Position numbers and translations under genes: made by a program
In this document: positions 1-64,000 of the stretch, one piece after another
How positions within the stretch are numbered: the first letter of the stretch is position 1
How the letters are laid out: each line of letters begins with the position of its first letter
Source: Chlorobiota bacterium
GTDB lineage: Bacteria; Bacteroidota; Bacteroidia; Bacteroidales; Marinilabiliaceae
Reading direction: 5' to 3'
Assembly (NCBI GenBank): GCA_013153405.1
Contig: JAADEM010000020.1
Coordinates: 1 to 64,000 of the forward strand
Length of the DNA stretch: 64,000 bases
Notes under the pieces: model-generated
What the model saw: only the letters and a program-made list of their open reading frames with translations
The model's database searches: none
What the model was told of the DNA's origin: nothing

Positions 1-776
1 ATCGTAAGTTTTACGAGTTTCTTATTGAGACTGTAAAATATAAACCTGACATTGCCGGTTTTTTTGATACAAAAAACGATATCGAAAATGTTGATCTTTT
101 TTTTAGCATAGGAGGCGATGGGACTTTCCTTGAAACGGTAACCTATGTTAAAGATTCAGGAATTCCTATTGTGGGCATAAACAGCGGACGACTCGGATTT
201 CTGGCTGATATTTCCAAAGAAAAGATAGAGTGCGCACTAAAAGAGATTCTTTCGGAAAATTACCGTCTGCGTAAACTTGATTTGTTGGAGGTAAGTACCA
301 ATAAGGGGGATTTTAATTCGCTGAATTTTGCTCTTAATGAACTGGCAATAACAAAAATTGACACCTCGGCAATGATAACGATCCATACTTATCTGAATGA
401 TGAATATGTAAATTCATATTGGGCAGATGGTCTTATTATTGCTACTTCCACCGGTTCTACGGCATACTCGTTAAGTGTGGGAGGACCGATTCTTCATCCG
501 CAGACTTCAAATTTTATAATAACACCTATTGCTCCTCATAACCTTACCGTAAGGCCAATGGTTGTTTCAAATGAGCTTGAAGTAATGCTGAAAATAGAAG
601 GACGTGCAGGAAAATACCTGGCATCACTTGATTCCAGAAGCAGAGTGCTTAACGATGATGTTATAATTTATGTAAAAAAGGCAGGTTTTAAGATAAATGT
701 GGTGGAACTTAACAATCACTCCTTTTATGCTACGCTTAGAAATAAACTGATGTGGGGCGTTGATAAGCGTAATTGA
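1..776 (+). CDS. nadK: NAD kinase, 5' truncated by window edge
   Basis: ATP-NAD kinase, which phosphorylates NAD to NADP in the cytoplasm. The reading frame is open from base 3, so the true start lies upstream of the window. The diagnostic GGDGT nucleotide-binding motif is at 111-125, followed by the NSGRLGFL stretch and the conserved NE pair in FALNELAI. The STGSTAYSLSVGGP segment matches the family C-terminal domain. It heads the envelope gene run (DUF6089, uppS, bamA), the usual Bacteroidota order. Family assignment is firm; only the N-terminus is missing. Confidence 0.96.
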   Translation, partial: RKFYEFLIETVKYKPDIAGFFDTKNDIENVDLFFSIGGDGTFLETVTYVKDSGIPIVGINSGRLGFLADISKEKIECALKEILSENYRLRKLDLLEVSTNKGDFNSLNFALNELAITKIDTSAMITIHTYLNDEYVNSYWADGLIIATSTGSTAYSLSVGGPILHPQTSNFIITPIAPHNLTVRPMVVSNELEVMLKIEGRAGKYLASLDSRSRVLNDDVIIYVKKAGFKINVVELNNHSFYATLRNKLMWGVDKRN

Positions 777-872
777 TAGTTTCTTTAATTGTATTGCAGT
801 ACAATATTTTTTCATACAGCTTGTTATTATATTAATATTTTGGATAAAACTTTTAGTTTTAATATTAAATGT

Positions 873-880
873 TACATTTG
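873..880 (+). promoter_or_regulatory. Possible -7 box for the DUF6089 gene
   Basis: TACATTTG fits the Bacteroidota -7 consensus TAnnTTTG, 23 bases before the chosen GTG start. No well-spaced -33 TTTG is seen, so this is weak. Confidence 0.3.
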
Positions 881-903
881 TGGCAGTTGAAAAAAACATA
901 ATT

Positions 904-1677
904 GTGCCTAACACTCTCAACTCAGAAAACAGGAACTGCAAACAACGGTTTTTTGCCCTGTTGGTTTTGAGCTTGTTTGTGTTTTTTTCGTTTGAGAACA
1001 AGCTGGAAGCCCAGATGAAAATAGACTTCGGGCCGTTGGCCGGAACCTCATATTATATGGGAGATTTGAATCCGGGAGTGCCGTTTGTTGAAACACGTCC
1101 GGCTTTTGGCGGTCTGGCCCGCTATGTAATTAGCGATAGGCTGGCTTTAAAAGGGACAATAACATATGGTGAAATAAGCGGAACGTATGATCCGGATAAA
1201 ACAGGCATATTGCCTGTTACCGGAACGGTGAATGGTAATGCCGGTTATTTTCGTAGGTCTTTGCTGAGCCTTGACTTTACAGGAGAGGTTAACTTGTTCT
1301 CGTACGATCATAAGTTTATTGCATCAACAGTATTTACTCCTTATGTTTCGTTTGGAGCAGGAACTGTAGGATACAACAGACAAGAGACGTCAGGAAATGA
1401 TTCGGAGGGAGTTAAACCATACTTTGCACTGTCCTTACCAATGGGTATAGGAGTGAAGTATAAAATCAACAAAAGACTAAGAATAGGAGCGGAGTGGACT
1501 TTTTATAAACTGTTTGTGGATGACATCGATAATTATGATAGTATTGGAAATGCTTTGACACATAATAACGATTGGTTTTCAGTTTTTAAAATTTATATTA
1601 CTTTTGGCTTCTTGAGAAGGAAAAGTGAGTGTTTTGGAATGTACGCCAGAACAAATGAAGATCGAAGAAACAGGTAG
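904..1677 (+). CDS. DUF6089-type outer-membrane beta-barrel protein
   Basis: Predicted small outer-membrane beta-barrel protein of the DUF6089 kind, found between nadK and uppS in many Bacteroidota; its function is unknown. A hydrophobic signal segment (FFALLVLSLFVFFSF) ends near LEAQ, and the mature part begins MKIDFGPLAGTSYYMGD. Alternating aromatic strands follow, with an ITFGFL strand near the end. No in-frame ATG precedes the signal peptide. I chose the GTG at 904 because it gives a normal signal peptide and lies downstream of a TACATTTG box. A TTG at 760 would overlap nadK by 17 bases and add an unlikely AT-rich leader. A GTG at 880 is also possible. The end abuts uppS (3-base gap), so the genes are probably co-transcribed. 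Confidence 0.75.
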   Translation: MPNTLNSENRNCKQRFFALLVLSLFVFFSFENKLEAQMKIDFGPLAGTSYYMGDLNPGVPFVETRPAFGGLARYVISDRLALKGTITYGEISGTYDPDKTGILPVTGTVNGNAGYFRRSLLSLDFTGEVNLFSYDHKFIASTVFTPYVSFGAGTVGYNRQETSGNDSEGVKPYFALSLPMGIGVKYKINKRLRIGAEWTFYKLFVDDIDNYDSIGNALTHNNDWFSVFKIYITFGFLRRKSECFGMYARTNEDRRNR

Positions 1678-1680
1678 ATA

Positions 1681-2421
1681 ATGGAATCTTTAAAAGATCA
1701 ACTAATAAAAGAAAAGTTACCCAGTCATGTTGCTGTCATAATGGACGGTAATGGCCGATGGGCTCAGAAGAAAGGTAACTCACGGATTTTTGGTCATCAG
1801 CATGGCGTTACTGCCGTGAGGGAGGTTACTGAAGCTGCAGCCGAATTAGGCATAAGCTACCTGACTCTGTATGCATTTTCTACAGAAAACTGGAACCGTC
1901 CGAAACATGAAGTTGATGCATTAATGTCTCTTTTGGTATCAACCATAGGCGCCGAAACCAAAACATTACTGAAAAATAATGTAAGGTTGAATGCCATTGG
2001 TTGTAAAGAATGCCTGCCAACCGATGTTCTGAAAAACCTGGAAGAATCTATAGCCAAAACCTCTTCCAATACCGGGCTTACCCTGACTTTGGCATTGAGC
2101 TACAGCTCGCGCTGGGAAATAGTAAATGCTACAAAACAAATAGCACGGGATGTACGCGAAGGCAAAATAAATCCTGATGATATTAACGATGACTTATTTG
2201 GAAAATATCTTACCACAAATAACATGCCCGACCCGGAACTATTGATAAGAACAAGTGGTGAACTGAGGATTTCTAACTTTTTATTGTGGCAAATTGCCTA
2301 TACAGAACTTTATTTTTCCGAGGTTCTTTGGCCCGACTACAGAAAAGAGGATTTTTATGAGGCCCTGCTTGATTATCAGAAAAGAGAAAGGCGTTTTGGA
2401 AAAACGAGTCAGCAAATTTAG
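1681..2421 (+). CDS. uppS: Isoprenyl transferase (undecaprenyl diphosphate synthase)
   Basis: Cis-prenyltransferase that makes the C55 undecaprenyl carrier lipid from farnesyl and isopentenyl diphosphates for peptidoglycan and O-antigen export. The signature IMDGNGRWA lies at residues 20-28, with catalytic Asp22. The C-terminal RTSGELRISNFLLWQ block starts near residue 190 and holds the diphosphate-binding Arg and the LRISNFLLWQ helix. Length 246 aa is typical. It starts 3 bases after the DUF6089 gene, and bamA follows 3 bases after its stop, which places lipid-carrier synthesis in one operon with outer-membrane assembly. Confidence 0.97.
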   Translation: MESLKDQLIKEKLPSHVAVIMDGNGRWAQKKGNSRIFGHQHGVTAVREVTEAAAELGISYLTLYAFSTENWNRPKHEVDALMSLLVSTIGAETKTLLKNNVRLNAIGCKECLPTDVLKNLEESIAKTSSNTGLTLTLALSYSSRWEIVNATKQIARDVREGKINPDDINDDLFGKYLTTNNMPDPELLIRTSGELRISNFLLWQIAYTELYFSEVLWPDYRKEDFYEALLDYQKRERRFGKTSQQI

Positions 2422-2424
2422 TAA

Positions 2425-5028
2425 GTGAATATTGTAAAACTAAAAAATACTATGCGTTATAGCTTCCTGTTTTTAATAACCTTTTTATTACCATACATAT
2501 CAGTTCTGTCTCAAACAGAAGTTCCCAAGATATCTTATACCGGCATTCCCAAAAAGTATGAGATAGCTGATATCGAAGTAACCGGTGTGGGTAGTTTAGA
2601 TCCGAAAATTCTTGTTAACCTGTCAGGACTTCGGGTTGGTCAGGTTATTTCGGTTCCGGGAGATGAAGTTACCGAAGCAATTAAAAGATACTGGAAGCAC
2701 GGGTTGTTTTCTGATGTTAAGATTTTTGCAACCAAGGTTGAGGGTAGAAAAATTTGGCTTGAAATACGATTAAAAGAGAGACCGCGTTTATCGGAAATAA
2801 ACTTTAGCGGATTAAAGAAAAGTGAAATTGAAACCATCTCGGATAAGGTGGCAATGATGAAAGGTTCGCAGGTGACACCCTATGCAATCGACAGGGCCAA
2901 AAAATACATAACGGATTATTTTGTTGAGAAAGGGTTTTACAATACTGAAGTTACAATAGTTCAGCGTGATGATCCCAATCAGGAAAATCATGTTATACTC
3001 GATATTGAAGTAAATAAAAAAGATAAAGTTAAGGTAAACTCTTTGGTATTTAACGGAAATAAAGTACTTAGTGATGCTAAGCTGAACTGGGCTATGAAAA
3101 AAACCAATGCCAAAGGAAAAGTGGTTAATTTTTTCAGGACTAAGAAATTTGTCGAGGAAGAATTTGAAAATGACCTTCAGGCCCTAATCGATAAGTATAA
3201 TGAATACGGATATCGTGATGCTACCATTACTGATTATAAGGTAATACGAAATGAAGACAATACCGTAGATATTATCATCGATATCGATGAAGGTGAAAAA
3301 TATTACTTTGGCGATATTACCTGGGTAGGAAACAGCGTGTATCCTTCAGATTATTTGTCATATAAGTTGATGATACAAAAAGGTGATGTTTTTAATCAGA
3401 ATTATCTTCAGAAAAGATTAATCGAAGACGAGGACGCTGTTAGTAATGAATACATGAATAACGGATACCTGTTTGCCAACATTACACCTGTTGAAACCGG
3501 TGTGCATGGTGATACTATTGATATCGAGATGAGAGTATACGAAGGACAACAGGCCGAGATTAACGAAGTGAAGATAAAAGGAAACACGAAAACACACGAA
3601 CATGTCGTTCGTCGTGAAATAAGAACAAAACCGGGGCAGTTGTTCGATAAATCCTTGTTAATACGTACTGTTAGAGAGCTGGCACAGCTCGGACATTTCG
3701 ATCCTGAAAAAATTAATCCAGAAGTACTTCCGAATCCAGAAGACGGAACTGTGGATATTGTTTATAATCTTGAAGAAAAGGCAAATGACCAGATTGAGCT
3801 TTCCGGAGGTTGGGGAGCCGGTATGTTTGTGGGTTCTATAGGGTTGAAATTTTCTAACTTTTCCATACGTAACATTTTTAATGCAGAAGCATGGAGACCA
3901 CTGCCTACAGGTGATGGACAAACATTATCTTTGCGTGCCCAGACCAATGGAAAATACTATCAGTCATACAGTATCTCTTTTATAGAGCCATGGGTTGGAG
4001 GGAAAAGGCCAAACTCTTTAAGTGTGTCGGCTTATTACTCCATCCAGACAGGAGTCAGTAGTAGTTATTACAATCCTTATTCTTACAATCCTTACGGAAG
4101 TTACGGAAGCTATGGAGGATACGGATATAATTATTATGACAGAGATGCCATTCCTGATCAGTATATGAAAATACTCGGAACTTCTGTTGGTTACGGAAAA
4201 CGTCTAAACTGGCCGGATGACTGGTTCTCCGTTTACTTCGAGGCCAGTTATCAGAGATATGATCTTAAGGACTGGAACTATTTCATAATGCAGAATGGTA
4301 TCTCAAATAACCTTTCTTTTAAGGCAATTCTGAGCCGTCGATCAATTGACAATCCGATTTATACACGTAGTGGTTCTGACTTTTCAATAGGTCTTGAGTT
4401 TACACCTCCTTATTCAGTGTTCAGCAGTAAGCCTTATGATTATTGGAAAACTGCCCCTCAGGAAGAAAGGTACAAAAATATAGAATATCATAAATGGACA
4501 TTCAAAGGTGCAATATTCAAACCTCTCGACAATGCCCGTAAGCTTGTTATAATGGGTAAAATAGAGGCAGGATTTCTTGGTTATTACAACAAATACCTAA
4601 AATCGCCATTCGAGAAGTTTGTTGTTGGTGGTGATGGTATGTCAGGCTATAATACTTATGGTAGTCAGACTATCGGAGTCAGAGGATATGAAAATTCATC
4701 GCTTACTCCAATGGCATTTATCGACGGACGTCAGGCATACGATGGTAACATGTATACTAAAGTAACTATGGAGTTGCGATATCCAATCACTCTGCAACCA
4801 TCGGCAACGGTGTTTGCATTGGTTTTTGCTGAAGCAGGTAATGCCTGGAGCGAATTTAAAGATTATAATCCGTTTGAACTTAAACGTTCGGCCGGTGTTG
4901 GTCTTAGAATCTTCCTGCCTATATTTGGTTTGATGGGAATTGATTGGGGATATGGTTATGATGATGTTCCGTTCAGGCCTGAAGCAGGAGGAAGTCAGTT
5001 TCACTTTATCATCGGTCAATCGTTCTAA
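2425..5028 (+). CDS. bamA: Outer membrane protein assembly factor BamA
   Basis: Central Omp85 protein that folds and inserts beta-barrels into the outer membrane. After a signal peptide (LFLITFLLPYISVLSQ), about 400 residues form the tandem POTRA domains that bind periplasmic clients; the rest is a 16-strand barrel ending in the C-terminal Phe of FHFIIGQSF. The conserved VRGYE of lumen loop 6 is near residues 752-756. An extracellular loop at about residues 548-572 is almost all Tyr, Gly, Asn, Ser and Pro. The first possible start is GTG 2425; ATG 2452, just before the signal peptide, is an equally good alternative giving 858 aa. Three Skp/OmpH chaperone genes follow directly, as expected for a barrel-assembly operon. 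Confidence 0.96.
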   Translation: MNIVKLKNTMRYSFLFLITFLLPYISVLSQTEVPKISYTGIPKKYEIADIEVTGVGSLDPKILVNLSGLRVGQVISVPGDEVTEAIKRYWKHGLFSDVKIFATKVEGRKIWLEIRLKERPRLSEINFSGLKKSEIETISDKVAMMKGSQVTPYAIDRAKKYITDYFVEKGFYNTEVTIVQRDDPNQENHVILDIEVNKKDKVKVNSLVFNGNKVLSDAKLNWAMKKTNAKGKVVNFFRTKKFVEEEFENDLQALIDKYNEYGYRDATITDYKVIRNEDNTVDIIIDIDEGEKYYFGDITWVGNSVYPSDYLSYKLMIQKGDVFNQNYLQKRLIEDEDAVSNEYMNNGYLFANITPVETGVHGDTIDIEMRVYEGQQAEINEVKIKGNTKTHEHVVRREIRTKPGQLFDKSLLIRTVRELAQLGHFDPEKINPEVLPNPEDGTVDIVYNLEEKANDQIELSGGWGAGMFVGSIGLKFSNFSIRNIFNAEAWRPLPTGDGQTLSLRAQTNGKYYQSYSISFIEPWVGGKRPNSLSVSAYYSIQTGVSSSYYNPYSYNPYGSYGSYGGYGYNYYDRDAIPDQYMKILGTSVGYGKRLNWPDDWFSVYFEASYQRYDLKDWNYFIMQNGISNNLSFKAILSRRSIDNPIYTRSGSDFSIGLEFTPPYSVFSSKPYDYWKTAPQEERYKNIEYHKWTFKGAIFKPLDNARKLVIMGKIEAGFLGYYNKYLKSPFEKFVVGGDGMSGYNTYGSQTIGVRGYENSSLTPMAFIDGRQAYDGNMYTKVTMELRYPITLQPSATVFALVFAEAGNAWSEFKDYNPFELKRSAGVGLRIFLPIFGLMGIDWGYGYDDVPFRPEAGGSQFHFIIGQSF

Positions 5029-5090
5029 GGTGATATGAAATTGTGGTTCGGTTTTTGATGGGATTATCAGGAAATAAAAATATATTGGCT

Positions 5091-5606
5091 ATGAAAAGGT
5101 TATTAATCGCAGGAATAATATTTTTAGCCGGACATATGGTTTCTGCCCAGAAGTATGTGTTTGTAGATTCAGAGTATATATTGAAGAATATTCCTGCGTA
5201 CGAAGCGGCAAATGAGCAATTGACCCAACTGTCTAAAGTCTGGCAGAAAGAAATAGAAGATTTGTATAAAGAAGTTTCTATGCTGTATGAGGCTTATCAG
5301 ACTGAAAGTGTCTTTTTATCAAACGAGATGAAAAAGAAGAGGGAAAATGAAATAATTGAAAAAGAGAAAAATGCAAAAGAGTTGCAGAAAAAATATTTCG
5401 GACCACAAGGTGAACTCTTTAAAAAACGCGAATCACTTATAAAACCTATACAGGATGAGATATATACCGCAATCTCAGAACTGGCTGCAGAAAAGAGTTA
5501 TGCTGCTGTTTTTGATAAAAGTTCAGGTTTAGGTGTTATGTATTCAGATCCGAAATATGATATAAGCGATGTGGTGCTTGAGAGATTAGGTATAAAAAAA
5601 GAATAA
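5091..5606 (+). CDS. OmpH/Skp-family periplasmic chaperone, copy 1
   Basis: Skp-like holdase expected to carry unfolded outer-membrane proteins to BamA. The ATG at 5091 is preferred over an upstream GTG at 5043 because it gives a clean signal peptide (MKRLLIAGIIFLAGHMVSAQ). The mature part opens with the family strand KYVFVDSEYILKNIPAYE. A charged coiled coil (about residues 45-110) forms the tentacle. The end, KSSGLGVMYSDPKYDISD, is the C-terminal strand typical of Bacteroidota OmpH. Length 171 aa. First of three tandem paralogues, and the one most diverged from the other two. Confidence 0.9.
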   Translation: MKRLLIAGIIFLAGHMVSAQKYVFVDSEYILKNIPAYEAANEQLTQLSKVWQKEIEDLYKEVSMLYEAYQTESVFLSNEMKKKRENEIIEKEKNAKELQKKYFGPQGELFKKRESLIKPIQDEIYTAISELAAEKSYAAVFDKSSGLGVMYSDPKYDISDVVLERLGIKKE

Positions 5607-5662
5607 AAAATATAATTGCAAGCCTGCCGGAATAACTAATAACGGTATCTTGTGACCCCAGA

Positions 5663-6220
5663 ATGAAAAATAAATTAAGACAGATGAAAAACAGAATAGG
5701 ATTTTTAAGCGTCTTGCTCATTATCGGTACAGTTTTGTATGCGCAACAGCAACCGATGAAATTTGGCAATGTTAATACTCAGGAAATATTAACTTCAATG
5801 CCTGAACTGAAACAGGTACAAACAAAGCTTGAAGAAGAGTATAACCAGAAAGAAAAACAATTGACTGCCTTGCAGGAAGAATTAAAAAATAAACAGGAAG
5901 CCTATATGAAAGTTGCTGAAAGTATGACACCTGAGGCCAGAGCGGCAAAAGAACAGGAATTGCAGCAAATGGGACAAAAAATCCAGAATTTCTACATGCT
6001 TGCACAGCAACAGCTAAAAGCTAAAGAACAGGAACTTAAAGCCCCGATTCTTGAAAAAGTGAAAATTGCTATACAGGAAGTGGGAGATGAAAACGGATTT
6101 TTGTATATATTTGAAATTACCAGTGGAATGCCGGTTTATCATTCTGATAAAACCATTGATGTAACTCCGCTTGTGAAAAAGAAACTTGGAATACCTGACA
6201 CAACAACACAAAGTAATTAA
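5663..6220 (+). CDS. OmpH/Skp-family periplasmic chaperone, copy 2
   Basis: Second tandem Skp-like chaperone, 185 aa from ATG 5663; an in-frame ATG at 5684 could also serve. The signal peptide (IGFLSVLLIIGTVLYAQ) is followed by MKFGNVNTQEILTSMPEL, the usual first strand and helix. A long Gln/Glu/Lys-rich coiled coil comes next. The end, YIFEITSGMPVYHSDKTID, closely matches the same region of copy 3, which suggests these two arose by a recent duplication. Its role is inferred from the family and from its place after bamA. Confidence 0.9.
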   Translation: MKNKLRQMKNRIGFLSVLLIIGTVLYAQQQPMKFGNVNTQEILTSMPELKQVQTKLEEEYNQKEKQLTALQEELKNKQEAYMKVAESMTPEARAAKEQELQQMGQKIQNFYMLAQQQLKAKEQELKAPILEKVKIAIQEVGDENGFLYIFEITSGMPVYHSDKTIDVTPLVKKKLGIPDTTTQSN

Positions 6221-6243
6221 TAAACAACGAAAATTATAATGCC

Positions 6244-6756
6244 ATGAAATTGATAAAGATTTTTATACTGACTATTCTGGTAACTTTAGCAGGAAAAGCT
6301 ACCGCCCAAGAACTTAAATTCGGCCATATAAACATACAGCAGCTTGTTGCAGAATTGCCTGAAAAGCAGGCAGCTGATGCTCAGTTGCATGCAGAAGCCC
6401 AAAAGTTACAGGATCAGCTTAAGGTTATGAGTGAAGACCTGGATAAGAAATATGCTGATTATCTTGCCCAAAGGGATTCTTTACCCGATCTTATAAGAGC
6501 TACTAAAGAAAAAGAGATTCAGGATCTTGATACTCGTATCAAGCAATACAACCAGATGGCTCAACAAACCCTGGCACAAAAAGAGCAACAATTGCTTCAA
6601 CCTATAATTCAAAAGGTTCAGAAGGCTATTACAGAAGTTGGTCAGGAGCAGGGATTGATATACATATTTGATATCAGTTCTCAGGTTGTAGTATATCATT
6701 CAGATAAAAGTATCGATTGTGCACCTTTGGTGAAAGCTAAGCTGGGAGTTCAGTAA
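6244..6756 (+). CDS. OmpH/Skp-family periplasmic chaperone, copy 3
   Basis: Third tandem Skp-like chaperone, 170 aa. The signal peptide (IKIFILTILVTLAGKATAQ) is followed by LKFGHINIQQLVAELPEKQ and a Gln-rich coiled coil; it ends YIFDISSQVVVYHSDKSID and CAPLVKAKLGVQ. It is clearly the sister of copy 2. A strong stem-loop terminator lies about 30 bases after the stop, so the envelope-assembly transcript probably ends here, before murI. Confidence 0.9.
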   Translation: MKLIKIFILTILVTLAGKATAQELKFGHINIQQLVAELPEKQAADAQLHAEAQKLQDQLKVMSEDLDKKYADYLAQRDSLPDLIRATKEKEIQDLDTRIKQYNQMAQQTLAQKEQQLLQPIIQKVQKAITEVGQEQGLIYIFDISSQVVVYHSDKSIDCAPLVKAKLGVQ

Positions 6757-6789
6757 TTGCTTTGAATTGAAATAAAAATATTATATTGA

Positions 6790-6816
6790 GGGTGGCCATA
6801 TGGTCACCCTTTTTTA
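6790..6816 (+). terminator. Rho-independent terminator after the ompH genes
   Basis: GGGTGGCC (6790-6797) pairs with GGTCACCC (6802-6809) through one G-U pair around an ATAT loop, followed by six T. It separates the bamA/ompH run from murI. Confidence 0.85.
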
Positions 6817-6835
6817 ATTTGGTTAAATTTACTTT

Positions 6836-7657
6836 ATGGGGCCTATAGCAGTATTTGATTCGGGTTATGGCGGATTGACCATTCTTGAGAGTATCAGAAA
6901 GGAACTGCCGGAGTATGATTTCATATATCTTGGCGATAATGCAAGAACTCCTTACGGTCCTCGTTCGTTCGATGTAGTTTACGAATACACGTTAGAGGCC
7001 GTTAAGAAGCTTTTTTCACTTGGAGCACATCTGGTAATTCTTGCTTGTAATACGGCTTCAGCAAAGGCATTGAGAACAATTCAGCAAAAGGACCTGCCTC
7101 GTATTGACCCCGACCGCAGGGTTCTTGGTGTTATCCGTCCCAGTGTTGAGGCTGTTGGCGATTATTCGGAAAACAGACATGTTGGAATAGTTGGAACTGT
7201 AGGAACCGTGTTGTCTGAATCATACCCTTTGGAGATAAATAAAATATCGCCAGATATAAAGGTTACCCAGAAGGCTTGTCCGATGTGGGTTCCATTGGTC
7301 GAGAATAACGAATTTAACAGTCCAGGTGCTGATTTTTTTGTAAAAAAAGATCTGGATGAACTTTTTAAACGAGACCCGAAAATAGATACCTTAATATTAG
7401 GATGTACTCATTATCCGCTTTTATTGCCAAAGATTAAAATGTATATGCCTGCGGGTGTCATCGTTCTTTCACAGGGTGATATTGTGAGTAAAAGCCTGAA
7501 AGATTATCTGTATCGTCATCCTGAGATGGATGTGAAATGTTCAAAAAACGGAACAGTTCATTTTTACACAACTGAGCATCCGGATAAATTTCGCCAAACA
7601 GCCGGAATATTCTTCAAAGAGGATATCCGAGTTGAGCATCTTGAGCTGAACAATTGA
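6836..7657 (+). CDS. murI: Glutamate racemase
   Basis: Cofactor-independent racemase that makes D-glutamate for peptidoglycan. FDSGYGG (Asp8, Ser9) and GDNARTPYG form the substrate pocket. The two catalytic cysteines are visible: Cys71 in LACNTASA and Cys190 in LGCTHYPLL. Length 273 aa is normal. It begins just after the ompH terminator, and its stop is only 3 bases before the start of the secreted glycosidase-like gene, so those two may share a transcript. Confidence 0.95.
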   Translation: MGPIAVFDSGYGGLTILESIRKELPEYDFIYLGDNARTPYGPRSFDVVYEYTLEAVKKLFSLGAHLVILACNTASAKALRTIQQKDLPRIDPDRRVLGVIRPSVEAVGDYSENRHVGIVGTVGTVLSESYPLEINKISPDIKVTQKACPMWVPLVENNEFNSPGADFFVKKDLDELFKRDPKIDTLILGCTHYPLLLPKIKMYMPAGVIVLSQGDIVSKSLKDYLYRHPEMDVKCSKNGTVHFYTTEHPDKFRQTAGIFFKEDIRVEHLELNN

Positions 7658-7660
7658 TAA

Positions 7661-8995
7661 ATGATTAAATGCATGTTAAAGTATTTCGTGTTCATAATAC
7701 TGACGATATTGTCTTTTTTGCCGGGCAGTGCTCAAAATGACACATGTATAACAGGTATTCAACTTGGGATCTCTTTCCCTCCGATTGAGGATGCAACACA
7801 AAGGGATTTTACAAAAAACTGCCTGAATGATCTTGGAGTAAAAAAGATAAGGTTTGCCGAAGAGTGGAAACTGCGAGAACCTGAAGAGGGAGAGTTCTAC
7901 TGGTCTCCATTGGATTCCAGAATAAACTGGGCATCAGAAAATAATTATGAGATAATGCTTACGATTCAGTCAAACGGACCAGACTGGGCCTGTTCTTCCA
8001 TTCAGAATGATCAATCATGCGTTTTTAATAATGAGTTATTTAAAATCTATATAGATTCCCTTTTAAAAAGGTATTCCGGCCGGATAAGCAAGATACAATT
8101 CGGAAACGAGTGGCAGTCAGATTATTGGTATATTGGCAGTGCCGCTGATTTCATCGAAGCAAATAATATTTTGTATAATTCGGTAAAAGCCAATTCTCCG
8201 TCTACAAAAGTGGTGTTAGGCGGATTTACAACCATTTCATTAAGATTTCTGGCCGGTTGTAACGGATATGTTGATTCGTTTTATGATGGAGAAGGTGCGT
8301 TTTATGATTCTGACTATCTGGAAGCCAATTGTTCGTCTGACGATTTTACGGATGCTAAAAACAGAATAGATTCGGTATTAAAGGATGCATGTTACGATAT
8401 GCTTGATATTCATTTGTACGACGATGTTGAACAGTGGGACGAATATTATCAGTGCTTTGCCGATACAGTTACATGTCCTGTTATTGTTTCGGAATTTGGC
8501 GGCCCTAATATGAATTATGAACCATATACAGATGAATACCAGTCCGAAAGGTTATATCAGTATGTCAGGAAACTTGATAGCCTTAATATTCCTGAAGCAT
8601 ATTTTTTTAAGTTGGTTGAAGGAAGTGATAATTATGCTCATTCCAATTCCGGGCTGATTTATGATACAACTTACCTGGAGAAACCGGCCTATTACCTGTT
8701 TAAATCTTTTGTTTCATGCCTGACTGATATTAATGAAAATGTGTGCAACAATGAAATAAGATTTTATCCGAACCCCATGAAAGATTTTACAATTGTGGAG
8801 TTTCAAAATTTTGCTCAGTCAGGTTCAATGACTATGCTGATTTATAAAAGTGACGGGAGATTAGTTAAAAAGATTAATCTTGCTGATGAAAACGTTTTTT
8901 CGTTGAGCAGAGACGGTATGGCTTCAGGGATTTACCTTGTTGTTGTAAAAAATCATGATAGTTTTATGGCAACAGGCAGGCTTGTTGTAAATTAA
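7661..8995 (+). CDS. Secreted clan GH-A glycosidase-like protein with T9SS sorting domain
   Basis: Predicted secreted protein with a TIM-barrel glycoside-hydrolase fold. A signal peptide ends near LPGSAQ. The barrel runs from about residue 25 to 350. FGNEWQ puts Glu150 in the place of the strand-4 acid/base of clan GH-A, and IVSEFGGP puts Glu278 in the place of the strand-7 nucleophile; the 128-residue spacing fits GH5/GH39-like enzymes. The last 80 residues begin IRFYPNP and end GIYLVVVKN...LVVN, the pattern of the type A Por/T9SS C-terminal sorting domain, so export to the cell surface or medium is expected. Exact family and substrate cannot be told from sequence alone. Confidence 0.8.
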   Translation: MIKCMLKYFVFIILTILSFLPGSAQNDTCITGIQLGISFPPIEDATQRDFTKNCLNDLGVKKIRFAEEWKLREPEEGEFYWSPLDSRINWASENNYEIMLTIQSNGPDWACSSIQNDQSCVFNNELFKIYIDSLLKRYSGRISKIQFGNEWQSDYWYIGSAADFIEANNILYNSVKANSPSTKVVLGGFTTISLRFLAGCNGYVDSFYDGEGAFYDSDYLEANCSSDDFTDAKNRIDSVLKDACYDMLDIHLYDDVEQWDEYYQCFADTVTCPVIVSEFGGPNMNYEPYTDEYQSERLYQYVRKLDSLNIPEAYFFKLVEGSDNYAHSNSGLIYDTTYLEKPAYYLFKSFVSCLTDINENVCNNEIRFYPNPMKDFTIVEFQNFAQSGSMTMLIYKSDGRLVKKINLADENVFSLSRDGMASGIYLVVVKNHDSFMATGRLVVN

Positions 8996-9045
8996 CCGGG
9001 TTTGTTTTTGCTTACAAGGAATGTGTCCGGAACTTACACCAATAT

Positions 9046-9561
9046 TTAATCTTTATACCATCCGGCATACATCAGATAATTATTTGCTATTTTCTCGATC
9101 ATTTCTTTAGTCTGTTCAGGCTCAATGTCTTTTATTTTTTTAGCCGGAACACCGGCATAAATGCTGTTGGGTTCAACGATTGTGCCGGAAAGAATCAGTG
9201 AGTTGGCAGCAATTATTGAGTTATGACCGATAACAGCATGATCCAATATTGTAGCACCAATTCCTATCAGAACATTATTTTCAATCTTTGCACCGTGAAC
9301 CGTAACATTATGGCCTATCGAAACATTATCGCCAATTTCTATTACTGACTTCTGATACAGGGTATGAAGCACTGAGCCATCCTGAATGTTTACTTTGTTA
9401 CCTATTGTTATTGAATTTACGTCGCCGCGTATTACGGTGTTGAACCATATGCTGCAGTCATCACCTATTACAACATCACCTATTATTGTCGCATTTTCAG
9501 CCAGGTAGGCATTTTTTCCTATTTTGGGTACGAAACCTCTCACCTGTTTTATTAGAGCCAT
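9046..9561 (-). CDS. Gamma-carbonic anhydrase family left-handed beta-helix protein
   Basis: Hexapeptide-repeat trimer of the gamma-carbonic anhydrase/YrdA type, which may hydrate CO2 with a His-bound metal. Repeats such as IGDVVIGDDCSIWFN, IGNKVNIQDGSVLH and IGDNVSIGHNVTVHG build the beta-helix. The three metal-ligand histidines are in SVLHTL, SIGHN and TVHGA. Length 171 aa is typical. It converges with the glycosidase-like gene and diverges from korA. A TACATTTG box sits about 18 bases before its start. Carbonic anhydrase activity is inferred; many relatives have not been shown to be active. Confidence 0.9.
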   Translation of the reverse strand: MALIKQVRGFVPKIGKNAYLAENATIIGDVVIGDDCSIWFNTVIRGDVNSITIGNKVNIQDGSVLHTLYQKSVIEIGDNVSIGHNVTVHGAKIENNVLIGIGATILDHAVIGHNSIIAANSLILSGTIVEPNSIYAGVPAKKIKDIEPEQTKEMIEKIANNYLMYAGWYKD

Positions 9562-9578
9562 TTGTTTTACGTTTTACG

Positions 9579-9586
9579 CAAATGTA
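9579..9586 (-). promoter_or_regulatory. -7 box for the gamma-carbonic anhydrase gene
   Basis: Read on the minus strand this is TACATTTG, a full match to TAnnTTTG. A T-run ending in TTTG lies about 16 bases further upstream. The expected transcript start is within about 15 bases of the ATG at 9561. Confidence 0.55.
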
Positions 9587-9795
9587 CAATCAAAAATCTA
9601 CACAAAAAAGCTTAATATGTTCTAAAACATATTTAATGGCGAAAAATATCATTAAATGCGTATTTGTCAGATAATTAAAGCATTTATTTAATGTTTTTTA
9701 AATAAAAGGGCAATAAAAGAAACATTTTATGTACATAAAGAGTATAACGAATTTATTTTAAGGATTTTTCTTAAATAATTAAGCATTTAAAAAGA

Positions 9796-9824
9796 TTGTT
9801 TTTCATTTTTTTAATTTAGTTTTA
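9796..9824 (+). promoter_or_regulatory. Promoter candidate for korAB
   Basis: TTG (9796-9798), an 18-base spacer, then TAGTTTTA (9817-9824), which matches TAnnTTTG at all but the last base. This gives a leader of about 55 bases before the korA ATG. Confidence 0.5.
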
Positions 9825-9887
9825 CACCTCAATTGAAATAACAATTTTTTAATAAAAATTTAATACAAACTTCACAACCATATTATT

Positions 9888-11738
9888 ATGGGCAAAAGGT
9901 CAAAAGTAATTGAGAAAGATGAAGTGGTAGTAAGATTTTCGGGTGATTCCGGCGACGGTATGCAGTTGACCGGTACACTTTTTTCCTACACTTCAGCAAT
10001 CTTCGGGAATGATATATCAACATTTCCCGATTATCCTTCAGAGATAAGGGCTCCCCAGGGAACCATCGGAGGAGTATCCGGTTTTCAGGTTCATTTCGGT
10101 CACAGCGAGGTATACACTCCGGGTGATTATGCCGATGTGCTTGTAGCCATGAATCCGGCAGCATTAAAAGCCAACGCGAAATGGATGAAACCGGGTGGTA
10201 CAATAATTATTGATTCAGATAGCTTTGATGAGAAGAACCTCAGGAAAGCAGGATACAAAACAAACGATCCTATCACAGAAGATAAGCTGGGCGACTTTAA
10301 TATTATCAAGGCTCCTATTACAACAATGACAAAAGAGTCATTGAAAGATATGGGACTTGATAACAAGAGCATTCTGCGTAGTAAAAATATGTTTGCTCTT
10401 GGGCTTGTTTACTGGCTTTTCAATCGTCCTCTTGAGCACACCAAAGAGTATATCAGAAAGAAATTCAAGAAGAAGCCGGTAGTTGTAGAGGCTAATATCA
10501 AAGTTCTTGAGGCAGGTTATAACTATGGCTCTATTATTCAGGCTGTAACTCCTTCTTATCAGATTTCACCAGCCGATATCGAAAAAGGATATTACAGAAA
10601 TATAAACGGAAATACGGCAGTAGCCTGGGGATTTCTGGCTGCAGCTGAGAAAAGTGATCTGCCGCTTTTCCTTGGTTCGTATCCCATTACCCCTGCTACG
10701 GAAATAATGCAGGAACTAAGTGCCAGAAGAGACCTTGGTGTTAAAGTTTTTCAGGCAGAGGATGAGATTGCTGGTATTACAAGTGCTATAGGTGCAAGTT
10801 TTGCCGGAAATCTTGCTGTTACAACAACATCAGGACCGGGACTGGCTCTTAAGGGTGAGGCTATCGGACTTGCAGTTATAGCAGAGCTTCCTCTTGTCGT
10901 TGTTGATGTTCAGAGAGGTGGTCCTTCAACCGGCCTTCCTACCAAGACCGAACAGTCTGACCTGATGCAGGCTTTGTACGGTCGGAATGGTGAAAGTCCT
11001 GCTGTAGTTATGGCTGCCAGTACTCCGACCAATTGTTTCGATTACGCATTTTACGCAGCAAAAATTGCTGTTGAGCATATGACTCCGGTAATTCTTCTCA
11101 CTGACGGATTCCTGGGTAACGGTACTCAGCCGTGGAAAATACCCGACTTGTCGGATTTCCCCAAAATCAATGTTCCTGTTGTGGATGAAAATATGAGGGA
11201 AGAATGGAAACCTTATATCCGTGATCCTGAAAAACTGTCACGTTACTGGGCATACCCTGGAATGAAAGGATTTGCTCACCGTATAGGTGGTCTTGAGAAA
11301 GACTATATAACAGGAGCAGTATCTCATGATCCGATTAACCACCAGCGTATGGTTGATGTACGTCAGGCAAAGGTGGATAAGGTTGTAGATTACATTCCTG
11401 AGCTTGAAATAATTGGAGAAGAGGATGCCGACCTGCTGATAATTGGATGGGGCGGAACTTTCGGACACCTTTATACTGCTTACGAAGAGCTTACAAATGA
11501 AGGACATAAAGTGGCTTTAGCCCATTTCAATTACATTCAGCCGCTGCCTAAGAATACATCTGATATTCTAAGTAAATTTGACAAAAAGGTTGTTTGCGAA
11601 CTTAATATGGGACAGTTTGCCAATTATCTTCGTATGAATTTTGAAGGTATCACCCTTAAGCAATACAACAAGGTACAGGGATTACCGTTTACAGTTAAAG
11701 AATTGAAAGAACACTTTATAAAATTACTGGAGGAATAA
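9888..11738 (+). CDS. korA: 2-oxoacid:ferredoxin oxidoreductase subunit alpha (gamma-alpha fusion), KorA
   Basis: With KorB it forms a ferredoxin-dependent 2-oxoacid (most likely 2-oxoglutarate) oxidoreductase that interconverts 2-oxoglutarate and succinyl-CoA. The gamma-type domain comes first (residues 1-190; FSGDSGDGMQLTG, then the PDYPSEIRAP loop). The pyrimidine-binding alpha domain follows from about 240 (FLGSYPITPATEIM, AEDEIAGITSAIGAS, TTSGPGLALKGEAIGLAV). The C-terminal domain holds the GWGGTFGHLYTAYEEL fold. Length 616 aa matches Bacteroidota KorA. korB starts 3 bases after the stop. Substrate specificity is inferred from the family, not proven here. Confidence 0.93.
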   Translation: MGKRSKVIEKDEVVVRFSGDSGDGMQLTGTLFSYTSAIFGNDISTFPDYPSEIRAPQGTIGGVSGFQVHFGHSEVYTPGDYADVLVAMNPAALKANAKWMKPGGTIIIDSDSFDEKNLRKAGYKTNDPITEDKLGDFNIIKAPITTMTKESLKDMGLDNKSILRSKNMFALGLVYWLFNRPLEHTKEYIRKKFKKKPVVVEANIKVLEAGYNYGSIIQAVTPSYQISPADIEKGYYRNINGNTAVAWGFLAAAEKSDLPLFLGSYPITPATEIMQELSARRDLGVKVFQAEDEIAGITSAIGASFAGNLAVTTTSGPGLALKGEAIGLAVIAELPLVVVDVQRGGPSTGLPTKTEQSDLMQALYGRNGESPAVVMAASTPTNCFDYAFYAAKIAVEHMTPVILLTDGFLGNGTQPWKIPDLSDFPKINVPVVDENMREEWKPYIRDPEKLSRYWAYPGMKGFAHRIGGLEKDYITGAVSHDPINHQRMVDVRQAKVDKVVDYIPELEIIGEEDADLLIIGWGGTFGHLYTAYEELTNEGHKVALAHFNYIQPLPKNTSDILSKFDKKVVCELNMGQFANYLRMNFEGITLKQYNKVQGLPFTVKELKEHFIKLLEE

Positions 11739-11741
11739 CAT

Positions 11742-12758
11742 ATGTCAGGCGTTTGTAATTTAAAGTTCACCGAATTTAAAAGTGATCAGGAAGTACGATG
11801 GTGTCCGGGTTGTGGTGACCACGCTATATTGAACTCGGTTCAAAAAGCTATGTCTGAACTGCATTACTGCAAAGATGATGTTGCAATTATATCAGGAATT
11901 GGTTGTTCTTCCCGTTTCCCGTATTATATGGATACTTACGGATTCCATACATTACACGGCAGGGGAGCAGCTATTGCTTCCGGGGTTAAAATTGCCAATC
12001 CCGATCTGCATGTTTGGGAAATAACCGGTGACGGAGATGCTCTTGCTATCGGAGGTAACCATTTTATTCATCTGATACGTCGTAATATTGATATTAATGT
12101 AATACTGTTCAATAATAAGATTTATGGTCTGACTAAAGGCCAGTATTCTCCTACATCGAACAGAGGATTTGTTTCTAAAACATCTCCTTACGGTACAATT
12201 GAAAGTCCTTTCCGTCCGGGAGAACTTTGTATAGGAGCCCGTGGACAGTTCTTTGCACGTACGGTAGATAAGGAGCTGAAACTCTCGATAGAGGTATTTA
12301 AAGAAGCTGCAAAGCATAAAGGAACTTCTATTGTTGAGGTGCTACAGAACTGTGTTATATACAACGATAAGATTCACGCTGAGATAACAGACAAGCAATA
12401 CAAAGACGATCGTACCATAACCTTACGACACGGAGAACCGATGATTTTCGGAAAAGAACGTAATAAAGGTCTGATACTTGACGGTCTGGAACTTAAAGTT
12501 GTAACAATCGGTGAGGATGGTATTACAGAAGATGATATTCTGGTTCATGATGCAAAATGTGAAGATATAACCCTTCACCTTAAACTTGCCGATATGGAAT
12601 ATCCTAAATACCCTGTTGCACTTGGCGTGATACGTGACGTTGAAGCAAGTGTTTACGACGAGTGTATGGAGAAACAAATAAAAGAGGTAAGTGAAAAATC
12701 ACCTATTAAATCATTCAAAGACCTGCTTTATTCAGGCGATGTGTGGGAGGTGAAGTAA
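11742..12758 (+). CDS. korB: 2-oxoacid:ferredoxin oxidoreductase subunit beta, KorB
   Basis: Thiamine-diphosphate subunit of the same complex. The TPP/Mg motif is EITGDGDALAIGGNH followed by NNKIYGLTKGQYSPTS. Cysteines at the expected [4Fe-4S] ligand positions are Cys21 and Cys24 in RWCPGCGDH, Cys55 in GIGCSSR and Cys204 in LQNC, so electrons can pass to ferredoxin without a separate delta subunit. Length 338 aa. A GGAGGAA element overlapping the korA stop serves as a ribosome-binding site. A terminator follows about 20 bases after the stop. Confidence 0.94.
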   Translation: MSGVCNLKFTEFKSDQEVRWCPGCGDHAILNSVQKAMSELHYCKDDVAIISGIGCSSRFPYYMDTYGFHTLHGRGAAIASGVKIANPDLHVWEITGDGDALAIGGNHFIHLIRRNIDINVILFNNKIYGLTKGQYSPTSNRGFVSKTSPYGTIESPFRPGELCIGARGQFFARTVDKELKLSIEVFKEAAKHKGTSIVEVLQNCVIYNDKIHAEITDKQYKDDRTITLRHGEPMIFGKERNKGLILDGLELKVVTIGEDGITEDDILVHDAKCEDITLHLKLADMEYPKYPVALGVIRDVEASVYDECMEKQIKEVSEKSPIKSFKDLLYSGDVWEVK

Positions 12759-12780
12759 TATAATTTATAACATTAAGATG

Positions 12781-12822
12781 ACGGGGTGGCTTCGCTAATA
12801 ACGATTGTCACCCCGTTTGTTG
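12781..12822 (+). terminator. Terminator after korAB
   Basis: ACGGGGTG (12781-12788) pairs perfectly with CACCCCGT (12809-12816) around a 20-base loop, then a T-rich tract. Confidence 0.75.
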
Positions 12823-12981
12823 TTATTGCTGACAGGTAACGGTTGAACCGTATAGTCTGTTTATTTGTTGAATTGTTATATTTATGCTGGCAGAAAATAT
12901 AGAATTACTCCATTAGAGAAGGGAACAAAACAAATATAAATAAACGAACCTCGTGACCAAGAATAAATAAACCAAGAAAAC

Positions 12982-15900
12982 ATGCCGGAAGAAAAGATTG
13001 AATTATCCAAAATTTATAAAAGGCGGCTCACCGATCATGATATTTTTCAGGAGCTGATGTCGTTTAAGGTAAAGGAGGTATTGTTGCTGGCCAACTATTA
13101 CGACTCCTACAGTATTGTGCGGGAAGGACGTTTTTTTGACAAAATCATAGGAGAATATCTTCAGCTAAATCTTTTTACTTCACCGCGTATAACCAGTGTC
13201 GCAAATTGTGATGATGCTCTTGAAATGCTCCATGAGCGAAATTTCGACATGGTGATAATCATGGCAGGCCTTGATAAGCAGCTGCCGGTAAGGGCAAGTC
13301 GAAGGATTCACAATGCTTTGCCGGAACTGCCGGTATTACTTTTGGTTAATAATAATGCCGATCTCCGTTTTTTTGATGATGAAGGAGGTAATACCGAACA
13401 TATCGACAGAGTATTTGTGTGGAACGGGGATACCCGTGTTTTTCTGGCAATGATAAAGCATGTAGAGGACAAGATGAATGTGGAGAAAGATGTAAAAGTG
13501 GGTGATGTAAGGGTTATTCTTCTTGTGGAGAATTCGCGGAAATATTATTCCCGGTATCTGCCGTTACTCTATTCCATTATAATGAGACAGACACAGTCGA
13601 TTTTGTCGGAAGAGACGTCGGATCAGATATACAAGATTATGAAGATGAGGGTGCGCCCCAAAATACTTCTTGCTACAAACTTTGAAGAAGCTGTTGAAAT
13701 ATTCGATAAGTATCAGGATAATATAATATGTGTTATATCGGATGTGAGATATAAACGGAACGGTGTTCCCGACGGAGATGCAGGTGTTGAACTTATTAAA
13801 TATGTAAAAAGTAAATCGTCAATGCCCACTCTTCTTCAGTCATCCGAACCGATGAATTATAAGAAAGCTGAGCTGGTTGGTGCTGATTTTATCGATAAAA
13901 ACTCCGACAGCTTATCTATGGATATTCATAATTTTATTTATGAAAAGCTTGGATTTGGCAACTTCAGATTTAAAAATGAGAAGGGAGAGGTGGTCGCAGA
14001 GGCTGCCAATATCAAAGAATTTATGAAATGCATAAGAGAAGTTCCTATTGAATCTTTGATATTTCATGCACGACGTAACGGTATCTCAACATGGCTTATG
14101 GCAAGGGGGGAAATAAGCCTGGCTAAAAAACTGCGCCCGTTCAAGATTGAGGATTTTGTTTCACCCGAACAGTTGCGACAAGCAATAATAGATGCTTTTG
14201 AAGAGGTAAAACTGGAACGTATGAGAGGACGGGTTGTGTTGTTTGATCCAAGCCTTGTTCGTAGTAACAGGTTTATTGTCCGTATAGGAGAAGGCTCATT
14301 CGGAGGTAAAGGACGCGGTATGGCTTTCCTGAGTAATTTTATAGAGAATATCGATTTTAAGAATAATATTCAGGGATTGAATATAGAAATACCTGCAACT
14401 ACTATTGTGGGAGCCGGTGAATTCACAAAATTTATCGAAAAAAATAACCTTTTCCATAAAGCCTTTGTTCAGAAAAATTATGAAGAGATACGTGATTTAT
14501 TCCTAAAGTCGGAGCTTAGCGATGAAGTGGATGAAAAATTGCGCAGCTATGTTGAAGTAATGGACAGACCGTTGGCTGTCCGTTCATCAGGGCTTTTCGA
14601 GGATTCTCTTTTACAGCCGTTTGCAGGTGTGTATGCGACATATATACTGCCTAACAATCACCCTGATCCGGAAGAGAGGTTTGCTCAGCTTGCTATTGCT
14701 GTTAAACTTGTTTATGCATCAATGTTCAGCGATGCTGCCAAAGCATATTTTGAGGCTGTGGATTATAAAATTGAGGAAGAAACCATGGCGGTGATTATCC
14801 AGGAACTGGTAGGACAGGAGGCAAACGGACGCTTTTATCCGCACATAAGCGGTGTAGCCCAGTCGTATAATTACTATCCGTTCTCATACATGAAACCTGA
14901 AGATGGTTTTGCCGTGCTTGCCGTAGGACTTGGCAAGTATGTGGTTGGTGGAGAAAAAGCCTGGCGTTTTTGCCCGTCATATCCTACCCTGGAATTAAAT
15001 TCAATAAAAGATCAGATTAAAGATTCTCAAAACTACTTTTATGCACTTGACCTGTCAAATAATCCGGTGGATCTTGTGAATGACGGGGAGGATGCCGCCA
15101 TTGTGAAACTGGATATTATGGAAGCCGAAAAAGACGGTAATCTGAACCACTGTGTTTCGGTTTATGATTATGAGAATGACAGGCTTGTAAACGATATGTC
15201 GGTTAAAGGTCCGCGTGTTGTAAATTTTTCCAATATTCTGAAGTATGAATACATTCCACTTTCAAAAACGCTGGAGTTACTGTTGAGATTTTTTAAGGAG
15301 GCTATGGGAGCTCCGGTGGAAATAGAGTTTGCAATAGACCTGAAAAGAGGAAAAAATAATAATCCAACACTGTACCTGTTGCAGATTAAGCCGCTTATCC
15401 GCCTTGAGACACATGCCGATGTCAGTTTTGATGAGGTGGAACAGGAAAGAGTTATTGTTCAGTCGCTTAAAGGTATGGGTAATGGAAGAGTTGAGACAAT
15501 AAAGGATGTGATATTTATGAATATCGATAAATTTGACCGGACAAAAACGGCTGAAATGGCACATGAAATTGCCGGACTGAATAAATTTTTCGATGAAAGC
15601 AATACGGAGTATGTCCTTATTGGTCCTGGGCGCTGGGGAACACGTGACAGGTTTACAGGTATTCCTGTTCTTTGGTCACAGATATCACATGCAAGGGTGA
15701 TAGTGGAAATGGGGCTGCCCGATTTTCCGCTTGAAGCATCGCTTGGCTCACATTTTTTTCATAATGTTACTTCAATGAATGTGGGATATTTCTCGGTTCA
15801 TCACGGGAAACAGGATGAATGGGTGAATTTTGATGTGCTTCAGCAGCAGGAAGTGATAAACAGTTCGGAATATTTTACCCACGTAAGATTCAAAAAACCT

Positions 15901-16008
15901 CTGACTATTCTTATGGATGGTAAAAACCAGAAAGCGGTTGTGATGTTCAACAATGATTCAGTGTCGGAAAATGCGGATGAGTTGTTGAATGAAGGATCCG
16001 GTATTTAA
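12982..16008 (+). CDS. Receiver-domain / PEP-synthase-like ATP-grasp protein
   Basis: 1008-residue cytoplasmic protein. Residues about 30-170 look like a receiver fold without the phospho-acceptor Asp (VLLLANYYD, MVIIMAGL). Residues about 175-330 form a second, better preserved receiver (VILLVEN, CVISDVR with Asp254, LLQSSEP, FIDKNS). From about 430 a PPDK_N/PEP-synthase ATP-grasp domain follows: GEGSFGGKGRGMAFL, RPLAVRSSGLFEDSLLQ near 530-545 and LYLLQIKPL near 800. The last 200 residues carry VLIGPGRWGTRDRF. The swivelling phosphohistidine domain and PEP/pyruvate TIM barrel of true PEP synthases are absent, so it cannot be a standard PEP synthase. It stands before an RsbW-like/GNAT fusion and a GH3 ligase on the same strand; a regulatory nucleotide-using role is inferred. 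Confidence 0.8.
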   Translation: MPEEKIELSKIYKRRLTDHDIFQELMSFKVKEVLLLANYYDSYSIVREGRFFDKIIGEYLQLNLFTSPRITSVANCDDALEMLHERNFDMVIIMAGLDKQLPVRASRRIHNALPELPVLLLVNNNADLRFFDDEGGNTEHIDRVFVWNGDTRVFLAMIKHVEDKMNVEKDVKVGDVRVILLVENSRKYYSRYLPLLYSIIMRQTQSILSEETSDQIYKIMKMRVRPKILLATNFEEAVEIFDKYQDNIICVISDVRYKRNGVPDGDAGVELIKYVKSKSSMPTLLQSSEPMNYKKAELVGADFIDKNSDSLSMDIHNFIYEKLGFGNFRFKNEKGEVVAEAANIKEFMKCIREVPIESLIFHARRNGISTWLMARGEISLAKKLRPFKIEDFVSPEQLRQAIIDAFEEVKLERMRGRVVLFDPSLVRSNRFIVRIGEGSFGGKGRGMAFLSNFIENIDFKNNIQGLNIEIPATTIVGAGEFTKFIEKNNLFHKAFVQKNYEEIRDLFLKSELSDEVDEKLRSYVEVMDRPLAVRSSGLFEDSLLQPFAGVYATYILPNNHPDPEERFAQLAIAVKLVYASMFSDAAKAYFEAVDYKIEEETMAVIIQELVGQEANGRFYPHISGVAQSYNYYPFSYMKPEDGFAVLAVGLGKYVVGGEKAWRFCPSYPTLELNSIKDQIKDSQNYFYALDLSNNPVDLVNDGEDAAIVKLDIMEAEKDGNLNHCVSVYDYENDRLVNDMSVKGPRVVNFSNILKYEYIPLSKTLELLLRFFKEAMGAPVEIEFAIDLKRGKNNNPTLYLLQIKPLIRLETHADVSFDEVEQERVIVQSLKGMGNGRVETIKDVIFMNIDKFDRTKTAEMAHEIAGLNKFFDESNTEYVLIGPGRWGTRDRFTGIPVLWSQISHARVIVEMGLPDFPLEASLGSHFFHNVTSMNVGYFSVHHGKQDEWVNFDVLQQQEVINSSEYFTHVRFKKPLTILMDGKNQKAVVMFNNDSVSENADELLNEGSGI

Positions 16009-16057
16009 TTAAAAGACAGACAGAGGAGCTTAATTTTTAACAGAAAAATAGGATTAA

Positions 16058-17521
16058 ATGATTCTGAAAACAATTTATGAACTAAAAGCGATCCCTGTCA
16101 TCAGGGATTTTGTTGCAAGTGTTGCCGGCTATTACGGGGCTAATGCTCATGAAAGAGATGAAATTAAACTTGCTGCCGAGGAGGCTGCCGAACATATAAT
16201 TGAGAATTATCCGCAGGGGCAACAGGATTATTTTGAGATTTTTTGTGATGTTGATAACAATATGCTGCGTGTTGTACTGAGTAATATGGGGCTGCCGGTA
16301 AATAAAGAGGATATTCCTTCATATAAAGTTGATAAGCCGGATGAATCAATTGACGGATTGAAATTTTTTCTCATAAAAAAACTTACAGATAATTTTTATT
16401 TTCTTAATCTGGGAACAGGCGGCTGGCAAACAGTTCTCGAAAAGAAGATCCTTGCTCTTGATGAACAGGAAAATAAAACGGATAATGAAAATAATAGTGA
16501 TACAGAAGTTGCTAACAGCCGCGAAAGCTTGCAAATTTCGTTAGCCGGACCCGATGATGCTTTTGAAATAACAAAACTGGCTTACTTTACATATCGCTAC
16601 TCATATGCAAAAACAGTTTTTTACTATCCAGAGATGTTAAGTGAAGCTATAAGAAACAACAGTGTTATATCTTTCGTGGGGAAAACAGCTGATGGAGAGA
16701 TTGTTATTCATTCGTCATATCACCGCTCTCCCTATTCTAGAGAAATTGTTGAGGCAGGAGCCCTGATGAGCAACCCTGCCTATAGAAAAAACAGTGGTTT
16801 GTTAAGAATTGTGAGGACCCAGATACAATTCAGTAAAGTTAAAGAGAATAATATTTCTATTGTGGAATCAAATCTGGTAACTGCACATACAGGCTCTCAA
16901 CGACTAACCAAAGCAAATAATTTTTTTCCGTTCGCACTTAAGCTGTCGGTACACGAACGTGTTAATTTTGTTGCAATGGAGGATATCAGTGAACAACGTG
17001 AAACTCTTTTGTATTCAATTATGACACCTTTCGAACTGCAGGAAGTGGCATTGAACATTCCCGGTCCCCATAAACAATTTGTAGGAGAATTATTTGATAT
17101 AGCCGGTATACCGGTTAGTTTCACAAATGAAATTATGCATCCTGAACAGGTAAACAGCAAGTTGGTTGTAGACAAAAAAAATGAGGATAAACTTGCCACT
17201 ATATTTATTGAGAAAGCCGGTGATAACCTTCCGGGCGATCTCAAAAAGGTAACCAGAGAGCTAAATGCCGAAAATTTTATTACATTTCATATTCTGATAC
17301 CTACGTGGAAACCTCTTTCAACCGGCATTGAAGAGCAGTTGAATTCTGCAGGATTTTTCTTTTCAGGAATTATGCCCCGTACACCTGATAAATGGCTGTT
17401 ACTCTATTCCCGCATCGATAGTCAGAAGTTTGATTTCGACAATGTGAAAATAATTGGTGATAATGCGGAAAAACTGAAAGAGTATATCACATCATGTTAC
17501 GATAAAATCCTTAATTACTGA
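16058..17521 (+). CDS. RsbW-like HATPase domain fused to GNAT acetyltransferase-like domain
   Basis: 487 residues. Residues 1-130 have the fold pattern of a SpoIIAB/RsbW anti-sigma kinase: IKLAAEEAAEHIIENY in place of the N box, VVLSNMGLPVN in place of the G1 box and IDGLKFFLIKKLTDNFYFL for the lid/G2 region. The N-box Asn is His and the G1 Asp is Asn, so ATP use is doubtful. After an acidic linker (about 130-165, EENKTDNENNSDTE) comes a GNAT-like domain (FEITKLAYFTYRYSYAKT, then VEAGALMSNPAYRKNSGLL, an acetyl-CoA-loop-like segment). The C-terminal 150 residues are of unknown fold. It lies 49 bases after the PEP-synthase-like gene and 5 bases before the GH3 gene, so it is probably in an operon. 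Confidence 0.75.
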   Translation: MILKTIYELKAIPVIRDFVASVAGYYGANAHERDEIKLAAEEAAEHIIENYPQGQQDYFEIFCDVDNNMLRVVLSNMGLPVNKEDIPSYKVDKPDESIDGLKFFLIKKLTDNFYFLNLGTGGWQTVLEKKILALDEQENKTDNENNSDTEVANSRESLQISLAGPDDAFEITKLAYFTYRYSYAKTVFYYPEMLSEAIRNNSVISFVGKTADGEIVIHSSYHRSPYSREIVEAGALMSNPAYRKNSGLLRIVRTQIQFSKVKENNISIVESNLVTAHTGSQRLTKANNFFPFALKLSVHERVNFVAMEDISEQRETLLYSIMTPFELQEVALNIPGPHKQFVGELFDIAGIPVSFTNEIMHPEQVNSKLVVDKKNEDKLATIFIEKAGDNLPGDLKKVTRELNAENFITFHILIPTWKPLSTGIEEQLNSAGFFFSGIMPRTPDKWLLLYSRIDSQKFDFDNVKIIGDNAEKLKEYITSCYDKILNY

Positions 17522-17526
17522 TTACG

Positions 17527-19179
17527 ATGACAGAGGATATGATTAATAAAAGTGCTGCAGATGCATGGGAGTATTTTTCCGGTCTTTGCGAAAATCCCGA
17601 AAAAGCTCAGCAGAGCGTGTTGGGGGCAATTCTTAAAAATGCTGCCGGCTGCCGGTTCCTTAACAAGTACGGGATAACATCTTCCGATACCGTAGACAGT
17701 TTCAGAAAGAAAATGCCTTTAAGCTCATGGGTGGATTATAAAGACCTGTCGGAAGAGATGCAGCTTGGTGCCGAAAATATTCTGTTTCCGGGCAAGCCTG
17801 TTGCTTTCCTGGCAACCAGCGGAACATCAGGCCTGAAAAAATTAATACCCGAAACAGAGCTGGGACTTAATGCAAAAATGGTAACAGAAAAACTCAGGAG
17901 ACTAATTCTTTCAGAGAAGTATCCCGAAGTAATGAAAGGAAAATTATTGCCTTTGATAAACAAAGCCGAAATAAGTAAAACCCCGGCAGGAATACCAATA
18001 GGATCAGCATCGGGAACAACTGCAAAAAGCGCATCAAAAGAGCTGATTGATATGATTGTGTTTCCTTTTGAGGTACTGGATATTGAGGATCAGTTTGCTC
18101 TTGATTATGTAATAATGAGATTTGCCCTTGAGGATGATATCAGGCTGATAATGGGTAACAACATAGCCCGAATGGCAAAGCTTACTGATATTGTGAAAGA
18201 AAATTACGCACAAATTATCGATGATATAGAGAAAGGAACAATATCAGAAGATTTGAACATTGAACCTGCCCTGAGAGATAAACTTGTTGCAAGACTGAAA
18301 CCCAACAGGGAAAGGGCAGATGAACTTAAAAAGATAGCAGAAAGAGGAGATGAGTTTATTCCTGCTAATTACTGGAGAAACCTTAAACTTATCTTTGCCT
18401 GGCTTTCGGGAAGTATAGGCAGTCGGGTTGAAGAACTGAAACCACTTTTCGGAGAAGCGGAGTTTATTGATGTGGGATACGGAGCCAGCGAAGGGAAATT
18501 TAATATTCCCCGTAGTGCAGGTAATCCGGCAGGAGTTCTTGCTCTGCACGGTGCTTTCTTTGAGTTTATTCCATACAATACTTCAGGCCGGGTAGATGAA
18601 TACAGGGAAGGAGAAATACTTCTTGCACATCAGCTGAAAAAGGGAGAGATGTATGAAATGGTGATAACAAATTATGCCGGTCTGTACCGATATAATATGC
18701 ATGACATTATAAAAGTCACCGGGTTTTACCGAAATACACCGGAAATTGTTTTTATCTCTAAAACCGGAGATGTGGGAGATATTGCCGGTGAAAGACTGGC
18801 CGGCTCAATAATCAGCAGAGTGGTTCCCGGGGTTCTGAAAAGACTAAATATAAAAACAGAACATGTATGTGCAGTGACTGTAAGTTCTCCGCCGCACTAT
18901 ATCTTTTGTGTTGAACTGAGTGGTGAATATGATTTGAAAAAGAGCAAAACAGAAGAGATTGCCGAAATGCTGGATGCTGAATTCCGTAAAGAAGTGGGAT
19001 ATGGTTATATGCGAAGAGATAATTTATTACTGAAACCGGAGGTGCGTTTTATGAAGCCGGGCTGGAAAGATGCACTATTTGCCGAAAAAGTTTCGGCCGG
19101 AAATCAGACAAGCCAGATTAAACTTAATGTTGTTTACAAAGAAGAGATACCCGGAAAGGAGTTTGTGGTGAACACCTGA
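17527..19179 (+). CDS. GH3 auxin-responsive-promoter family acyl-acid adenylating enzyme
   Basis: Member of the GH3 family of the ANL adenylate-forming superfamily. Plant members conjugate amino acids to jasmonate or auxin; the bacterial substrate is unknown. The P-loop-like FLATSGTSGLKKLIPET is near residues 94-110, the second nucleotide-binding motif DVGYGASEGKFNIPRS is near 315-330, and YRYNMHDIIKVTGF is the hinge region. Length 550 aa fits. It is the last gene of the + strand part of the signalling block and converges with the SpoIIE gene, 19 bases away. Membership is clear, function is not. Confidence 0.88.
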   Translation: MTEDMINKSAADAWEYFSGLCENPEKAQQSVLGAILKNAAGCRFLNKYGITSSDTVDSFRKKMPLSSWVDYKDLSEEMQLGAENILFPGKPVAFLATSGTSGLKKLIPETELGLNAKMVTEKLRRLILSEKYPEVMKGKLLPLINKAEISKTPAGIPIGSASGTTAKSASKELIDMIVFPFEVLDIEDQFALDYVIMRFALEDDIRLIMGNNIARMAKLTDIVKENYAQIIDDIEKGTISEDLNIEPALRDKLVARLKPNRERADELKKIAERGDEFIPANYWRNLKLIFAWLSGSIGSRVEELKPLFGEAEFIDVGYGASEGKFNIPRSAGNPAGVLALHGAFFEFIPYNTSGRVDEYREGEILLAHQLKKGEMYEMVITNYAGLYRYNMHDIIKVTGFYRNTPEIVFISKTGDVGDIAGERLAGSIISRVVPGVLKRLNIKTEHVCAVTVSSPPHYIFCVELSGEYDLKKSKTEEIAEMLDAEFRKEVGYGYMRRDNLLLKPEVRFMKPGWKDALFAEKVSAGNQTSQIKLNVVYKEEIPGKEFVVNT

Positions 19180-19198
19180 AATTGTGGAGGGAATAATA

Positions 19199-21556
19199 TT
19201 ACAGTGATTTTTCCATTATCACCACATTCCTGTTTTTTACTCTTTTGTATGAAAATACGTCTACCGTATTTTTTATAAAATGAATTCCCAGGCCTCCTAT
19301 TTCACGTTCTTCGGCCGGACTATCGGTATCGGTATGTTTCTCCTCAAGTGGGTTGAAGGGGATACCGTCGTCCGAGATTTCAATACGTACCGATTTGTTT
19401 GTTTGCCATAACCTGACCTCTATTTCATGTATATCATTATCAGTAAAAGCATATGAAATTACATTAACTATCCATTCTTCAAGAGCCAGATTCAATTGCA
19501 TCAGAAATCCCGGTTGCCAGTTAAGCTTTTCTCCTGTCTGATTAAGCCATGATTCAATACGGGGATATTCCGATTTGTTGTTGGTGAAAACGATTGAAGC
19601 ATCGGGGGTGTTTTTGTCATGCAAAGTATTATTGTTGTTAATGTTGTTCGACAGGCACAGCATTGTAATATCGTCCGACTGTTCGGCATTGCCGACAAAA
19701 TGGTTAACGGCATTTTTAATGTTGACAATACATTTCTCGGCAGTATGAGCAGGATTGTTTTTTATGACTTCAAGCAGGGTATTGTCTCCAAATAGTTTAT
19801 TTTCAGAGTTCATTGCTTCTGTTACCCCGTCGGTATAAAGAAGGAACAAGCTATCTTCAGGTAGTTTTATTGTTTCGTTAGTGAATTTAATGTCAGGCAT
19901 TGCACCAAGTGGCGGGGCCGAAGCCTGTTTAATGAAAAAACTTTTTTTACCTGTTACTATTATCGGAGGGTTATGTCCTGCATTGGCGTATGTCAGTTCG
20001 TTTGTTTTAAGGTTAAGTATGCCGCAGAAAAGTGTTATGAACATACTGGCATCATTGTTCTCCGAGAGTTCATTGTTTACAATATACAAAGCCTTTGCCG
20101 GATCTTTTACATTTTGCACTGTTGATTTTAAAAGTGTTTTTCCTACTGCCATAAACAGTGAGGCAGGTACACCTTTCCCCGAAACATCTCCGATACATAT
20201 GTACAGTTTTTTATCATCCAGGAGGGCAAAGTCATACAAATCACCTCCTACCTCTTTGGCAGAATCTAGAGATGCAAAAATGTCAAGGCCCGAGTATTTA
20301 GGATAAGGCGGAAAGAGTTTGGGTAAAATACTGTGTTGTATCTCTTTTGCAACAGACAATTCGCTGGCTATTTTCTCTTTTTCAGCAGTTGTTGCCGCAA
20401 GTGTTTTTATATAATCCTGCAGGTCGATACGCATTCGTTCAAAGTCCATTACCAGACGGCCTATTTCATCATTGCTTTTTAATTTCGGTAGTGGAGCGTC
20501 AAAATTACCGTTAGCCAGACTGTCAGAAGCATCGCACAATGCTTTCAGGGGGTTGGTAATGGAGTGAGAAACAAAAAAAGCAGGAATAAGCAATGCTGTA
20601 ATTCCCAGTAGTGCAATAATCAGCATCTTTTTATTCAGATCATTTATCGGGCTGAGGATGGCTTTTTCGGGAATTAGAAATCCTATTCTCCAGTCGGCTT
20701 CTTTTACGGTATCAAAATAGAACCACATGAAACTGGATGAGTTAATCTGTTTAAGTCTCATGTTTCCCGACTGTTTTTTTCTCAGAAGTTGAGACAGGTT
20801 TTTCATCATCTCACGATCGGCCGGGTCAGGCAGTTTCTTCCCTATTGATGCTATCGTTTCTTTTAAAACCCACTCTTTTTTAGGATATGATATTATTCTG
20901 CCTTCGTTGGTTACCAGAACCGGAGCCCCCTGATGTCCCAGTTCAACTTCCATAAGGAGTTTTTCCACACTGTCAAGTATCAGATCACATGTAATAATTG
21001 CAGTTACATTTCCATTAACAATAACCGGAGTTGAATAAGTAACCATCATTCGATTAACATCGGTATCAATATATGGTTCTGTCCAGATATCTTTTTTCAG
21101 GGTGTAAGGCTTTATAAACCATTCACTCTTGTAGTCCTGTTCGGGATTTATCCTGTCTGCATATTTTATGGTGTCATTGTCTTTCCATGCATACAGCATC
21201 TGAAAACCGGCTTTGTCAAATTGTGTTTCGGGAGCAAGGGCTACAGCACTTCCTCCTATCATTTCATCACTGTTCAGTATGTTTTTTAATAGTTGAATAC
21301 TTTTTTCTCTTGTAGGATTTGTGACTTTAAAGATAATGGCTGCTTTGTCAACTATTGTTTTCGCCTTAAAGAGTTTCTGATCTATTTCAATTGCCGATTT
21401 AGCAGCAAGTGATGTGTAGTATTTTTTCTGCTCCTCCAGTATGCGGGTCCTCAGATTGTAATTGCTTACAATCATTACTATAGCCAGAACAGTACCTGAA
21501 CTTATTACAATAAGTAATGCAAGTTTAAAAAAAAGAGATTTTCTGATACGGCGCAT
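19199..21556 (-). CDS. Membrane sensor with SpoIIE phosphatase and RsbW-like kinase domains
   Basis: 785-residue transmembrane signalling protein. TM1 (residues 9-30), an extracytoplasmic dCache-like sensor (about 35-305, with WFIKPYTLKKDIWTEPY), TM2 (about 310-330) and a HAMP linker lead to a PP2C/SpoIIE serine phosphatase (about 400-640). Metal-binding acids are visible in AKEVGGDLYDF, CIGDVSGKGVPA, LLYTDGVTEA and QSDDITML. Residues about 655-785 are an intact RsbW-like histidine-kinase-fold domain: LALEEWIVNV, ISDDGIPFNP and IGGLGIHFIKN. Kinase and phosphatase for a STAS partner thus lie in one chain. The STAS gene lies 5 bases upstream and is transcribed first. Confidence 0.9.
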   Translation of the reverse strand: MRRIRKSLFFKLALLIVISSGTVLAIVMIVSNYNLRTRILEEQKKYYTSLAAKSAIEIDQKLFKAKTIVDKAAIIFKVTNPTREKSIQLLKNILNSDEMIGGSAVALAPETQFDKAGFQMLYAWKDNDTIKYADRINPEQDYKSEWFIKPYTLKKDIWTEPYIDTDVNRMMVTYSTPVIVNGNVTAIITCDLILDSVEKLLMEVELGHQGAPVLVTNEGRIISYPKKEWVLKETIASIGKKLPDPADREMMKNLSQLLRKKQSGNMRLKQINSSSFMWFYFDTVKEADWRIGFLIPEKAILSPINDLNKKMLIIALLGITALLIPAFFVSHSITNPLKALCDASDSLANGNFDAPLPKLKSNDEIGRLVMDFERMRIDLQDYIKTLAATTAEKEKIASELSVAKEIQHSILPKLFPPYPKYSGLDIFASLDSAKEVGGDLYDFALLDDKKLYICIGDVSGKGVPASLFMAVGKTLLKSTVQNVKDPAKALYIVNNELSENNDASMFITLFCGILNLKTNELTYANAGHNPPIIVTGKKSFFIKQASAPPLGAMPDIKFTNETIKLPEDSLFLLYTDGVTEAMNSENKLFGDNTLLEVIKNNPAHTAEKCIVNIKNAVNHFVGNAEQSDDITMLCLSNNINNNNTLHDKNTPDASIVFTNNKSEYPRIESWLNQTGEKLNWQPGFLMQLNLALEEWIVNVISYAFTDNDIHEIEVRLWQTNKSVRIEISDDGIPFNPLEEKHTDTDSPAEEREIGGLGIHFIKNTVDVFSYKRVKNRNVVIMEKSL

Positions 21557-21561
21557 TGTGC

Positions 21562-21840
21562 TTAGCGTTCAATATTCATGATAGTATGAAATCCGGCCAT
21601 CTTAAATATATTGTAAATATCTTCGTTCATTTCTTTAAGGATAAGCTTCCCTCCGTTTTTGCTCATTACCTTTGTGATAACAAGCATAATTCTTAGCCCG
21701 GCACTCGAAATATAAACAGTATCTGAAAAGTCACAAATTGTAATCTGAGGGTTCTCTGACGATATTTTACTTAATAACTCCTTTTCTACATCAGGTGAAT
21801 TAACGGCATCGAGGCGTTCGGGAATTTTATATTCAAGCAT
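21562..21840 (-). CDS. STAS-domain anti-anti-sigma factor-like switch protein
   Basis: 92-residue single STAS domain like SpoIIAA/RsbV, the phosphorylatable switch of partner-switching systems. The conserved loop reads DTVYISSAGLR, with Ser45/Ser46 at the phospho-acceptor position. It sits 5 bases upstream of the SpoIIE/RsbW fusion in the same operon, which should phosphorylate and dephosphorylate it. The downstream target is not evident: no sigma factor is encoded nearby. The facing RsbW-like/GNAT fusion is the best local candidate for a binding partner (inference). Confidence 0.88.
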   Translation of the reverse strand: MLEYKIPERLDAVNSPDVEKELLSKISSENPQITICDFSDTVYISSAGLRIMLVITKVMSKNGGKLILKEMNEDIYNIFKMAGFHTIMNIER

Positions 21841-22116
21841 ATTTCTTTGTTTTTATTTAACATCAGATGGTAAAAATATAATAAAATTATGTAAAAAACA
21901 GAGGTTGTAAGTATTTATAAAATTATGTTAATACCGGGAATATGCATGAACATTATTCAAATAAAAACAGGATTAAATATAAAGAACAGAAGCAGCCGGG
22001 AAGTCTGTTTCGGAACAAACGGTTAGTTCTTATGGTAAGCCTGAGTTTTTGATTTGTCCCGATTTGTTTTTATATTCAAATTCTGATATATATAAATAAT
22101 TGCAAAAATCCGGATC

Positions 22117-24006
22117 ATGGGAAAATCAAAAGACATTTACTATCCTTCAAAAAAGGTTGTAGAGAATGCAACTGTAAAAGATTACGACAAACTGTACAAA
22201 AAGTCGGTTAAAGATATTGAGAAGTTCTGGGCCGAAGAGGCCAAGCGACTTGAATGGTTCAAGCCCTGGAACAAGGTGCTTGATGATTCCGAATTCCCTT
22301 TTTATAAATGGTTTGTGGGAGGAAAGACTAATATAATCTCCAATGCCATTGACAGACACCTGAAAACTGCGAACAGGAATAAACTTGCTATAATCTGGGA
22401 AGGAGAGCCGGGAGATATTAAAACGTATTCATATCATGCGCTTGCCCGTGAGGTGTGTGAGTTTGCCAATGTGCTTAAGGCCATGGGGGTAAGAAAAGGT
22501 GAAGTGGTAACCATTTATATGCCACAGATACCTGAGCAGGTGTTTGCAATGCTGGCTTGCGCCAAGATTGGGGCAGTGCACAGTGTTGTTTACGGCGGAT
22601 TCAGCCATGAAGCCATTGCCGAAAGGGTAAATGATGCAAAAAGCCGTGTGATCATTACTGCCGACGGCGGTTACAGGCGTGGTAAACCGACGCAACTGAA
22701 AGAGATAGTTAATAAAGCAATGGAGATAGCTCCTACACTTGAGATATGTATCACAGTGAAGCGTACAGGTGAAGATGTGTATATGGAAAATGACCGTGAC
22801 TACTGGTATCACGAACTGAAGTCGCTGCCTATTGCCGGTCATTCGTGTGGTACTGAGGAGATGGATGCTGAAGACCCGCTGTTCATTCTTTACACTTCTG
22901 GCTCAACAGGTAAGCCCAAAGGTCTTGTTCATACCCACGGCGGATACAGTGTTTACACATCGGCAACTCACCGTATGGTATTTGACATTAAACCGGAAGA
23001 CCGTTGGTGGTGTGCTGCCGACCCGGGCTGGATAACAGGACACAGTTACCTGGTTTATGCTCCGCTGATTAACGGTGCAACTCTGTTTATGTACGAAGGT
23101 GCTCCTAACCATCCTTATCCTGACCGCTGGTGGAGGATGATTGATAAATTCGGAATCAACATACTTTATACTTCACCTACGGCTATTCGCGGACTTATGC
23201 GTTACGGAGAATCTTGGGTTACAAAACACGACCTCTCCTCTCTGCGTCTTCTTGGCTCAGTGGGAGAGCCGATAAATCCTGAGGCGTGGAAATGGTACTA
23301 TCGTGTGGTAGGACAGGAACGTTGTCCTATAATGGATACCTGGTGGCAGACTGAAACGGGTGGTTTTGTAATAACACCTTTACCTATTACACCATTAAAG
23401 CCGGGTTCGGCAACTAAACCTTTCTTTGGTCATGAGATTGCAGTTGTGGATGAGGATGGTAATGAAGTTGCTCCTAACGAAGTTGGAGCATTAGTGCTTA
23501 AAAATCCCTGGCCGGGAATGGCTCGTACCATCCTTAACGATCCTGAAAGATACAAAGATACCTACTGGAAGAAGTTTGAAGAAAAAAGATGGTATCATGC
23601 AGGAGACTCTGCCAAAAAAGATGAAGATGGTTACTTTTGGATAATTGGCCGTAGCGATGATGTTATCAAAGTAAGCGGTTATCGACTTGGTACTGCCGAA
23701 ATCGAAAGTGCAGTGGTTAGTCACGATGCCGTAACTGAAGCTGCTGCTATTCCATTGCCGCATGAGCTTAAAGGAAATGCTATTCACGTGTATGCAATAT
23801 TGAAGGAAGGTGTTTCTCCATCGAAACAACTTGAGAAAGAGGTTAAGGATCACGTAGCTCAGGTAATGGGCCCGATTGCCAAACCCGAAGAGATAGTATT
23901 CGTCGATTCTCTTCCGAAAACACGGAGCGGTAAGATAATGCGCCGTGTACTGAAAGCCCGTGCCCTCGGTGAGGACGAGGGTGACCTTACTACTTTGGAT
24001 GATTAA
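22117..24006 (+). CDS. acs: Acetate-CoA ligase (AMP-forming acetyl-CoA synthetase)
   Basis: Activates acetate to acetyl-CoA through acetyl-AMP in the cytoplasm. The ATP-binding signature YTSGSTGKPKGLVHTHGG is near residues 255-272; WWQTETGG, the YHAGDSAKKDEDGYFWIIGR hinge and PKTRSGKIMRR (Lys606, the lysine acetylated for control in characterised Acs) follow. Length 629 aa is typical. It is monocistronic, with a 276-base AT-rich upstream region in which I see no clear promoter box. A strong stem-loop lies 3 bases after the stop. Confidence 0.96.
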   Translation: MGKSKDIYYPSKKVVENATVKDYDKLYKKSVKDIEKFWAEEAKRLEWFKPWNKVLDDSEFPFYKWFVGGKTNIISNAIDRHLKTANRNKLAIIWEGEPGDIKTYSYHALAREVCEFANVLKAMGVRKGEVVTIYMPQIPEQVFAMLACAKIGAVHSVVYGGFSHEAIAERVNDAKSRVIITADGGYRRGKPTQLKEIVNKAMEIAPTLEICITVKRTGEDVYMENDRDYWYHELKSLPIAGHSCGTEEMDAEDPLFILYTSGSTGKPKGLVHTHGGYSVYTSATHRMVFDIKPEDRWWCAADPGWITGHSYLVYAPLINGATLFMYEGAPNHPYPDRWWRMIDKFGINILYTSPTAIRGLMRYGESWVTKHDLSSLRLLGSVGEPINPEAWKWYYRVVGQERCPIMDTWWQTETGGFVITPLPITPLKPGSATKPFFGHEIAVVDEDGNEVAPNEVGALVLKNPWPGMARTILNDPERYKDTYWKKFEEKRWYHAGDSAKKDEDGYFWIIGRSDDVIKVSGYRLGTAEIESAVVSHDAVTEAAAIPLPHELKGNAIHVYAILKEGVSPSKQLEKEVKDHVAQVMGPIAKPEEIVFVDSLPKTRSGKIMRRVLKARALGEDEGDLTTLDD

Positions 24007-24009
24007 GCC

Positions 24010-24042
24010 ATTTGGGGTGCGACTTGAAGCCGCGCCCCAAAT
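24010..24042. terminator. 12-bp stem-loop after acs
   Basis: ATTTGGGGTGCG (24010-24021) pairs with CGCGCCCCAAAT (24031-24042), with one G-U pair and a 9-base loop. There is no T-run on either side, so it may protect the 3' end or act with Rho rather than terminate alone. Confidence 0.55.
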
Positions 24043-24057
24043 AAATTCTGCATAAGT

Positions 24058-24125
24058 GACGGGGCTGTCTAAAAAGAATAAAAAAGATAGAGATCTCACG
24101 CAAAGGCGCTATGATCGCGAAGTTA
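24058..24125. repeat. Fragments of dispersed intergenic repeats
   Basis: Two pieces look like dispersed repeats common between genes in this phylum: GGGGCTGTCTAAAAAG (24061-24076), which resembles an insertion-sequence or MITE end, and TCTCACGCAAAGGCGC (24094-24109), which resembles the degenerate CGCAAAG-type repeat. No transposase frame is present. The call rests on resemblance only; a genome-wide search for copies would decide. Confidence 0.35.
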
Positions 24126-24160
24126 AATATTTGATTTATAGAACCAGTCGATTGAAGTTT

Positions 24161-24523
24161 TCAATTCCCTTTTTGTTTTTTTAGTTTGTCCTGTCGTTTC
24201 TTTAATTCTGCTAACGAAATTTTCTTTTCATATTCTTTCATCTCTTCAATCAGCTCAGCAGAAGCCGGATATTTATAAAATTCGATTAAAGACTTACGGG
24301 CATCATCATATCTTTTTAAGTAGTAGTAACATTTAACCCGTACGTGTTCAATTGCGGCATTTGTTCTGCCTAACATCAATTGAGTTTTATCTAGTTGTTG
24401 CAAGCTTTCGGTGTAGTTCCGGGCTTTATAATAGTCTTTTGCTATATCATAAAGTTCATGAGCCGTTTGACCGTATGCCAGTTGAGAGATAAACACAAAA
24501 AATATGAGAATAAAAGTTTTCAT
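24161..24523 (-). CDS. Small secreted TPR-like protein, function unknown
   Basis: 120 residues with a signal peptide (FILIFFVFISQLAYGQ). The rest is helical and reads like two to three tetratricopeptide-type helix pairs (AHELYDIAKDYYKARNYTESLQ; VRVKCYYYLKRYDDARKSL), ending in a Lys-rich coiled tail (AELKKRQDKLKKQKGN). It is probably periplasmic and may bind another protein. It lies downstream of fabD on the same strand, but fabD has its own terminator, so it may be transcribed separately. No recognised family name. Confidence 0.7.
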   Translation of the reverse strand: MKTFILIFFVFISQLAYGQTAHELYDIAKDYYKARNYTESLQQLDKTQLMLGRTNAAIEHVRVKCYYYLKRYDDARKSLIEFYKYPASAELIEEMKEYEKKISLAELKKRQDKLKKQKGN

Positions 24524-24555
24524 TAAAGAATCTTTATAAAACTATCACCTCAAGA

Positions 24556-24600
24556 AAACAAAAAGAACCCGGAACGGGTTCAATATCCGCTCCGGGTTCT
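24556..24600 (-). terminator. Terminator of fabD
   Basis: On the minus strand AGAACCCGGA with CGG (24587-24600) pairs with the arm at 24564-24577 (14-bp stem, one mismatch), followed by TTTTTGTTTT. Confidence 0.85.
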
Positions 24601-24631
24601 CAAATAATCAATTTATTAGATACTCAATTTC

Positions 24632-25531
24632 TTATTCCTTGATATCCGCCAGCGTGCTGAACCCTTCGGTTGCCATACTGCGGTCAACCTTCTTAACAAG
24701 TCCCTGAAGTACTTTGCCGGGGCCAAGCTCAGTAAATGAAGTAGCACCATCCTTTATCATATTCTGAACGGTCTGAGTCCAGCGAACAGGAGCTGTTAGC
24801 TGAGAAACAAGATTCTTTTTTATTTCGGCCGGATCGGTGTGCGGCAGTGCATCCACATTCTGGTAAACAGGGCAAACGGGCTCTTTAATATCGGTTGCCT
24901 CAATGGCTGCAGCAAGCTCTTCGCGGGCAGGTTCCATCAGTGGTGAGTGGAATGCTCCGCCCACGGGAAGTATCAAAGCTCTTTTGGCTCCTTTCTCCTT
25001 AAGTATATCACAGGCCTTGTTTACACCTTCGATCGAACCTGAAATAACAAGCTGACCGGGGCAGTTGTAGTTAGCAGCCACCACAACATCATCAATGCTG
25101 TTACAGACCTCTTCCACTACACCGTCTTCCAGCCCTACAATAGCTGCCATGGTTGACGGCTCTATTTCGCATGCTTTCTGCATTGCCTGAGCGCGTTGCG
25201 AGACAAGTTTCAGTCCGTCCTCGAACGACATTGCACCTGCGGCTACCAGTGCCGAGAATTCTCCAAGAGAGTGACCTGCTGTCATATCAGGTTTGAATTT
25301 ATCTCCGAGTACTTTAGCCATTATCACGGAATGAAGAAAGATGGCCGGTTGTGTTACATTAGTTTGTTTCAGGTCTTCGGGAGTACCTTCAAACATCAGG
25401 TCCGTAATACGGAAACCAAGGATATCGTTTGCTTTCTCGAAAAGTTCTTTTGCTTCTGGTGAGTTGTCGTACAGGTCTTTGCCCATACCGACAAATTGTG
25501 CCCCTTGTCCGGGAAAAACGTATGCTTTCAT
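24632..25531 (-). CDS. fabD: Malonyl-CoA:ACP transacylase
   Basis: Transfers malonyl groups from CoA to acyl carrier protein, supplying type II fatty acid synthesis. FPGQGAQFVGMG at the N-terminus forms the oxyanion hole. The nucleophile Ser88 is in AGHSLGEFSALV. The catalytic His is in GGAFHSPLMEP (near 196), and QNVDALPH and LTAPVRWTQ follow. Length 299 aa is typical. It has its own promoter box and a strong terminator, so it appears monocistronic here rather than clustered with other fab genes. Confidence 0.96.
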   Translation of the reverse strand: MKAYVFPGQGAQFVGMGKDLYDNSPEAKELFEKANDILGFRITDLMFEGTPEDLKQTNVTQPAIFLHSVIMAKVLGDKFKPDMTAGHSLGEFSALVAAGAMSFEDGLKLVSQRAQAMQKACEIEPSTMAAIVGLEDGVVEEVCNSIDDVVVAANYNCPGQLVISGSIEGVNKACDILKEKGAKRALILPVGGAFHSPLMEPAREELAAAIEATDIKEPVCPVYQNVDALPHTDPAEIKKNLVSQLTAPVRWTQTVQNMIKDGATSFTELGPGKVLQGLVKKVDRSMATEGFSTLADIKE

Positions 25532-25572
25532 AATCTGTTGTTTATTCGTTTTATTGTTTATCCGATTTTGTG

Positions 25573-25580
25573 CAAAGATA
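25573..25580 (-). promoter_or_regulatory. -7 box for fabD
   Basis: On the minus strand this reads TATCTTTG followed by CA, a full match to TAnnTTTG and about 40 bases before the fabD ATG. No clear -33 TTTG is seen. Confidence 0.6.
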
Positions 25581-25693
25581 GGGATATTATTTTTTTTAAA
25601 TATGAATAAGGGTCATTGCATTTTTGTTTGTCATTCAGATAAAAGAAAAAAATATTTAATGTGACCATAATCTAACCTTGTTGCCCCCGAACT

Positions 25694-26269
25694 ATGAAAA
25701 ATCCGGTAACGATCTTTTTTATTTTGTATTTTATTCTTTCTAATGTCTCAGCCCAGGATAAAGTATCAAGTGTGGAAAAAAGCATCTGGGGCATTCAAAT
25801 CGGACTACCTCCTGTAGCTGTATATAATGAATTTATGCTAGCTGACGAATTCTCATTGAGGAGTGAGTTGAGCTTAGGGTTTGCCTGGCAAAGCGGAACA
25901 GAAACAGTGTGGGCTGTGAGCCCTGTAATTCAGATTGAACCACGTTATTACTACAATATAAAGAGACGGGTAGGTAAAGGTAAACGCATTGATGGTAATA
26001 GCGGTAATTATTTATCATTTATAATTGGCGGTGAAACGGGAGAGGGCATCAAATCAAAAGATGTGGAATTGTATCCGGGAATATTTTTGCTGCCAATGTA
26101 TGGCCTGAAGCGAAATGTTGGAAATAGCTTTAACTATGAATTTGCTTTGGGGGTTGGCTATGCCTGGTCTTTTCAGAAATACACGGATTTCTTTACGGGA
26201 GAGGACTTCAATGTTACAATCGGAGGAATTGTTCTGGGAATTCGCATTGCAATAGGTTATAAGTTCTGA
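25694..26269 (+). CDS. Predicted outer-membrane beta-barrel protein, function unknown
   Basis: 191 residues with a signal peptide (IFFILYFILSNVSAQ). The mature part alternates polar and aromatic residues in strands (SLRSELSLGFAWQSG, VIQIEPRYYYNIKRR, YEFALGVGYAWSF) and ends GIRIAIGYKF, with a C-terminal Phe typical of BamA substrates. It diverges from fabD and is followed 74 bases later by another small barrel protein. No family recognised. Confidence 0.7.
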   Translation: MKNPVTIFFILYFILSNVSAQDKVSSVEKSIWGIQIGLPPVAVYNEFMLADEFSLRSELSLGFAWQSGTETVWAVSPVIQIEPRYYYNIKRRVGKGKRIDGNSGNYLSFIIGGETGEGIKSKDVELYPGIFLLPMYGLKRNVGNSFNYEFALGVGYAWSFQKYTDFFTGEDFNVTIGGIVLGIRIAIGYKF

Positions 26270-26343
26270 ATAAGTATTCATAAAACATCTCCACAATCTA
26301 AAAAACTCTCAGCTCTTTTTATTTCATAACCAAATCTGATACA

Positions 26344-26991
26344 ATGAAAAAACTATCTTTATTTATTTTATTAACTGTTTTTGTAAACAGCTATGCGCAG
26401 GAAGAGCCGGCAAGAAAAAAGTTTGACATCCGTTTCGGATTAGGATGGTCGCTGCTTGGTACCGGTGATCTTGGTGCTTTTAATTTTGAAAATGAATTTA
26501 ATTTCAGGTTCAGCAGGTATTTTACGGCATCGGCCTCATTTAGTTTCGGTCGTGTTACAAGCGAGCGTGAAGATGTTATTATAGCAAATCTTGTTGATGA
26601 TTCCGGGAACATTGTTTATTCTTCAACCGAAATATTAAACTGGCCACATTACGGTTCGTTTTTACAGGGCAATATTAATATTTTTATATCTCCATTTCGC
26701 AATAACCGCTTTAACGACTTTAGGATAGGGGCTGGAATTTCGGTGTATAATATGTCTGAAGCGTATGTTCAGGGGTATTCATCGGTGCCCGACGAGTGGA
26801 GGCCTGTATACGGCGACTATTTTGTGACATGGGATGATGATAAACGAACTTCATTGGGCTGGAATCTTATTATTGAAGATACCTTTATCTTTAAAGAGAA
26901 ATTCCTGATAGGAGTTAAAGCTTTTACTCAGCCATACATTAACGGTGATATAAATTCCGGTTTTATGGGAAAACTGGGATATGTTTTCTAA
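26344..26991 (+). CDS. Predicted outer-membrane beta-barrel protein, function unknown
   Basis: 215 residues with a signal peptide (LSLFILLTVFVNSYAQ). It then has typical 8-strand-barrel strands (KKFDIRFGLGWSLLG, YFTASASFSFGRVTS, FLIGVKAFTQPY) and the C-terminal GKLGYVF. It is similar in style to the gene before it but not an obvious duplicate. It may scaffold or pore the outer membrane; nothing in the sequence gives a substrate. Confidence 0.7.
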   Translation: MKKLSLFILLTVFVNSYAQEEPARKKFDIRFGLGWSLLGTGDLGAFNFENEFNFRFSRYFTASASFSFGRVTSEREDVIIANLVDDSGNIVYSSTEILNWPHYGSFLQGNINIFISPFRNNRFNDFRIGAGISVYNMSEAYVQGYSSVPDEWRPVYGDYFVTWDDDKRTSLGWNLIIEDTFIFKEKFLIGVKAFTQPYINGDINSGFMGKLGYVF

Positions 26992-27114
26992 GGTACTTTT
27001 GACATTGTGCTATGACTCTGCTTTTTTATCTTTTGGGGTGATATGTAGTGTCTCTCTTTAATTGAAACATTTATTGCCTGAGGGCGTATTAACTTTAATA
27101 CTAATGTCGATAAA

Positions 27115-28437
27115 ATGTTTCATATTAAATATTCACAAATGAGAGTTGTAACATTACTGTTATTATTTTTTCTGAGTAGTCTATACGTAGTTGCCGAAAA
27201 GCCGCGTACCCCGTTTGTTGTTCTTAAAGTGAACGGAAAAGAGTATATGCCGGGTCAGGAGATTCCTGCCAGATTTGGCGAAAATCTGAGTGTTGAGGCA
27301 GTTCTGAAAGGGGGACGACGCGACTACTGTTCAAATCCCGAAAAGTATGCCAATGTTGGCAAGAATACTGTTATTGTTGAAAAAGGCGAAAACGGAATGT
27401 CTTTTACCATCAATGGAAAGCAGTTTCGCGGTACCTGGACATTAACAGAAGAGTTGGCGGTTTTCAGCACTAACCCTAAAACAAAAATAACACAAACCGG
27501 TACCGCCAATATTCAGCGGTCGGCCATAATTCATATTCCGCAGTCGAATGTTTCAAAGATTCAGTTAAAGGTTAAGTCAGAAGCAAAGTGGCATTATGAG
27601 CGCAGAACTCCCGCCGGACCCAAAGAGAAAGATGAGATGAGTTCGGCTGAAGCTACATTTTATATTGTGGTGAAACAGGAAGAGGGAGTCTGGTATTCAT
27701 CTGCAAATATTATTGCAAAAGGAGACGAGGATTTTACTGTAAGAAATGAATTGAACGAAGTGCAAAAGTTTTACAATAGCATTGATAAGTATCTTCAGGA
27801 AAAAAACTATGCGGCAGCAGAACGTGAAATAGGAAACCTTAAAACTTATGTGGGAGAAGTTAAACGCGCCATTGAGGATGCCAAAAAGAAAAATCCGGAT
27901 TATAATTGCGAGGTTGTTTTTGTCGGGCTACCCACCGACAGGGCTATGGAAAATTATTACAAGCTGAGTAAGCTTTTCGATATGTGGAAAGAGAGGTATA
28001 TTATCAGCCAGAATAATGTGGCAATAATAAATGATATGCTTTTGAATACTCAAATGACTTTTTCGGCCAATATTCTGAAGTCAATATTTAAGAATTACCT
28101 GAGCTGGACAGGAAATGTACCTCCGAACCTTGAAGATATTCCCGGACTTATGGCCGATGGTGCCATTGCTAATCTCGATATGCCAAGGCAGATAATTAAC
28201 TGGTATCTTGATGCCCAGAAAGATGCTTCAATACTCAAGCAACAGACTGAAACTATAAAAAAGCTGACAGAGCTGCGCACATTTTATCTTGATAATATCT
28301 CTTCGTTTGTAACTGAAAGAAAAAAGATAAAAGAGTATATGGATGCTTACGATAAGGAAAAAGAGGTAAGCAAAAAGCTGAAAGAATATTTTAAAAATAT
28401 TGGTTGGGCAGAGTGGAGAGAAAAGGAGATGTTTTAG
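27115..28437 (+). CDS. Secreted or periplasmic protein of unknown function
   Basis: 440 residues. A signal peptide or anchor (VVTLLLLFFLSSLYVVAE) is followed by a beta-rich region (about 30-200: FVVLKVNGKEYMPGQEIPA, MSFTINGKQFRGTWTL) and then a long helical part (about 205-440: EVQKFYNSIDKYLQEKNYAA, TERKKIKEYMDAYDKEKE). The first ATG is 27115; ATG 27139 gives a tidier signal peptide and may be the true start. The next gene starts 36 bases after the stop. No known domain recognised. Confidence 0.65.
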   Translation: MFHIKYSQMRVVTLLLLFFLSSLYVVAEKPRTPFVVLKVNGKEYMPGQEIPARFGENLSVEAVLKGGRRDYCSNPEKYANVGKNTVIVEKGENGMSFTINGKQFRGTWTLTEELAVFSTNPKTKITQTGTANIQRSAIIHIPQSNVSKIQLKVKSEAKWHYERRTPAGPKEKDEMSSAEATFYIVVKQEEGVWYSSANIIAKGDEDFTVRNELNEVQKFYNSIDKYLQEKNYAAAEREIGNLKTYVGEVKRAIEDAKKKNPDYNCEVVFVGLPTDRAMENYYKLSKLFDMWKERYIISQNNVAIINDMLLNTQMTFSANILKSIFKNYLSWTGNVPPNLEDIPGLMADGAIANLDMPRQIINWYLDAQKDASILKQQTETIKKLTELRTFYLDNISSFVTERKKIKEYMDAYDKEKEVSKKLKEYFKNIGWAEWREKEMF

Positions 28438-28473
28438 CATTTGGTGTTAATATTTAAAGTAAAATTATATAGT

Positions 28474-29316
28474 ATGAAAAAGATACTGGGATTGTTGTTT
28501 AAACTGGCTGCTCTGGCGGGCATAGGATGGTTTTTATTTTTTTATGTGAAACAGGAGCAGCGTGATATTCCTGAACGTGGCGATGAGAATTATGATGTAA
28601 CTTCAGCAGGTGACAATGAAGACCTTGACAAGCAGGCAAAGTCGGTTCTGGGACTGGGAGAATACAACGTAGAGTATATAGACAGTACTGATAATGGTGA
28701 AGGGACAAACCTGAAGATTAACGGCCGGGCTTACTCTTACAGTAATGCATTTTATGAAACCGACGGAGACGATGGTATCGAAATAACATTGCCGGGTAGT
28801 GCATATACGGTTATAGCCAGGGTTGGTGTACTGAAACCGGGAGTTTATGATCTGTCGGAGAGTGAAAATAATCTTAAAGTTTTTGACGGTAATAATTTTA
28901 ATGAGTTCAACGAAGGAACAATTACCATAAGCAGTATATCCGAGGGTCTGGTAGCCGGAAGCTTTAAAGCGGGAGGAATCGAAGGCCGTTTTGCCGATGC
29001 CAGACCAGTCAGTGCACTGAAGACCAAACCGGAAGAGCTGGTTTATATGCAAAGTGTGCTGATTAAACCGGACGGAACGGTGGAAAAGAAAGATGGAATA
29101 ACTGAAGTTAATTATGACGAAAGAAATTTTCATATCACATTTAAAGGGGCAGAGGGAAACAGCAGTTTTAGTACCGGCATCCGGAGTATGAATACTACAC
29201 CAGTTTCGGTTTTAATAAAAGTTGATGACGATGATATAGACTTTATTCTTGTTGATTTTGTTAATAAGCAGATGACATTACAGTATAAAAACGGAGAAAG
29301 TCTTGTTCTTTCGTAG
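28474..29316 (+). CDS. Membrane-anchored protein of unknown function
   Basis: 280 residues from ATG 28474, chosen over an upstream TTG at 28441 because it opens directly on a membrane helix (ILGLLFKLAALAGIGWFLFF). After an acidic linker (about 35-55) comes a beta-rich domain (KINGRAYSYSNAF, IEITLPGSAYTVIARVGVL, KPGVYDLSES, GTITISSISEGLVAGSFKA) that reads like an immunoglobulin-like or lipocalin-like sandwich. It is probably co-transcribed with the preceding gene. The last 15 coding bases are part of an 18-base tandem duplication. Confidence 0.65.
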   Translation: MKKILGLLFKLAALAGIGWFLFFYVKQEQRDIPERGDENYDVTSAGDNEDLDKQAKSVLGLGEYNVEYIDSTDNGEGTNLKINGRAYSYSNAFYETDGDDGIEITLPGSAYTVIARVGVLKPGVYDLSESENNLKVFDGNNFNEFNEGTITISSISEGLVAGSFKAGGIEGRFADARPVSALKTKPEELVYMQSVLIKPDGTVEKKDGITEVNYDERNFHITFKGAEGNSSFSTGIRSMNTTPVSVLIKVDDDDIDFILVDFVNKQMTLQYKNGESLVLS

Positions 29317-29333
29317 TTTCTTGTTCTTTCGTA
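29301..29333 (+). repeat. 18-base tandem duplication over the stop codon
   Basis: TCTTGTTCTTTCGTA occurs at 29301-29315 and again at 29319-29333, separated by GTT. The first copy encodes the last four residues and the stop codon of the membrane-anchored protein. Confidence 0.85.
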
Positions 29334-29340
29334 AAATAAC

Positions 29341-29383
29341 ACAGCCGGTTTTTGAAATGATTAATTATTCAAAAACCGGCTGT
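29341..29383. terminator. Bidirectional terminator between convergent genes
   Basis: ACAGCCGGTTTTTGAA (29341-29356) pairs perfectly with TTCAAAAACCGGCTGT (29368-29383), a 16-bp stem with an 11-base loop. It lies between a + gene and the DUF3137 gene on the minus strand and can serve both, although the flanking T-runs are short. Confidence 0.8.
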
Positions 29384-29402
29384 TGTATGTTTATGATTTT
29401 AT

Positions 29403-30368
29403 TCAGTCTTTAGTCCAGATACGGGTATTCAGGTTAAGTTCGTTTATAATTGTTTCAATTACACTGAAATATTCATTCATCTGTACTATATCTTTAAATC
29501 GTACACCTGACCTGTAAAGCCGTGGTTCGAACAGGTCTTTTGAAATGCTTATGGCTACATAAACGCGGGAGCCCACAAACGAGAAATACACATTTTTCTT
29601 ATACTTCTTTTTTATGGCTACCATACTTCTCATCATCGAAGGAGTGAGAACATATCTCGATTCTATCTGGTCGGAACCGTAAACAACAAAAAGTTTCTCA
29701 AATTCCACATCCTCCATTTTTATAAGCTTGCCCCTGCCGCTCATCGATTGTAGCTTTTTGCCGAAACTGCCGAACAATTTTTCTGCGGTGTCGGGCAGTA
29801 CCAGTGTTTTGCCCTTTATCTCCTTGTTAAAGTCGGCGTGGAAGAATATTCCTTTAAAAATGGTGTGCCACGATTCAGTCTCTCTTCCTTCATCGTCTCT
29901 CGATACTGATTTATATTCGGTATGAAGCTCTGAGAACTGAAAATCAGTTTTATCAATGACGCCTTCCACTTTATCATCACCGTTGTATCTGTCTGCATCT
30001 TTAGAGAATAGCAGGCTTTTGTAATAATCTTCTTCCGATATTCTGTCGTAAGGAAAGTATTTCCATTCCGGATTTATCATGTGAACCACCTCTTTTACAA
30101 CCTTATTCTTGAATTCATCCCGGTACCCGGCCATGTCCCTTTTCAGCATAAATAGCTTGTAAATAAAAAAGATAGTTACGGCAATACCTACATACAGAAA
30201 GTATTCATGAGAATCAGCCAGATATATTGAAATGCCGATAAACAGAGGTATAGCCAGTATATAGCTGATTCTTTTTACAACTATGGCTTTACGTTTTTTT
30301 TCTAATTGTATTAACGACGGTTTAAGGTGCGACTCGTATAAATTTCGCAGCTCTTCAGTAGTTTTCAT
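29403..30368 (-). CDS. DUF3137 membrane protein
   Basis: 321 residues. Two adjacent membrane helices lie near the N-terminus (residues 33-52 ISYILAIPLFIGISIYLA and 55-72 YFLYVGIAVTIFFIYKLF). A large cytoplasmic-type domain follows with SWHTIFKGIFFHADFNK and VYFSFVGSRVYVAIS, a pattern seen in DUF3137 proteins. It lies 12 bases downstream of lemA; the LemA-DUF3137 pair recurs across bacteria. The role is unknown, and a membrane function with LemA is inferred only from the pairing. Confidence 0.85.
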   Translation of the reverse strand: MKTTEELRNLYESHLKPSLIQLEKKRKAIVVKRISYILAIPLFIGISIYLADSHEYFLYVGIAVTIFFIYKLFMLKRDMAGYRDEFKNKVVKEVVHMINPEWKYFPYDRISEEDYYKSLLFSKDADRYNGDDKVEGVIDKTDFQFSELHTEYKSVSRDDEGRETESWHTIFKGIFFHADFNKEIKGKTLVLPDTAEKLFGSFGKKLQSMSGRGKLIKMEDVEFEKLFVVYGSDQIESRYVLTPSMMRSMVAIKKKYKKNVYFSFVGSRVYVAISISKDLFEPRLYRSGVRFKDIVQMNEYFSVIETIINELNLNTRIWTKD

Positions 30369-30380
30369 CTGTTATGAGTT

Positions 30381-30950
30381 TTAACTGTTAAAAAGGTCAC
30401 CGGCATTTATGTTTTGTCTTTCTGTTTCAGGAATTTCAAATACCTTTTTGGCCTTAAGATGCATCATTCCGGCAATAATTTTGCTTGGAAACATCTGTAC
30501 GGCGTTGTTAAATTCTATAACAGCAGCGTTATATGCTCTTCTGGCAGCGGATATCTGGGATTCAACTTCGTTAAGTGTTTTTTGAAGATTCATAAAGTTG
30601 TTGCTTGCTTTCAGATCAGGGTAACCTTCAACAGCGACCATTATACCTTTCAGCGTTCCTGTTATCTGATTGTCAAGGTCTACTTTCTCTTCGTCACTCA
30701 GGTTTCCGCTTACAGCTTTGCTTCTGAGTTCAGTCACTTTGGTAAGCAGCTCTTTTTCGTGGGTCATATACTGTTTTACCGTTGAAATAAGGTTCGGTAT
30801 TAAATCATACCTCTTTTTCAGTTGAACATCCATTCCTCCGAAAGCATTTTCTACATTGTTCTTTTTCCTGATTAAGCCGTTGTAAGTAGCAATGGCCCAT
30901 AAAACTATGATTCCGGCTACTGATAAGATAATGATAAGTTGTGTGTCCAT
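30381..30950 (-). CDS. lemA: LemA family protein
   Basis: 189 residues: one N-terminal membrane helix (IIILSVAGIIVLWAIATYN) followed by the helical LemA domain. Visible family motifs are NNVENAFGGMDVQLKKRYDLIPNL, split here as VENAFGGMDVQ and RYDLIPNLI, then SARRAYNAAVIEFNN and FPSKIIAGM. It is typical in length. It precedes the DUF3137 gene in the same operon and diverges from the ribosomal cluster. The molecular role of LemA is not established. Confidence 0.92.
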   Translation of the reverse strand: MDTQLIIILSVAGIIVLWAIATYNGLIRKKNNVENAFGGMDVQLKKRYDLIPNLISTVKQYMTHEKELLTKVTELRSKAVSGNLSDEEKVDLDNQITGTLKGIMVAVEGYPDLKASNNFMNLQKTLNEVESQISAARRAYNAAVIEFNNAVQMFPSKIIAGMMHLKAKKVFEIPETERQNINAGDLFNS

Positions 30951-31191
30951 TTCTGTTAAAGTTTAGTTGTTAAATTTTAGGAGGTAAATTATAAAAAGTT
31001 TTGATTACTGTTACGTTAGAATATTTATTTTGTTATGAATTGTGGTCAATAATCAACTTTTGTAACATGAAATACCGGCTCATAAATCAAGATATCGGAT
31101 AGGGTTTTGTTTGGAATATTTTATTTTTCTGACAATAATCCGGCTTCAGATTCTTAAAAAACTGTAACTGAATAAAAAAATAAAACAGGTG

Positions 31192-31223
31192 TTGTGTTTT
31201 TTAATTGAAAATTAGTACTTTTG
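31192..31223 (+). promoter_or_regulatory. Distal promoter of the rpsL cluster
   Basis: TTG (31192-31194), 21-base spacer, TACTTTTG (31216-31223), a full -7 match. Confidence 0.65.
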
Positions 31224-31251
31224 CGGCTCATTTTTGTGTAGACTGCATGAA

Positions 31252-31268
31252 AATGATTGATAATCATT
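31252..31268. promoter_or_regulatory. Palindrome overlapping the proximal rpsL promoter
   Basis: AATGATT (31252-31258) and AATCATT (31262-31268) form a perfect inverted repeat around GAT. The right arm ends on the first two T of the TTG at 31267-31269, the proper place for a repressor operator. The protein that binds is unknown. Confidence 0.4.
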
Positions 31269-31296
31269 GGCTTTTAAAGGAAAATTACTACCTTTG
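31267..31296 (+). promoter_or_regulatory. Proximal promoter of the rpsL cluster
   Basis: TTG (31267-31269), 19-base spacer, TACCTTTG (31289-31296) followed by CA: an excellent Bacteroidota promoter about 56 bases before the rpsL ATG. Confidence 0.75.
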
Positions 31297-31351
31297 CAGG
31301 CCGTTTGAGAAAAACAGTGATATTTAATTAAAACAGAAATAGTTAAATTTT

Positions 31352-31729
31352 ATGCCAACAATTCAACAGTTAGTTCGCAAAGGACGCAAGAAGCTGGTAG
31401 AGAAAAGTAAATCGCCGGCTTTGGATTCATGCCCTCAGAGAAGGGGTGTTTGCGTAAGGGTGTATACTACTACACCAAAGAAGCCGAACTCAGCAATGCG
31501 TAAGGTTGCAAGGGTTCGTTTAACAAATGGAAAAGAGGTGAATGCTTACATTCCCGGAGAAGGACACAACTTGCAGGAACACTCAATTGTTCTTGTGCGT
31601 GGTGGTAGGGTGAAAGACCTGCCCGGAGTAAGATATCACCTGGTTCGCGGTGCTCTTGATGCATCAGGTGTTGAAGGACGTACACAGCGTCGTTCAAAAT
31701 ACGGAACTAAACGTCCGAAGAAAAAGTAA
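31352..31729 (+). CDS. rpsL: 30S ribosomal protein S12
   Basis: Decoding-centre protein of the small subunit. [20 protein letters not shown] and the [20 protein letters not shown] loop are intact, including the lysines where streptomycin-resistance changes are known. The end reads [17 protein letters not shown]. Length 125 aa. First gene of the ribosomal supercluster, directly behind two tandem promoters. A 112-base gap separates it from rpsG. Confidence 0.98.
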
Positions 31730-31774
31730 TTATTAATTGATGTTATGTTTGTTAGGATGTTAATTGGTTGAGTA

Positions 31775-31791
31775 AATGGCATTCTGCCGTT
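31775..31791 (+). promoter_or_regulatory. Hairpin in the rpsL-rpsG gap
   Basis: AATGGCA pairs with TGCCGTT around TTC (7 bp). It lies in the 112-base intercistronic region. In E. coli the corresponding region is where S7 represses its own operon; that this hairpin serves as an S7 site is inference. Confidence 0.35.
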
Positions 31792-31841
31792 GAAGACCCA
31801 AGTGACAGTCAATACAACAGAACTGATAAACAAAGAGACAA

Positions 31842-32318
31842 ATGAGAAAAAGTAAACCAAAGAAGAGGATCTTATTACCGGATCCGAAATTTAACGATAC
31901 ACTGGTTACCCAGTTCGTGAATAACCTGATGCTTGACGGAAAAAAGTCTGTTGCATTCGGTATTTTTTATGATGCTTTGGAGCGTCTTGCCGATAAGGCT
32001 GAAAAAGAGGGAAAAAGTCCTTTGGAGATGTTTAAAAAAGCCCTTGAAAATGTTACCCCTTCGGTTGAAGTTAAGAGCCGTCGTGTAGGAGGTGCTACTT
32101 TTCAGGTTCCTACTGAAATACGCCCCGACAGAAAGGTTTCTATCAGTATGAAAAACCTTATTCTGTTTGCACGTAAAAGAAGTGGTAGATCAATGGCAGA
32201 AAAATTATCTGCTGAAATTGTTGCTGCATATAATATGGAAGGCGGAGCCTTCAAGAAAAAAGAAGACATGCATAAGATGGCGGAGGCGAACCGTGCTTTT
32301 GCTCACTTCAGATTTTAA
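31842..32318 (+). CDS. rpsG: 30S ribosomal protein S7
   Basis: Primary 16S rRNA-binding protein of the 30S head. It opens [19 protein letters not shown], and [20 protein letters not shown] and [17 protein letters not shown] are the conserved rRNA-binding segments. Length 158 aa. It follows rpsL after an unusually long gap and is 37 bases before fusA. Confidence 0.98.
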
Positions 32319-32355
32319 TTAGTATAAATTTAGAAGAAAGATTAGGTTTTAAATC

Positions 32356-34467
32356 ATGGCAAAATACGATTTGAAATATACCAGAAACATTGGTATCATG
32401 GCACACATCGATGCCGGTAAAACAACAACTACCGAGCGTATCTTGTTTTACACAGGTATTACCCACAAAATTGGTGAGGTGCACGATGGTGCTGCTACCA
32501 TGGACTGGATGGAGCAGGAGCAGGAGAGAGGTATTACAATTACTTCGGCCGCTGTTACTACTAACTGGAATTACAATAACGAAAGTTATAAAATTAACAT
32601 AATCGACACCCCGGGACACGTTGACTTTACCGTTGAGGTAGAGCGTTCATTACGTATCCTTGACGGTGCCGTTGCTTTATTCTGTGCTGTGGGCGGTGTA
32701 GAGCCCCAGTCGGAAACAGTATGGCGTCAGGCCAACAAATATAACGTTCCACGTATCGGTTTCGTGAACAAGATGGACCGCTCGGGAGCAAACTTTTATG
32801 AGGTAGTTACTCAGGTTCGTGAAGTTTTAGGTGCTAATCCGGTTCCTATTCAGATACCTATCGGAGCTGAGGAGACTTTCCGTGGTGTTATCGACCTTAT
32901 CGAAAACAAAGCCGTTGTATGGTTCGATGATGAGAAGCTGGGTGCACGTTACGAGCTTCAGGATATTCCTGAGGAATTGAAAGAAGAAGCAGAAGAGTGG
33001 AGAGGAAAACTTGTAGAAGCTGTGGCTGAACACGACGATGAGCTTATGGAGCGTTACTTTGAAGATCCCGAGAGCATTACAAAAGAAGAGATGCTTGAGG
33101 TTATCCGTAAGGCAACCATTGCTCAGACTATTACACCAATGCTTTGTGGATCGGCATTCAAGAACAAAGGAGTTCAGCGTCTGCTTGATGCTGTTGTTCA
33201 GTTCCTGCCAAGCCCGATTGACGTGGCTGCTATCGAAGGTACAGATCCGAGAACCGGAGAGACTGTAACTCGTCGTCCGACTGAGGATGACCCGATGGCC
33301 GCACTGGCATTTAAAATTGCTACCGACCCGTTTGTTGGCCGTCTGGCTTTTGTTCGGGTTTATTCAGGAAAAATAGATTCAGGTTCATACGTATTGAATA
33401 CCCGTAGTGGTAAAAAAGAACGTATAGCCCGTATTTACCAGATGAAATCAAATAAGCAGCTTCCAATAAGCGAGCTTGGAGCCGGTGATATTGGAGCAGC
33501 TGTAGGATTTAAAGATATTCGTACAGGAGATACTCTTTGCGATGAGAAACATCCTATCGCTCTTGAATCAATGGATTTCCCCGATCCCGTGATTGGTGTT
33601 GCCGTTGAGCCTAAGAGCCAGAAAGATATGGACAGGCTTGGGAATGCACTTGCCAAACTCGCAGAAGAGGATCCTACATTCCAGGTGCGTACTGATGAAG
33701 AGTCAGGACAGACAGTTATCTCAGGTATGGGTGAGCTTCACCTTGAGATCATCATCGACCGCCTGAAGCGTGAGTTCAAGGTTGATTGTAATCAGGGACG
33801 TCCGCAGGTTAATTACAAAGAGGCCATCACTAAAGAGGTTGAGCACCGCGAGGTATTCAAGAAGCAAACCGGTGGTCGCGGTAAATTTGCCGACATTCAG
33901 TTCCGTATGGGACCGATCGACGAAGGAAAAACAGGACTTCAGTTCATCGATCTTGTAAAAGGTGGTAATATTCCTAAAGAATTTATTCCTTCGGTTGAGA
34001 AAGGATTTCTAAACGCAATGGATAACGGTGTTCTTGCCGGTTATGCTGTTGAGAACCTGAAGGTAGAGCTGTTTGATGGTTCGTTCCACCCTGTAGACTC
34101 TGACCAGCTTTCGTTTGAGATTGCTGCACGTCAGGGATTCAAGGAAGCAGCCAAGAAAGCCGCTCCTGTATTGCTTGAGCCGATTATGCGCGTAGAGGTT
34201 GTTACTCCTGAGGAGTACATGGGAGATATCATCTCTGACTTCAACAAGCGTCGCGGACAGGTAGAAGGAATGGAGAGTAAAGCCGGTGCACGTGTTGTTA
34301 AGGCCAAGGTGCCTCTGGCAGAGATGTTTGGTTATGTAACTGCTCTTCGTACTATATCATCAGGTCGTGCAACTTCTTCAATGGAGTTCCTTGAGTATGC
34401 CGAGGTACCGCGTCAGCTGGCTATCGAGGTAGTAAAAGAAGCAAAAGGTAATGTTGATTTATTATAA
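32356..34467 (+). CDS. fusA: Elongation factor G
   Basis: Translocation GTPase, 703 aa. G1 is [15 protein letters not shown], switch I includes [21 protein letters not shown]3 is DTPGHVDF and G4 is [10 protein letters not shown]. Domain IV carries [15 protein letters not shown], and the conserved [12 protein letters not shown] is near the end. It lies 8 bases before rpsJ with no tuf gene between, the usual Bacteroidota arrangement. Confidence 0.98.
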
Positions 34468-34475
34468 TCTCAATT

Positions 34476-34781
34476 ATGGGTCAAAAAATTAGAATAAAAT
34501 TAAAATCATACGATCACAACCTGGTTGACAAGTCAGCCGAGAAGATCGTGAAAACAGTAAAAAGTACAGGTGCAGTGGTAAGCGGACCAATTCCGCTTCC
34601 TACTCACAAGCGTATTTTCACTGTGTTACGTTCCACTTTCGTGAACAAAAAATCACGTGAGCAATTCCAGTTGTCATCATACAAGCGTCTGATCGACATT
34701 TACAGTTCAACTGCAAAAACCATCGATGCTTTGATGAAATTAGAACTGCCCAGTGGAGTAGAAGTAGAAATTAAAGTTTGA
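34476..34781 (+). CDS. rpsJ: 30S ribosomal protein S10
   Basis: 101 aa. [18 protein letters not shown] and [17 protein letters not shown] are conserved, as is the C-terminal [11 protein letters not shown]. It is a head protein of the 30S subunit and first of the S10-type gene order. No S10-leader-like space precedes it: fusA ends 8 bases upstream. Confidence 0.97.
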
Positions 34782-34804
34782 TAAACCAGTAAAAAGCTAA
34801 AGCA

Positions 34805-35425
34805 ATGCCAGGATTAATTGGAAAAAAAATCGGAATGACTTCCGTTTTCAGTGCCGATGGAAAGAATGTTCCATGCACTGTTATCGAGGCTGGCCCTTGC
34901 GTCGTTACACAGATTAAGACTGTGGAAAAAGACGGTTATGAAGCTGTACAGCTGGCGTTCGATGACAAGAAAGAGAAAAGTACCACTAAGCCGATGAAAG
35001 GTCATTTTGAAAAGGCCGGTACTACTCCGAAGAGAAAGCTTGTTGAGTTCAACAAATTTGAAAAAGAGTGGAAATTAGGTGACAAAATTACCGTTGCCGA
35101 TATTTTCGAAGAAGACATCTTTGTTGACGTTACAGGTATCTCAAAAGGAAAAGGTTTCCAGGGGGTAGTAAAACGTCACGGTTTCAGGGGTGTTAACGAC
35201 GCCACACACGGACAGCATAACAGACTGAGGGCTCCTGGATCCATTGGAGCATCTTCATATCCTTCCAGGGTATTTAAAGGTATGCGCATGGCCGGTAGAA
35301 CCGGAAATGAAAGGGTCAAAATACAAAATTTGAGAGTGTTAAAAGTAATTCCCGAGAACAACCTTATTTTAGTTAAGGGATCTGTTCCGGGAGCCAGGAA
35401 TTCATACTTAATTATTGAAAAGTAA
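34805..35425 (+). CDS. rplC: 50S ribosomal protein L3
   Basis: 206 aa early-assembly 23S rRNA-binding protein. It begins [19 protein letters not shown] and has the tip region [15 protein letters not shown], followed by [20 protein letters not shown], near the peptidyl transferase centre. Its stop codon overlaps the rplD start by one base (TAATG), so translation is probably coupled. Confidence 0.97.
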
Positions 35426-36054
35426 TGGAACTGAACGTTATTAATATAAAAGGAGAACAGACCAGTAAAAAAGTTGAATTACCCGATTCAATTTTTGGAA
35501 TTGAGCCTAACGATCATGCCATTTACCTGGATGTTAAGCAATACCTTGCCAATCAGCGTCAGGGTACGCACAAGTCTAAAGAGAGAGGCGAGATATCCGG
35601 AAGTACAAGGAAGATTAAGAAGCAAAAAGGAACGGGTACAGCCCGTGCCGGTAGCATCAAATCGCCTGTGTTCAGAGGTGGCGGTCGTGTATTCGGTCCC
35701 AGACCACGCAACTACGGCTTTAAACTGAATAAAAAAGTAAAGCGCCTTGCTCGTAAGTCGGCACTTGCTTATAAAGCTCAGGAACAAGCCATATTGGTAG
35801 TTGAAGATTTTAGTTTTGATGCACCTAAAACCAAAGAGTTCGAAGCAATTCGCAAGAATCTGAAGATCGATGATAAGAGAACTTTGGTTGTTTTGCCAGA
35901 TCTGGATACGAACATCTATCTGTCATCGCGTAATATACCTAAATCAGAGGTTATTACCCTGCAGGAGCTAAATACCTATGAGATACTTAAAGCAAAATCA
36001 TTGGTATTGTTCGAAAGTTCGGTTGAGAAATTAGGTGAATTATTTAACGCATAG
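35425..36054 (+). CDS. rplD: 50S ribosomal protein L4
   Basis: 209 aa. The internal extended loop that lines the exit tunnel is visible as [20 protein letters not shown] then [15 protein letters not shown]. The globular part ends [14 protein letters not shown]. In E. coli L4 represses the S10 operon; no matching leader was found here. It overlaps rplC by one base. Confidence 0.97.
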
Positions 36055-36065
36055 GAGGTTTTGAC

Positions 36066-36356
36066 ATGAAAGTAATAATAAAACCTATTGTAACAGAGAA
36101 GATGACAGAGTTAGGCGAGAAGCTTAACCGTTACGGCTTCGTTGTCGATAAAAGAGCTAACAAGCTTCAGATCAAAGATGCCGTTGAAGAACTGTACAAT
36201 GTAACCGTAACTGACGTCAATACCATGGTTTACGGAGGTAAAACCAAATCAAGGTATACCAAAAGCGGTGTCATTACAGGCAGAACCAACTCTTACAAGA
36301 AAGCTATAGTAACCTTAGCTGAGGGAGAAAATATTGATTTTTATAGCAATATATAA
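36066..36356 (+). CDS. rplW: 50S ribosomal protein L23
   Basis: 96 aa tunnel-exit protein that docks trigger factor and SRP. It opens KVIIKPIVTEKMTELGEKLN and has YGFVVDKRANKLQIKDAVEE and GVITGRTNSYKKAIVTL. A perfect AGGAGG (36053-36058), seven bases before the ATG, is unusual for this phylum, where Shine-Dalgarno sites are often absent. Confidence 0.97.
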   Translation: MKVIIKPIVTEKMTELGEKLNRYGFVVDKRANKLQIKDAVEELYNVTVTDVNTMVYGGKTKSRYTKSGVITGRTNSYKKAIVTLAEGENIDFYSNI

Positions 36357-36365
36357 TTTTAGATA

Positions 36366-37190
36366 ATGGCAGTAAGAAAATTAAAGCCCACAACACCGGG
36401 GCAGAGACACAAAGTTATTGGTGCATTTGACACAATTACCTCAAGTGTACCAGAGAAGTCCTTATTGCGACCAATAAAAAAAACCGGCGGACGTAACAAT
36501 CAGGGTAAAATGACCATGCGTTACATCGGCGGAGGTCACAAAAGGAGATACCGGGTAATTGATTTTAAGCGTAATAAAGACGGTGTTAAAGCAACAGTGG
36601 ATTCAATCCAGTACGATCCAAACCGAAGCGCTCGTATTGCGTTGCTAGTTTACGCTGATGGTGAGAAACGGTACATTCTTGCTCCTAATGGTTTAAAAGT
36701 TGGACAAGAGATCCAGTCAGGTCCTGGGGTTGCACCTGAGATCGGGAACTCTCTTCCTCTTTCCGACATCCCATTGGGTTCAATAATTCACAACATTGAA
36801 TTGCGTCCCGGACAGGGCGGAATTTTAGCCAGAAGTGCCGGTACTTTTGCCCAGCTCGCTGCCCGTGAGGGTAAGTATGCTGTAGTTAAATTACCATCCG
36901 GTGAAACAAGAATGATCCTGACTACATGTCGCGCTACTGTTGGTGCTGTTGGTAACTCAGACCATGCACTTGAAAAATCGGGTAAAGCCGGTCGTTCAAG
37001 ATGGCTGGGACGCAGACCAAGAGTTCGTGGAGTTGCAATGAACCCTGTCGATCACCCAATGGGTGGTGGTGAAGGACGTGCATCTGGAGGTCATCCTCGT
37101 TCACGTACAGGTGTACTTGCTAAGGGATATAAGACAAGACATGCTAAGAAGAAGTCTTCAAAGTACATTCTTGAAAAGAGAAAAAAATAA
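36366..37190 (+). CDS. rplB: 50S ribosomal protein L2
   Basis: 274 aa protein essential for peptidyl transferase. It begins [19 protein letters not shown]. It contains [20 protein letters not shown] and the conserved C-terminal region [20 protein letters not shown], with the functionally important His in that loop. It ends in a basic tail. Confidence 0.98.
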
Positions 37191-37212
37191 CCGGTTAATT
37201 TAATTACAGATT

Positions 37213-37482
37213 ATGAGTAGATCATTAAAAAAAGGTCCCTTTATCGACTATAATTTAGAGAGAAAGGTTCTTGCCATGAATGAGTCAGGCAAGAAGACAG
37301 TCATTAAGACCTGGGCCAGAGCTTCCATGATTTCACCGGATTTCGTTGGACACACTATTGCAGTGCACAACGGAAATAAGTTTATTCCGGTTTACATTAC
37401 CGAAAACATGGTAGGGCATAAGTTAGGCGAATTTGCTCCCACACGCACCTTCCGTGGGCATGCTGGTAATAAAAAGAAGTAA
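37213..37482 (+). CDS. rpsS: 30S ribosomal protein S19
   Basis: 89 aa head protein contacting the A-site finger. It begins [38 protein letters not shown] and [20 protein letters not shown] are fully conserved. Confidence 0.98.
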
Positions 37483-37519
37483 ACGTCTGGCAGTTTAAAA
37501 CTATTTTAAAACGAAAACA

Positions 37520-37939
37520 ATGGGTGCTAGAAAACGATTAAGAGCTGAAAAAATAAAAGAAGCCAAAAAACAACAGTTTTTTGCCAAGCTTAGAAATGTA
37601 CCAACCTCGCCTCGTAAAATGCGGCTTGTTGCCGATATGATTAGGGGTATGGAGGTAAATCAAGCGCTTGACGTCCTGAAGTTCTCTTCAAAAGAGGCTT
37701 CACGAAGGGTCGAAAAGCTGCTTCTGTCTGCTATCGCAAACTGGAAAGAGAAAAACGAAGGAGTTCGTTTGGAAGATGCTAATCTTTATGTAAAGGAAAT
37801 TTATGTAGATTCAGCACGTATTTTGAAAAGATTACGTCCGGCTCCTCAGGGCAGGGCTCATCGAATCAGAAAGAGATCCAATCACGTAACTCTTTTTGTT
37901 GATAGTAAAGTGTCTAACGAAGAAATTCAAAATAATTAA
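37520..37939 (+). CDS. rplV: 50S ribosomal protein L22
   Basis: 139 aa, slightly longer than the E. coli protein because of a basic N-terminal extension ([19 protein letters not shown]). [19 protein letters not shown] and the tunnel-loop region [20 protein letters not shown] are conserved. The loop is where macrolide-resistance changes occur in other species. Confidence 0.97.
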
Positions 37940-37947
37940 CGAGCTAT

Positions 37948-38655
37948 ATGGGACAAAAAGTAAATCCTATAAGTAACAGATTAGGGATTACCCGTGGATG
38001 GGACTCTAATTGGTTTGGCGGAAAAAACTACGGCGATAAACTGCTTGAGGATACAAAGATCCGCGAGTACCTTAATGCTCGTTTGGCAAAAGCCAGCATC
38101 TCCCGAATCATCATTGAGAGAACTCTCAAACTGGTTACAATTACTGTATTCACCGCACGTCCGGGAATCATAATTGGTAAAGGAGGACAGGAAGTTGACA
38201 AACTTAAGGAAGAGCTGAAAAAGCTTACCGATAAAGAGGTACAAATAAATATCTTTGAGATTAAAAGACCTGAACTTGACGCTATTATTGTTGCTAATAA
38301 CATAGCACGTCAGGTTGAAGGACGTATCGCTTACCGTCGTGCTGTAAAAATGGCCATCGCATCAACAATGCGTATGGGGGCTGAAGGTATCAAAGTGCAA
38401 ATCTCAGGCCGTTTGAACGGAGCTGAAATGGCACGTAGTGAAATGTATAAGGAAGGACGTACTCCTTTGCATACTTTCCGTGCAGATATCGATTATGCCA
38501 AAGTTGAAGCATTGACCAAAATGGGACTTATCGGAATCAAAGTTTGGATTATGAAAGGTGAAGTTTACGGAAAGAAAGACTTCTCACCAAACTTCGGTGC
38601 CAAGGAACAGGGAGGTCGTCGTCAGCACAAAGGCGGAAACCGCAGAAGAAAATAG
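37948..38655 (+). CDS. rpsC: 30S ribosomal protein S3
   Basis: 235 aa mRNA-entry protein. It begins [20 protein letters not shown], has a KH domain with [17 protein letters not shown] (residues about 65-85) and the C-terminal domain [20 protein letters not shown]. It ends in a basic tail. Confidence 0.98.
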
Positions 38656-38684
38656 ATTCGGTAATCTTTAATTGATTAGGAAAA

Positions 38685-39119
38685 ATGTTACAACCGAAAA
38701 AAGTAAAATACAGAAGAAGGCAAAAAGGCCGGATGAAGGGTCTTGCCCAACGTGGCAATGAGATTGCATTCGGGTCTTTCGCTATAAAATCTTTGCAAAG
38801 CAAATGGATTACCAGTCGTCAGCTTGAAGCTGCCAGGGTTGCGGTAACACGCTACATGCAGCGTCAGGGACAGATCTGGATCAGAATATTTCCGGACAAA
38901 CCAATTACCAAAAAACCTGCAGAGGTTCGTATGGGTAAAGGAAAGGGTAGCCCGGAAGGATTTGTTGCTCCTGTTACTCCCGGAAGAATCATTATAGAAT
39001 GTGAGGGAGTGCCCTATGATGTAGCTAAAGAGGCATTGAGACTTGCTGCTCAGAAACTGCCTGTTACTACTAAATTTGTTGTGAGAAGGGATTATGTTGA
39101 ACCAGCAAAAGTAAAATAG
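38685..39119 (+). CDS. rplP: 50S ribosomal protein L16
   Basis: 144 aa. [20 protein letters not shown] opens it; [20 protein letters not shown], the conserved loop near the A-site tRNA, and the [18 protein letters not shown] helix identify it. rpmC starts after a single base. Confidence 0.98.
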
Positions 39120-39120
39120 G

Positions 39121-39315
39121 ATGAAGACATCAGAGATAAAGGAAATGACGATCAGCGACATAGAAGAGAGAATCGAGAACGAAAAGCTCGCTCTTCAACA
39201 GCTGGAACTGAATCATAGTGTTTCTCCGTTGGATAATCCTATGAAGATAAGACATGCCCGCAGAAACATTGCACGCTTAATGACAGTTTTGCGTCAAAAG
39301 CAATTACAAAAATAA
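39121..39315 (+). CDS. rpmC: 50S ribosomal protein L29
   Basis: 64 aa two-helix protein at the tunnel exit: MKTSEIKEMTISDIEERIEN, then HSVSPLDNPMKIRHARRNIA, which is the conserved second helix. Tight spacing to both neighbours (1 and 9 bases). Confidence 0.96.
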   Translation: MKTSEIKEMTISDIEERIENEKLALQQLELNHSVSPLDNPMKIRHARRNIARLMTVLRQKQLQK

Positions 39316-39324
39316 AAATAGGCG

Positions 39325-39582
39325 ATGGAGACTAGAAATCTTAGAAAAACAAGAACAGGCATAGTGGTCAGCAACAAAATGGATAAGTCCATAGTGGTTG
39401 CAGTTGAGATTCGCGAAAAACACCCCATTTACGGTAAATTCGTGAAGAAGACCAAAAAATATCATGCCCACGATAATGAAAACACCTGTAACATTGGGGA
39501 CACCGTGAAGATCATGGAAACACGTCCTTTAAGTAAAACAAAAAGGTGGAGATTAGTAGAAGTAATTGAAAGAGCTAAGTAA
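39325..39582 (+). CDS. rpsQ: 30S ribosomal protein S17
   Basis: 85 aa OB-fold primary rRNA-binding protein. [37 protein letters not shown] and the [19 protein letters not shown] end are conserved. Confidence 0.97.
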
Positions 39583-39584
39583 TC

Positions 39585-39950
39585 ATGATACAACAAGAAA
39601 CAAGATTAGTAGTTGCCGATAACAGTGGAGCCAAAGAGGCATTATGCATCCGTGTACTTGGTGGTACAAGACGCCGCTATGCCAGTATTGGTGATCGTAT
39701 CGTAGTAACTGTGAAAAGCGCTTTGCCTGGCAGCGACATGAAAAAAGGTACTGTAAGCAAAGCTGTAGTTGTTAGAACGAAAAAAGAAGTAAGACGTCCT
39801 GACGGCTCTTACATTCGTTTTGATGAAAATGCATGTGTATTAATCAATGAGGCCGGGGAAATTAGAGGAACCCGTATCTTTGGTCCTGTAGCTCGCGAAC
39901 TCAGGGAAAATTATATGAAGATAGTTTCTTTAGCGCCTGAAGTACTTTAA
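39585..39950 (+). CDS. rplN: 50S ribosomal protein L14
   Basis: 121 aa. [20 protein letters not shown] and the [20 protein letters not shown] end are conserved. It contacts 16S rRNA across the subunit interface and is the binding site for ribosome silencing factor in other bacteria. Confidence 0.98.
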
Positions 39951-39970
39951 TATTTAAACATTTTAGAAAA

Positions 39971-40288
39971 ATGGCAAAATTACATATTAAAAAAGGCGAC
40001 ACCGTAATAGTGAATTCCGGTGTTAACAAAGGCAAAGAAGGAAAAGTCCTCCAGGTTTTTCCTGATAAGAAAAGGGCCATAGTTGAAGGTATCAATATGG
40101 TGAGCAAACATACTAAACCTAATGCAGAGAATCCGCAGGGTGGTATAATTAAGAAAGAAGCTCCCATTCACATTTCAAACCTGAATGTGAAAGATCCTTC
40201 TACCGGAAAGCCAACCCGTATTGGCCGTAAATTAGTTGATGGTAAATTAGTACGTTACGCTAAAAAATCAGGGGAGGAGATTAAGTAA
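39971..40288 (+). CDS. rplX: 50S ribosomal protein L24
   Basis: 105 aa assembly-initiator protein with a KOW motif ([20 protein letters not shown]). It also has [20 protein letters not shown]. Its stop overlaps the rplE ATG by one base (TAATG). Confidence 0.97.
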
Positions 40289-40842
40289 TGGAAGCAGCTA
40301 CATTAAAAACACAATACAAGGAACAAATTACACCCGCTCTGGTAAAAGAGTTCGGTTATAAAAGTGTAATGCAGGTTCCAAAGCTGGAAAAAATCGTTCT
40401 TAACGTAGGTCTCGGTGCTGCAGTAGCAGACAAAAAACTTATTGACAAAGCGATTGATGAACTTACATTAATTACCGGCCAGAAAGCAGTTGCCCGTCTT
40501 TCGAAGAAAGACGTATCAAACTTTAAACTGCGTAAGAAGATGCCTATCGGAGCGATGGTAACTCTGCGCGGAACAAAAATGTATGAATTCCTCGAGCGTT
40601 TGATTCGTGTGGCATTGCCCCGTATCCGCGACTTTAAAGGAATCAGCAGTAAGCTTGACGGTCATGGTAATTATACTCTTGGAATTGAGGAACAAATAAT
40701 ATTCCCGGAAATAAATATTGACAATGTTAGTAGAATTACCGGAATGAATATTACTTTTGTGACCTCTGCGAAAACAGATGAAGAGGCATATGCCCTTTTA
40801 AAAGAATTTGGTTTACCGTTTAAGAACTTAAAAAAGAGCTGA
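40288..40842 (+). CDS. rplE: 50S ribosomal protein L5
   Basis: 184 aa 5S rRNA-binding protein. Conserved segments: [58 protein letters not shown] and [16 protein letters not shown]. It is the first spc-type gene regulated by S8 in E. coli; no S8-like hairpin was noted at its start here. Confidence 0.98.
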
Positions 40843-40845
40843 TAT

Positions 40846-41115
40846 ATGGCTAAGGAATCAATGAAAGCCCGTGAGGTAAAAAGGGCTAAGCTTGTTGCCA
40901 AGTACGCTGCCAAAAGAGCCAGACTGAAGGAAGAGGGAGATTACATTGGGTTGCAAAAACTCCCTAAGAACTCGTCACCGGTACGTATGCACAACCGTTG
41001 CAAAATTACCGGTCGTCCGAAAGGATACATGAGACAGTTTGGTATTTCAAGGATCCAGTTCCGCGAAATGGCTTCTGCCGGTCTTATACCCGGTATTAAA
41101 AAAGCAAGTTGGTAA
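40846..41115 (+). CDS. rpsN: 30S ribosomal protein S14, zinc-free type
   Basis: 89 aa long form without the CxxC zinc ribbon: [20 protein letters not shown], then [20 protein letters not shown] and [17 protein letters not shown]. Only one Cys remains at the former ligand site. It is followed by an unusually long 110-base gap containing two hairpins before rpsH. Confidence 0.97.
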
Positions 41116-41127
41116 ACAACAAAATTA

Positions 41128-41210
41128 AATTGCATATTGAGGCACCTGCAGCAGTATGCAATTGTTAATAAACAGAGTGTTAAATATTGTCTCGCTTCGG
41201 CGTGATCAAT
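41128..41210 (+). promoter_or_regulatory. Two hairpins between rpsN and rpsH
   Basis: Hairpin 1: AATTGCATA (41128-41136) pairs perfectly with TATGCAATT (41155-41163). Hairpin 2: ATTGTCTCGC (41186-41195) pairs with GCGTGATCAAT (41200-41210), with one T-T mismatch and one bulged T, closing a TTCG tetraloop. The second ends 15 bases before the rpsH ATG. All other spc gaps are under 32 bases. A ribosomal-protein autoregulatory element is inferred. Confidence 0.5.
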
Positions 41211-41225
41211 TTAAACTTAAGTAAA

Positions 41226-41621
41226 ATGACAGATCCAGTAGCGGATTTCCTGACGCGAATCAGGAATGCAATTCAGGCAGGACACAGAGTAGTGGAGATT
41301 CCTGCCTCGAATTTGAAAAGGGAAATGACAAAAATCCTTTTCGACAAGGGTTACATCCTGAACTATAAGTTCATAGATGATAACAAGCAGGGCATCATAA
41401 AGATAGCCCTTAAGTATGATCCGGTATCTAAACATCCGGCCATCAAAAATCTTAAAAGAATTAGTACTCCCGGTTTGCGTAAGTATGTGGGGCATAGAGA
41501 CTTGCCGCGTGTGCTTAACGGACTCGGTATTGCCATTCTTTCAACTTCTAAAGGTGTAATGACCGATAAGGAGGCTCGTTTGAAGAATGTAGGGGGTGAA
41601 GTTTTGTGTTACGTTTATTAA
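41226..41621 (+). CDS. rpsH: 30S ribosomal protein S8
   Basis: 131 aa from ATG 41226, which gives the family start [20 protein letters not shown]; an upstream TTG at 41187 lies inside a hairpin and is rejected. The end, [20 protein letters not shown], is conserved. S8 is a primary 16S rRNA-binding protein and in E. coli the repressor of the spc operon. The two hairpins just upstream make self-regulation plausible. Confidence 0.97.
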
Positions 41622-41638
41622 AAGAGGAGGAATTAATT

Positions 41639-42190
41639 ATGTCAAGAATTGGAAAAGCGCCGATTACAATTCCCTCAGGAGTAAATGTAACTGTAAAAGG
41701 GAACGTTGTAACAGTAAAAGGGCCAAAAGGCGAACTTACTCAGGAAATAGCCCCTTCTATTACCGTAGAAGTTAAAGATGGTCAGGTAGAGCTTAAAAGA
41801 GCTACCGAGAGTAAACAGGATAAATCGTATCACGGATTATACCGTTCACTTATAAACAATATGGTGATTGGTGTATCTCAGGGATATAAGAAAGAACTGG
41901 AACTTGTTGGTGTTGGTTATCGTGCCACATCACAGGGACAATTGCTTGAACTTGCATTAGGGTATTCACACCCTATACAAATGATGCTGCCTCCTGAGAT
42001 TAAAGTTAATGCCGTAACTGACAGGAAGAGTAATCCTTTAATTACTCTTGAGTCAATCGACAAACAGTTATTAGGACAGGTTTGCGCCAAAATCCGTTCA
42101 CTTCGTAAAGTAGAGCCTTATAAAGGTAAGGGTGTTCGCTTTAAAGGTGAAGAGGTTCGTCGTAAAGCCGGTAAGTCTGCTAAAGTTTAA
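41639..42190 (+). CDS. rplF: 50S ribosomal protein L6
   Basis: 183 aa. The start at ATG 41639 ([15 protein letters not shown]) is set by the family N-terminus and by a perfect AGGAGG at 41625-41630; an in-frame GTG at 41606 would overlap rpsH and is rejected. The C-terminal [20 protein letters not shown] motif of the sarcin-ricin-loop-binding domain is intact. Confidence 0.97.
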
Positions 42191-42210
42191 CAATTTTAAT
42201 TAAAGGAGTT

Positions 42211-42561
42211 ATGGCTTTTTCGAAAATAGAAAGAAGAACAAAGATAAAAAAACGGATCCGCAAACATATTAACGGAACCGCAGAGCGTCCCAGGATGTCA
42301 GTATTCAGAAGCAATAAACAAATTTATGTTCAGCTTATTGATGATATTCAGGGAAAAACAATACTTTCAGCATCATCGAAAGAAGTAGGTGATGAGAAAG
42401 TTACCAAGATTGAGCAGGCCGCCAAAGTTGGTAAACTTATTGGTGAGAAGGCTATAAAAGCCGGAATCAAAACAGTTGTGTTCGATCGTAACGGTTATTT
42501 ATATCATGGTAGAGTTAAACAATTAGCCGACGCAGCCAGAGAAGCCGGGCTTAAATTCTAA
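42211..42561 (+). CDS. rplR: 50S ribosomal protein L18
   Basis: 116 aa 5S rRNA-binding protein: [20 protein letters not shown] in the core, and the C-terminal [20 protein letters not shown] and [13 protein letters not shown] precedes the ATG. Confidence 0.97.
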
Positions 42562-42567
42562 ACAACT

Positions 42568-43083
42568 ATGGATAAGAGTAAAAGAGTAAAAAGTAATAAT
42601 GATCTTGAACTGAAAGATCGCCTGGTTGCCATAAACAGGGTAACCAAAGTAACTAAAGGTGGTAGAACCTTCAGTTTTTCGGCCATTGTTGTGGTAGGTA
42701 ACGAAAACGGCATCGTTGGCTGGGGACTGGGTAAAGCAGGTGAAGTAACTACTGCCATTGCCAAGGGAGTTGAAGCTGCCAAAAAGAACCTGGTTAAAGT
42801 ACCTATACTTAAAGGTACTATTCCTCACGAACAAACAGCACATTACGGTGGTGCAAGGGTATTCCTGAAGCCTGCCTCACACGGTACCGGAGTTAAGGCC
42901 GGTGGTGCGATGCGTGCTGTACTTGAGAGTGTTGGTGTAACCGACGTTCTGGCAAAGTCTAAAGGTTCGTCTAACCCTCATAACCTTGTTAAAGCAACAA
43001 TTGAAGCTTTGATGGAGATGCGCGATGCATATACAGTAGCTCAGCACAGAGGTGTTAGTATGGATAAAGTGTTTAACGGTTAA
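42568..43083 (+). CDS. rpsE: 30S ribosomal protein S5
   Basis: 171 aa. It has the double-stranded-RNA-binding N-domain ([40 protein letters not shown]). The second domain has [20 protein letters not shown] and [20 protein letters not shown]. It maintains decoding fidelity together with S4. Confidence 0.98.
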
Positions 43084-43095
43084 TACATAAATACG

Positions 43096-43272
43096 ATGGC
43101 AAAGATTAAGATAACACAGGTTAAAAGCAAGATTGGTGCTCCAGAGCGTCAGAAAAGAACTCTTGCTGCTTTGGGATTGAAAAAACTGCATCAGACTGTT
43201 GAACATGATGATACTCCCGTAATACTGGGAATGGTAGAGAAGGTTAAGCACCTTGTTACCGTTGAGAAATAA
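43096..43272 (+). CDS. rpmD: 50S ribosomal protein L30
   Basis: 58 aa: MAKIKITQVKSKIGAPERQK, followed by RTLAALGLKKLHQTVEHDD and the end MVEKVKHLVTVEK. Short, but every conserved feature of L30 is present and it holds the usual place between rpsE and rplO (12- and 30-base gaps). Confidence 0.97.
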   Translation: MAKIKITQVKSKIGAPERQKRTLAALGLKKLHQTVEHDDTPVILGMVEKVKHLVTVEK

Positions 43273-43302
43273 TATTAACGAACTAAGTACAGTTATACAG
43301 AT

Positions 43303-43749
43303 ATGGACTTAAGTAATTTAAAACCGGCTAAAGGATCTACCAAATCCGATAAGCGCATAGGGCGTGGACAGGGAACTGGAAGAGGAGGCACATCAACCCG
43401 TGGACACAAGGGAGCCAAATCAAGGTCCGGATACTCTCGTAAGTTCGGATTCGAAGGAGGTCAGATGCCTTTGCAGCGCAGGGTTCCTAAATTTGGATTC
43501 AAGAACATTAACAGAGTAGAATACAAAGCTATTAATATTGAGGTGCTTCAGGCACTTGCAGAAAAGAACGGCGTTACCGTTATTGATCCTGAACTCTTAA
43601 GAAGTGCCGGAATGGTACGTAAGAATGATAAGGTGAAGATTCTCGGTAAAGGAACCTTAACTTCAAAACTTGAAGTTAAAGCGCATGCATTTTCTAAATC
43701 TGCAGCTGAAGCTATTGAAGCAGCTCAGGGAACCGTAGTAAAACTTTAG
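43303..43749 (+). CDS. rplO: 50S ribosomal protein L15
   Basis: 148 aa. The Gly/Arg-rich N-terminal extension GRGQGTGRGGTSTRGHKGAK then GFEGGQMPLQRRVPKFGF is typical, and KVKILGKGTLTSKLEVKAHA is the conserved C-domain. secY follows after 4 bases. Confidence 0.97.
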   Translation: MDLSNLKPAKGSTKSDKRIGRGQGTGRGGTSTRGHKGAKSRSGYSRKFGFEGGQMPLQRRVPKFGFKNINRVEYKAINIEVLQALAEKNGVTVIDPELLRSAGMVRKNDKVKILGKGTLTSKLEVKAHAFSKSAAEAIEAAQGTVVKL

Positions 43750-43753
43750 ATTA

Positions 43754-45100
43754 ATGAAACTAGTCGAAACTATCCGTAACATCTGGAAAATCGAGGATCT
43801 TAAAACTCGTATTTTAACCACTCTGGGATTTATATTAGTATACAGGCTTGGCTCTTTTGTGGTTTTGCCAGGTATTGATCCTGCAAAACTTGCAGGTTTG
43901 AGCCAGCAAACACGTGAAGGAGTTATGGGCCTTCTCGATATGTTTTCAGGTGGAGCTTTCTCCAATGCATCAATATTTGCATTGGGAATTATGCCTTACA
44001 TCTCTGCATCTATTGTTGTGCAGTTGCTGGGCATGGCGATTCCTTATTTCCAGAAGCTACAACGTGAAGGAGAAAGTGGTCGACGTAAGATAAATCAGAT
44101 TACCCGTTACCTAACGGTGTTAATTCTGCTTGTTCAGGCCCCGGGTTACCTTGCCAACCTCGCAAGTCAGGCCGGCGATGCTATAATGGAACATGGCTGG
44201 GGATTTAATGTCACCAGTACCATTATACTTACAGCCGGTACAATGTTTGTAATGTGGCTGGGTGAGCGTATTACTGATAAAGGTATCGGAAACGGTATAT
44301 CACTTATCATCATGATTGGTATCATTGCGCGTCTTCCTCAGGCATTTTTTGCCGAGCTTATTTCGCGTCTTGAGGCTACTGCCGGAGGTGGTGGTCTTGT
44401 TATGTTGCTAATCGAATTGGTAATTCTGTTCTTTGTATTTATGGGAACTATCCTGTTGGTACAGGGAACACGTCGTATTCCGGTTCAATATGCAAAACGT
44501 ATTGTAGGAAACAAACAGTATGGAGGTGTGCGTCAGTATATACCTCTTAAGGTAAATGCAGCAGGAGTAATGCCTATCATTTTTGCACAGGCAATAATGT
44601 TTATTCCGGTTACTGTTGCAGGTTTTGTAAACAGTGATTCAGCTACAGGATTTGCAGCTGTGTTTGCAGATATTACCGGTTTCTGGTACAATTTTGTTTA
44701 TGCACTTATGATCATAGCCTTTACATATTTTTATACTGCTATTACCATCAATCCTACTCAGATGGCTGAGGATATGAAACGTAACGGAGGTTTTATTCCG
44801 GGTGTTAAGCCGGGACGTAAAACAGTTGAGTATCTTGACTCTGTAATGTCAAAAATTACTCTTCCGGGATCTATATTCCTTGCAATAATTGCCATATTGC
44901 CTGCTTTCGCCATGATGGCCGGAGTGGAGCGTTCATTCGCATATTTTTATGGTGGAACATCTCTGTTGATTCTTGTGGGTGTTATTCTTGATACCCTTCA
45001 GCAAATTGAAAGTCACCTGTTGATGAGGCATTATGACGGTTTGATGAAATCAGGCAGGATAAAAGGTCGTACCGGTGGTGGTGCACAGGCAATGTATTAA
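43754..45100 (+). CDS. secY: Preprotein translocase subunit SecY
   Basis: 448 aa channel of the Sec translocon with ten membrane helices. Signatures: LDMFSGGAFSNASIFALGIM (plug/TM2 region), GESGRRKINQITRYLTV, RIPVQYAKRIVGNKQYGG and NPTQMAEDMKRNGGFIPGVK. The cytoplasmic C-tail ends KGRTGGGAQAMY. It sits between rplO and map, with no adk. Confidence 0.98.
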   Translation: MKLVETIRNIWKIEDLKTRILTTLGFILVYRLGSFVVLPGIDPAKLAGLSQQTREGVMGLLDMFSGGAFSNASIFALGIMPYISASIVVQLLGMAIPYFQKLQREGESGRRKINQITRYLTVLILLVQAPGYLANLASQAGDAIMEHGWGFNVTSTIILTAGTMFVMWLGERITDKGIGNGISLIIMIGIIARLPQAFFAELISRLEATAGGGGLVMLLIELVILFFVFMGTILLVQGTRRIPVQYAKRIVGNKQYGGVRQYIPLKVNAAGVMPIIFAQAIMFIPVTVAGFVNSDSATGFAAVFADITGFWYNFVYALMIIAFTYFYTAITINPTQMAEDMKRNGGFIPGVKPGRKTVEYLDSVMSKITLPGSIFLAIIAILPAFAMMAGVERSFAYFYGGTSLLILVGVILDTLQQIESHLLMRHYDGLMKSGRIKGRTGGGAQAMY

Positions 45101-45123
45101 TCTGTATTGTAGAGAGGCTGGTA

Positions 45124-45909
45124 ATGATCTATTTAAAGACTGATGAAGAAATTGAACTGATGCGGGAGAGTAACCTTTTGGTTGCCCGTACTCTTGCAGA
45201 AGTTGCCAGGCATATAAAGCCAGGTGTTTCTACATTGGAGCTTGATAAGGTTGCAGAAAAATTTATAAGAGATAATAATGGTGTTCCGGGTTTTCTTGGT
45301 TATCACGGATTCCCGAACACATTATGTACTTCTGTTAACGAACAGGTTGTACACGGAATTCCAAATAAAAAACCATTGAAAGAAGGAGATGTTGTGTCGG
45401 TTGATTGCGGAGCCCTTCTTAATGGTTTTTATGGTGATTCGGCATATACTTTTTGTGTGGGTGATGTTAAACCTGAAATAAAGGCATTACTCGAGGCAAC
45501 CAAAGAGGCCTTGTATTTAGGTATCGAGAATGCTGTGGAAGGAAAAAGACTGGGTGATGTTGGGTTTGCCATCCAGAATCATGTTGAATCAAAAGGATAT
45601 TCTGTAGTACGTGAAATGGTTGGTCATGGTATTGGCAGAAACCTCCATGAAGCTCCTGAAGTTCCGAATTACGGAAGAAGGGGAAACGGTGTGAAATTAA
45701 AAAGTGGAATGGTTATTGCTATTGAGCCGATGATCAATCTAGGAAAAAGGAATATCGTTCAGGAAAACGACGGTTGGACTATAAGAACAGCAGACCGTAG
45801 TGTTTCGGCCCACTTTGAACATACTCTTGCAGTAAGGAAAGGTGAAGCAGATATTCTTTCCAGTTTTAAATTTGTAGAAGAAGTATTATCTTTGCAGTCT
45901 GAAAAATAA
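45124..45909 (+). CDS. map: Type I methionine aminopeptidase
   Basis: 261 aa enzyme removing the initiator Met from new proteins. The five metal ligands are visible: Asp in VVSVDCGALL, Asp in NGFYGDSAYTF, His in MVGHGIGRNLHE, Glu in IAIEPMINLG and Glu in VQENDGWTI. The substrate-binding His is in LGYHGFPNTLCTSVNEQVVH. It is placed after secY and before infA, as in many Bacteroidota. Confidence 0.97.
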   Translation: MIYLKTDEEIELMRESNLLVARTLAEVARHIKPGVSTLELDKVAEKFIRDNNGVPGFLGYHGFPNTLCTSVNEQVVHGIPNKKPLKEGDVVSVDCGALLNGFYGDSAYTFCVGDVKPEIKALLEATKEALYLGIENAVEGKRLGDVGFAIQNHVESKGYSVVREMVGHGIGRNLHEAPEVPNYGRRGNGVKLKSGMVIAIEPMINLGKRNIVQENDGWTIRTADRSVSAHFEHTLAVRKGEADILSSFKFVEEVLSLQSEK

Positions 45910-45923
45910 AAAGTTAAAAGATT

Positions 45924-46142
45924 ATGGCTAAACAGCCCTCAATAGAACAAGACGGAACGATCATTGAAGCACTCTCAAACGCGATGTTTCGCGTTGAATT
46001 AGAGAATGGTCACATTATTACAGCACACATCAGCGGTAAGATGCGTATGCACTATATCCGTATTTTACCCGGTGACCGTGTGAAAGTAGAGATGTCACCT
46101 TATGATCTCACAAAAGGTAGAATAACATACAGATACAAATAA
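45924..46142 (+). CDS. infA: Translation initiation factor IF-1
   Basis: 72 aa OB-fold protein that occupies the A site during initiation. [20 protein letters not shown] opens it, and [20 protein letters not shown] and [18 protein letters not shown] are nearly invariant. It lies 14 bases after map. Confidence 0.98.
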
Positions 46143-46206
46143 GCAGAAAGTAAAAAGCAGAAATTAGAAAGTATCGTCTTTCACTGAAGATTATTACTTT
46201 CCGCTT
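46141..46206. repeat. Imperfect inverted repeat in the infA-rpmJ gap
   Basis: AAGCAGAAAGTAAAAA (46141-46156) is matched at 14 of 16 positions by the complement of TTATTACTTTCCGCTT (46191-46206). The left arm starts inside the infA stop codon. It could be a transcript-level hairpin or a remnant of a GCAGAAA-type intergenic repeat. Confidence 0.45.
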
Positions 46207-46223
46207 TTAAAACTAATTTAGTT

Positions 46224-46340
46224 ATGAAAGTAAGAGCATCAATTAAGAAGCGCAGCGACGAATGCAAAATTGTAAAACGTAAAGGTCGCTTGTATGTGAT
46301 TAACAAAAAGAATCCAAAGTTTAAACAACGTCAAGGATAA
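46224..46340 (+). CDS. rpmJ: 50S ribosomal protein L36, zinc-free type
   Basis: 38 aa: [20 protein letters not shown] then [18 protein letters not shown]. It lacks the CxxC...C/H zinc set of the usual form; one Cys remains. Together with zinc-free S14 this indicates ribosomes that do not depend on zinc at these sites. It precedes rpsM by 15 bases. Confidence 0.97.
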
Positions 46341-46355
46341 TAAAATTATAGAATT

Positions 46356-46733
46356 ATGGCTAGAATTGCTGGAGTTGACATACCCTCGAACAAAAGAGGT
46401 GAAATTGCTTTAACATACATTTTTGGTATTGGAAGAAGCAGAGCAAACAAAATCCTTCAGGAAGCTGGTATAGACCGTGATACGAAGGTTAAAGACTGGC
46501 AGGATAAGGATATCACCGCTGTTCGTGAAATAATTTCGAACAACTACAAGATCGAAGGAGAACTTCGTTCAGAGGTGCAACTTAACATCAAGCGATTGAT
46601 GGATATCGGATGTTATCGTGGCATTCGTCATCGTATCGGTTTGCCGGTGCGCGGACAATCAACTAAGAATAATGCCAGAACAAGAAAAGGTAAAAGAAAA
46701 ACCGTTGCAAATAAAAAGAAAGCAACTAAATAA
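46356..46733 (+). CDS. rpsM: 30S ribosomal protein S13
   Basis: 125 aa. [37 protein letters not shown] and the [21 protein letters not shown]-terminal P-site tail identify it. The tail contacts tRNA and forms bridges to the 50S subunit. Confidence 0.98.
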
Positions 46734-46744
46734 TATTTAGAACT

Positions 46745-47134
46745 ATGTCAAAAAAGTCGGGATCTCATAAAAAAAGAGTCGTAAAAGTAGAGGCACAGGG
46801 ACAGGCTCATATCCATAGCTCTTTTAACAACATTATTGTTACACTTACAAATTCCAACGGCCAGGTGATCTCTTGGTCAAGTGCCGGTAAAATGGGATTT
46901 AAAGGGTCGAAGAAAAACACTCCTTATGCTGCTCAAATGGCCGCACAGGATTGTGCAAAAGTTGCTTACGACCTTGGTTTGCGTAAAGTTAAAGTGTTTG
47001 TTAAAGGGCCGGGTAACGGACGTGAATCGGCTATCAGAACCATTCACGGTGCAGGAATTGAAGTTACAGAAATAGTAGATGTAACTCCATTGCCACATAA
47101 CGGATGTCGTCCGCCTAAAAGAAGAAGAGTTTAA
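46745..47134 (+). CDS. rpsK: 30S ribosomal protein S11
   Basis: 129 aa platform protein. It has [19 protein letters not shown], the helix [20 protein letters not shown] and the conserved tail [17 protein letters not shown] 140-base gap with a long imperfect hairpin follows before rpsD. Confidence 0.98.
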
Positions 47135-47155
47135 TCACTAGTTGTTAACCATAAG

Positions 47156-47265
47156 TTTTTGGTTTTAAATTTTGAATCATGATTGGTTATAAGATTATTA
47201 ACCTCCTCTCTATAATCAGACGGCTGCCATATTCATCGTTTAAAATCAAAAATTAAAATCAAAAA
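47156..47265 (+). promoter_or_regulatory. Imperfect long hairpin between rpsK and rpsD
   Basis: The T-rich arm from 47156 (TTTTTGGTTTTAAATTTTGA) is matched at most positions by the complement of the A-rich arm 47245-47265 (ending AAAATCAAAAA), enclosing about 65 bases. In this 140-base gap, the longest in the cluster, it might be an S4 control site or simply a degenerate repeat pair. A-T pairing makes the stem weak. Confidence 0.35.
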
Positions 47266-47274
47266 TTTAGAAGA

Positions 47275-47880
47275 ATGGCTAGATATATTGGTCCAAAAAC
47301 AAAAATTGCCCGTAAATTCGGAGAGCCAATTTATGGTCCTGATAAACATTTCGAAAGAAAGAATTATCCTCCGGGACAACACGGAAACAACCGTAGAAGA
47401 AAAACAAGTGAATACGGTGTTCAGTTAAAAGAGAAACAAAAGGCAAAATACACATATGGTATTTTGGAGAAGCAGTTCCGTAATCTTTTCAAGAAAGCTG
47501 CTGCTCACAAAGGTATTACCGGTGAGGTACTGCTTGGTTTGTTAGAGTCACGTCTCGATAACGTGGTTTACCGTCTTGGCATAGCTCCTACAAGAGCTGC
47601 TGCCCGTCAGCTGGTATCACATCGTCATATCCTGGTTGATGGAGAGATCGTAAATATTCCTTCATACCAGATTAAGCCGGGTCAGCTGATTGGCGTAAGA
47701 GAAAAGTCAAAGTCTCTTGAAGTAATTGCTGATTCGCTTGCTAACAGCAAGGTTCATCAGTACTCTTGGCTGGAATGGGACAGGGATACTTATACAGGTA
47801 AATTCCTTAACATACCTGAAAGGTCTGATATTCCTGAAAATATCAAAGAACAATTGATCGTTGAATTGTATTCTAAATAA
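47275..47880 (+). CDS. rpsD: 30S ribosomal protein S4
   Basis: 201 aa primary 16S rRNA-binding protein. [20 protein letters not shown] opens it. It has [20 protein letters not shown] and the S4 domain [20 protein letters not shown] then [20 protein letters not shown]. No N-terminal zinc cysteines. In E. coli S4 represses the alpha operon. Confidence 0.98.
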
Positions 47881-47889
47881 TCTATTCTT

Positions 47890-48882
47890 ATGGCAATATT
47901 AGCATTCCAAAAACCCGAAAAAGTAATTATGCTGGAAGCCGACGATAAATTCGGCCGCTTTGAATTTCGTCCGCTTGAACCAGGTTACGGTATTACCGTT
48001 GGAAATGCCTTAAGAAGGATTTTATTATCCTCACTTGAAGGGTATGCAATAACTACCGTAAAGTTTGAGGGTGTAGATCATGAGTTCTCTACTATTACTG
48101 GTGTGATTGATGATGTTACAAATATCATACTTAACCTGAAACAGGTACGCTTTAAACGTACTACTGAAGATGTGGACAGTGAGAAAGTTACTGTTAATAT
48201 CTCAGGACAGGAAACAGTTACTGCTGGCGATCTTAATCAGTTCATGAACGGATTTGAAGTTCTGAATCCGGAATTGGTTATAGCCAGAATGAATCCTGAG
48301 GTTGAGTTTCAGATGACCCTTACGATTAATAAAGGTCGTGGTTATGTACCGTCTGAAGAAAATAAATCTGCAGATCAGGAGTTTGGCGTGATTGCTATTG
48401 ACTCTATCTTCACCCCAATAATTAAGGTGAAGTATTCGGTTGAGAATTATAGGGTTGAGCAAAAAACAGACTACGAAAAGCTTGTTTTCGAGATCACAAC
48501 TGATGGTTCTATCCATCCGAAAGATGCACTTAAGGAATCTGCAAAAATCCTCATTTACCATTTCATGTTGTTTTCAGATGAGAAGATCACTCTTGATTCT
48601 GACAGCGATACTGGTAACGAGGAATTTGATGAAGAAGTACTTCATATGCGTCAGATTCTTAAAACTAAACTGGTCGATATGGACCTATCGGTTCGTGCCC
48701 TTAACTGTTTGAAAGCTGCTGATGTGGATACACTTGGTGAGCTTGTACAGTATAATCGCAACGACCTGCTTAAATTCCGTAACTTCGGTAAGAAATCTCT
48801 TACTGAGCTCGATGACTTGCTTGAAGGTATGGGGCTTACATTCGGTATGGATACTTCAAAGTATAAATTAGATAAGGAATAA
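47890..48882 (+). CDS. rpoA: RNA polymerase subunit alpha
   Basis: 330 aa. The N-terminal dimerisation domain (residues 1-230) carries [20 protein letters not shown] and [19 protein letters not shown]. An acidic linker ([13 protein letters not shown]) leads to the C-terminal DNA- and activator-binding domain ([40 protein letters not shown]). It lies between rpsD and rplQ as in most bacteria. Confidence 0.98.
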
Positions 48883-48887
48883 TAGCG

Positions 48888-49526
48888 ATGAGACATAGAA
48901 AGAAATTTAATCATTTAGGAAGAACTGCTTCACACCGGAAAGCAATGCTTGCAAATATGGCAAGCTCTCTTCTGGTTCACAAGAGAATAAAGACCACCGT
49001 AGCAAAAGCAAAAGCTCTGCGTATGTACGTTGAGCCGTTGATTACAAAAACAAAAGGTCTTAGTACTGTTGGTGAGAAAACTCATGCACAACGTGTGGTT
49101 TTCAGTTATCTGAAAGATAAAGAAGCTGTAAAAGAGCTTTTTACAGAGATAGCTCCAAAGATTGCTGACCGTCCTGGAGGTTATACGCGTATTCTTAAGC
49201 TTGGAAACCGTCTTGGCGATAATGCAGAAATGTGTTATATCGAGCTTGTTGATTACAATGAGAATATGCTTAAGACACCTAAGGCTGAAGCTGGTAAGAA
49301 AAAGAGAAGCCGTCGTGGTGGTAAGAAGAAGACTGCTGATGTGGCTGCAACTCCTGCAGCCGAAACTACAGCTGATGCTTCTGCTGAAACTACTGTAGCC
49401 GCTCCTGCTGAAGAAGTAAAGGAAGCTGTTAAAGAGGAAAAAGCAGAACCTGCAGTTGAAAATAAAGCAGAAGAATCGAAAGAGGAAAATAAAGAGGAAG
49501 ATAAAAAGACTGACTCCAAGGAGTAA
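48888..49526 (+). CDS. rplQ: 50S ribosomal protein L17 with long C-terminal extension
   Basis: 212 aa, against about 120-130 in E. coli. Residues 1-125 are ordinary L17 ([39 protein letters not shown]). Residues about 135-150 are basic ([13 protein letters not shown]), and the last 60 are Ala/Glu/Lys/Thr repeats ([38 protein letters not shown]). The tail is expected to be disordered on the ribosome surface. It is the last gene of the cluster and is followed by a terminator. Confidence 0.97.
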
Positions 49527-49588
49527 GGTCTGAAGAAAAGGGAGAAGGGATGTTTATCTTTTCTTCCTTTCTCTACATAATGAGAGGG

Positions 49589-49621
49589 GGATATTGCCAA
49601 AAGGCCGTATCCTTTTTTTTT
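49589..49621 (+). terminator. Terminator of the ribosomal supercluster
   Basis: GGATATTGCC (49589-49598) pairs with GGCCGTATCC (49603-49612), with one mismatch and an AAAA loop, then nine T. Confidence 0.85.
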
Positions 49622-49652
49622 GAAATAATTGTTACACTTAAAAATAGAATAA

Positions 49653-50963
<1,311 letters not shown>

Positions 50964-50984
50964 TAAAATCTGTTAATTTCAGTT

Positions 50985-51014
50985 AAAAGGCGGAACATAA
51001 GTTCCGCCTTTTTT
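50985..51014 (+). terminator. Terminator of eno
   Basis: AAAAGGCGGAAC (50985-50996) pairs perfectly with GTTCCGCCTTTT (51001-51012) around ATAA; the T-run continues. Confidence 0.92.
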
Positions 51015-51081
51015 TGTCTGTCTTGAATTTTATTATTGTTTGAAATTCATAACAATAAGTGTAGATATATAGATATAAGTA

Positions 51082-51137
51082 TACATTTGCACATACCAAT
51101 ATATACTCTATTGTGTGAAAAATATTTTGTATCTTTA
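51082..51137 (+). promoter_or_regulatory. Two -7 boxes before citrate synthase
   Basis: TACATTTG (51082-51089) followed by CA is a full TAnnTTTG match; TATCTTTA (51130-51137) matches at all but the last base and is nearer the ATG, with TTG at 51111-51113 sixteen bases upstream. Either or both may drive the gene. Confidence 0.45.
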
Positions 51138-51172
51138 GAGGCAATGTTAATGCATAATTAAACGCTTAAATT

Positions 51173-52483
51173 ATGGACCATATAAAACAAAAAATTATTG
51201 AAGTAGGTCTTCCTAATGCGAAGATCGTAAAGCAACTTGCTAAAGAGCATGGAGATGTTGTGACACAAGAGGTGACTTTGGGGCAGATACTGACAGGAAT
51301 GAAAGGAGTGGTATCGTTGTTGACCTGTACCTCAAAACTTGATCCGGTTGAAGGAATCCGATTCAGAGGATATTCAATACCTGAATTGCAGGACTTGTTA
51401 CCTAAGGCACATGAGGGAGGACAACCTTTACCAGAAGGAGTTTTCTATCTGATGCTGACAGGAGAACTGCCATCTAAGGAAGATGTTAGTTATATCAGTG
51501 AGCAATGGGCAACACGTGCACGAGGTATACCTTCTCATGTGTTTGATGTAATAAATGCATTGCCGAAAGATGCTCACCCGATGATTCAGTTTAACAGTGC
51601 TATTCTTGCAATGTCAACAGAATCAAAATTCCGTAAGGCATATCTGACCGGCATGGATAAAAAGGACTACTGGGATCCGACTTATGAAGGAGTGATGGAT
51701 CTTTTGAGTCGTTTGCCAATTATTGCAGCTTATATTTATCGTCGTGTATTTCATGATGGTAAATATATAGATCCGGATCCATCACTTGACTGGGCAGGTA
51801 ACCTTGCTCATATGATGGGATTTGAAGATCCTGTAGTAAAAGACCTGATGCGTATGTATATGGTAATACACTCAGACCATGAAGGTGGTAATGTATCAGC
51901 TCATACTACACACCTTGTAGGTTCTGCTCTTTCTAATCCGTACTATGCATTTTCTGCAGGTATGAATGGTTTGGCCGGTCCTCTTCACGGTATGGCTAAT
52001 CAGGAAGTTATGCACTGGATAAACAAAATGAAGAGAGATATTGGTGTTGAAATACCTACTAAAGAGCAAATTGCAGATTATGCAAAGCAGACACTCGCTA
52101 ACGGACAGGTCATACCCGGATATGGACACGCTGTATTGCGTAAGACTGACCCTCGTTTCAGTGTGCAGCTTGAGTTTGCAGAAAAGCACGCTCCCGAAGC
52201 TCCTTATATTCAGATTGCTCGTAACATTTATGATGTTGTACCTGATATTCTTGCTGCAACAGGTAAGGTTAAGAATCCATGGCCTAATGTTGATGCTATT
52301 TCAGGATCGTTACTTACCACATTCGGAATTAAGGAATTCCAGATATATACTGTTCTATTTGGTGTTTCAAGGGCTCTCGGAGTTCTTACTCAGCTTGTTT
52401 GGGACAGACTTTACGGACTTCCTATTGAGAGACCGAAATCTCAAGACCTTGCATGGTTTAAAGAGAAAGCAGGAATTAAGTAA
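51173..52483 (+). CDS. gltA: Citrate synthase, eukaryote/mitochondrial type
   Basis: 436 aa enzyme joining oxaloacetate and acetyl-CoA at the TCA cycle entry. The catalytic triad His272 (AGPLHGMANQEV), His319 (VIPGYGHAVLRKTDP) and Asp374 (NPWPNVDAISG) sits almost exactly at the numbering of the animal mitochondrial enzyme. Long blocks read like that enzyme: IHSDHEGGNVSAHT, LVGSALS, YTVLFGVSRALGVL and the end LPIERPKS. This differs from the hexameric type II enzyme of E. coli, whose allosteric NADH site would not be expected here. It is monocistronic with its own terminator. Confidence 0.95.
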   Translation: MDHIKQKIIEVGLPNAKIVKQLAKEHGDVVTQEVTLGQILTGMKGVVSLLTCTSKLDPVEGIRFRGYSIPELQDLLPKAHEGGQPLPEGVFYLMLTGELPSKEDVSYISEQWATRARGIPSHVFDVINALPKDAHPMIQFNSAILAMSTESKFRKAYLTGMDKKDYWDPTYEGVMDLLSRLPIIAAYIYRRVFHDGKYIDPDPSLDWAGNLAHMMGFEDPVVKDLMRMYMVIHSDHEGGNVSAHTTHLVGSALSNPYYAFSAGMNGLAGPLHGMANQEVMHWINKMKRDIGVEIPTKEQIADYAKQTLANGQVIPGYGHAVLRKTDPRFSVQLEFAEKHAPEAPYIQIARNIYDVVPDILAATGKVKNPWPNVDAISGSLLTTFGIKEFQIYTVLFGVSRALGVLTQLVWDRLYGLPIERPKSQDLAWFKEKAGIK

Positions 52484-52504
52484 AATAACTGCAAAAAAGA
52501 CACG

Positions 52505-52532
52505 GGCCGGTAAAACTTTTACCGGCCTTTTT
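52505..52532 (+). terminator. Terminator of citrate synthase gene
   Basis: GGCCGGTAAAA (52505-52515) and TTTTACCGGCC (52517-52527) form a perfect inverted repeat, then TTTTT. Confidence 0.92.
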
Positions 52533-52705
52533 CGTATTAAAAGAGTTGTGCTATTTGTTTATGTAAAAACTGGCATTTAGGATAATATATTTTAATATGA
52601 AATGGTGATTTTTATGGACGATAAGTTACCTTGTTAAAAGTATAATGATAACGGTAAGATTGCTTTTTTTTACTAATTTAGCATCATTCAGAACAGTATA
52701 ATTAT

Positions 52706-55700
52706 ATGCTTGTGTTAATTAAAGGGGAAATAAATAGAAATGTTTTCAGGTTCTTTCTAATGATAGTTGCATTAGTTTCTACCGTTACTATTTATGCTGA
52801 CAATATTGTTCCCCGCATAACACAACTTTCTGTCAATGACGGATTGTCAAACAGTCGTGTTACACTTCTTTATCAGGATAGCCGTGGCTTTTTGTGGATA
52901 GGTACCAGAGATGGATTTAACAGGTACGACGGGTATAAATTTATCGAGTACAAACATAATCCTCATGATTCATTGTCGATAGCTGGTAATGTAATTCAGT
53001 CGGTTATAGAAACGAATGATGGTAATTTGTGGATAGGAACAAAAGATAACGGAATATCGGTATGGGATCGTAAGACTGATAAATTCTATAATCTGAATAA
53101 TCTGCTTCCTGAGGACATGAAAATGTCAGAGTCCGACATTCTTGGTATTACCAAAGAAAAAGATAATGTATGGGTACTAACTCCGAATTTCTTGATAAAA
53201 GTAAAACAGGACTTCTCATTCCTGAAGGAATTTACTCATTATAATAATGTGTTTAAAACTGAGAATTTTAGTTCTTATCCTCTGAAAATCAGGAATGATA
53301 AAATATGGATGGGGACTAAAGACGGATTGTTAACCTTTGATACTTTAACTGAAAAATTTTCAAGGTTTGATATTGGGGGTGTTTTTATTTCTGACGATAT
53401 AAGTGACCTGATATTCTTGAATGATTCTATTATTGCAGTCAGTTCAGACAGTGGGCTGAAAAAATTAAATATAAAATCCCGCGATTTTTCGATAATATGG
53501 GCAGATGATTCACCTATGGGATATGTTCCTGTCAATTGTCTTGCGAAGAGTAAGAATGATGTGTTATGGATTGGTACACACAGAGGAGTTGAAAGAGCAA
53601 AACCTCCATATTCTTCACATTCTGTTTTCGGTAAAGATAAAAAGTGGGGAGATAAATTAAGAAACGTACAAATAGCTTCTCTGCTGTTTGATAAAAGTGG
53701 AATTCTTTGGGTTGGCACCAAAAACCGTGGGGTTTTTAAAGTTGTATTGTCAGAGCCAAAATTCAAGTCTCTGTCAAAAGACTCGGATTTACCGTTCAGT
53801 CTGGATTCATACAATTTTACAGCAGTAATAACAGATAAAGAAGGAGATTTGTGGCTCGGTACCGAGGATAACGGATTGTATATGGTAAATAAGGATTTTT
53901 CATATTCGAAGCATTTTGCTGTAAACCGTAATCTAGAGTACAGTTTTGAAGATAAGGTGTGTGCATTGATGGAGAACGGTGGAGAGATATGGATTGGCAC
54001 ACCTTCAGGGATATTTATTCTTAATAAATCCACGTGGTTAATCAGAGAGTTTGATTATGGAGGAAGCCCTGAATTTGCAAATCTGTTACGCCATAACAGA
54101 ATTAATGATATGCTTAAAGACCGTTTAGGGGATATCTGGATTGCAACCAATTTTGGTTTGTATAAATATGATGGTGAAAAGATAGTTAGTTATTTTGAAG
54201 ATCCGGATGGATATTCGGCAACTAACTCAATATGCAGTGATGTGGTAAATGCATTATATGAAGATAAACAGGGGTGGATATGGATAGGTACAAAAAAGGG
54301 AGTCAATTATTTAAGAAGGGCAGGTGAGGATTTTCAGAGAATATGTAATTGGGAGCAAGGAAGTAACGAACTCAGTGACCCTGATGTAACATCATTTGGA
54401 GAAAGTAAGAATAATATAATATGGATAGGAACCCGGTCGGGCTTGTCTTTTTATGATAAATCAAAACTGAAATCAAGTATTTATTCCAGCAATAATGATA
54501 ACCTGGCACAAACAATGGTTTGCAGTATCCTGATTGATGGATACGATAGGTTATGGATGGGTACGAATAAAGGCATTTATTATATTAATGCTGATAATAA
54601 AATATTTTATTTTACACAGGAAGACGGACTTCCCGGATATTCATTTAACGTGAGAGCCGCTTTCAGAAATAAAAGTAATCTTTATTTTGGCGGAATAATG
54701 GGGCTTGCTTTTCTCAATACCGATTCATTAAAGGAAAATGTAGTTGTTCCGAACGTGGTAATTACCGATGTGGAAGTATTACATAAGGGAAAAGTTATAA
54801 TCAGATATCCCGGTGAAGTGTCTGAAATAAAATTCAAATACAAAAAGAATTCTTTAATAAAGGTTGATTTTGCAGCATTGGAGTTTACTCAGCCAAAGCA
54901 TAACTGGTATAAGATAAAACTTGAGAATTTTGATGATGACTGGAGACAGGAAACTCATAAAAACAGTGTAAGTTTCTCGAACCTTTCTCCTGGTGTTTAT
55001 CATCTTAAAATACTGGGCGCCAATAATGATTTTGTATGGAATAATGATCCTGCCGAGCTTACAATTTATGTAAGACCTCCATTGTGGATGTCAGGCTTTG
55101 CATATCTGTTTTATATTCTGTTTGGTGTATTTATTATTCAGCTGATAATAAACTTTAGTGTCAGAAAGTACAGGGTAGAGAATAAAAGACTGCGCGAAGA
55201 GGCGGAAAATAAACATAAGATAGAAGAGCAAAAAGAGACTCTTACCAAGATAAACCGGAGTCTTACAGATAGCATCAGTTATGCCAAAAGGATTCAGGAA
55301 GCTATAATTCCTTCTGAGCAGGTATTCAGAAAGATTATTCCCGAAGCATTTGTTTATTATGGGCCAAAAGATATTGTGAGTGGAGATTTTTACTGGGCTT
55401 ACGAAAAAAATGATAAAATATTTGTAGCGGCGATTGACTGTACAGGGCATGGAGTTCCGGGGGCTTTTATGTCAATGGTGGGGCATGGTATGTTAAGAAA
55501 TATTGTTGAAATCAGGGGAATAGAATGTCCGGCAGATGTCCTTAATTACATGAATGAGGAAGTTATAAGTATTTTTAAAAAGAACAGCACCTCAAAGAAT
55601 GACGGTTCAGTATTTGAAGTGAATGACGGAATGGATATGGTTCTTTGCGTAATAGATAAAAAGACTAAAGAGATGGAGTTTGCAGGTGCCATAAATCCTA

Positions 55701-56041
55701 TTTATATAATAAGGGATAATGAAATTCTGACATTTAAAGGAGACAGGTTCCCTGTAGGGCATAACAGTGAAAAAAGATTCCATAAAGAAGTTATTAAACT
55801 TATGGACGGGGATATGATTTATTTGTTTTCTGATGGTTATGCTGACCAGTTTGGTGGGCCCGAGAATAAAAAATTCAAATACCGCAGATTCAGACATCTT
55901 CTTCTTAATATTCATAAACTTCCGGCTCAGGACCAGAAAGCTATCTTACATCAGAAGATGGAAGAGTGGATGGGATATAGCGGTAAAAAACAGGAACAGA
56001 TAGACGATATTCTTATTATCGGGATTAAGCCTTTCGTGTAA
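52706..56041 (+). CDS. Two-component-type propeller sensor with SpoIIE phosphatase output
   Basis: 1111 residues. A signal peptide (about 15-32, ending TIYAD) is followed by many Reg_prop propeller repeats with the WIGT signature (FLWIGTRDGFNRYDGYKF, NLWIGTKDNGISVWDR, IWIGTKKGVNYLRR and others) over residues about 33-690. A Y_Y_Y-like domain (about 730-790: LIKVDFAALEF, KLENFDDDWRQ) and one membrane helix (about 797-815) follow, then a coiled coil and a PP2C/SpoIIE domain (about 860-1111: IVSGDFYWAYEKND, AIDCTGHGVPGAFMS, YLFSDGYADQFGG, IDDILIIG). In classical hybrid systems the same sensor ends in a histidine kinase; here the output is a serine phosphatase. No STAS partner is adjacent. Confidence 0.9.
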   Translation: MLVLIKGEINRNVFRFFLMIVALVSTVTIYADNIVPRITQLSVNDGLSNSRVTLLYQDSRGFLWIGTRDGFNRYDGYKFIEYKHNPHDSLSIAGNVIQSVIETNDGNLWIGTKDNGISVWDRKTDKFYNLNNLLPEDMKMSESDILGITKEKDNVWVLTPNFLIKVKQDFSFLKEFTHYNNVFKTENFSSYPLKIRNDKIWMGTKDGLLTFDTLTEKFSRFDIGGVFISDDISDLIFLNDSIIAVSSDSGLKKLNIKSRDFSIIWADDSPMGYVPVNCLAKSKNDVLWIGTHRGVERAKPPYSSHSVFGKDKKWGDKLRNVQIASLLFDKSGILWVGTKNRGVFKVVLSEPKFKSLSKDSDLPFSLDSYNFTAVITDKEGDLWLGTEDNGLYMVNKDFSYSKHFAVNRNLEYSFEDKVCALMENGGEIWIGTPSGIFILNKSTWLIREFDYGGSPEFANLLRHNRINDMLKDRLGDIWIATNFGLYKYDGEKIVSYFEDPDGYSATNSICSDVVNALYEDKQGWIWIGTKKGVNYLRRAGEDFQRICNWEQGSNELSDPDVTSFGESKNNIIWIGTRSGLSFYDKSKLKSSIYSSNNDNLAQTMVCSILIDGYDRLWMGTNKGIYYINADNKIFYFTQEDGLPGYSFNVRAAFRNKSNLYFGGIMGLAFLNTDSLKENVVVPNVVITDVEVLHKGKVIIRYPGEVSEIKFKYKKNSLIKVDFAALEFTQPKHNWYKIKLENFDDDWRQETHKNSVSFSNLSPGVYHLKILGANNDFVWNNDPAELTIYVRPPLWMSGFAYLFYILFGVFIIQLIINFSVRKYRVENKRLREEAENKHKIEEQKETLTKINRSLTDSISYAKRIQEAIIPSEQVFRKIIPEAFVYYGPKDIVSGDFYWAYEKNDKIFVAAIDCTGHGVPGAFMSMVGHGMLRNIVEIRGIECPADVLNYMNEEVISIFKKNSTSKNDGSVFEVNDGMDMVLCVIDKKTKEMEFAGAINPIYIIRDNEILTFKGDRFPVGHNSEKRFHKEVIKLMDGDMIYLFSDGYADQFGGPENKKFKYRRFRHLLLNIHKLPAQDQKAILHQKMEEWMGYSGKKQEQIDDILIIGIKPFV

Positions 56042-56662
56042 GTATTATCTGTAATAAATTCAGGGCCGGGAATATAATCTTCTTGTATTTATATAGTTAG
56101 TTTTACTCAATTGTTCAGGAATTCACCCAAATTTTTGAGGCATGGGGATGTTCAAAAGTATAAACCCGACGTTATTGCGAGGAGGAATGACGAGGCAAAC
56201 TACAGTGATTCATCATAAAAGCTCTATGGGATTCCTTCACTCTGTTCGGAATGACGACTTTTTGGACATCCTCCGCGATGAGTGTTATGTCTGGAGAATC
56301 CGCTCGTACAGGCAGGCGATCTCAACCATTTTTAGATTGTTTCATCCGTCTGCCGACGGATTCGCAATGACGCATTAAGACAATAGAATACTAACTTTAT
56401 TAAACAGTTCCGTCATTGGTAGGCTTTGGCATAGGATGGGAATCTTGTGAGGTTTTTTATGCTGATATACAGCGGATTGCCAAACCAGACGACTGTCTGG
56501 ATGGATTCTTAAGGCAAGCTTTATTTATGAAATAATTGGAATAAGCAGTTTCTCCTCGCAATGAAGCTTGTTTTCATTTTCCGGACATAACAAGATGTAC
56601 ATTGTTTGTTATCAGTTGTTTATTTTAGTACTAAGCCTGTTGTCTGAGATTGATGTTGTTTT
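56042..56662. repeat. Convergent intergenic repeat island
   Basis: 621 bases between convergent genes. GGATGTTCAAAAGT (56146-56159) and ACTTTTTGGACATCC (56257-56271) are inverted ends of a unit of about 125 bases. CGTTATTGCGAG (56170-56181) recurs inverted as TTCGCAATGACG (56361-56372), and TTATTGCGAGGAGG (56172-56185) recurs inverted as TCTCCTCGCAATGA (56551-56564). Small perfect hairpins lie at 56345-56360 (TCCGTC/GACGGA) and 56485-56500 (CCAGAC/GTCTGG). The open frame 56142-56378 runs through these repeats and looks spurious. This resembles REP/MITE-type dispersed repeats. Confidence 0.6.
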
Positions 56663-58408
56663 TCAGGAAAGGTGTTGTTTTATTTTTCTTACAAGATCTT
56701 CGGGCTGAAACGGTTTGCTGATGTAATCGTCCATTCCGGCCGCAAAGCATTTTTCTTTATCCTCGGGAAAAGCATTAGCTGTAACAGCGATAATAGGAGT
56801 GTGAGTATTTGTACTCTTCTCTATTGCACGAATTTTTCGGGTTGCCTTAAAACCATCCATAATAGGCATCTGAATATCCATCAGTATAAGGTCGTATTTT
56901 GCTTTACCGAATTTATCAAGAGCCTCTTTTCCATTGAATGCAACATCAATTTTTTTAACCTCATTCTTCAGATAAAGAATAATGATTTGTTGATTGCTGA
57001 AATTGTCTTCAACAAGCAATATGTTGGCATCCTTGATATTTACACTGTTTCTGAATATATTTTCTGTTGGTTTGTTCTCTTTGATGTTATTTATTGATCT
57101 GCTTTTTTGATCTTCTTTGAATTTAGCAGTGAACTCTATCTTTGTGCTTTCTGAAGACGGATGGATGAAAAGCTGATTTCCGTCAAGTTCGATTAAGCGC
57201 TGTGTGATTCTGAGATCGAGGAAACTGACGTATTTAGATGTATTCAGTCTTATTACATCTTTGTCGTATAACGACATTTGATTATCAAGGCTGTCTTGAG
57301 GTATTGAAATAATTGTATTGCTTGTAATAACAAAATTAAGAAGAATATATCCGGGCACGTCTTCGTCTTTTCGTTTTACCTCTATGTTGATCTCTTTTAT
57401 TTCATTACTGTTATATTTAAGAATGCTGTTAAGAAGGTTAAGAAGTATCTGTTTTATTCTGATACTGTTTCCGATCATGTTGGTGGGAACATCAGCATCA
57501 AGCGATATGCTGAACTTGTTTTTATCGTGACTGTCCTGAAATAATCTTACAGTGTTATTAAGTGTTGAATACAGGTTGAATTTTATTTCTTCGTTCGGTA
57601 CCTGACTGAAGTTTGTGGTGGTAGTTGCTACAAGAGAATTTACAACATTTACCAGGTTGTTGGCAGATGCATGTATCGTATTTATATAATCTCTCTGATC
57701 ATCATTTAACTGGGTTTTTTCAAGAATGTCAATAATTCCGGTAATATTGCTCAAGGGTGTCCGTATCTGATGAGACAGTTTTGATATGAGTTCTTCCTGT
57801 GTTTTACTAAGGTTTTTGGAGTCCAGCATCTGTTTCTCCTTATTCAGAATTATTTCCGAAGAAATATAGAACAAGGCATAGGCTATTATTGTGGCAAACA
57901 GAAAATAAACAGATATAACGATTGACTCAAGTGGTGAATATACCGTTGCTCTCGGAATTATTTTAGACAGAAAAAACAGATCAAATACCAAAAAAACAAA
58001 AAAAGCAAAACTTATCAGGGTTCCTTTTCGTATGTTAAATAAGCTTATGGATACAATAGGAATTGCACTAATCCAAAGATAATTCATGTGCTCATAATTA
58101 CCGAATAGTAAAAGGTATAATTCGGTAATTAAAATGAAGACGATGTTTATGGTTTTATATGAGGAAAATGATTTTACTGAGCGATTAACATAAAGGTATA
58201 TGATGAAAAATATCAAACTGAAAAGAAGCAGCGGAACTGCTCCGAAAATATTATCAGTAATTAAAGAGTATATACCTTCACTTATTACAACAAGGAAGAG
58301 AAAGAAGCTTATCAGGTTTGTAATAAGATAATTGTGACGAGCTTCAATTTCAAGCTTTGTTTCGTTTTCCTGTATAAAGAATGATAAAAATCTGTTTATT
58401 ATTTTCAT
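56663..58408 (-). CDS. Hybrid histidine kinase-receiver with degenerate ATPase domain
   Basis: 581 residues. The N-terminal part (about 25-190) has several membrane helices. The dimerisation helix has the H box KLSHQIRTPLSN with His213. The catalytic-ATPase region (about 260-440) keeps an N-box-like QILLNLLNSILKY, but the G1 motif DxGxG is replaced by ITSNTIISIP and the G2 glycines by YVSFLDLRITQRL, so ATP binding looks lost. The C-terminal receiver is complete (ILLVEDN, LILMDIQMP with Asp511, IAVTANAF, YISKPF). It is probably a pseudokinase or a phosphatase/scaffold. It diverges from the secreted unknown at 58566. Confidence 0.85.
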   Translation of the reverse strand: MKIINRFLSFFIQENETKLEIEARHNYLITNLISFFLFLVVISEGIYSLITDNIFGAVPLLLFSLIFFIIYLYVNRSVKSFSSYKTINIVFILITELYLLLFGNYEHMNYLWISAIPIVSISLFNIRKGTLISFAFFVFLVFDLFFLSKIIPRATVYSPLESIVISVYFLFATIIAYALFYISSEIILNKEKQMLDSKNLSKTQEELISKLSHQIRTPLSNITGIIDILEKTQLNDDQRDYINTIHASANNLVNVVNSLVATTTTNFSQVPNEEIKFNLYSTLNNTVRLFQDSHDKNKFSISLDADVPTNMIGNSIRIKQILLNLLNSILKYNSNEIKEINIEVKRKDEDVPGYILLNFVITSNTIISIPQDSLDNQMSLYDKDVIRLNTSKYVSFLDLRITQRLIELDGNQLFIHPSSESTKIEFTAKFKEDQKSRSINNIKENKPTENIFRNSVNIKDANILLVEDNFSNQQIIILYLKNEVKKIDVAFNGKEALDKFGKAKYDLILMDIQMPIMDGFKATRKIRAIEKSTNTHTPIIAVTANAFPEDKEKCFAAGMDDYISKPFQPEDLVRKIKQHLS

Positions 58409-58565
58409 TTACCGATTGTTGTCTTTCTATAAATGTGAAATATATACAAAAATAATTTAAAAACATTATTTTGTAATAATTTTGTTAACTTTTGCCTGTT
58501 TGAATACGGAACAGTCTGTTGCAGGCAAACGTTTATTAAAAGGGGAAACAAATAACCATATAAAA

Positions 58566-59426
58566 ATGAATAAAATGAGAAGAATAGTTTTTACATCAGT
58601 GCTTTTAATTAATTTTCTGATATCTGCATTCACGCAGGAGCATCTGCCTACAAAAGCCGATTATGATGCGTTTTACAATACACTTACCCTGGTAGTACTG
58701 GATGCTAATCCGATGAGTGATTTTAATTTTAAGATAAAAGAGATAATGAAAAAAGACTGGACTCTTACCGATTATGAATTTATATCGGAAAAAGAGTTTG
58801 AAACAAAAAAAGATGATCCGGCATACTCCTTTTTGTTGATAACGACAGCAACTTTTGATAAGGATAAAACAAAGGCAAGATATAATTTTCTGAGTCTGCT
58901 CATGGGGAAAGAACAAACTGAAGTAAGGGATATGCCTGACCTTTGCTCGGTTCCTTTATCATATTACAGGGTTGAAGACGACAGCTACTCATATAAACTT
59001 GATGCTTTTATACGGTTTATTCAGAATCATGTGAAACTCATGACTGAGAATCCTAATCTTATTAAAGCTAATGTGTTTAAATATTACAATAAGAATATCA
59101 AAAGCTTGAAAGATAAAAAGTTACTGCTGGTTGCCGACGACCTGGAACCTACAATTAATACCCAGAAAAAAATACAAAAAATATATCCTTACGATGTTCA
59201 GATAGTATCAAGGGAAGAAGTTATGAATGCTATTGAACGCAAGGACCCCGATGTTGTGTTTTTGCATAAAGTAGGACCTGAAGGAACCAGATATAAAGCA
59301 CGTTGTTATAAAATTCTGATGGGTGCGGCAGATGCAAACTTTTACTATTTCGATTATCATATGATTAATTCAAAAAACAGAGATTATCTGCTTGCCAAAG
59401 ATTTGAAAAAGATGGCGGGACATTAA
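58566..59426 (+). CDS. Secreted protein of unknown function
   Basis: 286 residues from ATG 58566 (a second ATG at 58575 is possible; an upstream TTG at 58482 has no support). A signal peptide (IVFTSVLLINFLISAFTQ) precedes a mixed alpha/beta protein: TLTLVVLDANPMSDF, FLLITTATFDKDKTKARYN, KKLLLVADDLEPTINTQKKI and DPDVVFLHKVGPEGTRYKAR. No family recognised. It is transcribed away from the degenerate hybrid kinase across 157 bases, so a shared function is possible. ettA follows on the same strand but has its own promoter. Confidence 0.7.
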   Translation: MNKMRRIVFTSVLLINFLISAFTQEHLPTKADYDAFYNTLTLVVLDANPMSDFNFKIKEIMKKDWTLTDYEFISEKEFETKKDDPAYSFLLITTATFDKDKTKARYNFLSLLMGKEQTEVRDMPDLCSVPLSYYRVEDDSYSYKLDAFIRFIQNHVKLMTENPNLIKANVFKYYNKNIKSLKDKKLLLVADDLEPTINTQKKIQKIYPYDVQIVSREEVMNAIERKDPDVVFLHKVGPEGTRYKARCYKILMGAADANFYYFDYHMINSKNRDYLLAKDLKKMAGH

Positions 59427-59470
59427 TCGTAATGTGTAAAAATTCATAGCGTGATTTTCTTTGATTTTAG

Positions 59471-59502
59471 TTGTGTTTTCCGGAAGGAAGAAGATACCTT
59501 TG
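59471..59502 (+). promoter_or_regulatory. Promoter of ettA
   Basis: TTG (59471-59473), 21-base spacer, TACCTTTG (59495-59502); leader of about 30 bases to the ATG. Confidence 0.65.
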
Positions 59503-59537
59503 TGCCATAAAATAATTAACAAACACAAAATATTGAT

Positions 59538-61223
59538 ATGGCTGACGATAAAAAGGTGATCTTCAGTATGGTTGAGGTGAGTAAAGTTTACCCGCCGCAG
59601 AAGAAAGTTTTGAATAATATTTATCTATCCTTCTTTTATGGAGCTAAGATTGGTATTATCGGACTTAATGGTTCGGGAAAATCCACGCTTCTGAAGATTA
59701 TTGCTGGAGAAGAAAAAAACTATCAGGGACAGGTGGTTTTTTCTCCTGGATATACAATCGGATATCTGGAACAGGAACCACAGCTCGATGATGATAAAAC
59801 TGTGCGTGAGGTAGTGGAGGAAGGAGTTCAGGAGGTGGTAGATGTTCTGAAAAAATATGAAGATATAAATCTTCGTTTTGGAGATCCGGATGTTCTTGAG
59901 GATCCTGATAAAATGCAGGAGCTGATGGATGAGCAGGCCCGACTTCAAGAAAAAATTGATCAGTACGATGCCTGGAATCTTGATACAAAACTGGAACGGG
60001 CAATGGATGCCTTACGATGTCCGCCGGAGGATCAGAAAATTGCAGTACTGTCGGGAGGCGAAAAGCGAAGGGTTGCTCTTTGTCGACTTTTGTTGAGAGA
60101 ACCCGATATTCTGCTGCTTGATGAGCCAACTAACCATCTTGATGCCGAATCGGTAATGTGGCTTGAACAACATTTGCAACAGTATAAGGGAACTGTGATA
60201 GCAATTACCCACGACAGATACTTTCTGGATAATGTTGCAGGTTGGATTCTCGAACTTGACAGAGGGGAAGGAATTCCCTGGAAAGGAAATTACTCTTCGT
60301 GGCTTGAGCAGAAGACCAAACGAATGGAGATGGAAGAGAAGCAGGCATCAAAACGACGCAAAACCCTTGAGCGTGAACTTGAGTGGGTTAGAATGGCTCC
60401 TAAAGCTCGTCATGCCAAATCAAAAGCACGTTTGTCGTCTTATGACAGGTTGCTGAAAGAGGATGTTAAAGAGAAAGAGGGCAAGCTTGAAATATTTATA
60501 CCCAACGGACCTCGTCTGGGCGAAAAAGTAATTGTTGCTAAAGATGTGGCAAAAGGGTACGGAGATAAACTCTTGTTTGAAAACCTGAATTTTGTTTTAC
60601 CACCTAACGGAATTGTAGGAGTGATAGGTCCAAACGGAGCAGGAAAAACAACCTTGTTTCGTCTTATAATGGGAATGGAAAAGCCTGATAAGGGTGAATT
60701 TGAGGTTGGAGAAACTGTAAAAATTGGATACGTTGATCAGACACATACAGCTATCGATCCGGAAAAAAGTGTTTATGAGGTGGTTTCGGGAGGTGCTGAC
60801 TTTATCCGTATGGGTGGCCGTGAGATAAATGCCAGAGCATATCTTGGAAGGTTTAATTTTACAGGGGCTGATCAGGAAAAGAAATGTGGTGTTTTATCAG
60901 GAGGAGAACGTAACCGGTTGCATCTGGCTCTTACACTTAAAGAGGAAGCCAATGTGCTGTTGCTTGATGAGCCTACCAATGATATCGATGTTAATACACT
61001 ACGTGCACTTGAAGAAGGACTTGAGGATTTTGCCGGTTGTGCAGTCGTCATTTCTCACGACCGTTGGTTTCTTGATCGTGTGGCAACTCATATTCTTGCT
61101 TTTGAGGGAGACTCAACAGTATATTTTTATGAAGGCTCATTCTCGGAATATGAAGAACATAAAAAGAAACGTCTTGGCGATATAACACCTCATCGAATTA
61201 AATACAGAAAACTTATAAAATAG
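59538..61223 (+). CDS. ettA: Energy-dependent translational throttle protein EttA (ABC-F)
   Basis: 561 aa cytoplasmic ABC-F ATPase that binds the ribosomal E site and gates elongation by ATP/ADP ratio. Two nucleotide-binding domains: Walker A IGLNGSGKSTLLKIIAGEE with signature VLSGGEKRRVALCRLL and LLLDEPTNHLDAESV; then GPNGAGKTTLFRLIMG, LSGGERNRLHLALTL and LLLDEPTNDIDVNTL. The linker between (RMAPKARHAKSKARLSSYD) matches the P-site tRNA interaction motif region. The end THILAFEGDSTVYFYEGSFS and HRIKYRKL is typical of EttA rather than other ABC-F proteins. Confidence 0.95.
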   Translation: MADDKKVIFSMVEVSKVYPPQKKVLNNIYLSFFYGAKIGIIGLNGSGKSTLLKIIAGEEKNYQGQVVFSPGYTIGYLEQEPQLDDDKTVREVVEEGVQEVVDVLKKYEDINLRFGDPDVLEDPDKMQELMDEQARLQEKIDQYDAWNLDTKLERAMDALRCPPEDQKIAVLSGGEKRRVALCRLLLREPDILLLDEPTNHLDAESVMWLEQHLQQYKGTVIAITHDRYFLDNVAGWILELDRGEGIPWKGNYSSWLEQKTKRMEMEEKQASKRRKTLERELEWVRMAPKARHAKSKARLSSYDRLLKEDVKEKEGKLEIFIPNGPRLGEKVIVAKDVAKGYGDKLLFENLNFVLPPNGIVGVIGPNGAGKTTLFRLIMGMEKPDKGEFEVGETVKIGYVDQTHTAIDPEKSVYEVVSGGADFIRMGGREINARAYLGRFNFTGADQEKKCGVLSGGERNRLHLALTLKEEANVLLLDEPTNDIDVNTLRALEEGLEDFAGCAVVISHDRWFLDRVATHILAFEGDSTVYFYEGSFSEYEEHKKKRLGDITPHRIKYRKLIK

Positions 61224-61229
61224 TATTAT

Positions 61230-61345
61230 AACGAGGACTGTTTAATAAAAAGTGCAAACAGATAAAGAATTCATTAAGCAGAAGTGTTTTTTTACAGCTC
61301 TTCCCTGCATAAATTAATTGAAGTTTTTATTGAACAGTCCTTGTT
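61230..61345. repeat. 116-base inverted-repeat element between convergent genes
   Basis: AACGAGGACTGTTTAATAAA with following AAGTGCAA (61230-61257) is matched at 23 of 28 positions by the complement of 61318-61345 (ending GAACAGTCCTTGTT). About 60 unrelated bases lie between. It may be a large bidirectional terminator or a MITE; no obvious target duplication was seen. Confidence 0.55.
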
Positions 61346-61346
61346 C

Positions 61347-62465
61347 TTAATAAGAAATAATAGGTTTATTCGTTGTTAAAATCTCTTCTTTGGCAGGAAC
61401 TAATACATTCTTTGAAATAGGATGATGAACATAATACATTTTCATTATTCCCTGACCTTTTACTTGATGCGGAAGTCTTTCGATTAGCCTGTATTTATCT
61501 TTGATAATGTTTTTAATACTTTCAGGAATATTAATCTGCATGGGGTCACATGCAGACTGGAACCTGGCAGCCATATTTACAGTGTGACCGAATATATCGA
61601 ATGCAGAATTTGTCATGCTAACCAGACTGCCAATAACATCGCCGTAATACAGGCCGGTTCTTATTTCCCACTTAACTGAATTTGATAAATTCCGGTTTAT
61701 TAAGAAATTTCTAATTTCCAGAGCTGCTTCAATGGCATTCAGCACTGCATCTTTGTTTGGTGTTGGCAAACCACTGGTTGCCACATATGCATCACCCACT
61801 GTTTTTATTCGGGTACAATTGTGTTTTGTTATTATTTCATCATATGCCGAATAAAGTTCGTTTAACTCTTTTATGAGCCGGCGTGGAGACATTGTCTGGG
61901 TTTTTTGGGTGAAGTTTACCAGGTCAATGAAGATAACAACAGTGTTTTTGTATTTTCGTGGTGAAGAATAACCTGTTTTTTTAATATCATGAATTATTTT
62001 CCCAGGAAGTATGGCCCTCAAAATAGAATCGGTTTTCTGCTTTTCTATCAGTAGCTTTTGCTTTTCTGTTTTAAGCTGTTTCAATGCATTTGAAAGAATC
62101 AGTGCATTATTGAACTTTGTTGTTAGCTCGTGATTGATTATAGGCTTCTTTATGTAGCTGAATACCTTATTGTCGGTAAGAGACCTGAGTTTGTCCTGAT
62201 CGGCATTTACAGTTGTGATAATCACCGGAATATCTTTGGTTTTTGTGTTTCTTTTAATACGAATCAGTGTTTCAAGGCCATTCATCAGTGGCATGTCCCA
62301 ATCCATGATGATAACATCAGGCTTATCGTTGACTGCAAGCTTGTATGCTTCATATCCGTTTGTGGCAGTAATGAACTTAAAAAAAGAGTTTATTGTGCTT
62401 AACACATCTTTTATGTATTCAACAATAGCAGATGTATCATCAACAATAAGGATTGTTTTTCCCAT
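61347..62465 (-). CDS. Receiver-adenylate cyclase (class III) response regulator
   Basis: 372 aa from ATG 62465 (MGKTILIVDD), chosen because receiver domains usually begin there; an upstream ATG at 62498 adds 11 residues. The receiver occupies about 1-120 (ILIVDD, VIIMDWDMP with the phospho-Asp, VIITTVN, YIKKP). A coiled coil of about 40 residues leads to a class III cyclase domain: metal Asp in VVIFIDLVNFT, TRIKTVGDAYVATSG with the second metal Asp and adenine-selecting Lys, and FDIFGHTVNMAARFQ with Asp, Asn and Arg of the active site. It should make cAMP in response to phosphorylation. No dedicated kinase is adjacent unless the degenerate hybrid kinase nearby contributes. Confidence 0.9.
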   Translation of the reverse strand: MGKTILIVDDTSAIVEYIKDVLSTINSFFKFITATNGYEAYKLAVNDKPDVIIMDWDMPLMNGLETLIRIKRNTKTKDIPVIITTVNADQDKLRSLTDNKVFSYIKKPIINHELTTKFNNALILSNALKQLKTEKQKLLIEKQKTDSILRAILPGKIIHDIKKTGYSSPRKYKNTVVIFIDLVNFTQKTQTMSPRRLIKELNELYSAYDEIITKHNCTRIKTVGDAYVATSGLPTPNKDAVLNAIEAALEIRNFLINRNLSNSVKWEIRTGLYYGDVIGSLVSMTNSAFDIFGHTVNMAARFQSACDPMQINIPESIKNIIKDKYRLIERLPHQVKGQGIMKMYYVHHPISKNVLVPAKEEILTTNKPIISY

Positions 62466-62600
62466 CTTAAAAAAAATAATTGTAAAACCAGATTCCAAAC
62501 AGTTACTAGCTTATACGGAAAAAGAGAGAAAAGTTTTCAAGCTTTGATAAAAAAAGATAACGGGATGATGAAAATGATGAAATAAACGATTAAAAGAGGG

Positions 62601-62648
62601 AAAAAATAACGGCCTCAGGGTTGTGAGGAGGTAGTCCGGAGGCCGTTA
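62601..62648 (-). terminator. Terminator of the small winged-helix gene
   Basis: On the minus strand TAACGGCCTC (62648-62639) pairs perfectly with GAGGCCGTTA (62616-62607), followed by six T (62606-62601). Confidence 0.85.
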
Positions 62649-62653
62649 GTTGT

Positions 62654-62833
62654 CTATTTTTTTGGTTCCCAGTAACATCGTTTAGGTGAAGCGATTTTTT
62701 CTTCTTTTTTCAGAACTTTCATTGCTTTATCAACTTCTTTTTTGTCAAGTCCGGCTATTTCGGCAATCTCACCCGCCTTTAATGGCTTGCCGGCACTGCT
62801 CATTGCTTCTAATACTTTATCTGTAACATCCAT
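62654..62833 (-). CDS. 59-residue winged-helix-like protein
   Basis: Starts MDVTDKVLEAMSSAGKPLKA and continues GEIAEIAGLDKKEVDKAMKV, ending KRCYWEPKK. The layout of three helices followed by a short basic wing (KKEEKIASPKR) matches small MarR/FeoC-like winged-helix domains, so DNA binding or a protein contact is likely. It lies directly upstream of its own terminator and diverges from hisS across 265 bases. The gene is real: good composition, terminator in place and a complete fold. Its target is unknown. Confidence 0.8.
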   Translation of the reverse strand: MDVTDKVLEAMSSAGKPLKAGEIAEIAGLDKKEVDKAMKVLKKEEKIASPKRCYWEPKK

Positions 62834-62915
62834 GTTTGTTGAATTTTATAGTTAATAATTTATTTATCGTTATTTTAAACATAAAAACAGCAAATATGTT
62901 TAAATGTGCATACCG

Positions 62916-62944
62916 TTTGATATAGGAATATTTTGATAAATTTG
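62916..62944 (+). promoter_or_regulatory. Promoter candidate for hisS
   Basis: TTTG (62916-62919), 17-base spacer, TAAATTTG (62937-62944) followed by CA. It implies an untranslated leader of about 145 bases before hisS. Confidence 0.6.
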
Positions 62945-63098
62945 CAGCTGTTTTGTGGTAAATGCATTATCTGGTTTTGGTCCTGTATGATTAGTTTTAT
63001 GAACAGAGTTAAAAAGGACGCAGCAGGGAATGATATAATTATAACAACCGGATAGATAGTGTTACCTTGATTATATACTATAAAGAAAGAGCAATATT

Positions 63099-64000
63099 AT
63101 GGCACAGAAACCCGGAATACCCAAAGGAACAAGAGACTTTTCACCTGAAGTAATGGTAAAAAGGAATTACATTTTCAATACTATAAAAGAGGTTTTTCAA
63201 AAGTACGGCTATCTGCCTATTGAAACTCCGGCAATGGAAAATCTTTCTACGCTTCTTGGTAAGTATGGAGAGGAAGGAGACAAGCTTTTATTCAGGATTC
63301 TTAATTCCGGTGATTTCTTACGTAAAGCTGATCCTGAGTTGTTATCAGAGAAGTTATCGGATAAAGTTGCCATGCAGATTAGCGAAAAGGGGTTACGTTA
63401 TGATTTGACTGTTCCTTTTGCACGTTTCGTGGTGCAGCATCAGAATGAAATAGCTTTTCCGTTTAAGCGTTATCAGATACAGCCGGTGTGGCGTGCCGAT
63501 CGTCCTCAGAAAGGGCGTTACCGTGAATTCTATCAGTGTGATGTGGATGTGGTTGGAAGCAACTCGCTGCTTAATGAAGTGGAACTGATTCAGATTGTTA
63601 ATGAGGTTTATCGTAACCTGAATATCAATGTGGTTCTGAAATTGAACAACCGTAAGGTTCTTGCCGGCATTGCCGAAAAAATTGGAGCTCCGGAGAAGAT
63701 AGTAGATATAACAGTTGCGATAGACAAACTTGATAAGATTGGTCTTGACAATGTTAATGCAGAGCTTGAAGCTAAAGGTTTGAGCAAAGAGGCGATAGAT
63801 GAGCTTCAGCCAATAATCTTACTTGAAGGAAATAATTCTGAAAAGCTTAATAAGCTGAAAGAAGTGTTGAAAGACTCTGAAACCGGAATTAAAGGAGTTG
63901 AAGAACTTGAAAAGGTTTTTGAGATGCTTGATGTTCTTGACCTGAACCTGGAAATTGAGATGGACCTTACTCTTGCAAGAGGCCTGAATTACTACACCGG
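63099..64000 (+). CDS. hisS: Histidine-tRNA ligase, 3' truncated by window edge
   Basis: Class II aminoacyl-tRNA synthetase charging tRNA-His. The first 300 codons are present. [19 protein letters not shown] opens it. Motif 1 lies in [17 protein letters not shown]; motif 2 is [20 protein letters not shown]; the histidine-specific loop [10 protein letters not shown] is at the window end. The anticodon-binding domain lies beyond the window. The first residues and family spacing support ATG 63099. Confidence 0.95.

Follow-up and report, generated by a model that had tools for sequence, protein, structure and literature searches.

A strain-specific partner-switching cassette in which a probably non-catalytic RsbW–GNAT fusion is the candidate partner of the STAS protein

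Analysis of a stretch of 64,000 nucleotides from a Chlorobiota bacterium of the Marinilabiliaceae (the window) pointed to a partner-switching cassette of four genes, specific to the strain. Its STAS protein would dock on the RsbW-like head of a fusion protein, here called FUS. We consider evenly balanced the complete reading in which this docking takes place, the FUS copy of the window is non-catalytic, the GH3 enzyme is cargo and the neighbouring PPDK_N gene is unrelated. A broader proposal, which in our judgement falls just short of even, is that FUS belongs to a widespread and undescribed branch of partner switching, where STAS controls an acetyltransferase through its built-in RsbW domain; most lineages would have members with intact motifs, and others would be pseudoenzymes like that of the window.

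The cassette is formed by two pairs of genes on facing strands. The forward strand encodes FUS (16058-17521, 487 aa), a fusion of an RsbW-like HATPase, a GNAT domain and a C-terminal domain, followed by a GH3 adenylating enzyme (17527-19179, 550 aa) assigned by Pfam and motif strings. On the reverse strand, Pfam and motif searches identified a bifunctional SpoIIE-RsbW sensor of 785 aa (19199-21556), with PDC/Cache, HAMP, PP2C phosphatase and RsbW kinase domains, and Pfam a STAS switch protein of 92 aa (21562-21840). A fifth open reading frame, encoding a receiver/PPDK_N protein (12982-16008, forward strand), precedes FUS, so that the same-strand order is PPDK_N-FUS-GH3, with gaps of 49 and 5 bp. 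The FUS gene lies in a separate transcription unit that faces the SpoIIE-STAS unit, and 19 bases separate the stop codons of the GH3 and SpoIIE genes. This arrangement of five genes on two facing strands, described in the first-pass annotation, was confirmed for the coordinates and strands of every reading frame. Scans for promoters and terminators gave promoter-like sites near chance level.

Comparison with the same-genus genome G149 revealed that the four genes are absent from the equivalent site, which carries korA-korB-PPDK_N-acs-fabD and none of the four cassette genes. By blastn against this locus (L067), homology stops at position 15950, at the end of the PPDK_N gene, and restarts at 22046, just before acs, so that a block of the window (15951-22045) containing the whole cassette has no counterpart there. 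Either the segment from 16058 to 21840 was inserted here with its four genes or it was lost from sister genomes; since the four genes are absent across nearly the whole family, a gain is favoured. The cassette is strain-specific. Its base composition (35-41% GC, compared with 39% for the window) was uninformative on foreign origin and on gain versus loss.

The PPDK_N gene was found in 57 of the 61 relatives, with 81-91% identity in three same-genus genomes, whereas full-length FUS was limited to two of the 61 (the genome of the window and G195) and missing from all three same-genus genomes. Because of this broad presence, and because G149 has PPDK_N without the cassette, the gene is an unrelated core-genome neighbour, outside the cassette. 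Its product matched PPDK_N (2e-37), with receiver and DUF5752 matches below threshold; PPDK_N was the only domain of PEP synthase or PPDK found by Pfam, with neither the phospho-His nor the PEP-binding catalytic domain, and PEP synthase models scored far under their cut-offs. As for the GH3 protein, its N, M and C domains were all matched by Pfam and the TSGTSG and YGASEG motif strings are kept, while the OlsH equivalog model remained below its cut-off (50 bits against 620). GH3 proteins of this subfamily are rare, and none of about 90 loci of FUS relatives has a GH3 gene next to FUS. GH3 is, consequently, cassette cargo, and a role as local enzymatic target of the switch would be speculation.

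The switch itself is complete, as the first-pass annotation had proposed, and its intact motif strings predict active proteins. The sensor shows the Pfam order PDC/Cache-HAMP-SpoIIE-HATPase_c_2, with the phosphatase domain at 19649-20218 (reverse strand; PF07228, 4e-49) retaining the metal-binding motifs GGDLYD, GDVSGKG and DDITM, and the kinase domain at 19208-19579 (reverse strand; PF13581, 1.6e-20) retaining the N-box and glycine-box strings LEEWIVNV, DDGIPF and GGLGIH. The STAS protein (PF01740, 4.6e-12) carries SSAG at residue 45. The claim that no sigma factor is encoded nearby also held, with none among the genes examined around the cassette site and no SigB/F/G over cut-off in the genome of the window (93% complete), where the best TIGR02980 score was 115 bits against a cut-off of 234. 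In the same genome, four STAS domains were detected, that is, three besides that of the cassette, and only two HATPase_c_2 domains over the Pfam cut-off, those of the SpoIIE–RsbW kinase and of FUS. FUS is therefore the simplest RsbW-type partner for STAS besides the kinase. This RsbW/sigma survey, made on a 93% complete genome, is strong but not final.

The domains of FUS were assigned from several sources. In the window copy, Pfam matched HATPase_c_2 (7e-10) but did not detect the GNAT half, which was recognized through the family profile, through Pfam matches in relatives and through the AlphaFold model (pLDDT 87.5). The family profile searched against structures matched RsbW (6.7e-24) and also SpoIIAB, with weaker matches to GNATs. 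In the model, the head (residues 1-134; 16058-16459, forward strand) aligned to SpoIIAB/RsbW with a VIA-align Z of 16.2 (1l0o, 1th8) and an rmsd of 2.7-3.4 Å over 126-131 residues, and its matches include SpoIIAB and RsbW structures complexed with STAS partners. Residues 156-330 (16523-17047, forward strand) form the GNAT domain (Z of about 14 to GNATs). The last 160 residues (17039-17518, forward strand), folded alone with a pLDDT of 92, gave no strong match, the best being a Z of 8.0 over 84 residues, followed by many GNATs at Z 6-7, a pattern that a half-GNAT-like domain could give. On FUS, every NCBIfam model stayed below its cut-off. A description of an RsbW–GNAT fusion was not found in a literature search that covered few subscription papers, an absence that is weak evidence; the FUS family is widespread and apparently undescribed.

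Most FUS family members keep the residues of the ATP site and the acetyl-CoA loop, but the window copy does not. By reference to conservation across 80 relatives, N46 of its N-box is replaced by His (Asn in 89%), Asp82 by Asn (Asp in 95%) and G102, the second Gly of the GLG motif, by Lys (Gly in 96%). The head thus has the RsbW/SpoIIAB fold without the N-box Asn and GLG residues of the ATP site, which are intact in most relatives. In the GNAT domain, residues 243-246 of the acetyl-CoA loop read RKNS instead of RGQG (Gly246 in 93% of the 80 relatives), so the pyrophosphate-loop pattern R/Q-x-x-G-x-G/A is not matched. Judging from these substitutions, the window copy looks CATALYTICALLY dead. 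Moreover, its branch is the longest of the FUS tree, at 4.0 changes per column where the median is 0.31, and no homologs close enough to test for selection turned up. However, the protein is full-length, its predicted fold is confident and many invariant residues of the family are kept. As it remains whole and apparently well folded but has lost its catalytic residues, it is less likely to be an acetyltransferase than a non-catalytic effector that serves for docking or as a scaffold, and the acetylation output previously suggested for this copy is doubtful given the degenerate GNAT and ATP motifs. Across the family, the N-box is lost in 14 of 90 copies; loss of the ATP site showed no significant link with the presence of a separate RsbW beside FUS (5/18 with, 9/72 without, p 0.14).

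FUS genes recur next to switch genes in distant bacteria. A scan of genome contigs with a FUS profile gave 80 loci from many phyla, the profile being built from three sequences and the sample biased to one side of the family; in the 80-locus count, loci from whole genomes were added and repeats and loci without a full FUS were dropped. STAS, SpoIIE or stand-alone RsbW genes lie within three genes of FUS at 23 of these loci, frequently sharing an operon with it, with STAS immediately adjacent in 12 positions and the frequency dropping with distance. One-strand runs were found in records of Armatimonadetes (SpoIIE-RsbW-STAS-FUS, L112), Lentisphaerae and Verrucomicrobia (STAS-FUS, L118 and L133, respectively), Chloroflexia (FUS-SpoIIE/RsbW-STAS, L162) and Bacteroidota, including Sphingobacterium (STAS-RsbW-SpoIIE-FUS, L173); the order SpoIIE-RsbW-FUS-STAS is seen on one strand at L179 and L186. 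Because the three-sequence alignment biased the contig sample, a separate order-wide search was run on 393 genomes not picked by sequence pattern, with SpoIIE relatives defined at E <= 1e-50. FUS was present in 22 genomes and a SpoIIE relative in 93, the latter in 19 of the 22 FUS genomes and in 74 of the other 371 (Fisher p 2e-10, uncorrected for phylogeny). In nine of the 22, including that of the window, the SpoIIE relative lies within 6 kb of FUS, where 0.11 would be expected. On the FUS tree, the label of a switch gene within four genes falls on 31 of 90 rows and requires no fewer than 13 changes on starred branches, and therefore the pairing has arisen or been lost repeatedly rather than being inherited as one neighbourhood. 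At about two thirds of the FUS loci, switch genes are absent over this four-gene distance, and most genomes with SpoIIE relatives in the order-wide sample have no FUS.

Other companions point to possible outputs. The gene that immediately follows FUS on its strand encodes an acetylpolyamine amidohydrolase (nearest solved relative 3q9b, 3e-76) at 12 loci, mostly of Bacteroidota and including one duplicate record, and an Amidohydro_3 protein at nine further loci; catalytic members of the family may thus plausibly carry out acyl-amide chemistry. Among 20 loci of SpoIIE relatives, picked mostly because FUS does not adjoin, ten have a gene for an NMT1/THI5-like periplasmic binding protein, usually directly upstream, and eight a gene of about 216 aa resembling adenylate/guanylate cyclases near STAS. 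These companions fit non-sigma, enzymatic outputs of such modules.

The switch shares with RsbU/RsbW/RsbV and SpoIIE/SpoIIAB/SpoIIAA of Bacillus a PP2C phosphatase, a GHKL serine kinase and a STAS protein, all with their motif strings intact, and the FUS head has the fold of RsbW/SpoIIAB. Unlike the Bacillus SigB/SigF switches, it is found in a genome without SigB/F/G over cut-off, phosphatase and kinase are joined in one sensor protein, and a second domain of the RsbW type is joined to a GNAT. Direct control of an enzyme by such a switch has a precedent in the SiaABCD system of Pseudomonas aeruginosa, where SiaC is the activator of the diguanylate cyclase SiaD (PMC8457831). The window sensor resembles SiaA distantly (3.5e-21), but it scores 75.4 bits with the SiaA equivalog NF038263 (cut-off 700) and has no adjoining diguanylate cyclase, its candidate output being the RsbW-GNAT fusion. 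In Bacillus subtilis, AcuA and AcuC control acetyl-CoA synthetase (PMC11255334, PMC13121692). FUS shares with that system a GNAT protein, the acs gene flanking the window cassette and, in a Bacteroidota clade, an adjoining HDAC-fold deacetylase, although the latter is closest to acetylpolyamine amidohydrolases. An AcuA-like role, in which FUS would acetylate AcsA, is not favoured: a true acs lies near one FUS relative only (L133), and acs is present at the cassette-free site of G149. Regulatory domains joined to GNAT domains are also known from the ACT-GNAT fusions, amino-acid-regulated acetyltransferases of actinobacteria (PMC6434083), whereas the RsbW-like domain of FUS suggests that the regulator is a partner protein and not an amino acid.

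From the precedents of RsbV/RsbW, SpoIIAA/SpoIIAB and SiaC–SiaD, and from the domains and motif strings observed here, we infer the following mechanism. A signal at the Cache sensor would shift the balance between the SpoIIE phosphatase and the RsbW kinase of the membrane sensor, which would set the phosphorylation state of STAS, presumably at the SSAG serines. Unphosphorylated STAS would leave the kinase and dock on the RsbW-like head of FUS, whose GNAT/C-terminal body may then alter its activity or its partner. Motif-intact members would be acetyltransferases controlled by STAS, and the window FUS probably a STAS-binding, non-catalytic effector.

The main rival, which we regard as unlikely, is that STAS targets another protein, for example a nucleotidyl-cyclase-like enzyme, and that FUS merely shares the neighbourhood. 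The cyclase-like gene near STAS at eight of the 20 SpoIIE-relative loci and the absence of FUS from most SpoIIE modules speak for it, but the adjacency of FUS and switch genes recurs far above chance in many lineages, and FUS bears just the domain to which STAS binds in the known systems. Quite improbable, in our view, is that FUS is a second kinase or a decoy, its head phosphorylating or sequestering STAS while the GNAT body works independently of the switch. The intact N-box and GLG of most FUS relatives would agree with this, as would the loci where STAS adjoins FUS without a separate RsbW (L118, L133, L123, L145); however, the window FUS lacks the N-box Asn and the GLG Gly, and its sensor already supplies a kinase with intact motif strings.

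Decidedly improbable is that the window FUS is decaying after acquisition of the cassette, so that the switch controls nothing through it. The lost catalytic residues and the longest branch in the tree speak for such decay; the full-length reading frame, the confident fold prediction and the many invariant family residues retained speak against it. The model of the first-pass annotation, a single five-gene system in which GH3 and PPDK_N would be partners, has in its favour the closely spaced PPDK_N-FUS-GH3 strand, and yet it is very remote, since PPDK_N is kept where the other four genes are absent, GH3 never adjoins FUS elsewhere and the site is empty in G149; the convergent arrangement, offered as an argument for co-inheritance, says nothing on that of PPDK_N. 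Its observation was thus confirmed and its interpretation partly supported: the five families do not travel together in the relatives, but the fusion stands as the likely STAS partner, being the only other RsbW-type domain over cut-off and part of a pairing that recurs across phyla.

SpoIIE/RsbW/STAS switches are common in bacteria and, to our knowledge, their targets are usually unknown where a matching sigma factor is absent. The recurrent RsbW–GNAT fusion beside them provides a definite target that can be tested. In the window, where the switch is intact and the fusion apparently dead, nature itself offers a way to ask whether the fused head is there for docking rather than for kinase activity. 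The same pairing in many distant bacteria suggests that the switch controls an enzyme-like protein and not gene transcription. If this is true, partner switching would extend beyond transcription and c-di-GMP synthesis, into acetyl-transfer chemistry.

The receiver/PPDK_N protein (12982-16008), the neighbour of the RsbW–GNAT fusion (FUS) in the window, is present in almost every family member, and many genomes carry an additional related copy; in some, its relatives showed far longer open frames (1150-1560 aa). Eight SpoIIE domains were found in the genome of the window, which itself contains a second SpoIIE-type phosphatase protein of 1111 aa (52706-56041).

Analysis of the surroundings of SpoIIE relatives, 20 loci picked mostly for having no FUS beside them, revealed a gene for an NMT1/THI5-like periplasmic binding protein adjoining SpoIIE in 10 of them (L198, L199, L201, L202, L203, L207, L210, L212, L213, and L216), and such genes were also detected in L176 and L179; this protein is perhaps a ligand-binding partner of the SpoIIE sensor. 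In addition, an adenylate/guanylate-cyclase-like gene of about 216 codons, whose product matches PF00211 at 2.5e-7, repeatedly adjoins SpoIIE-RsbW-STAS modules in constant gene order (L198, L199, L201, L202, L206, L209, L210, and L211), and the protein provides a second candidate for an enzymatic output of partner switching.

Immediately 3' of the SpoIIE-RsbW-FUS run of locus L192, a gene (4925-7159) encodes a STAS domain in fusion with TCAD9 and with a stretch that resembles aminoglycoside phosphotransferases. The gene immediately 3' of FUS in L105, L106, L107, L109, L110, L111, L116, L128, and L168 specifies a protein of the Amidohydro_3 type, about 550 aa long. In other loci (L072, L143, L145, L147, L150, L152, L153, L154, L156, L157, L159, and L160), this position is occupied, on the same strand, by the gene for an acetylpolyamine amidohydrolase, with 3q9b as its nearest solved structure, and this adjacency suggests reversible acetylation chemistry in that clade.
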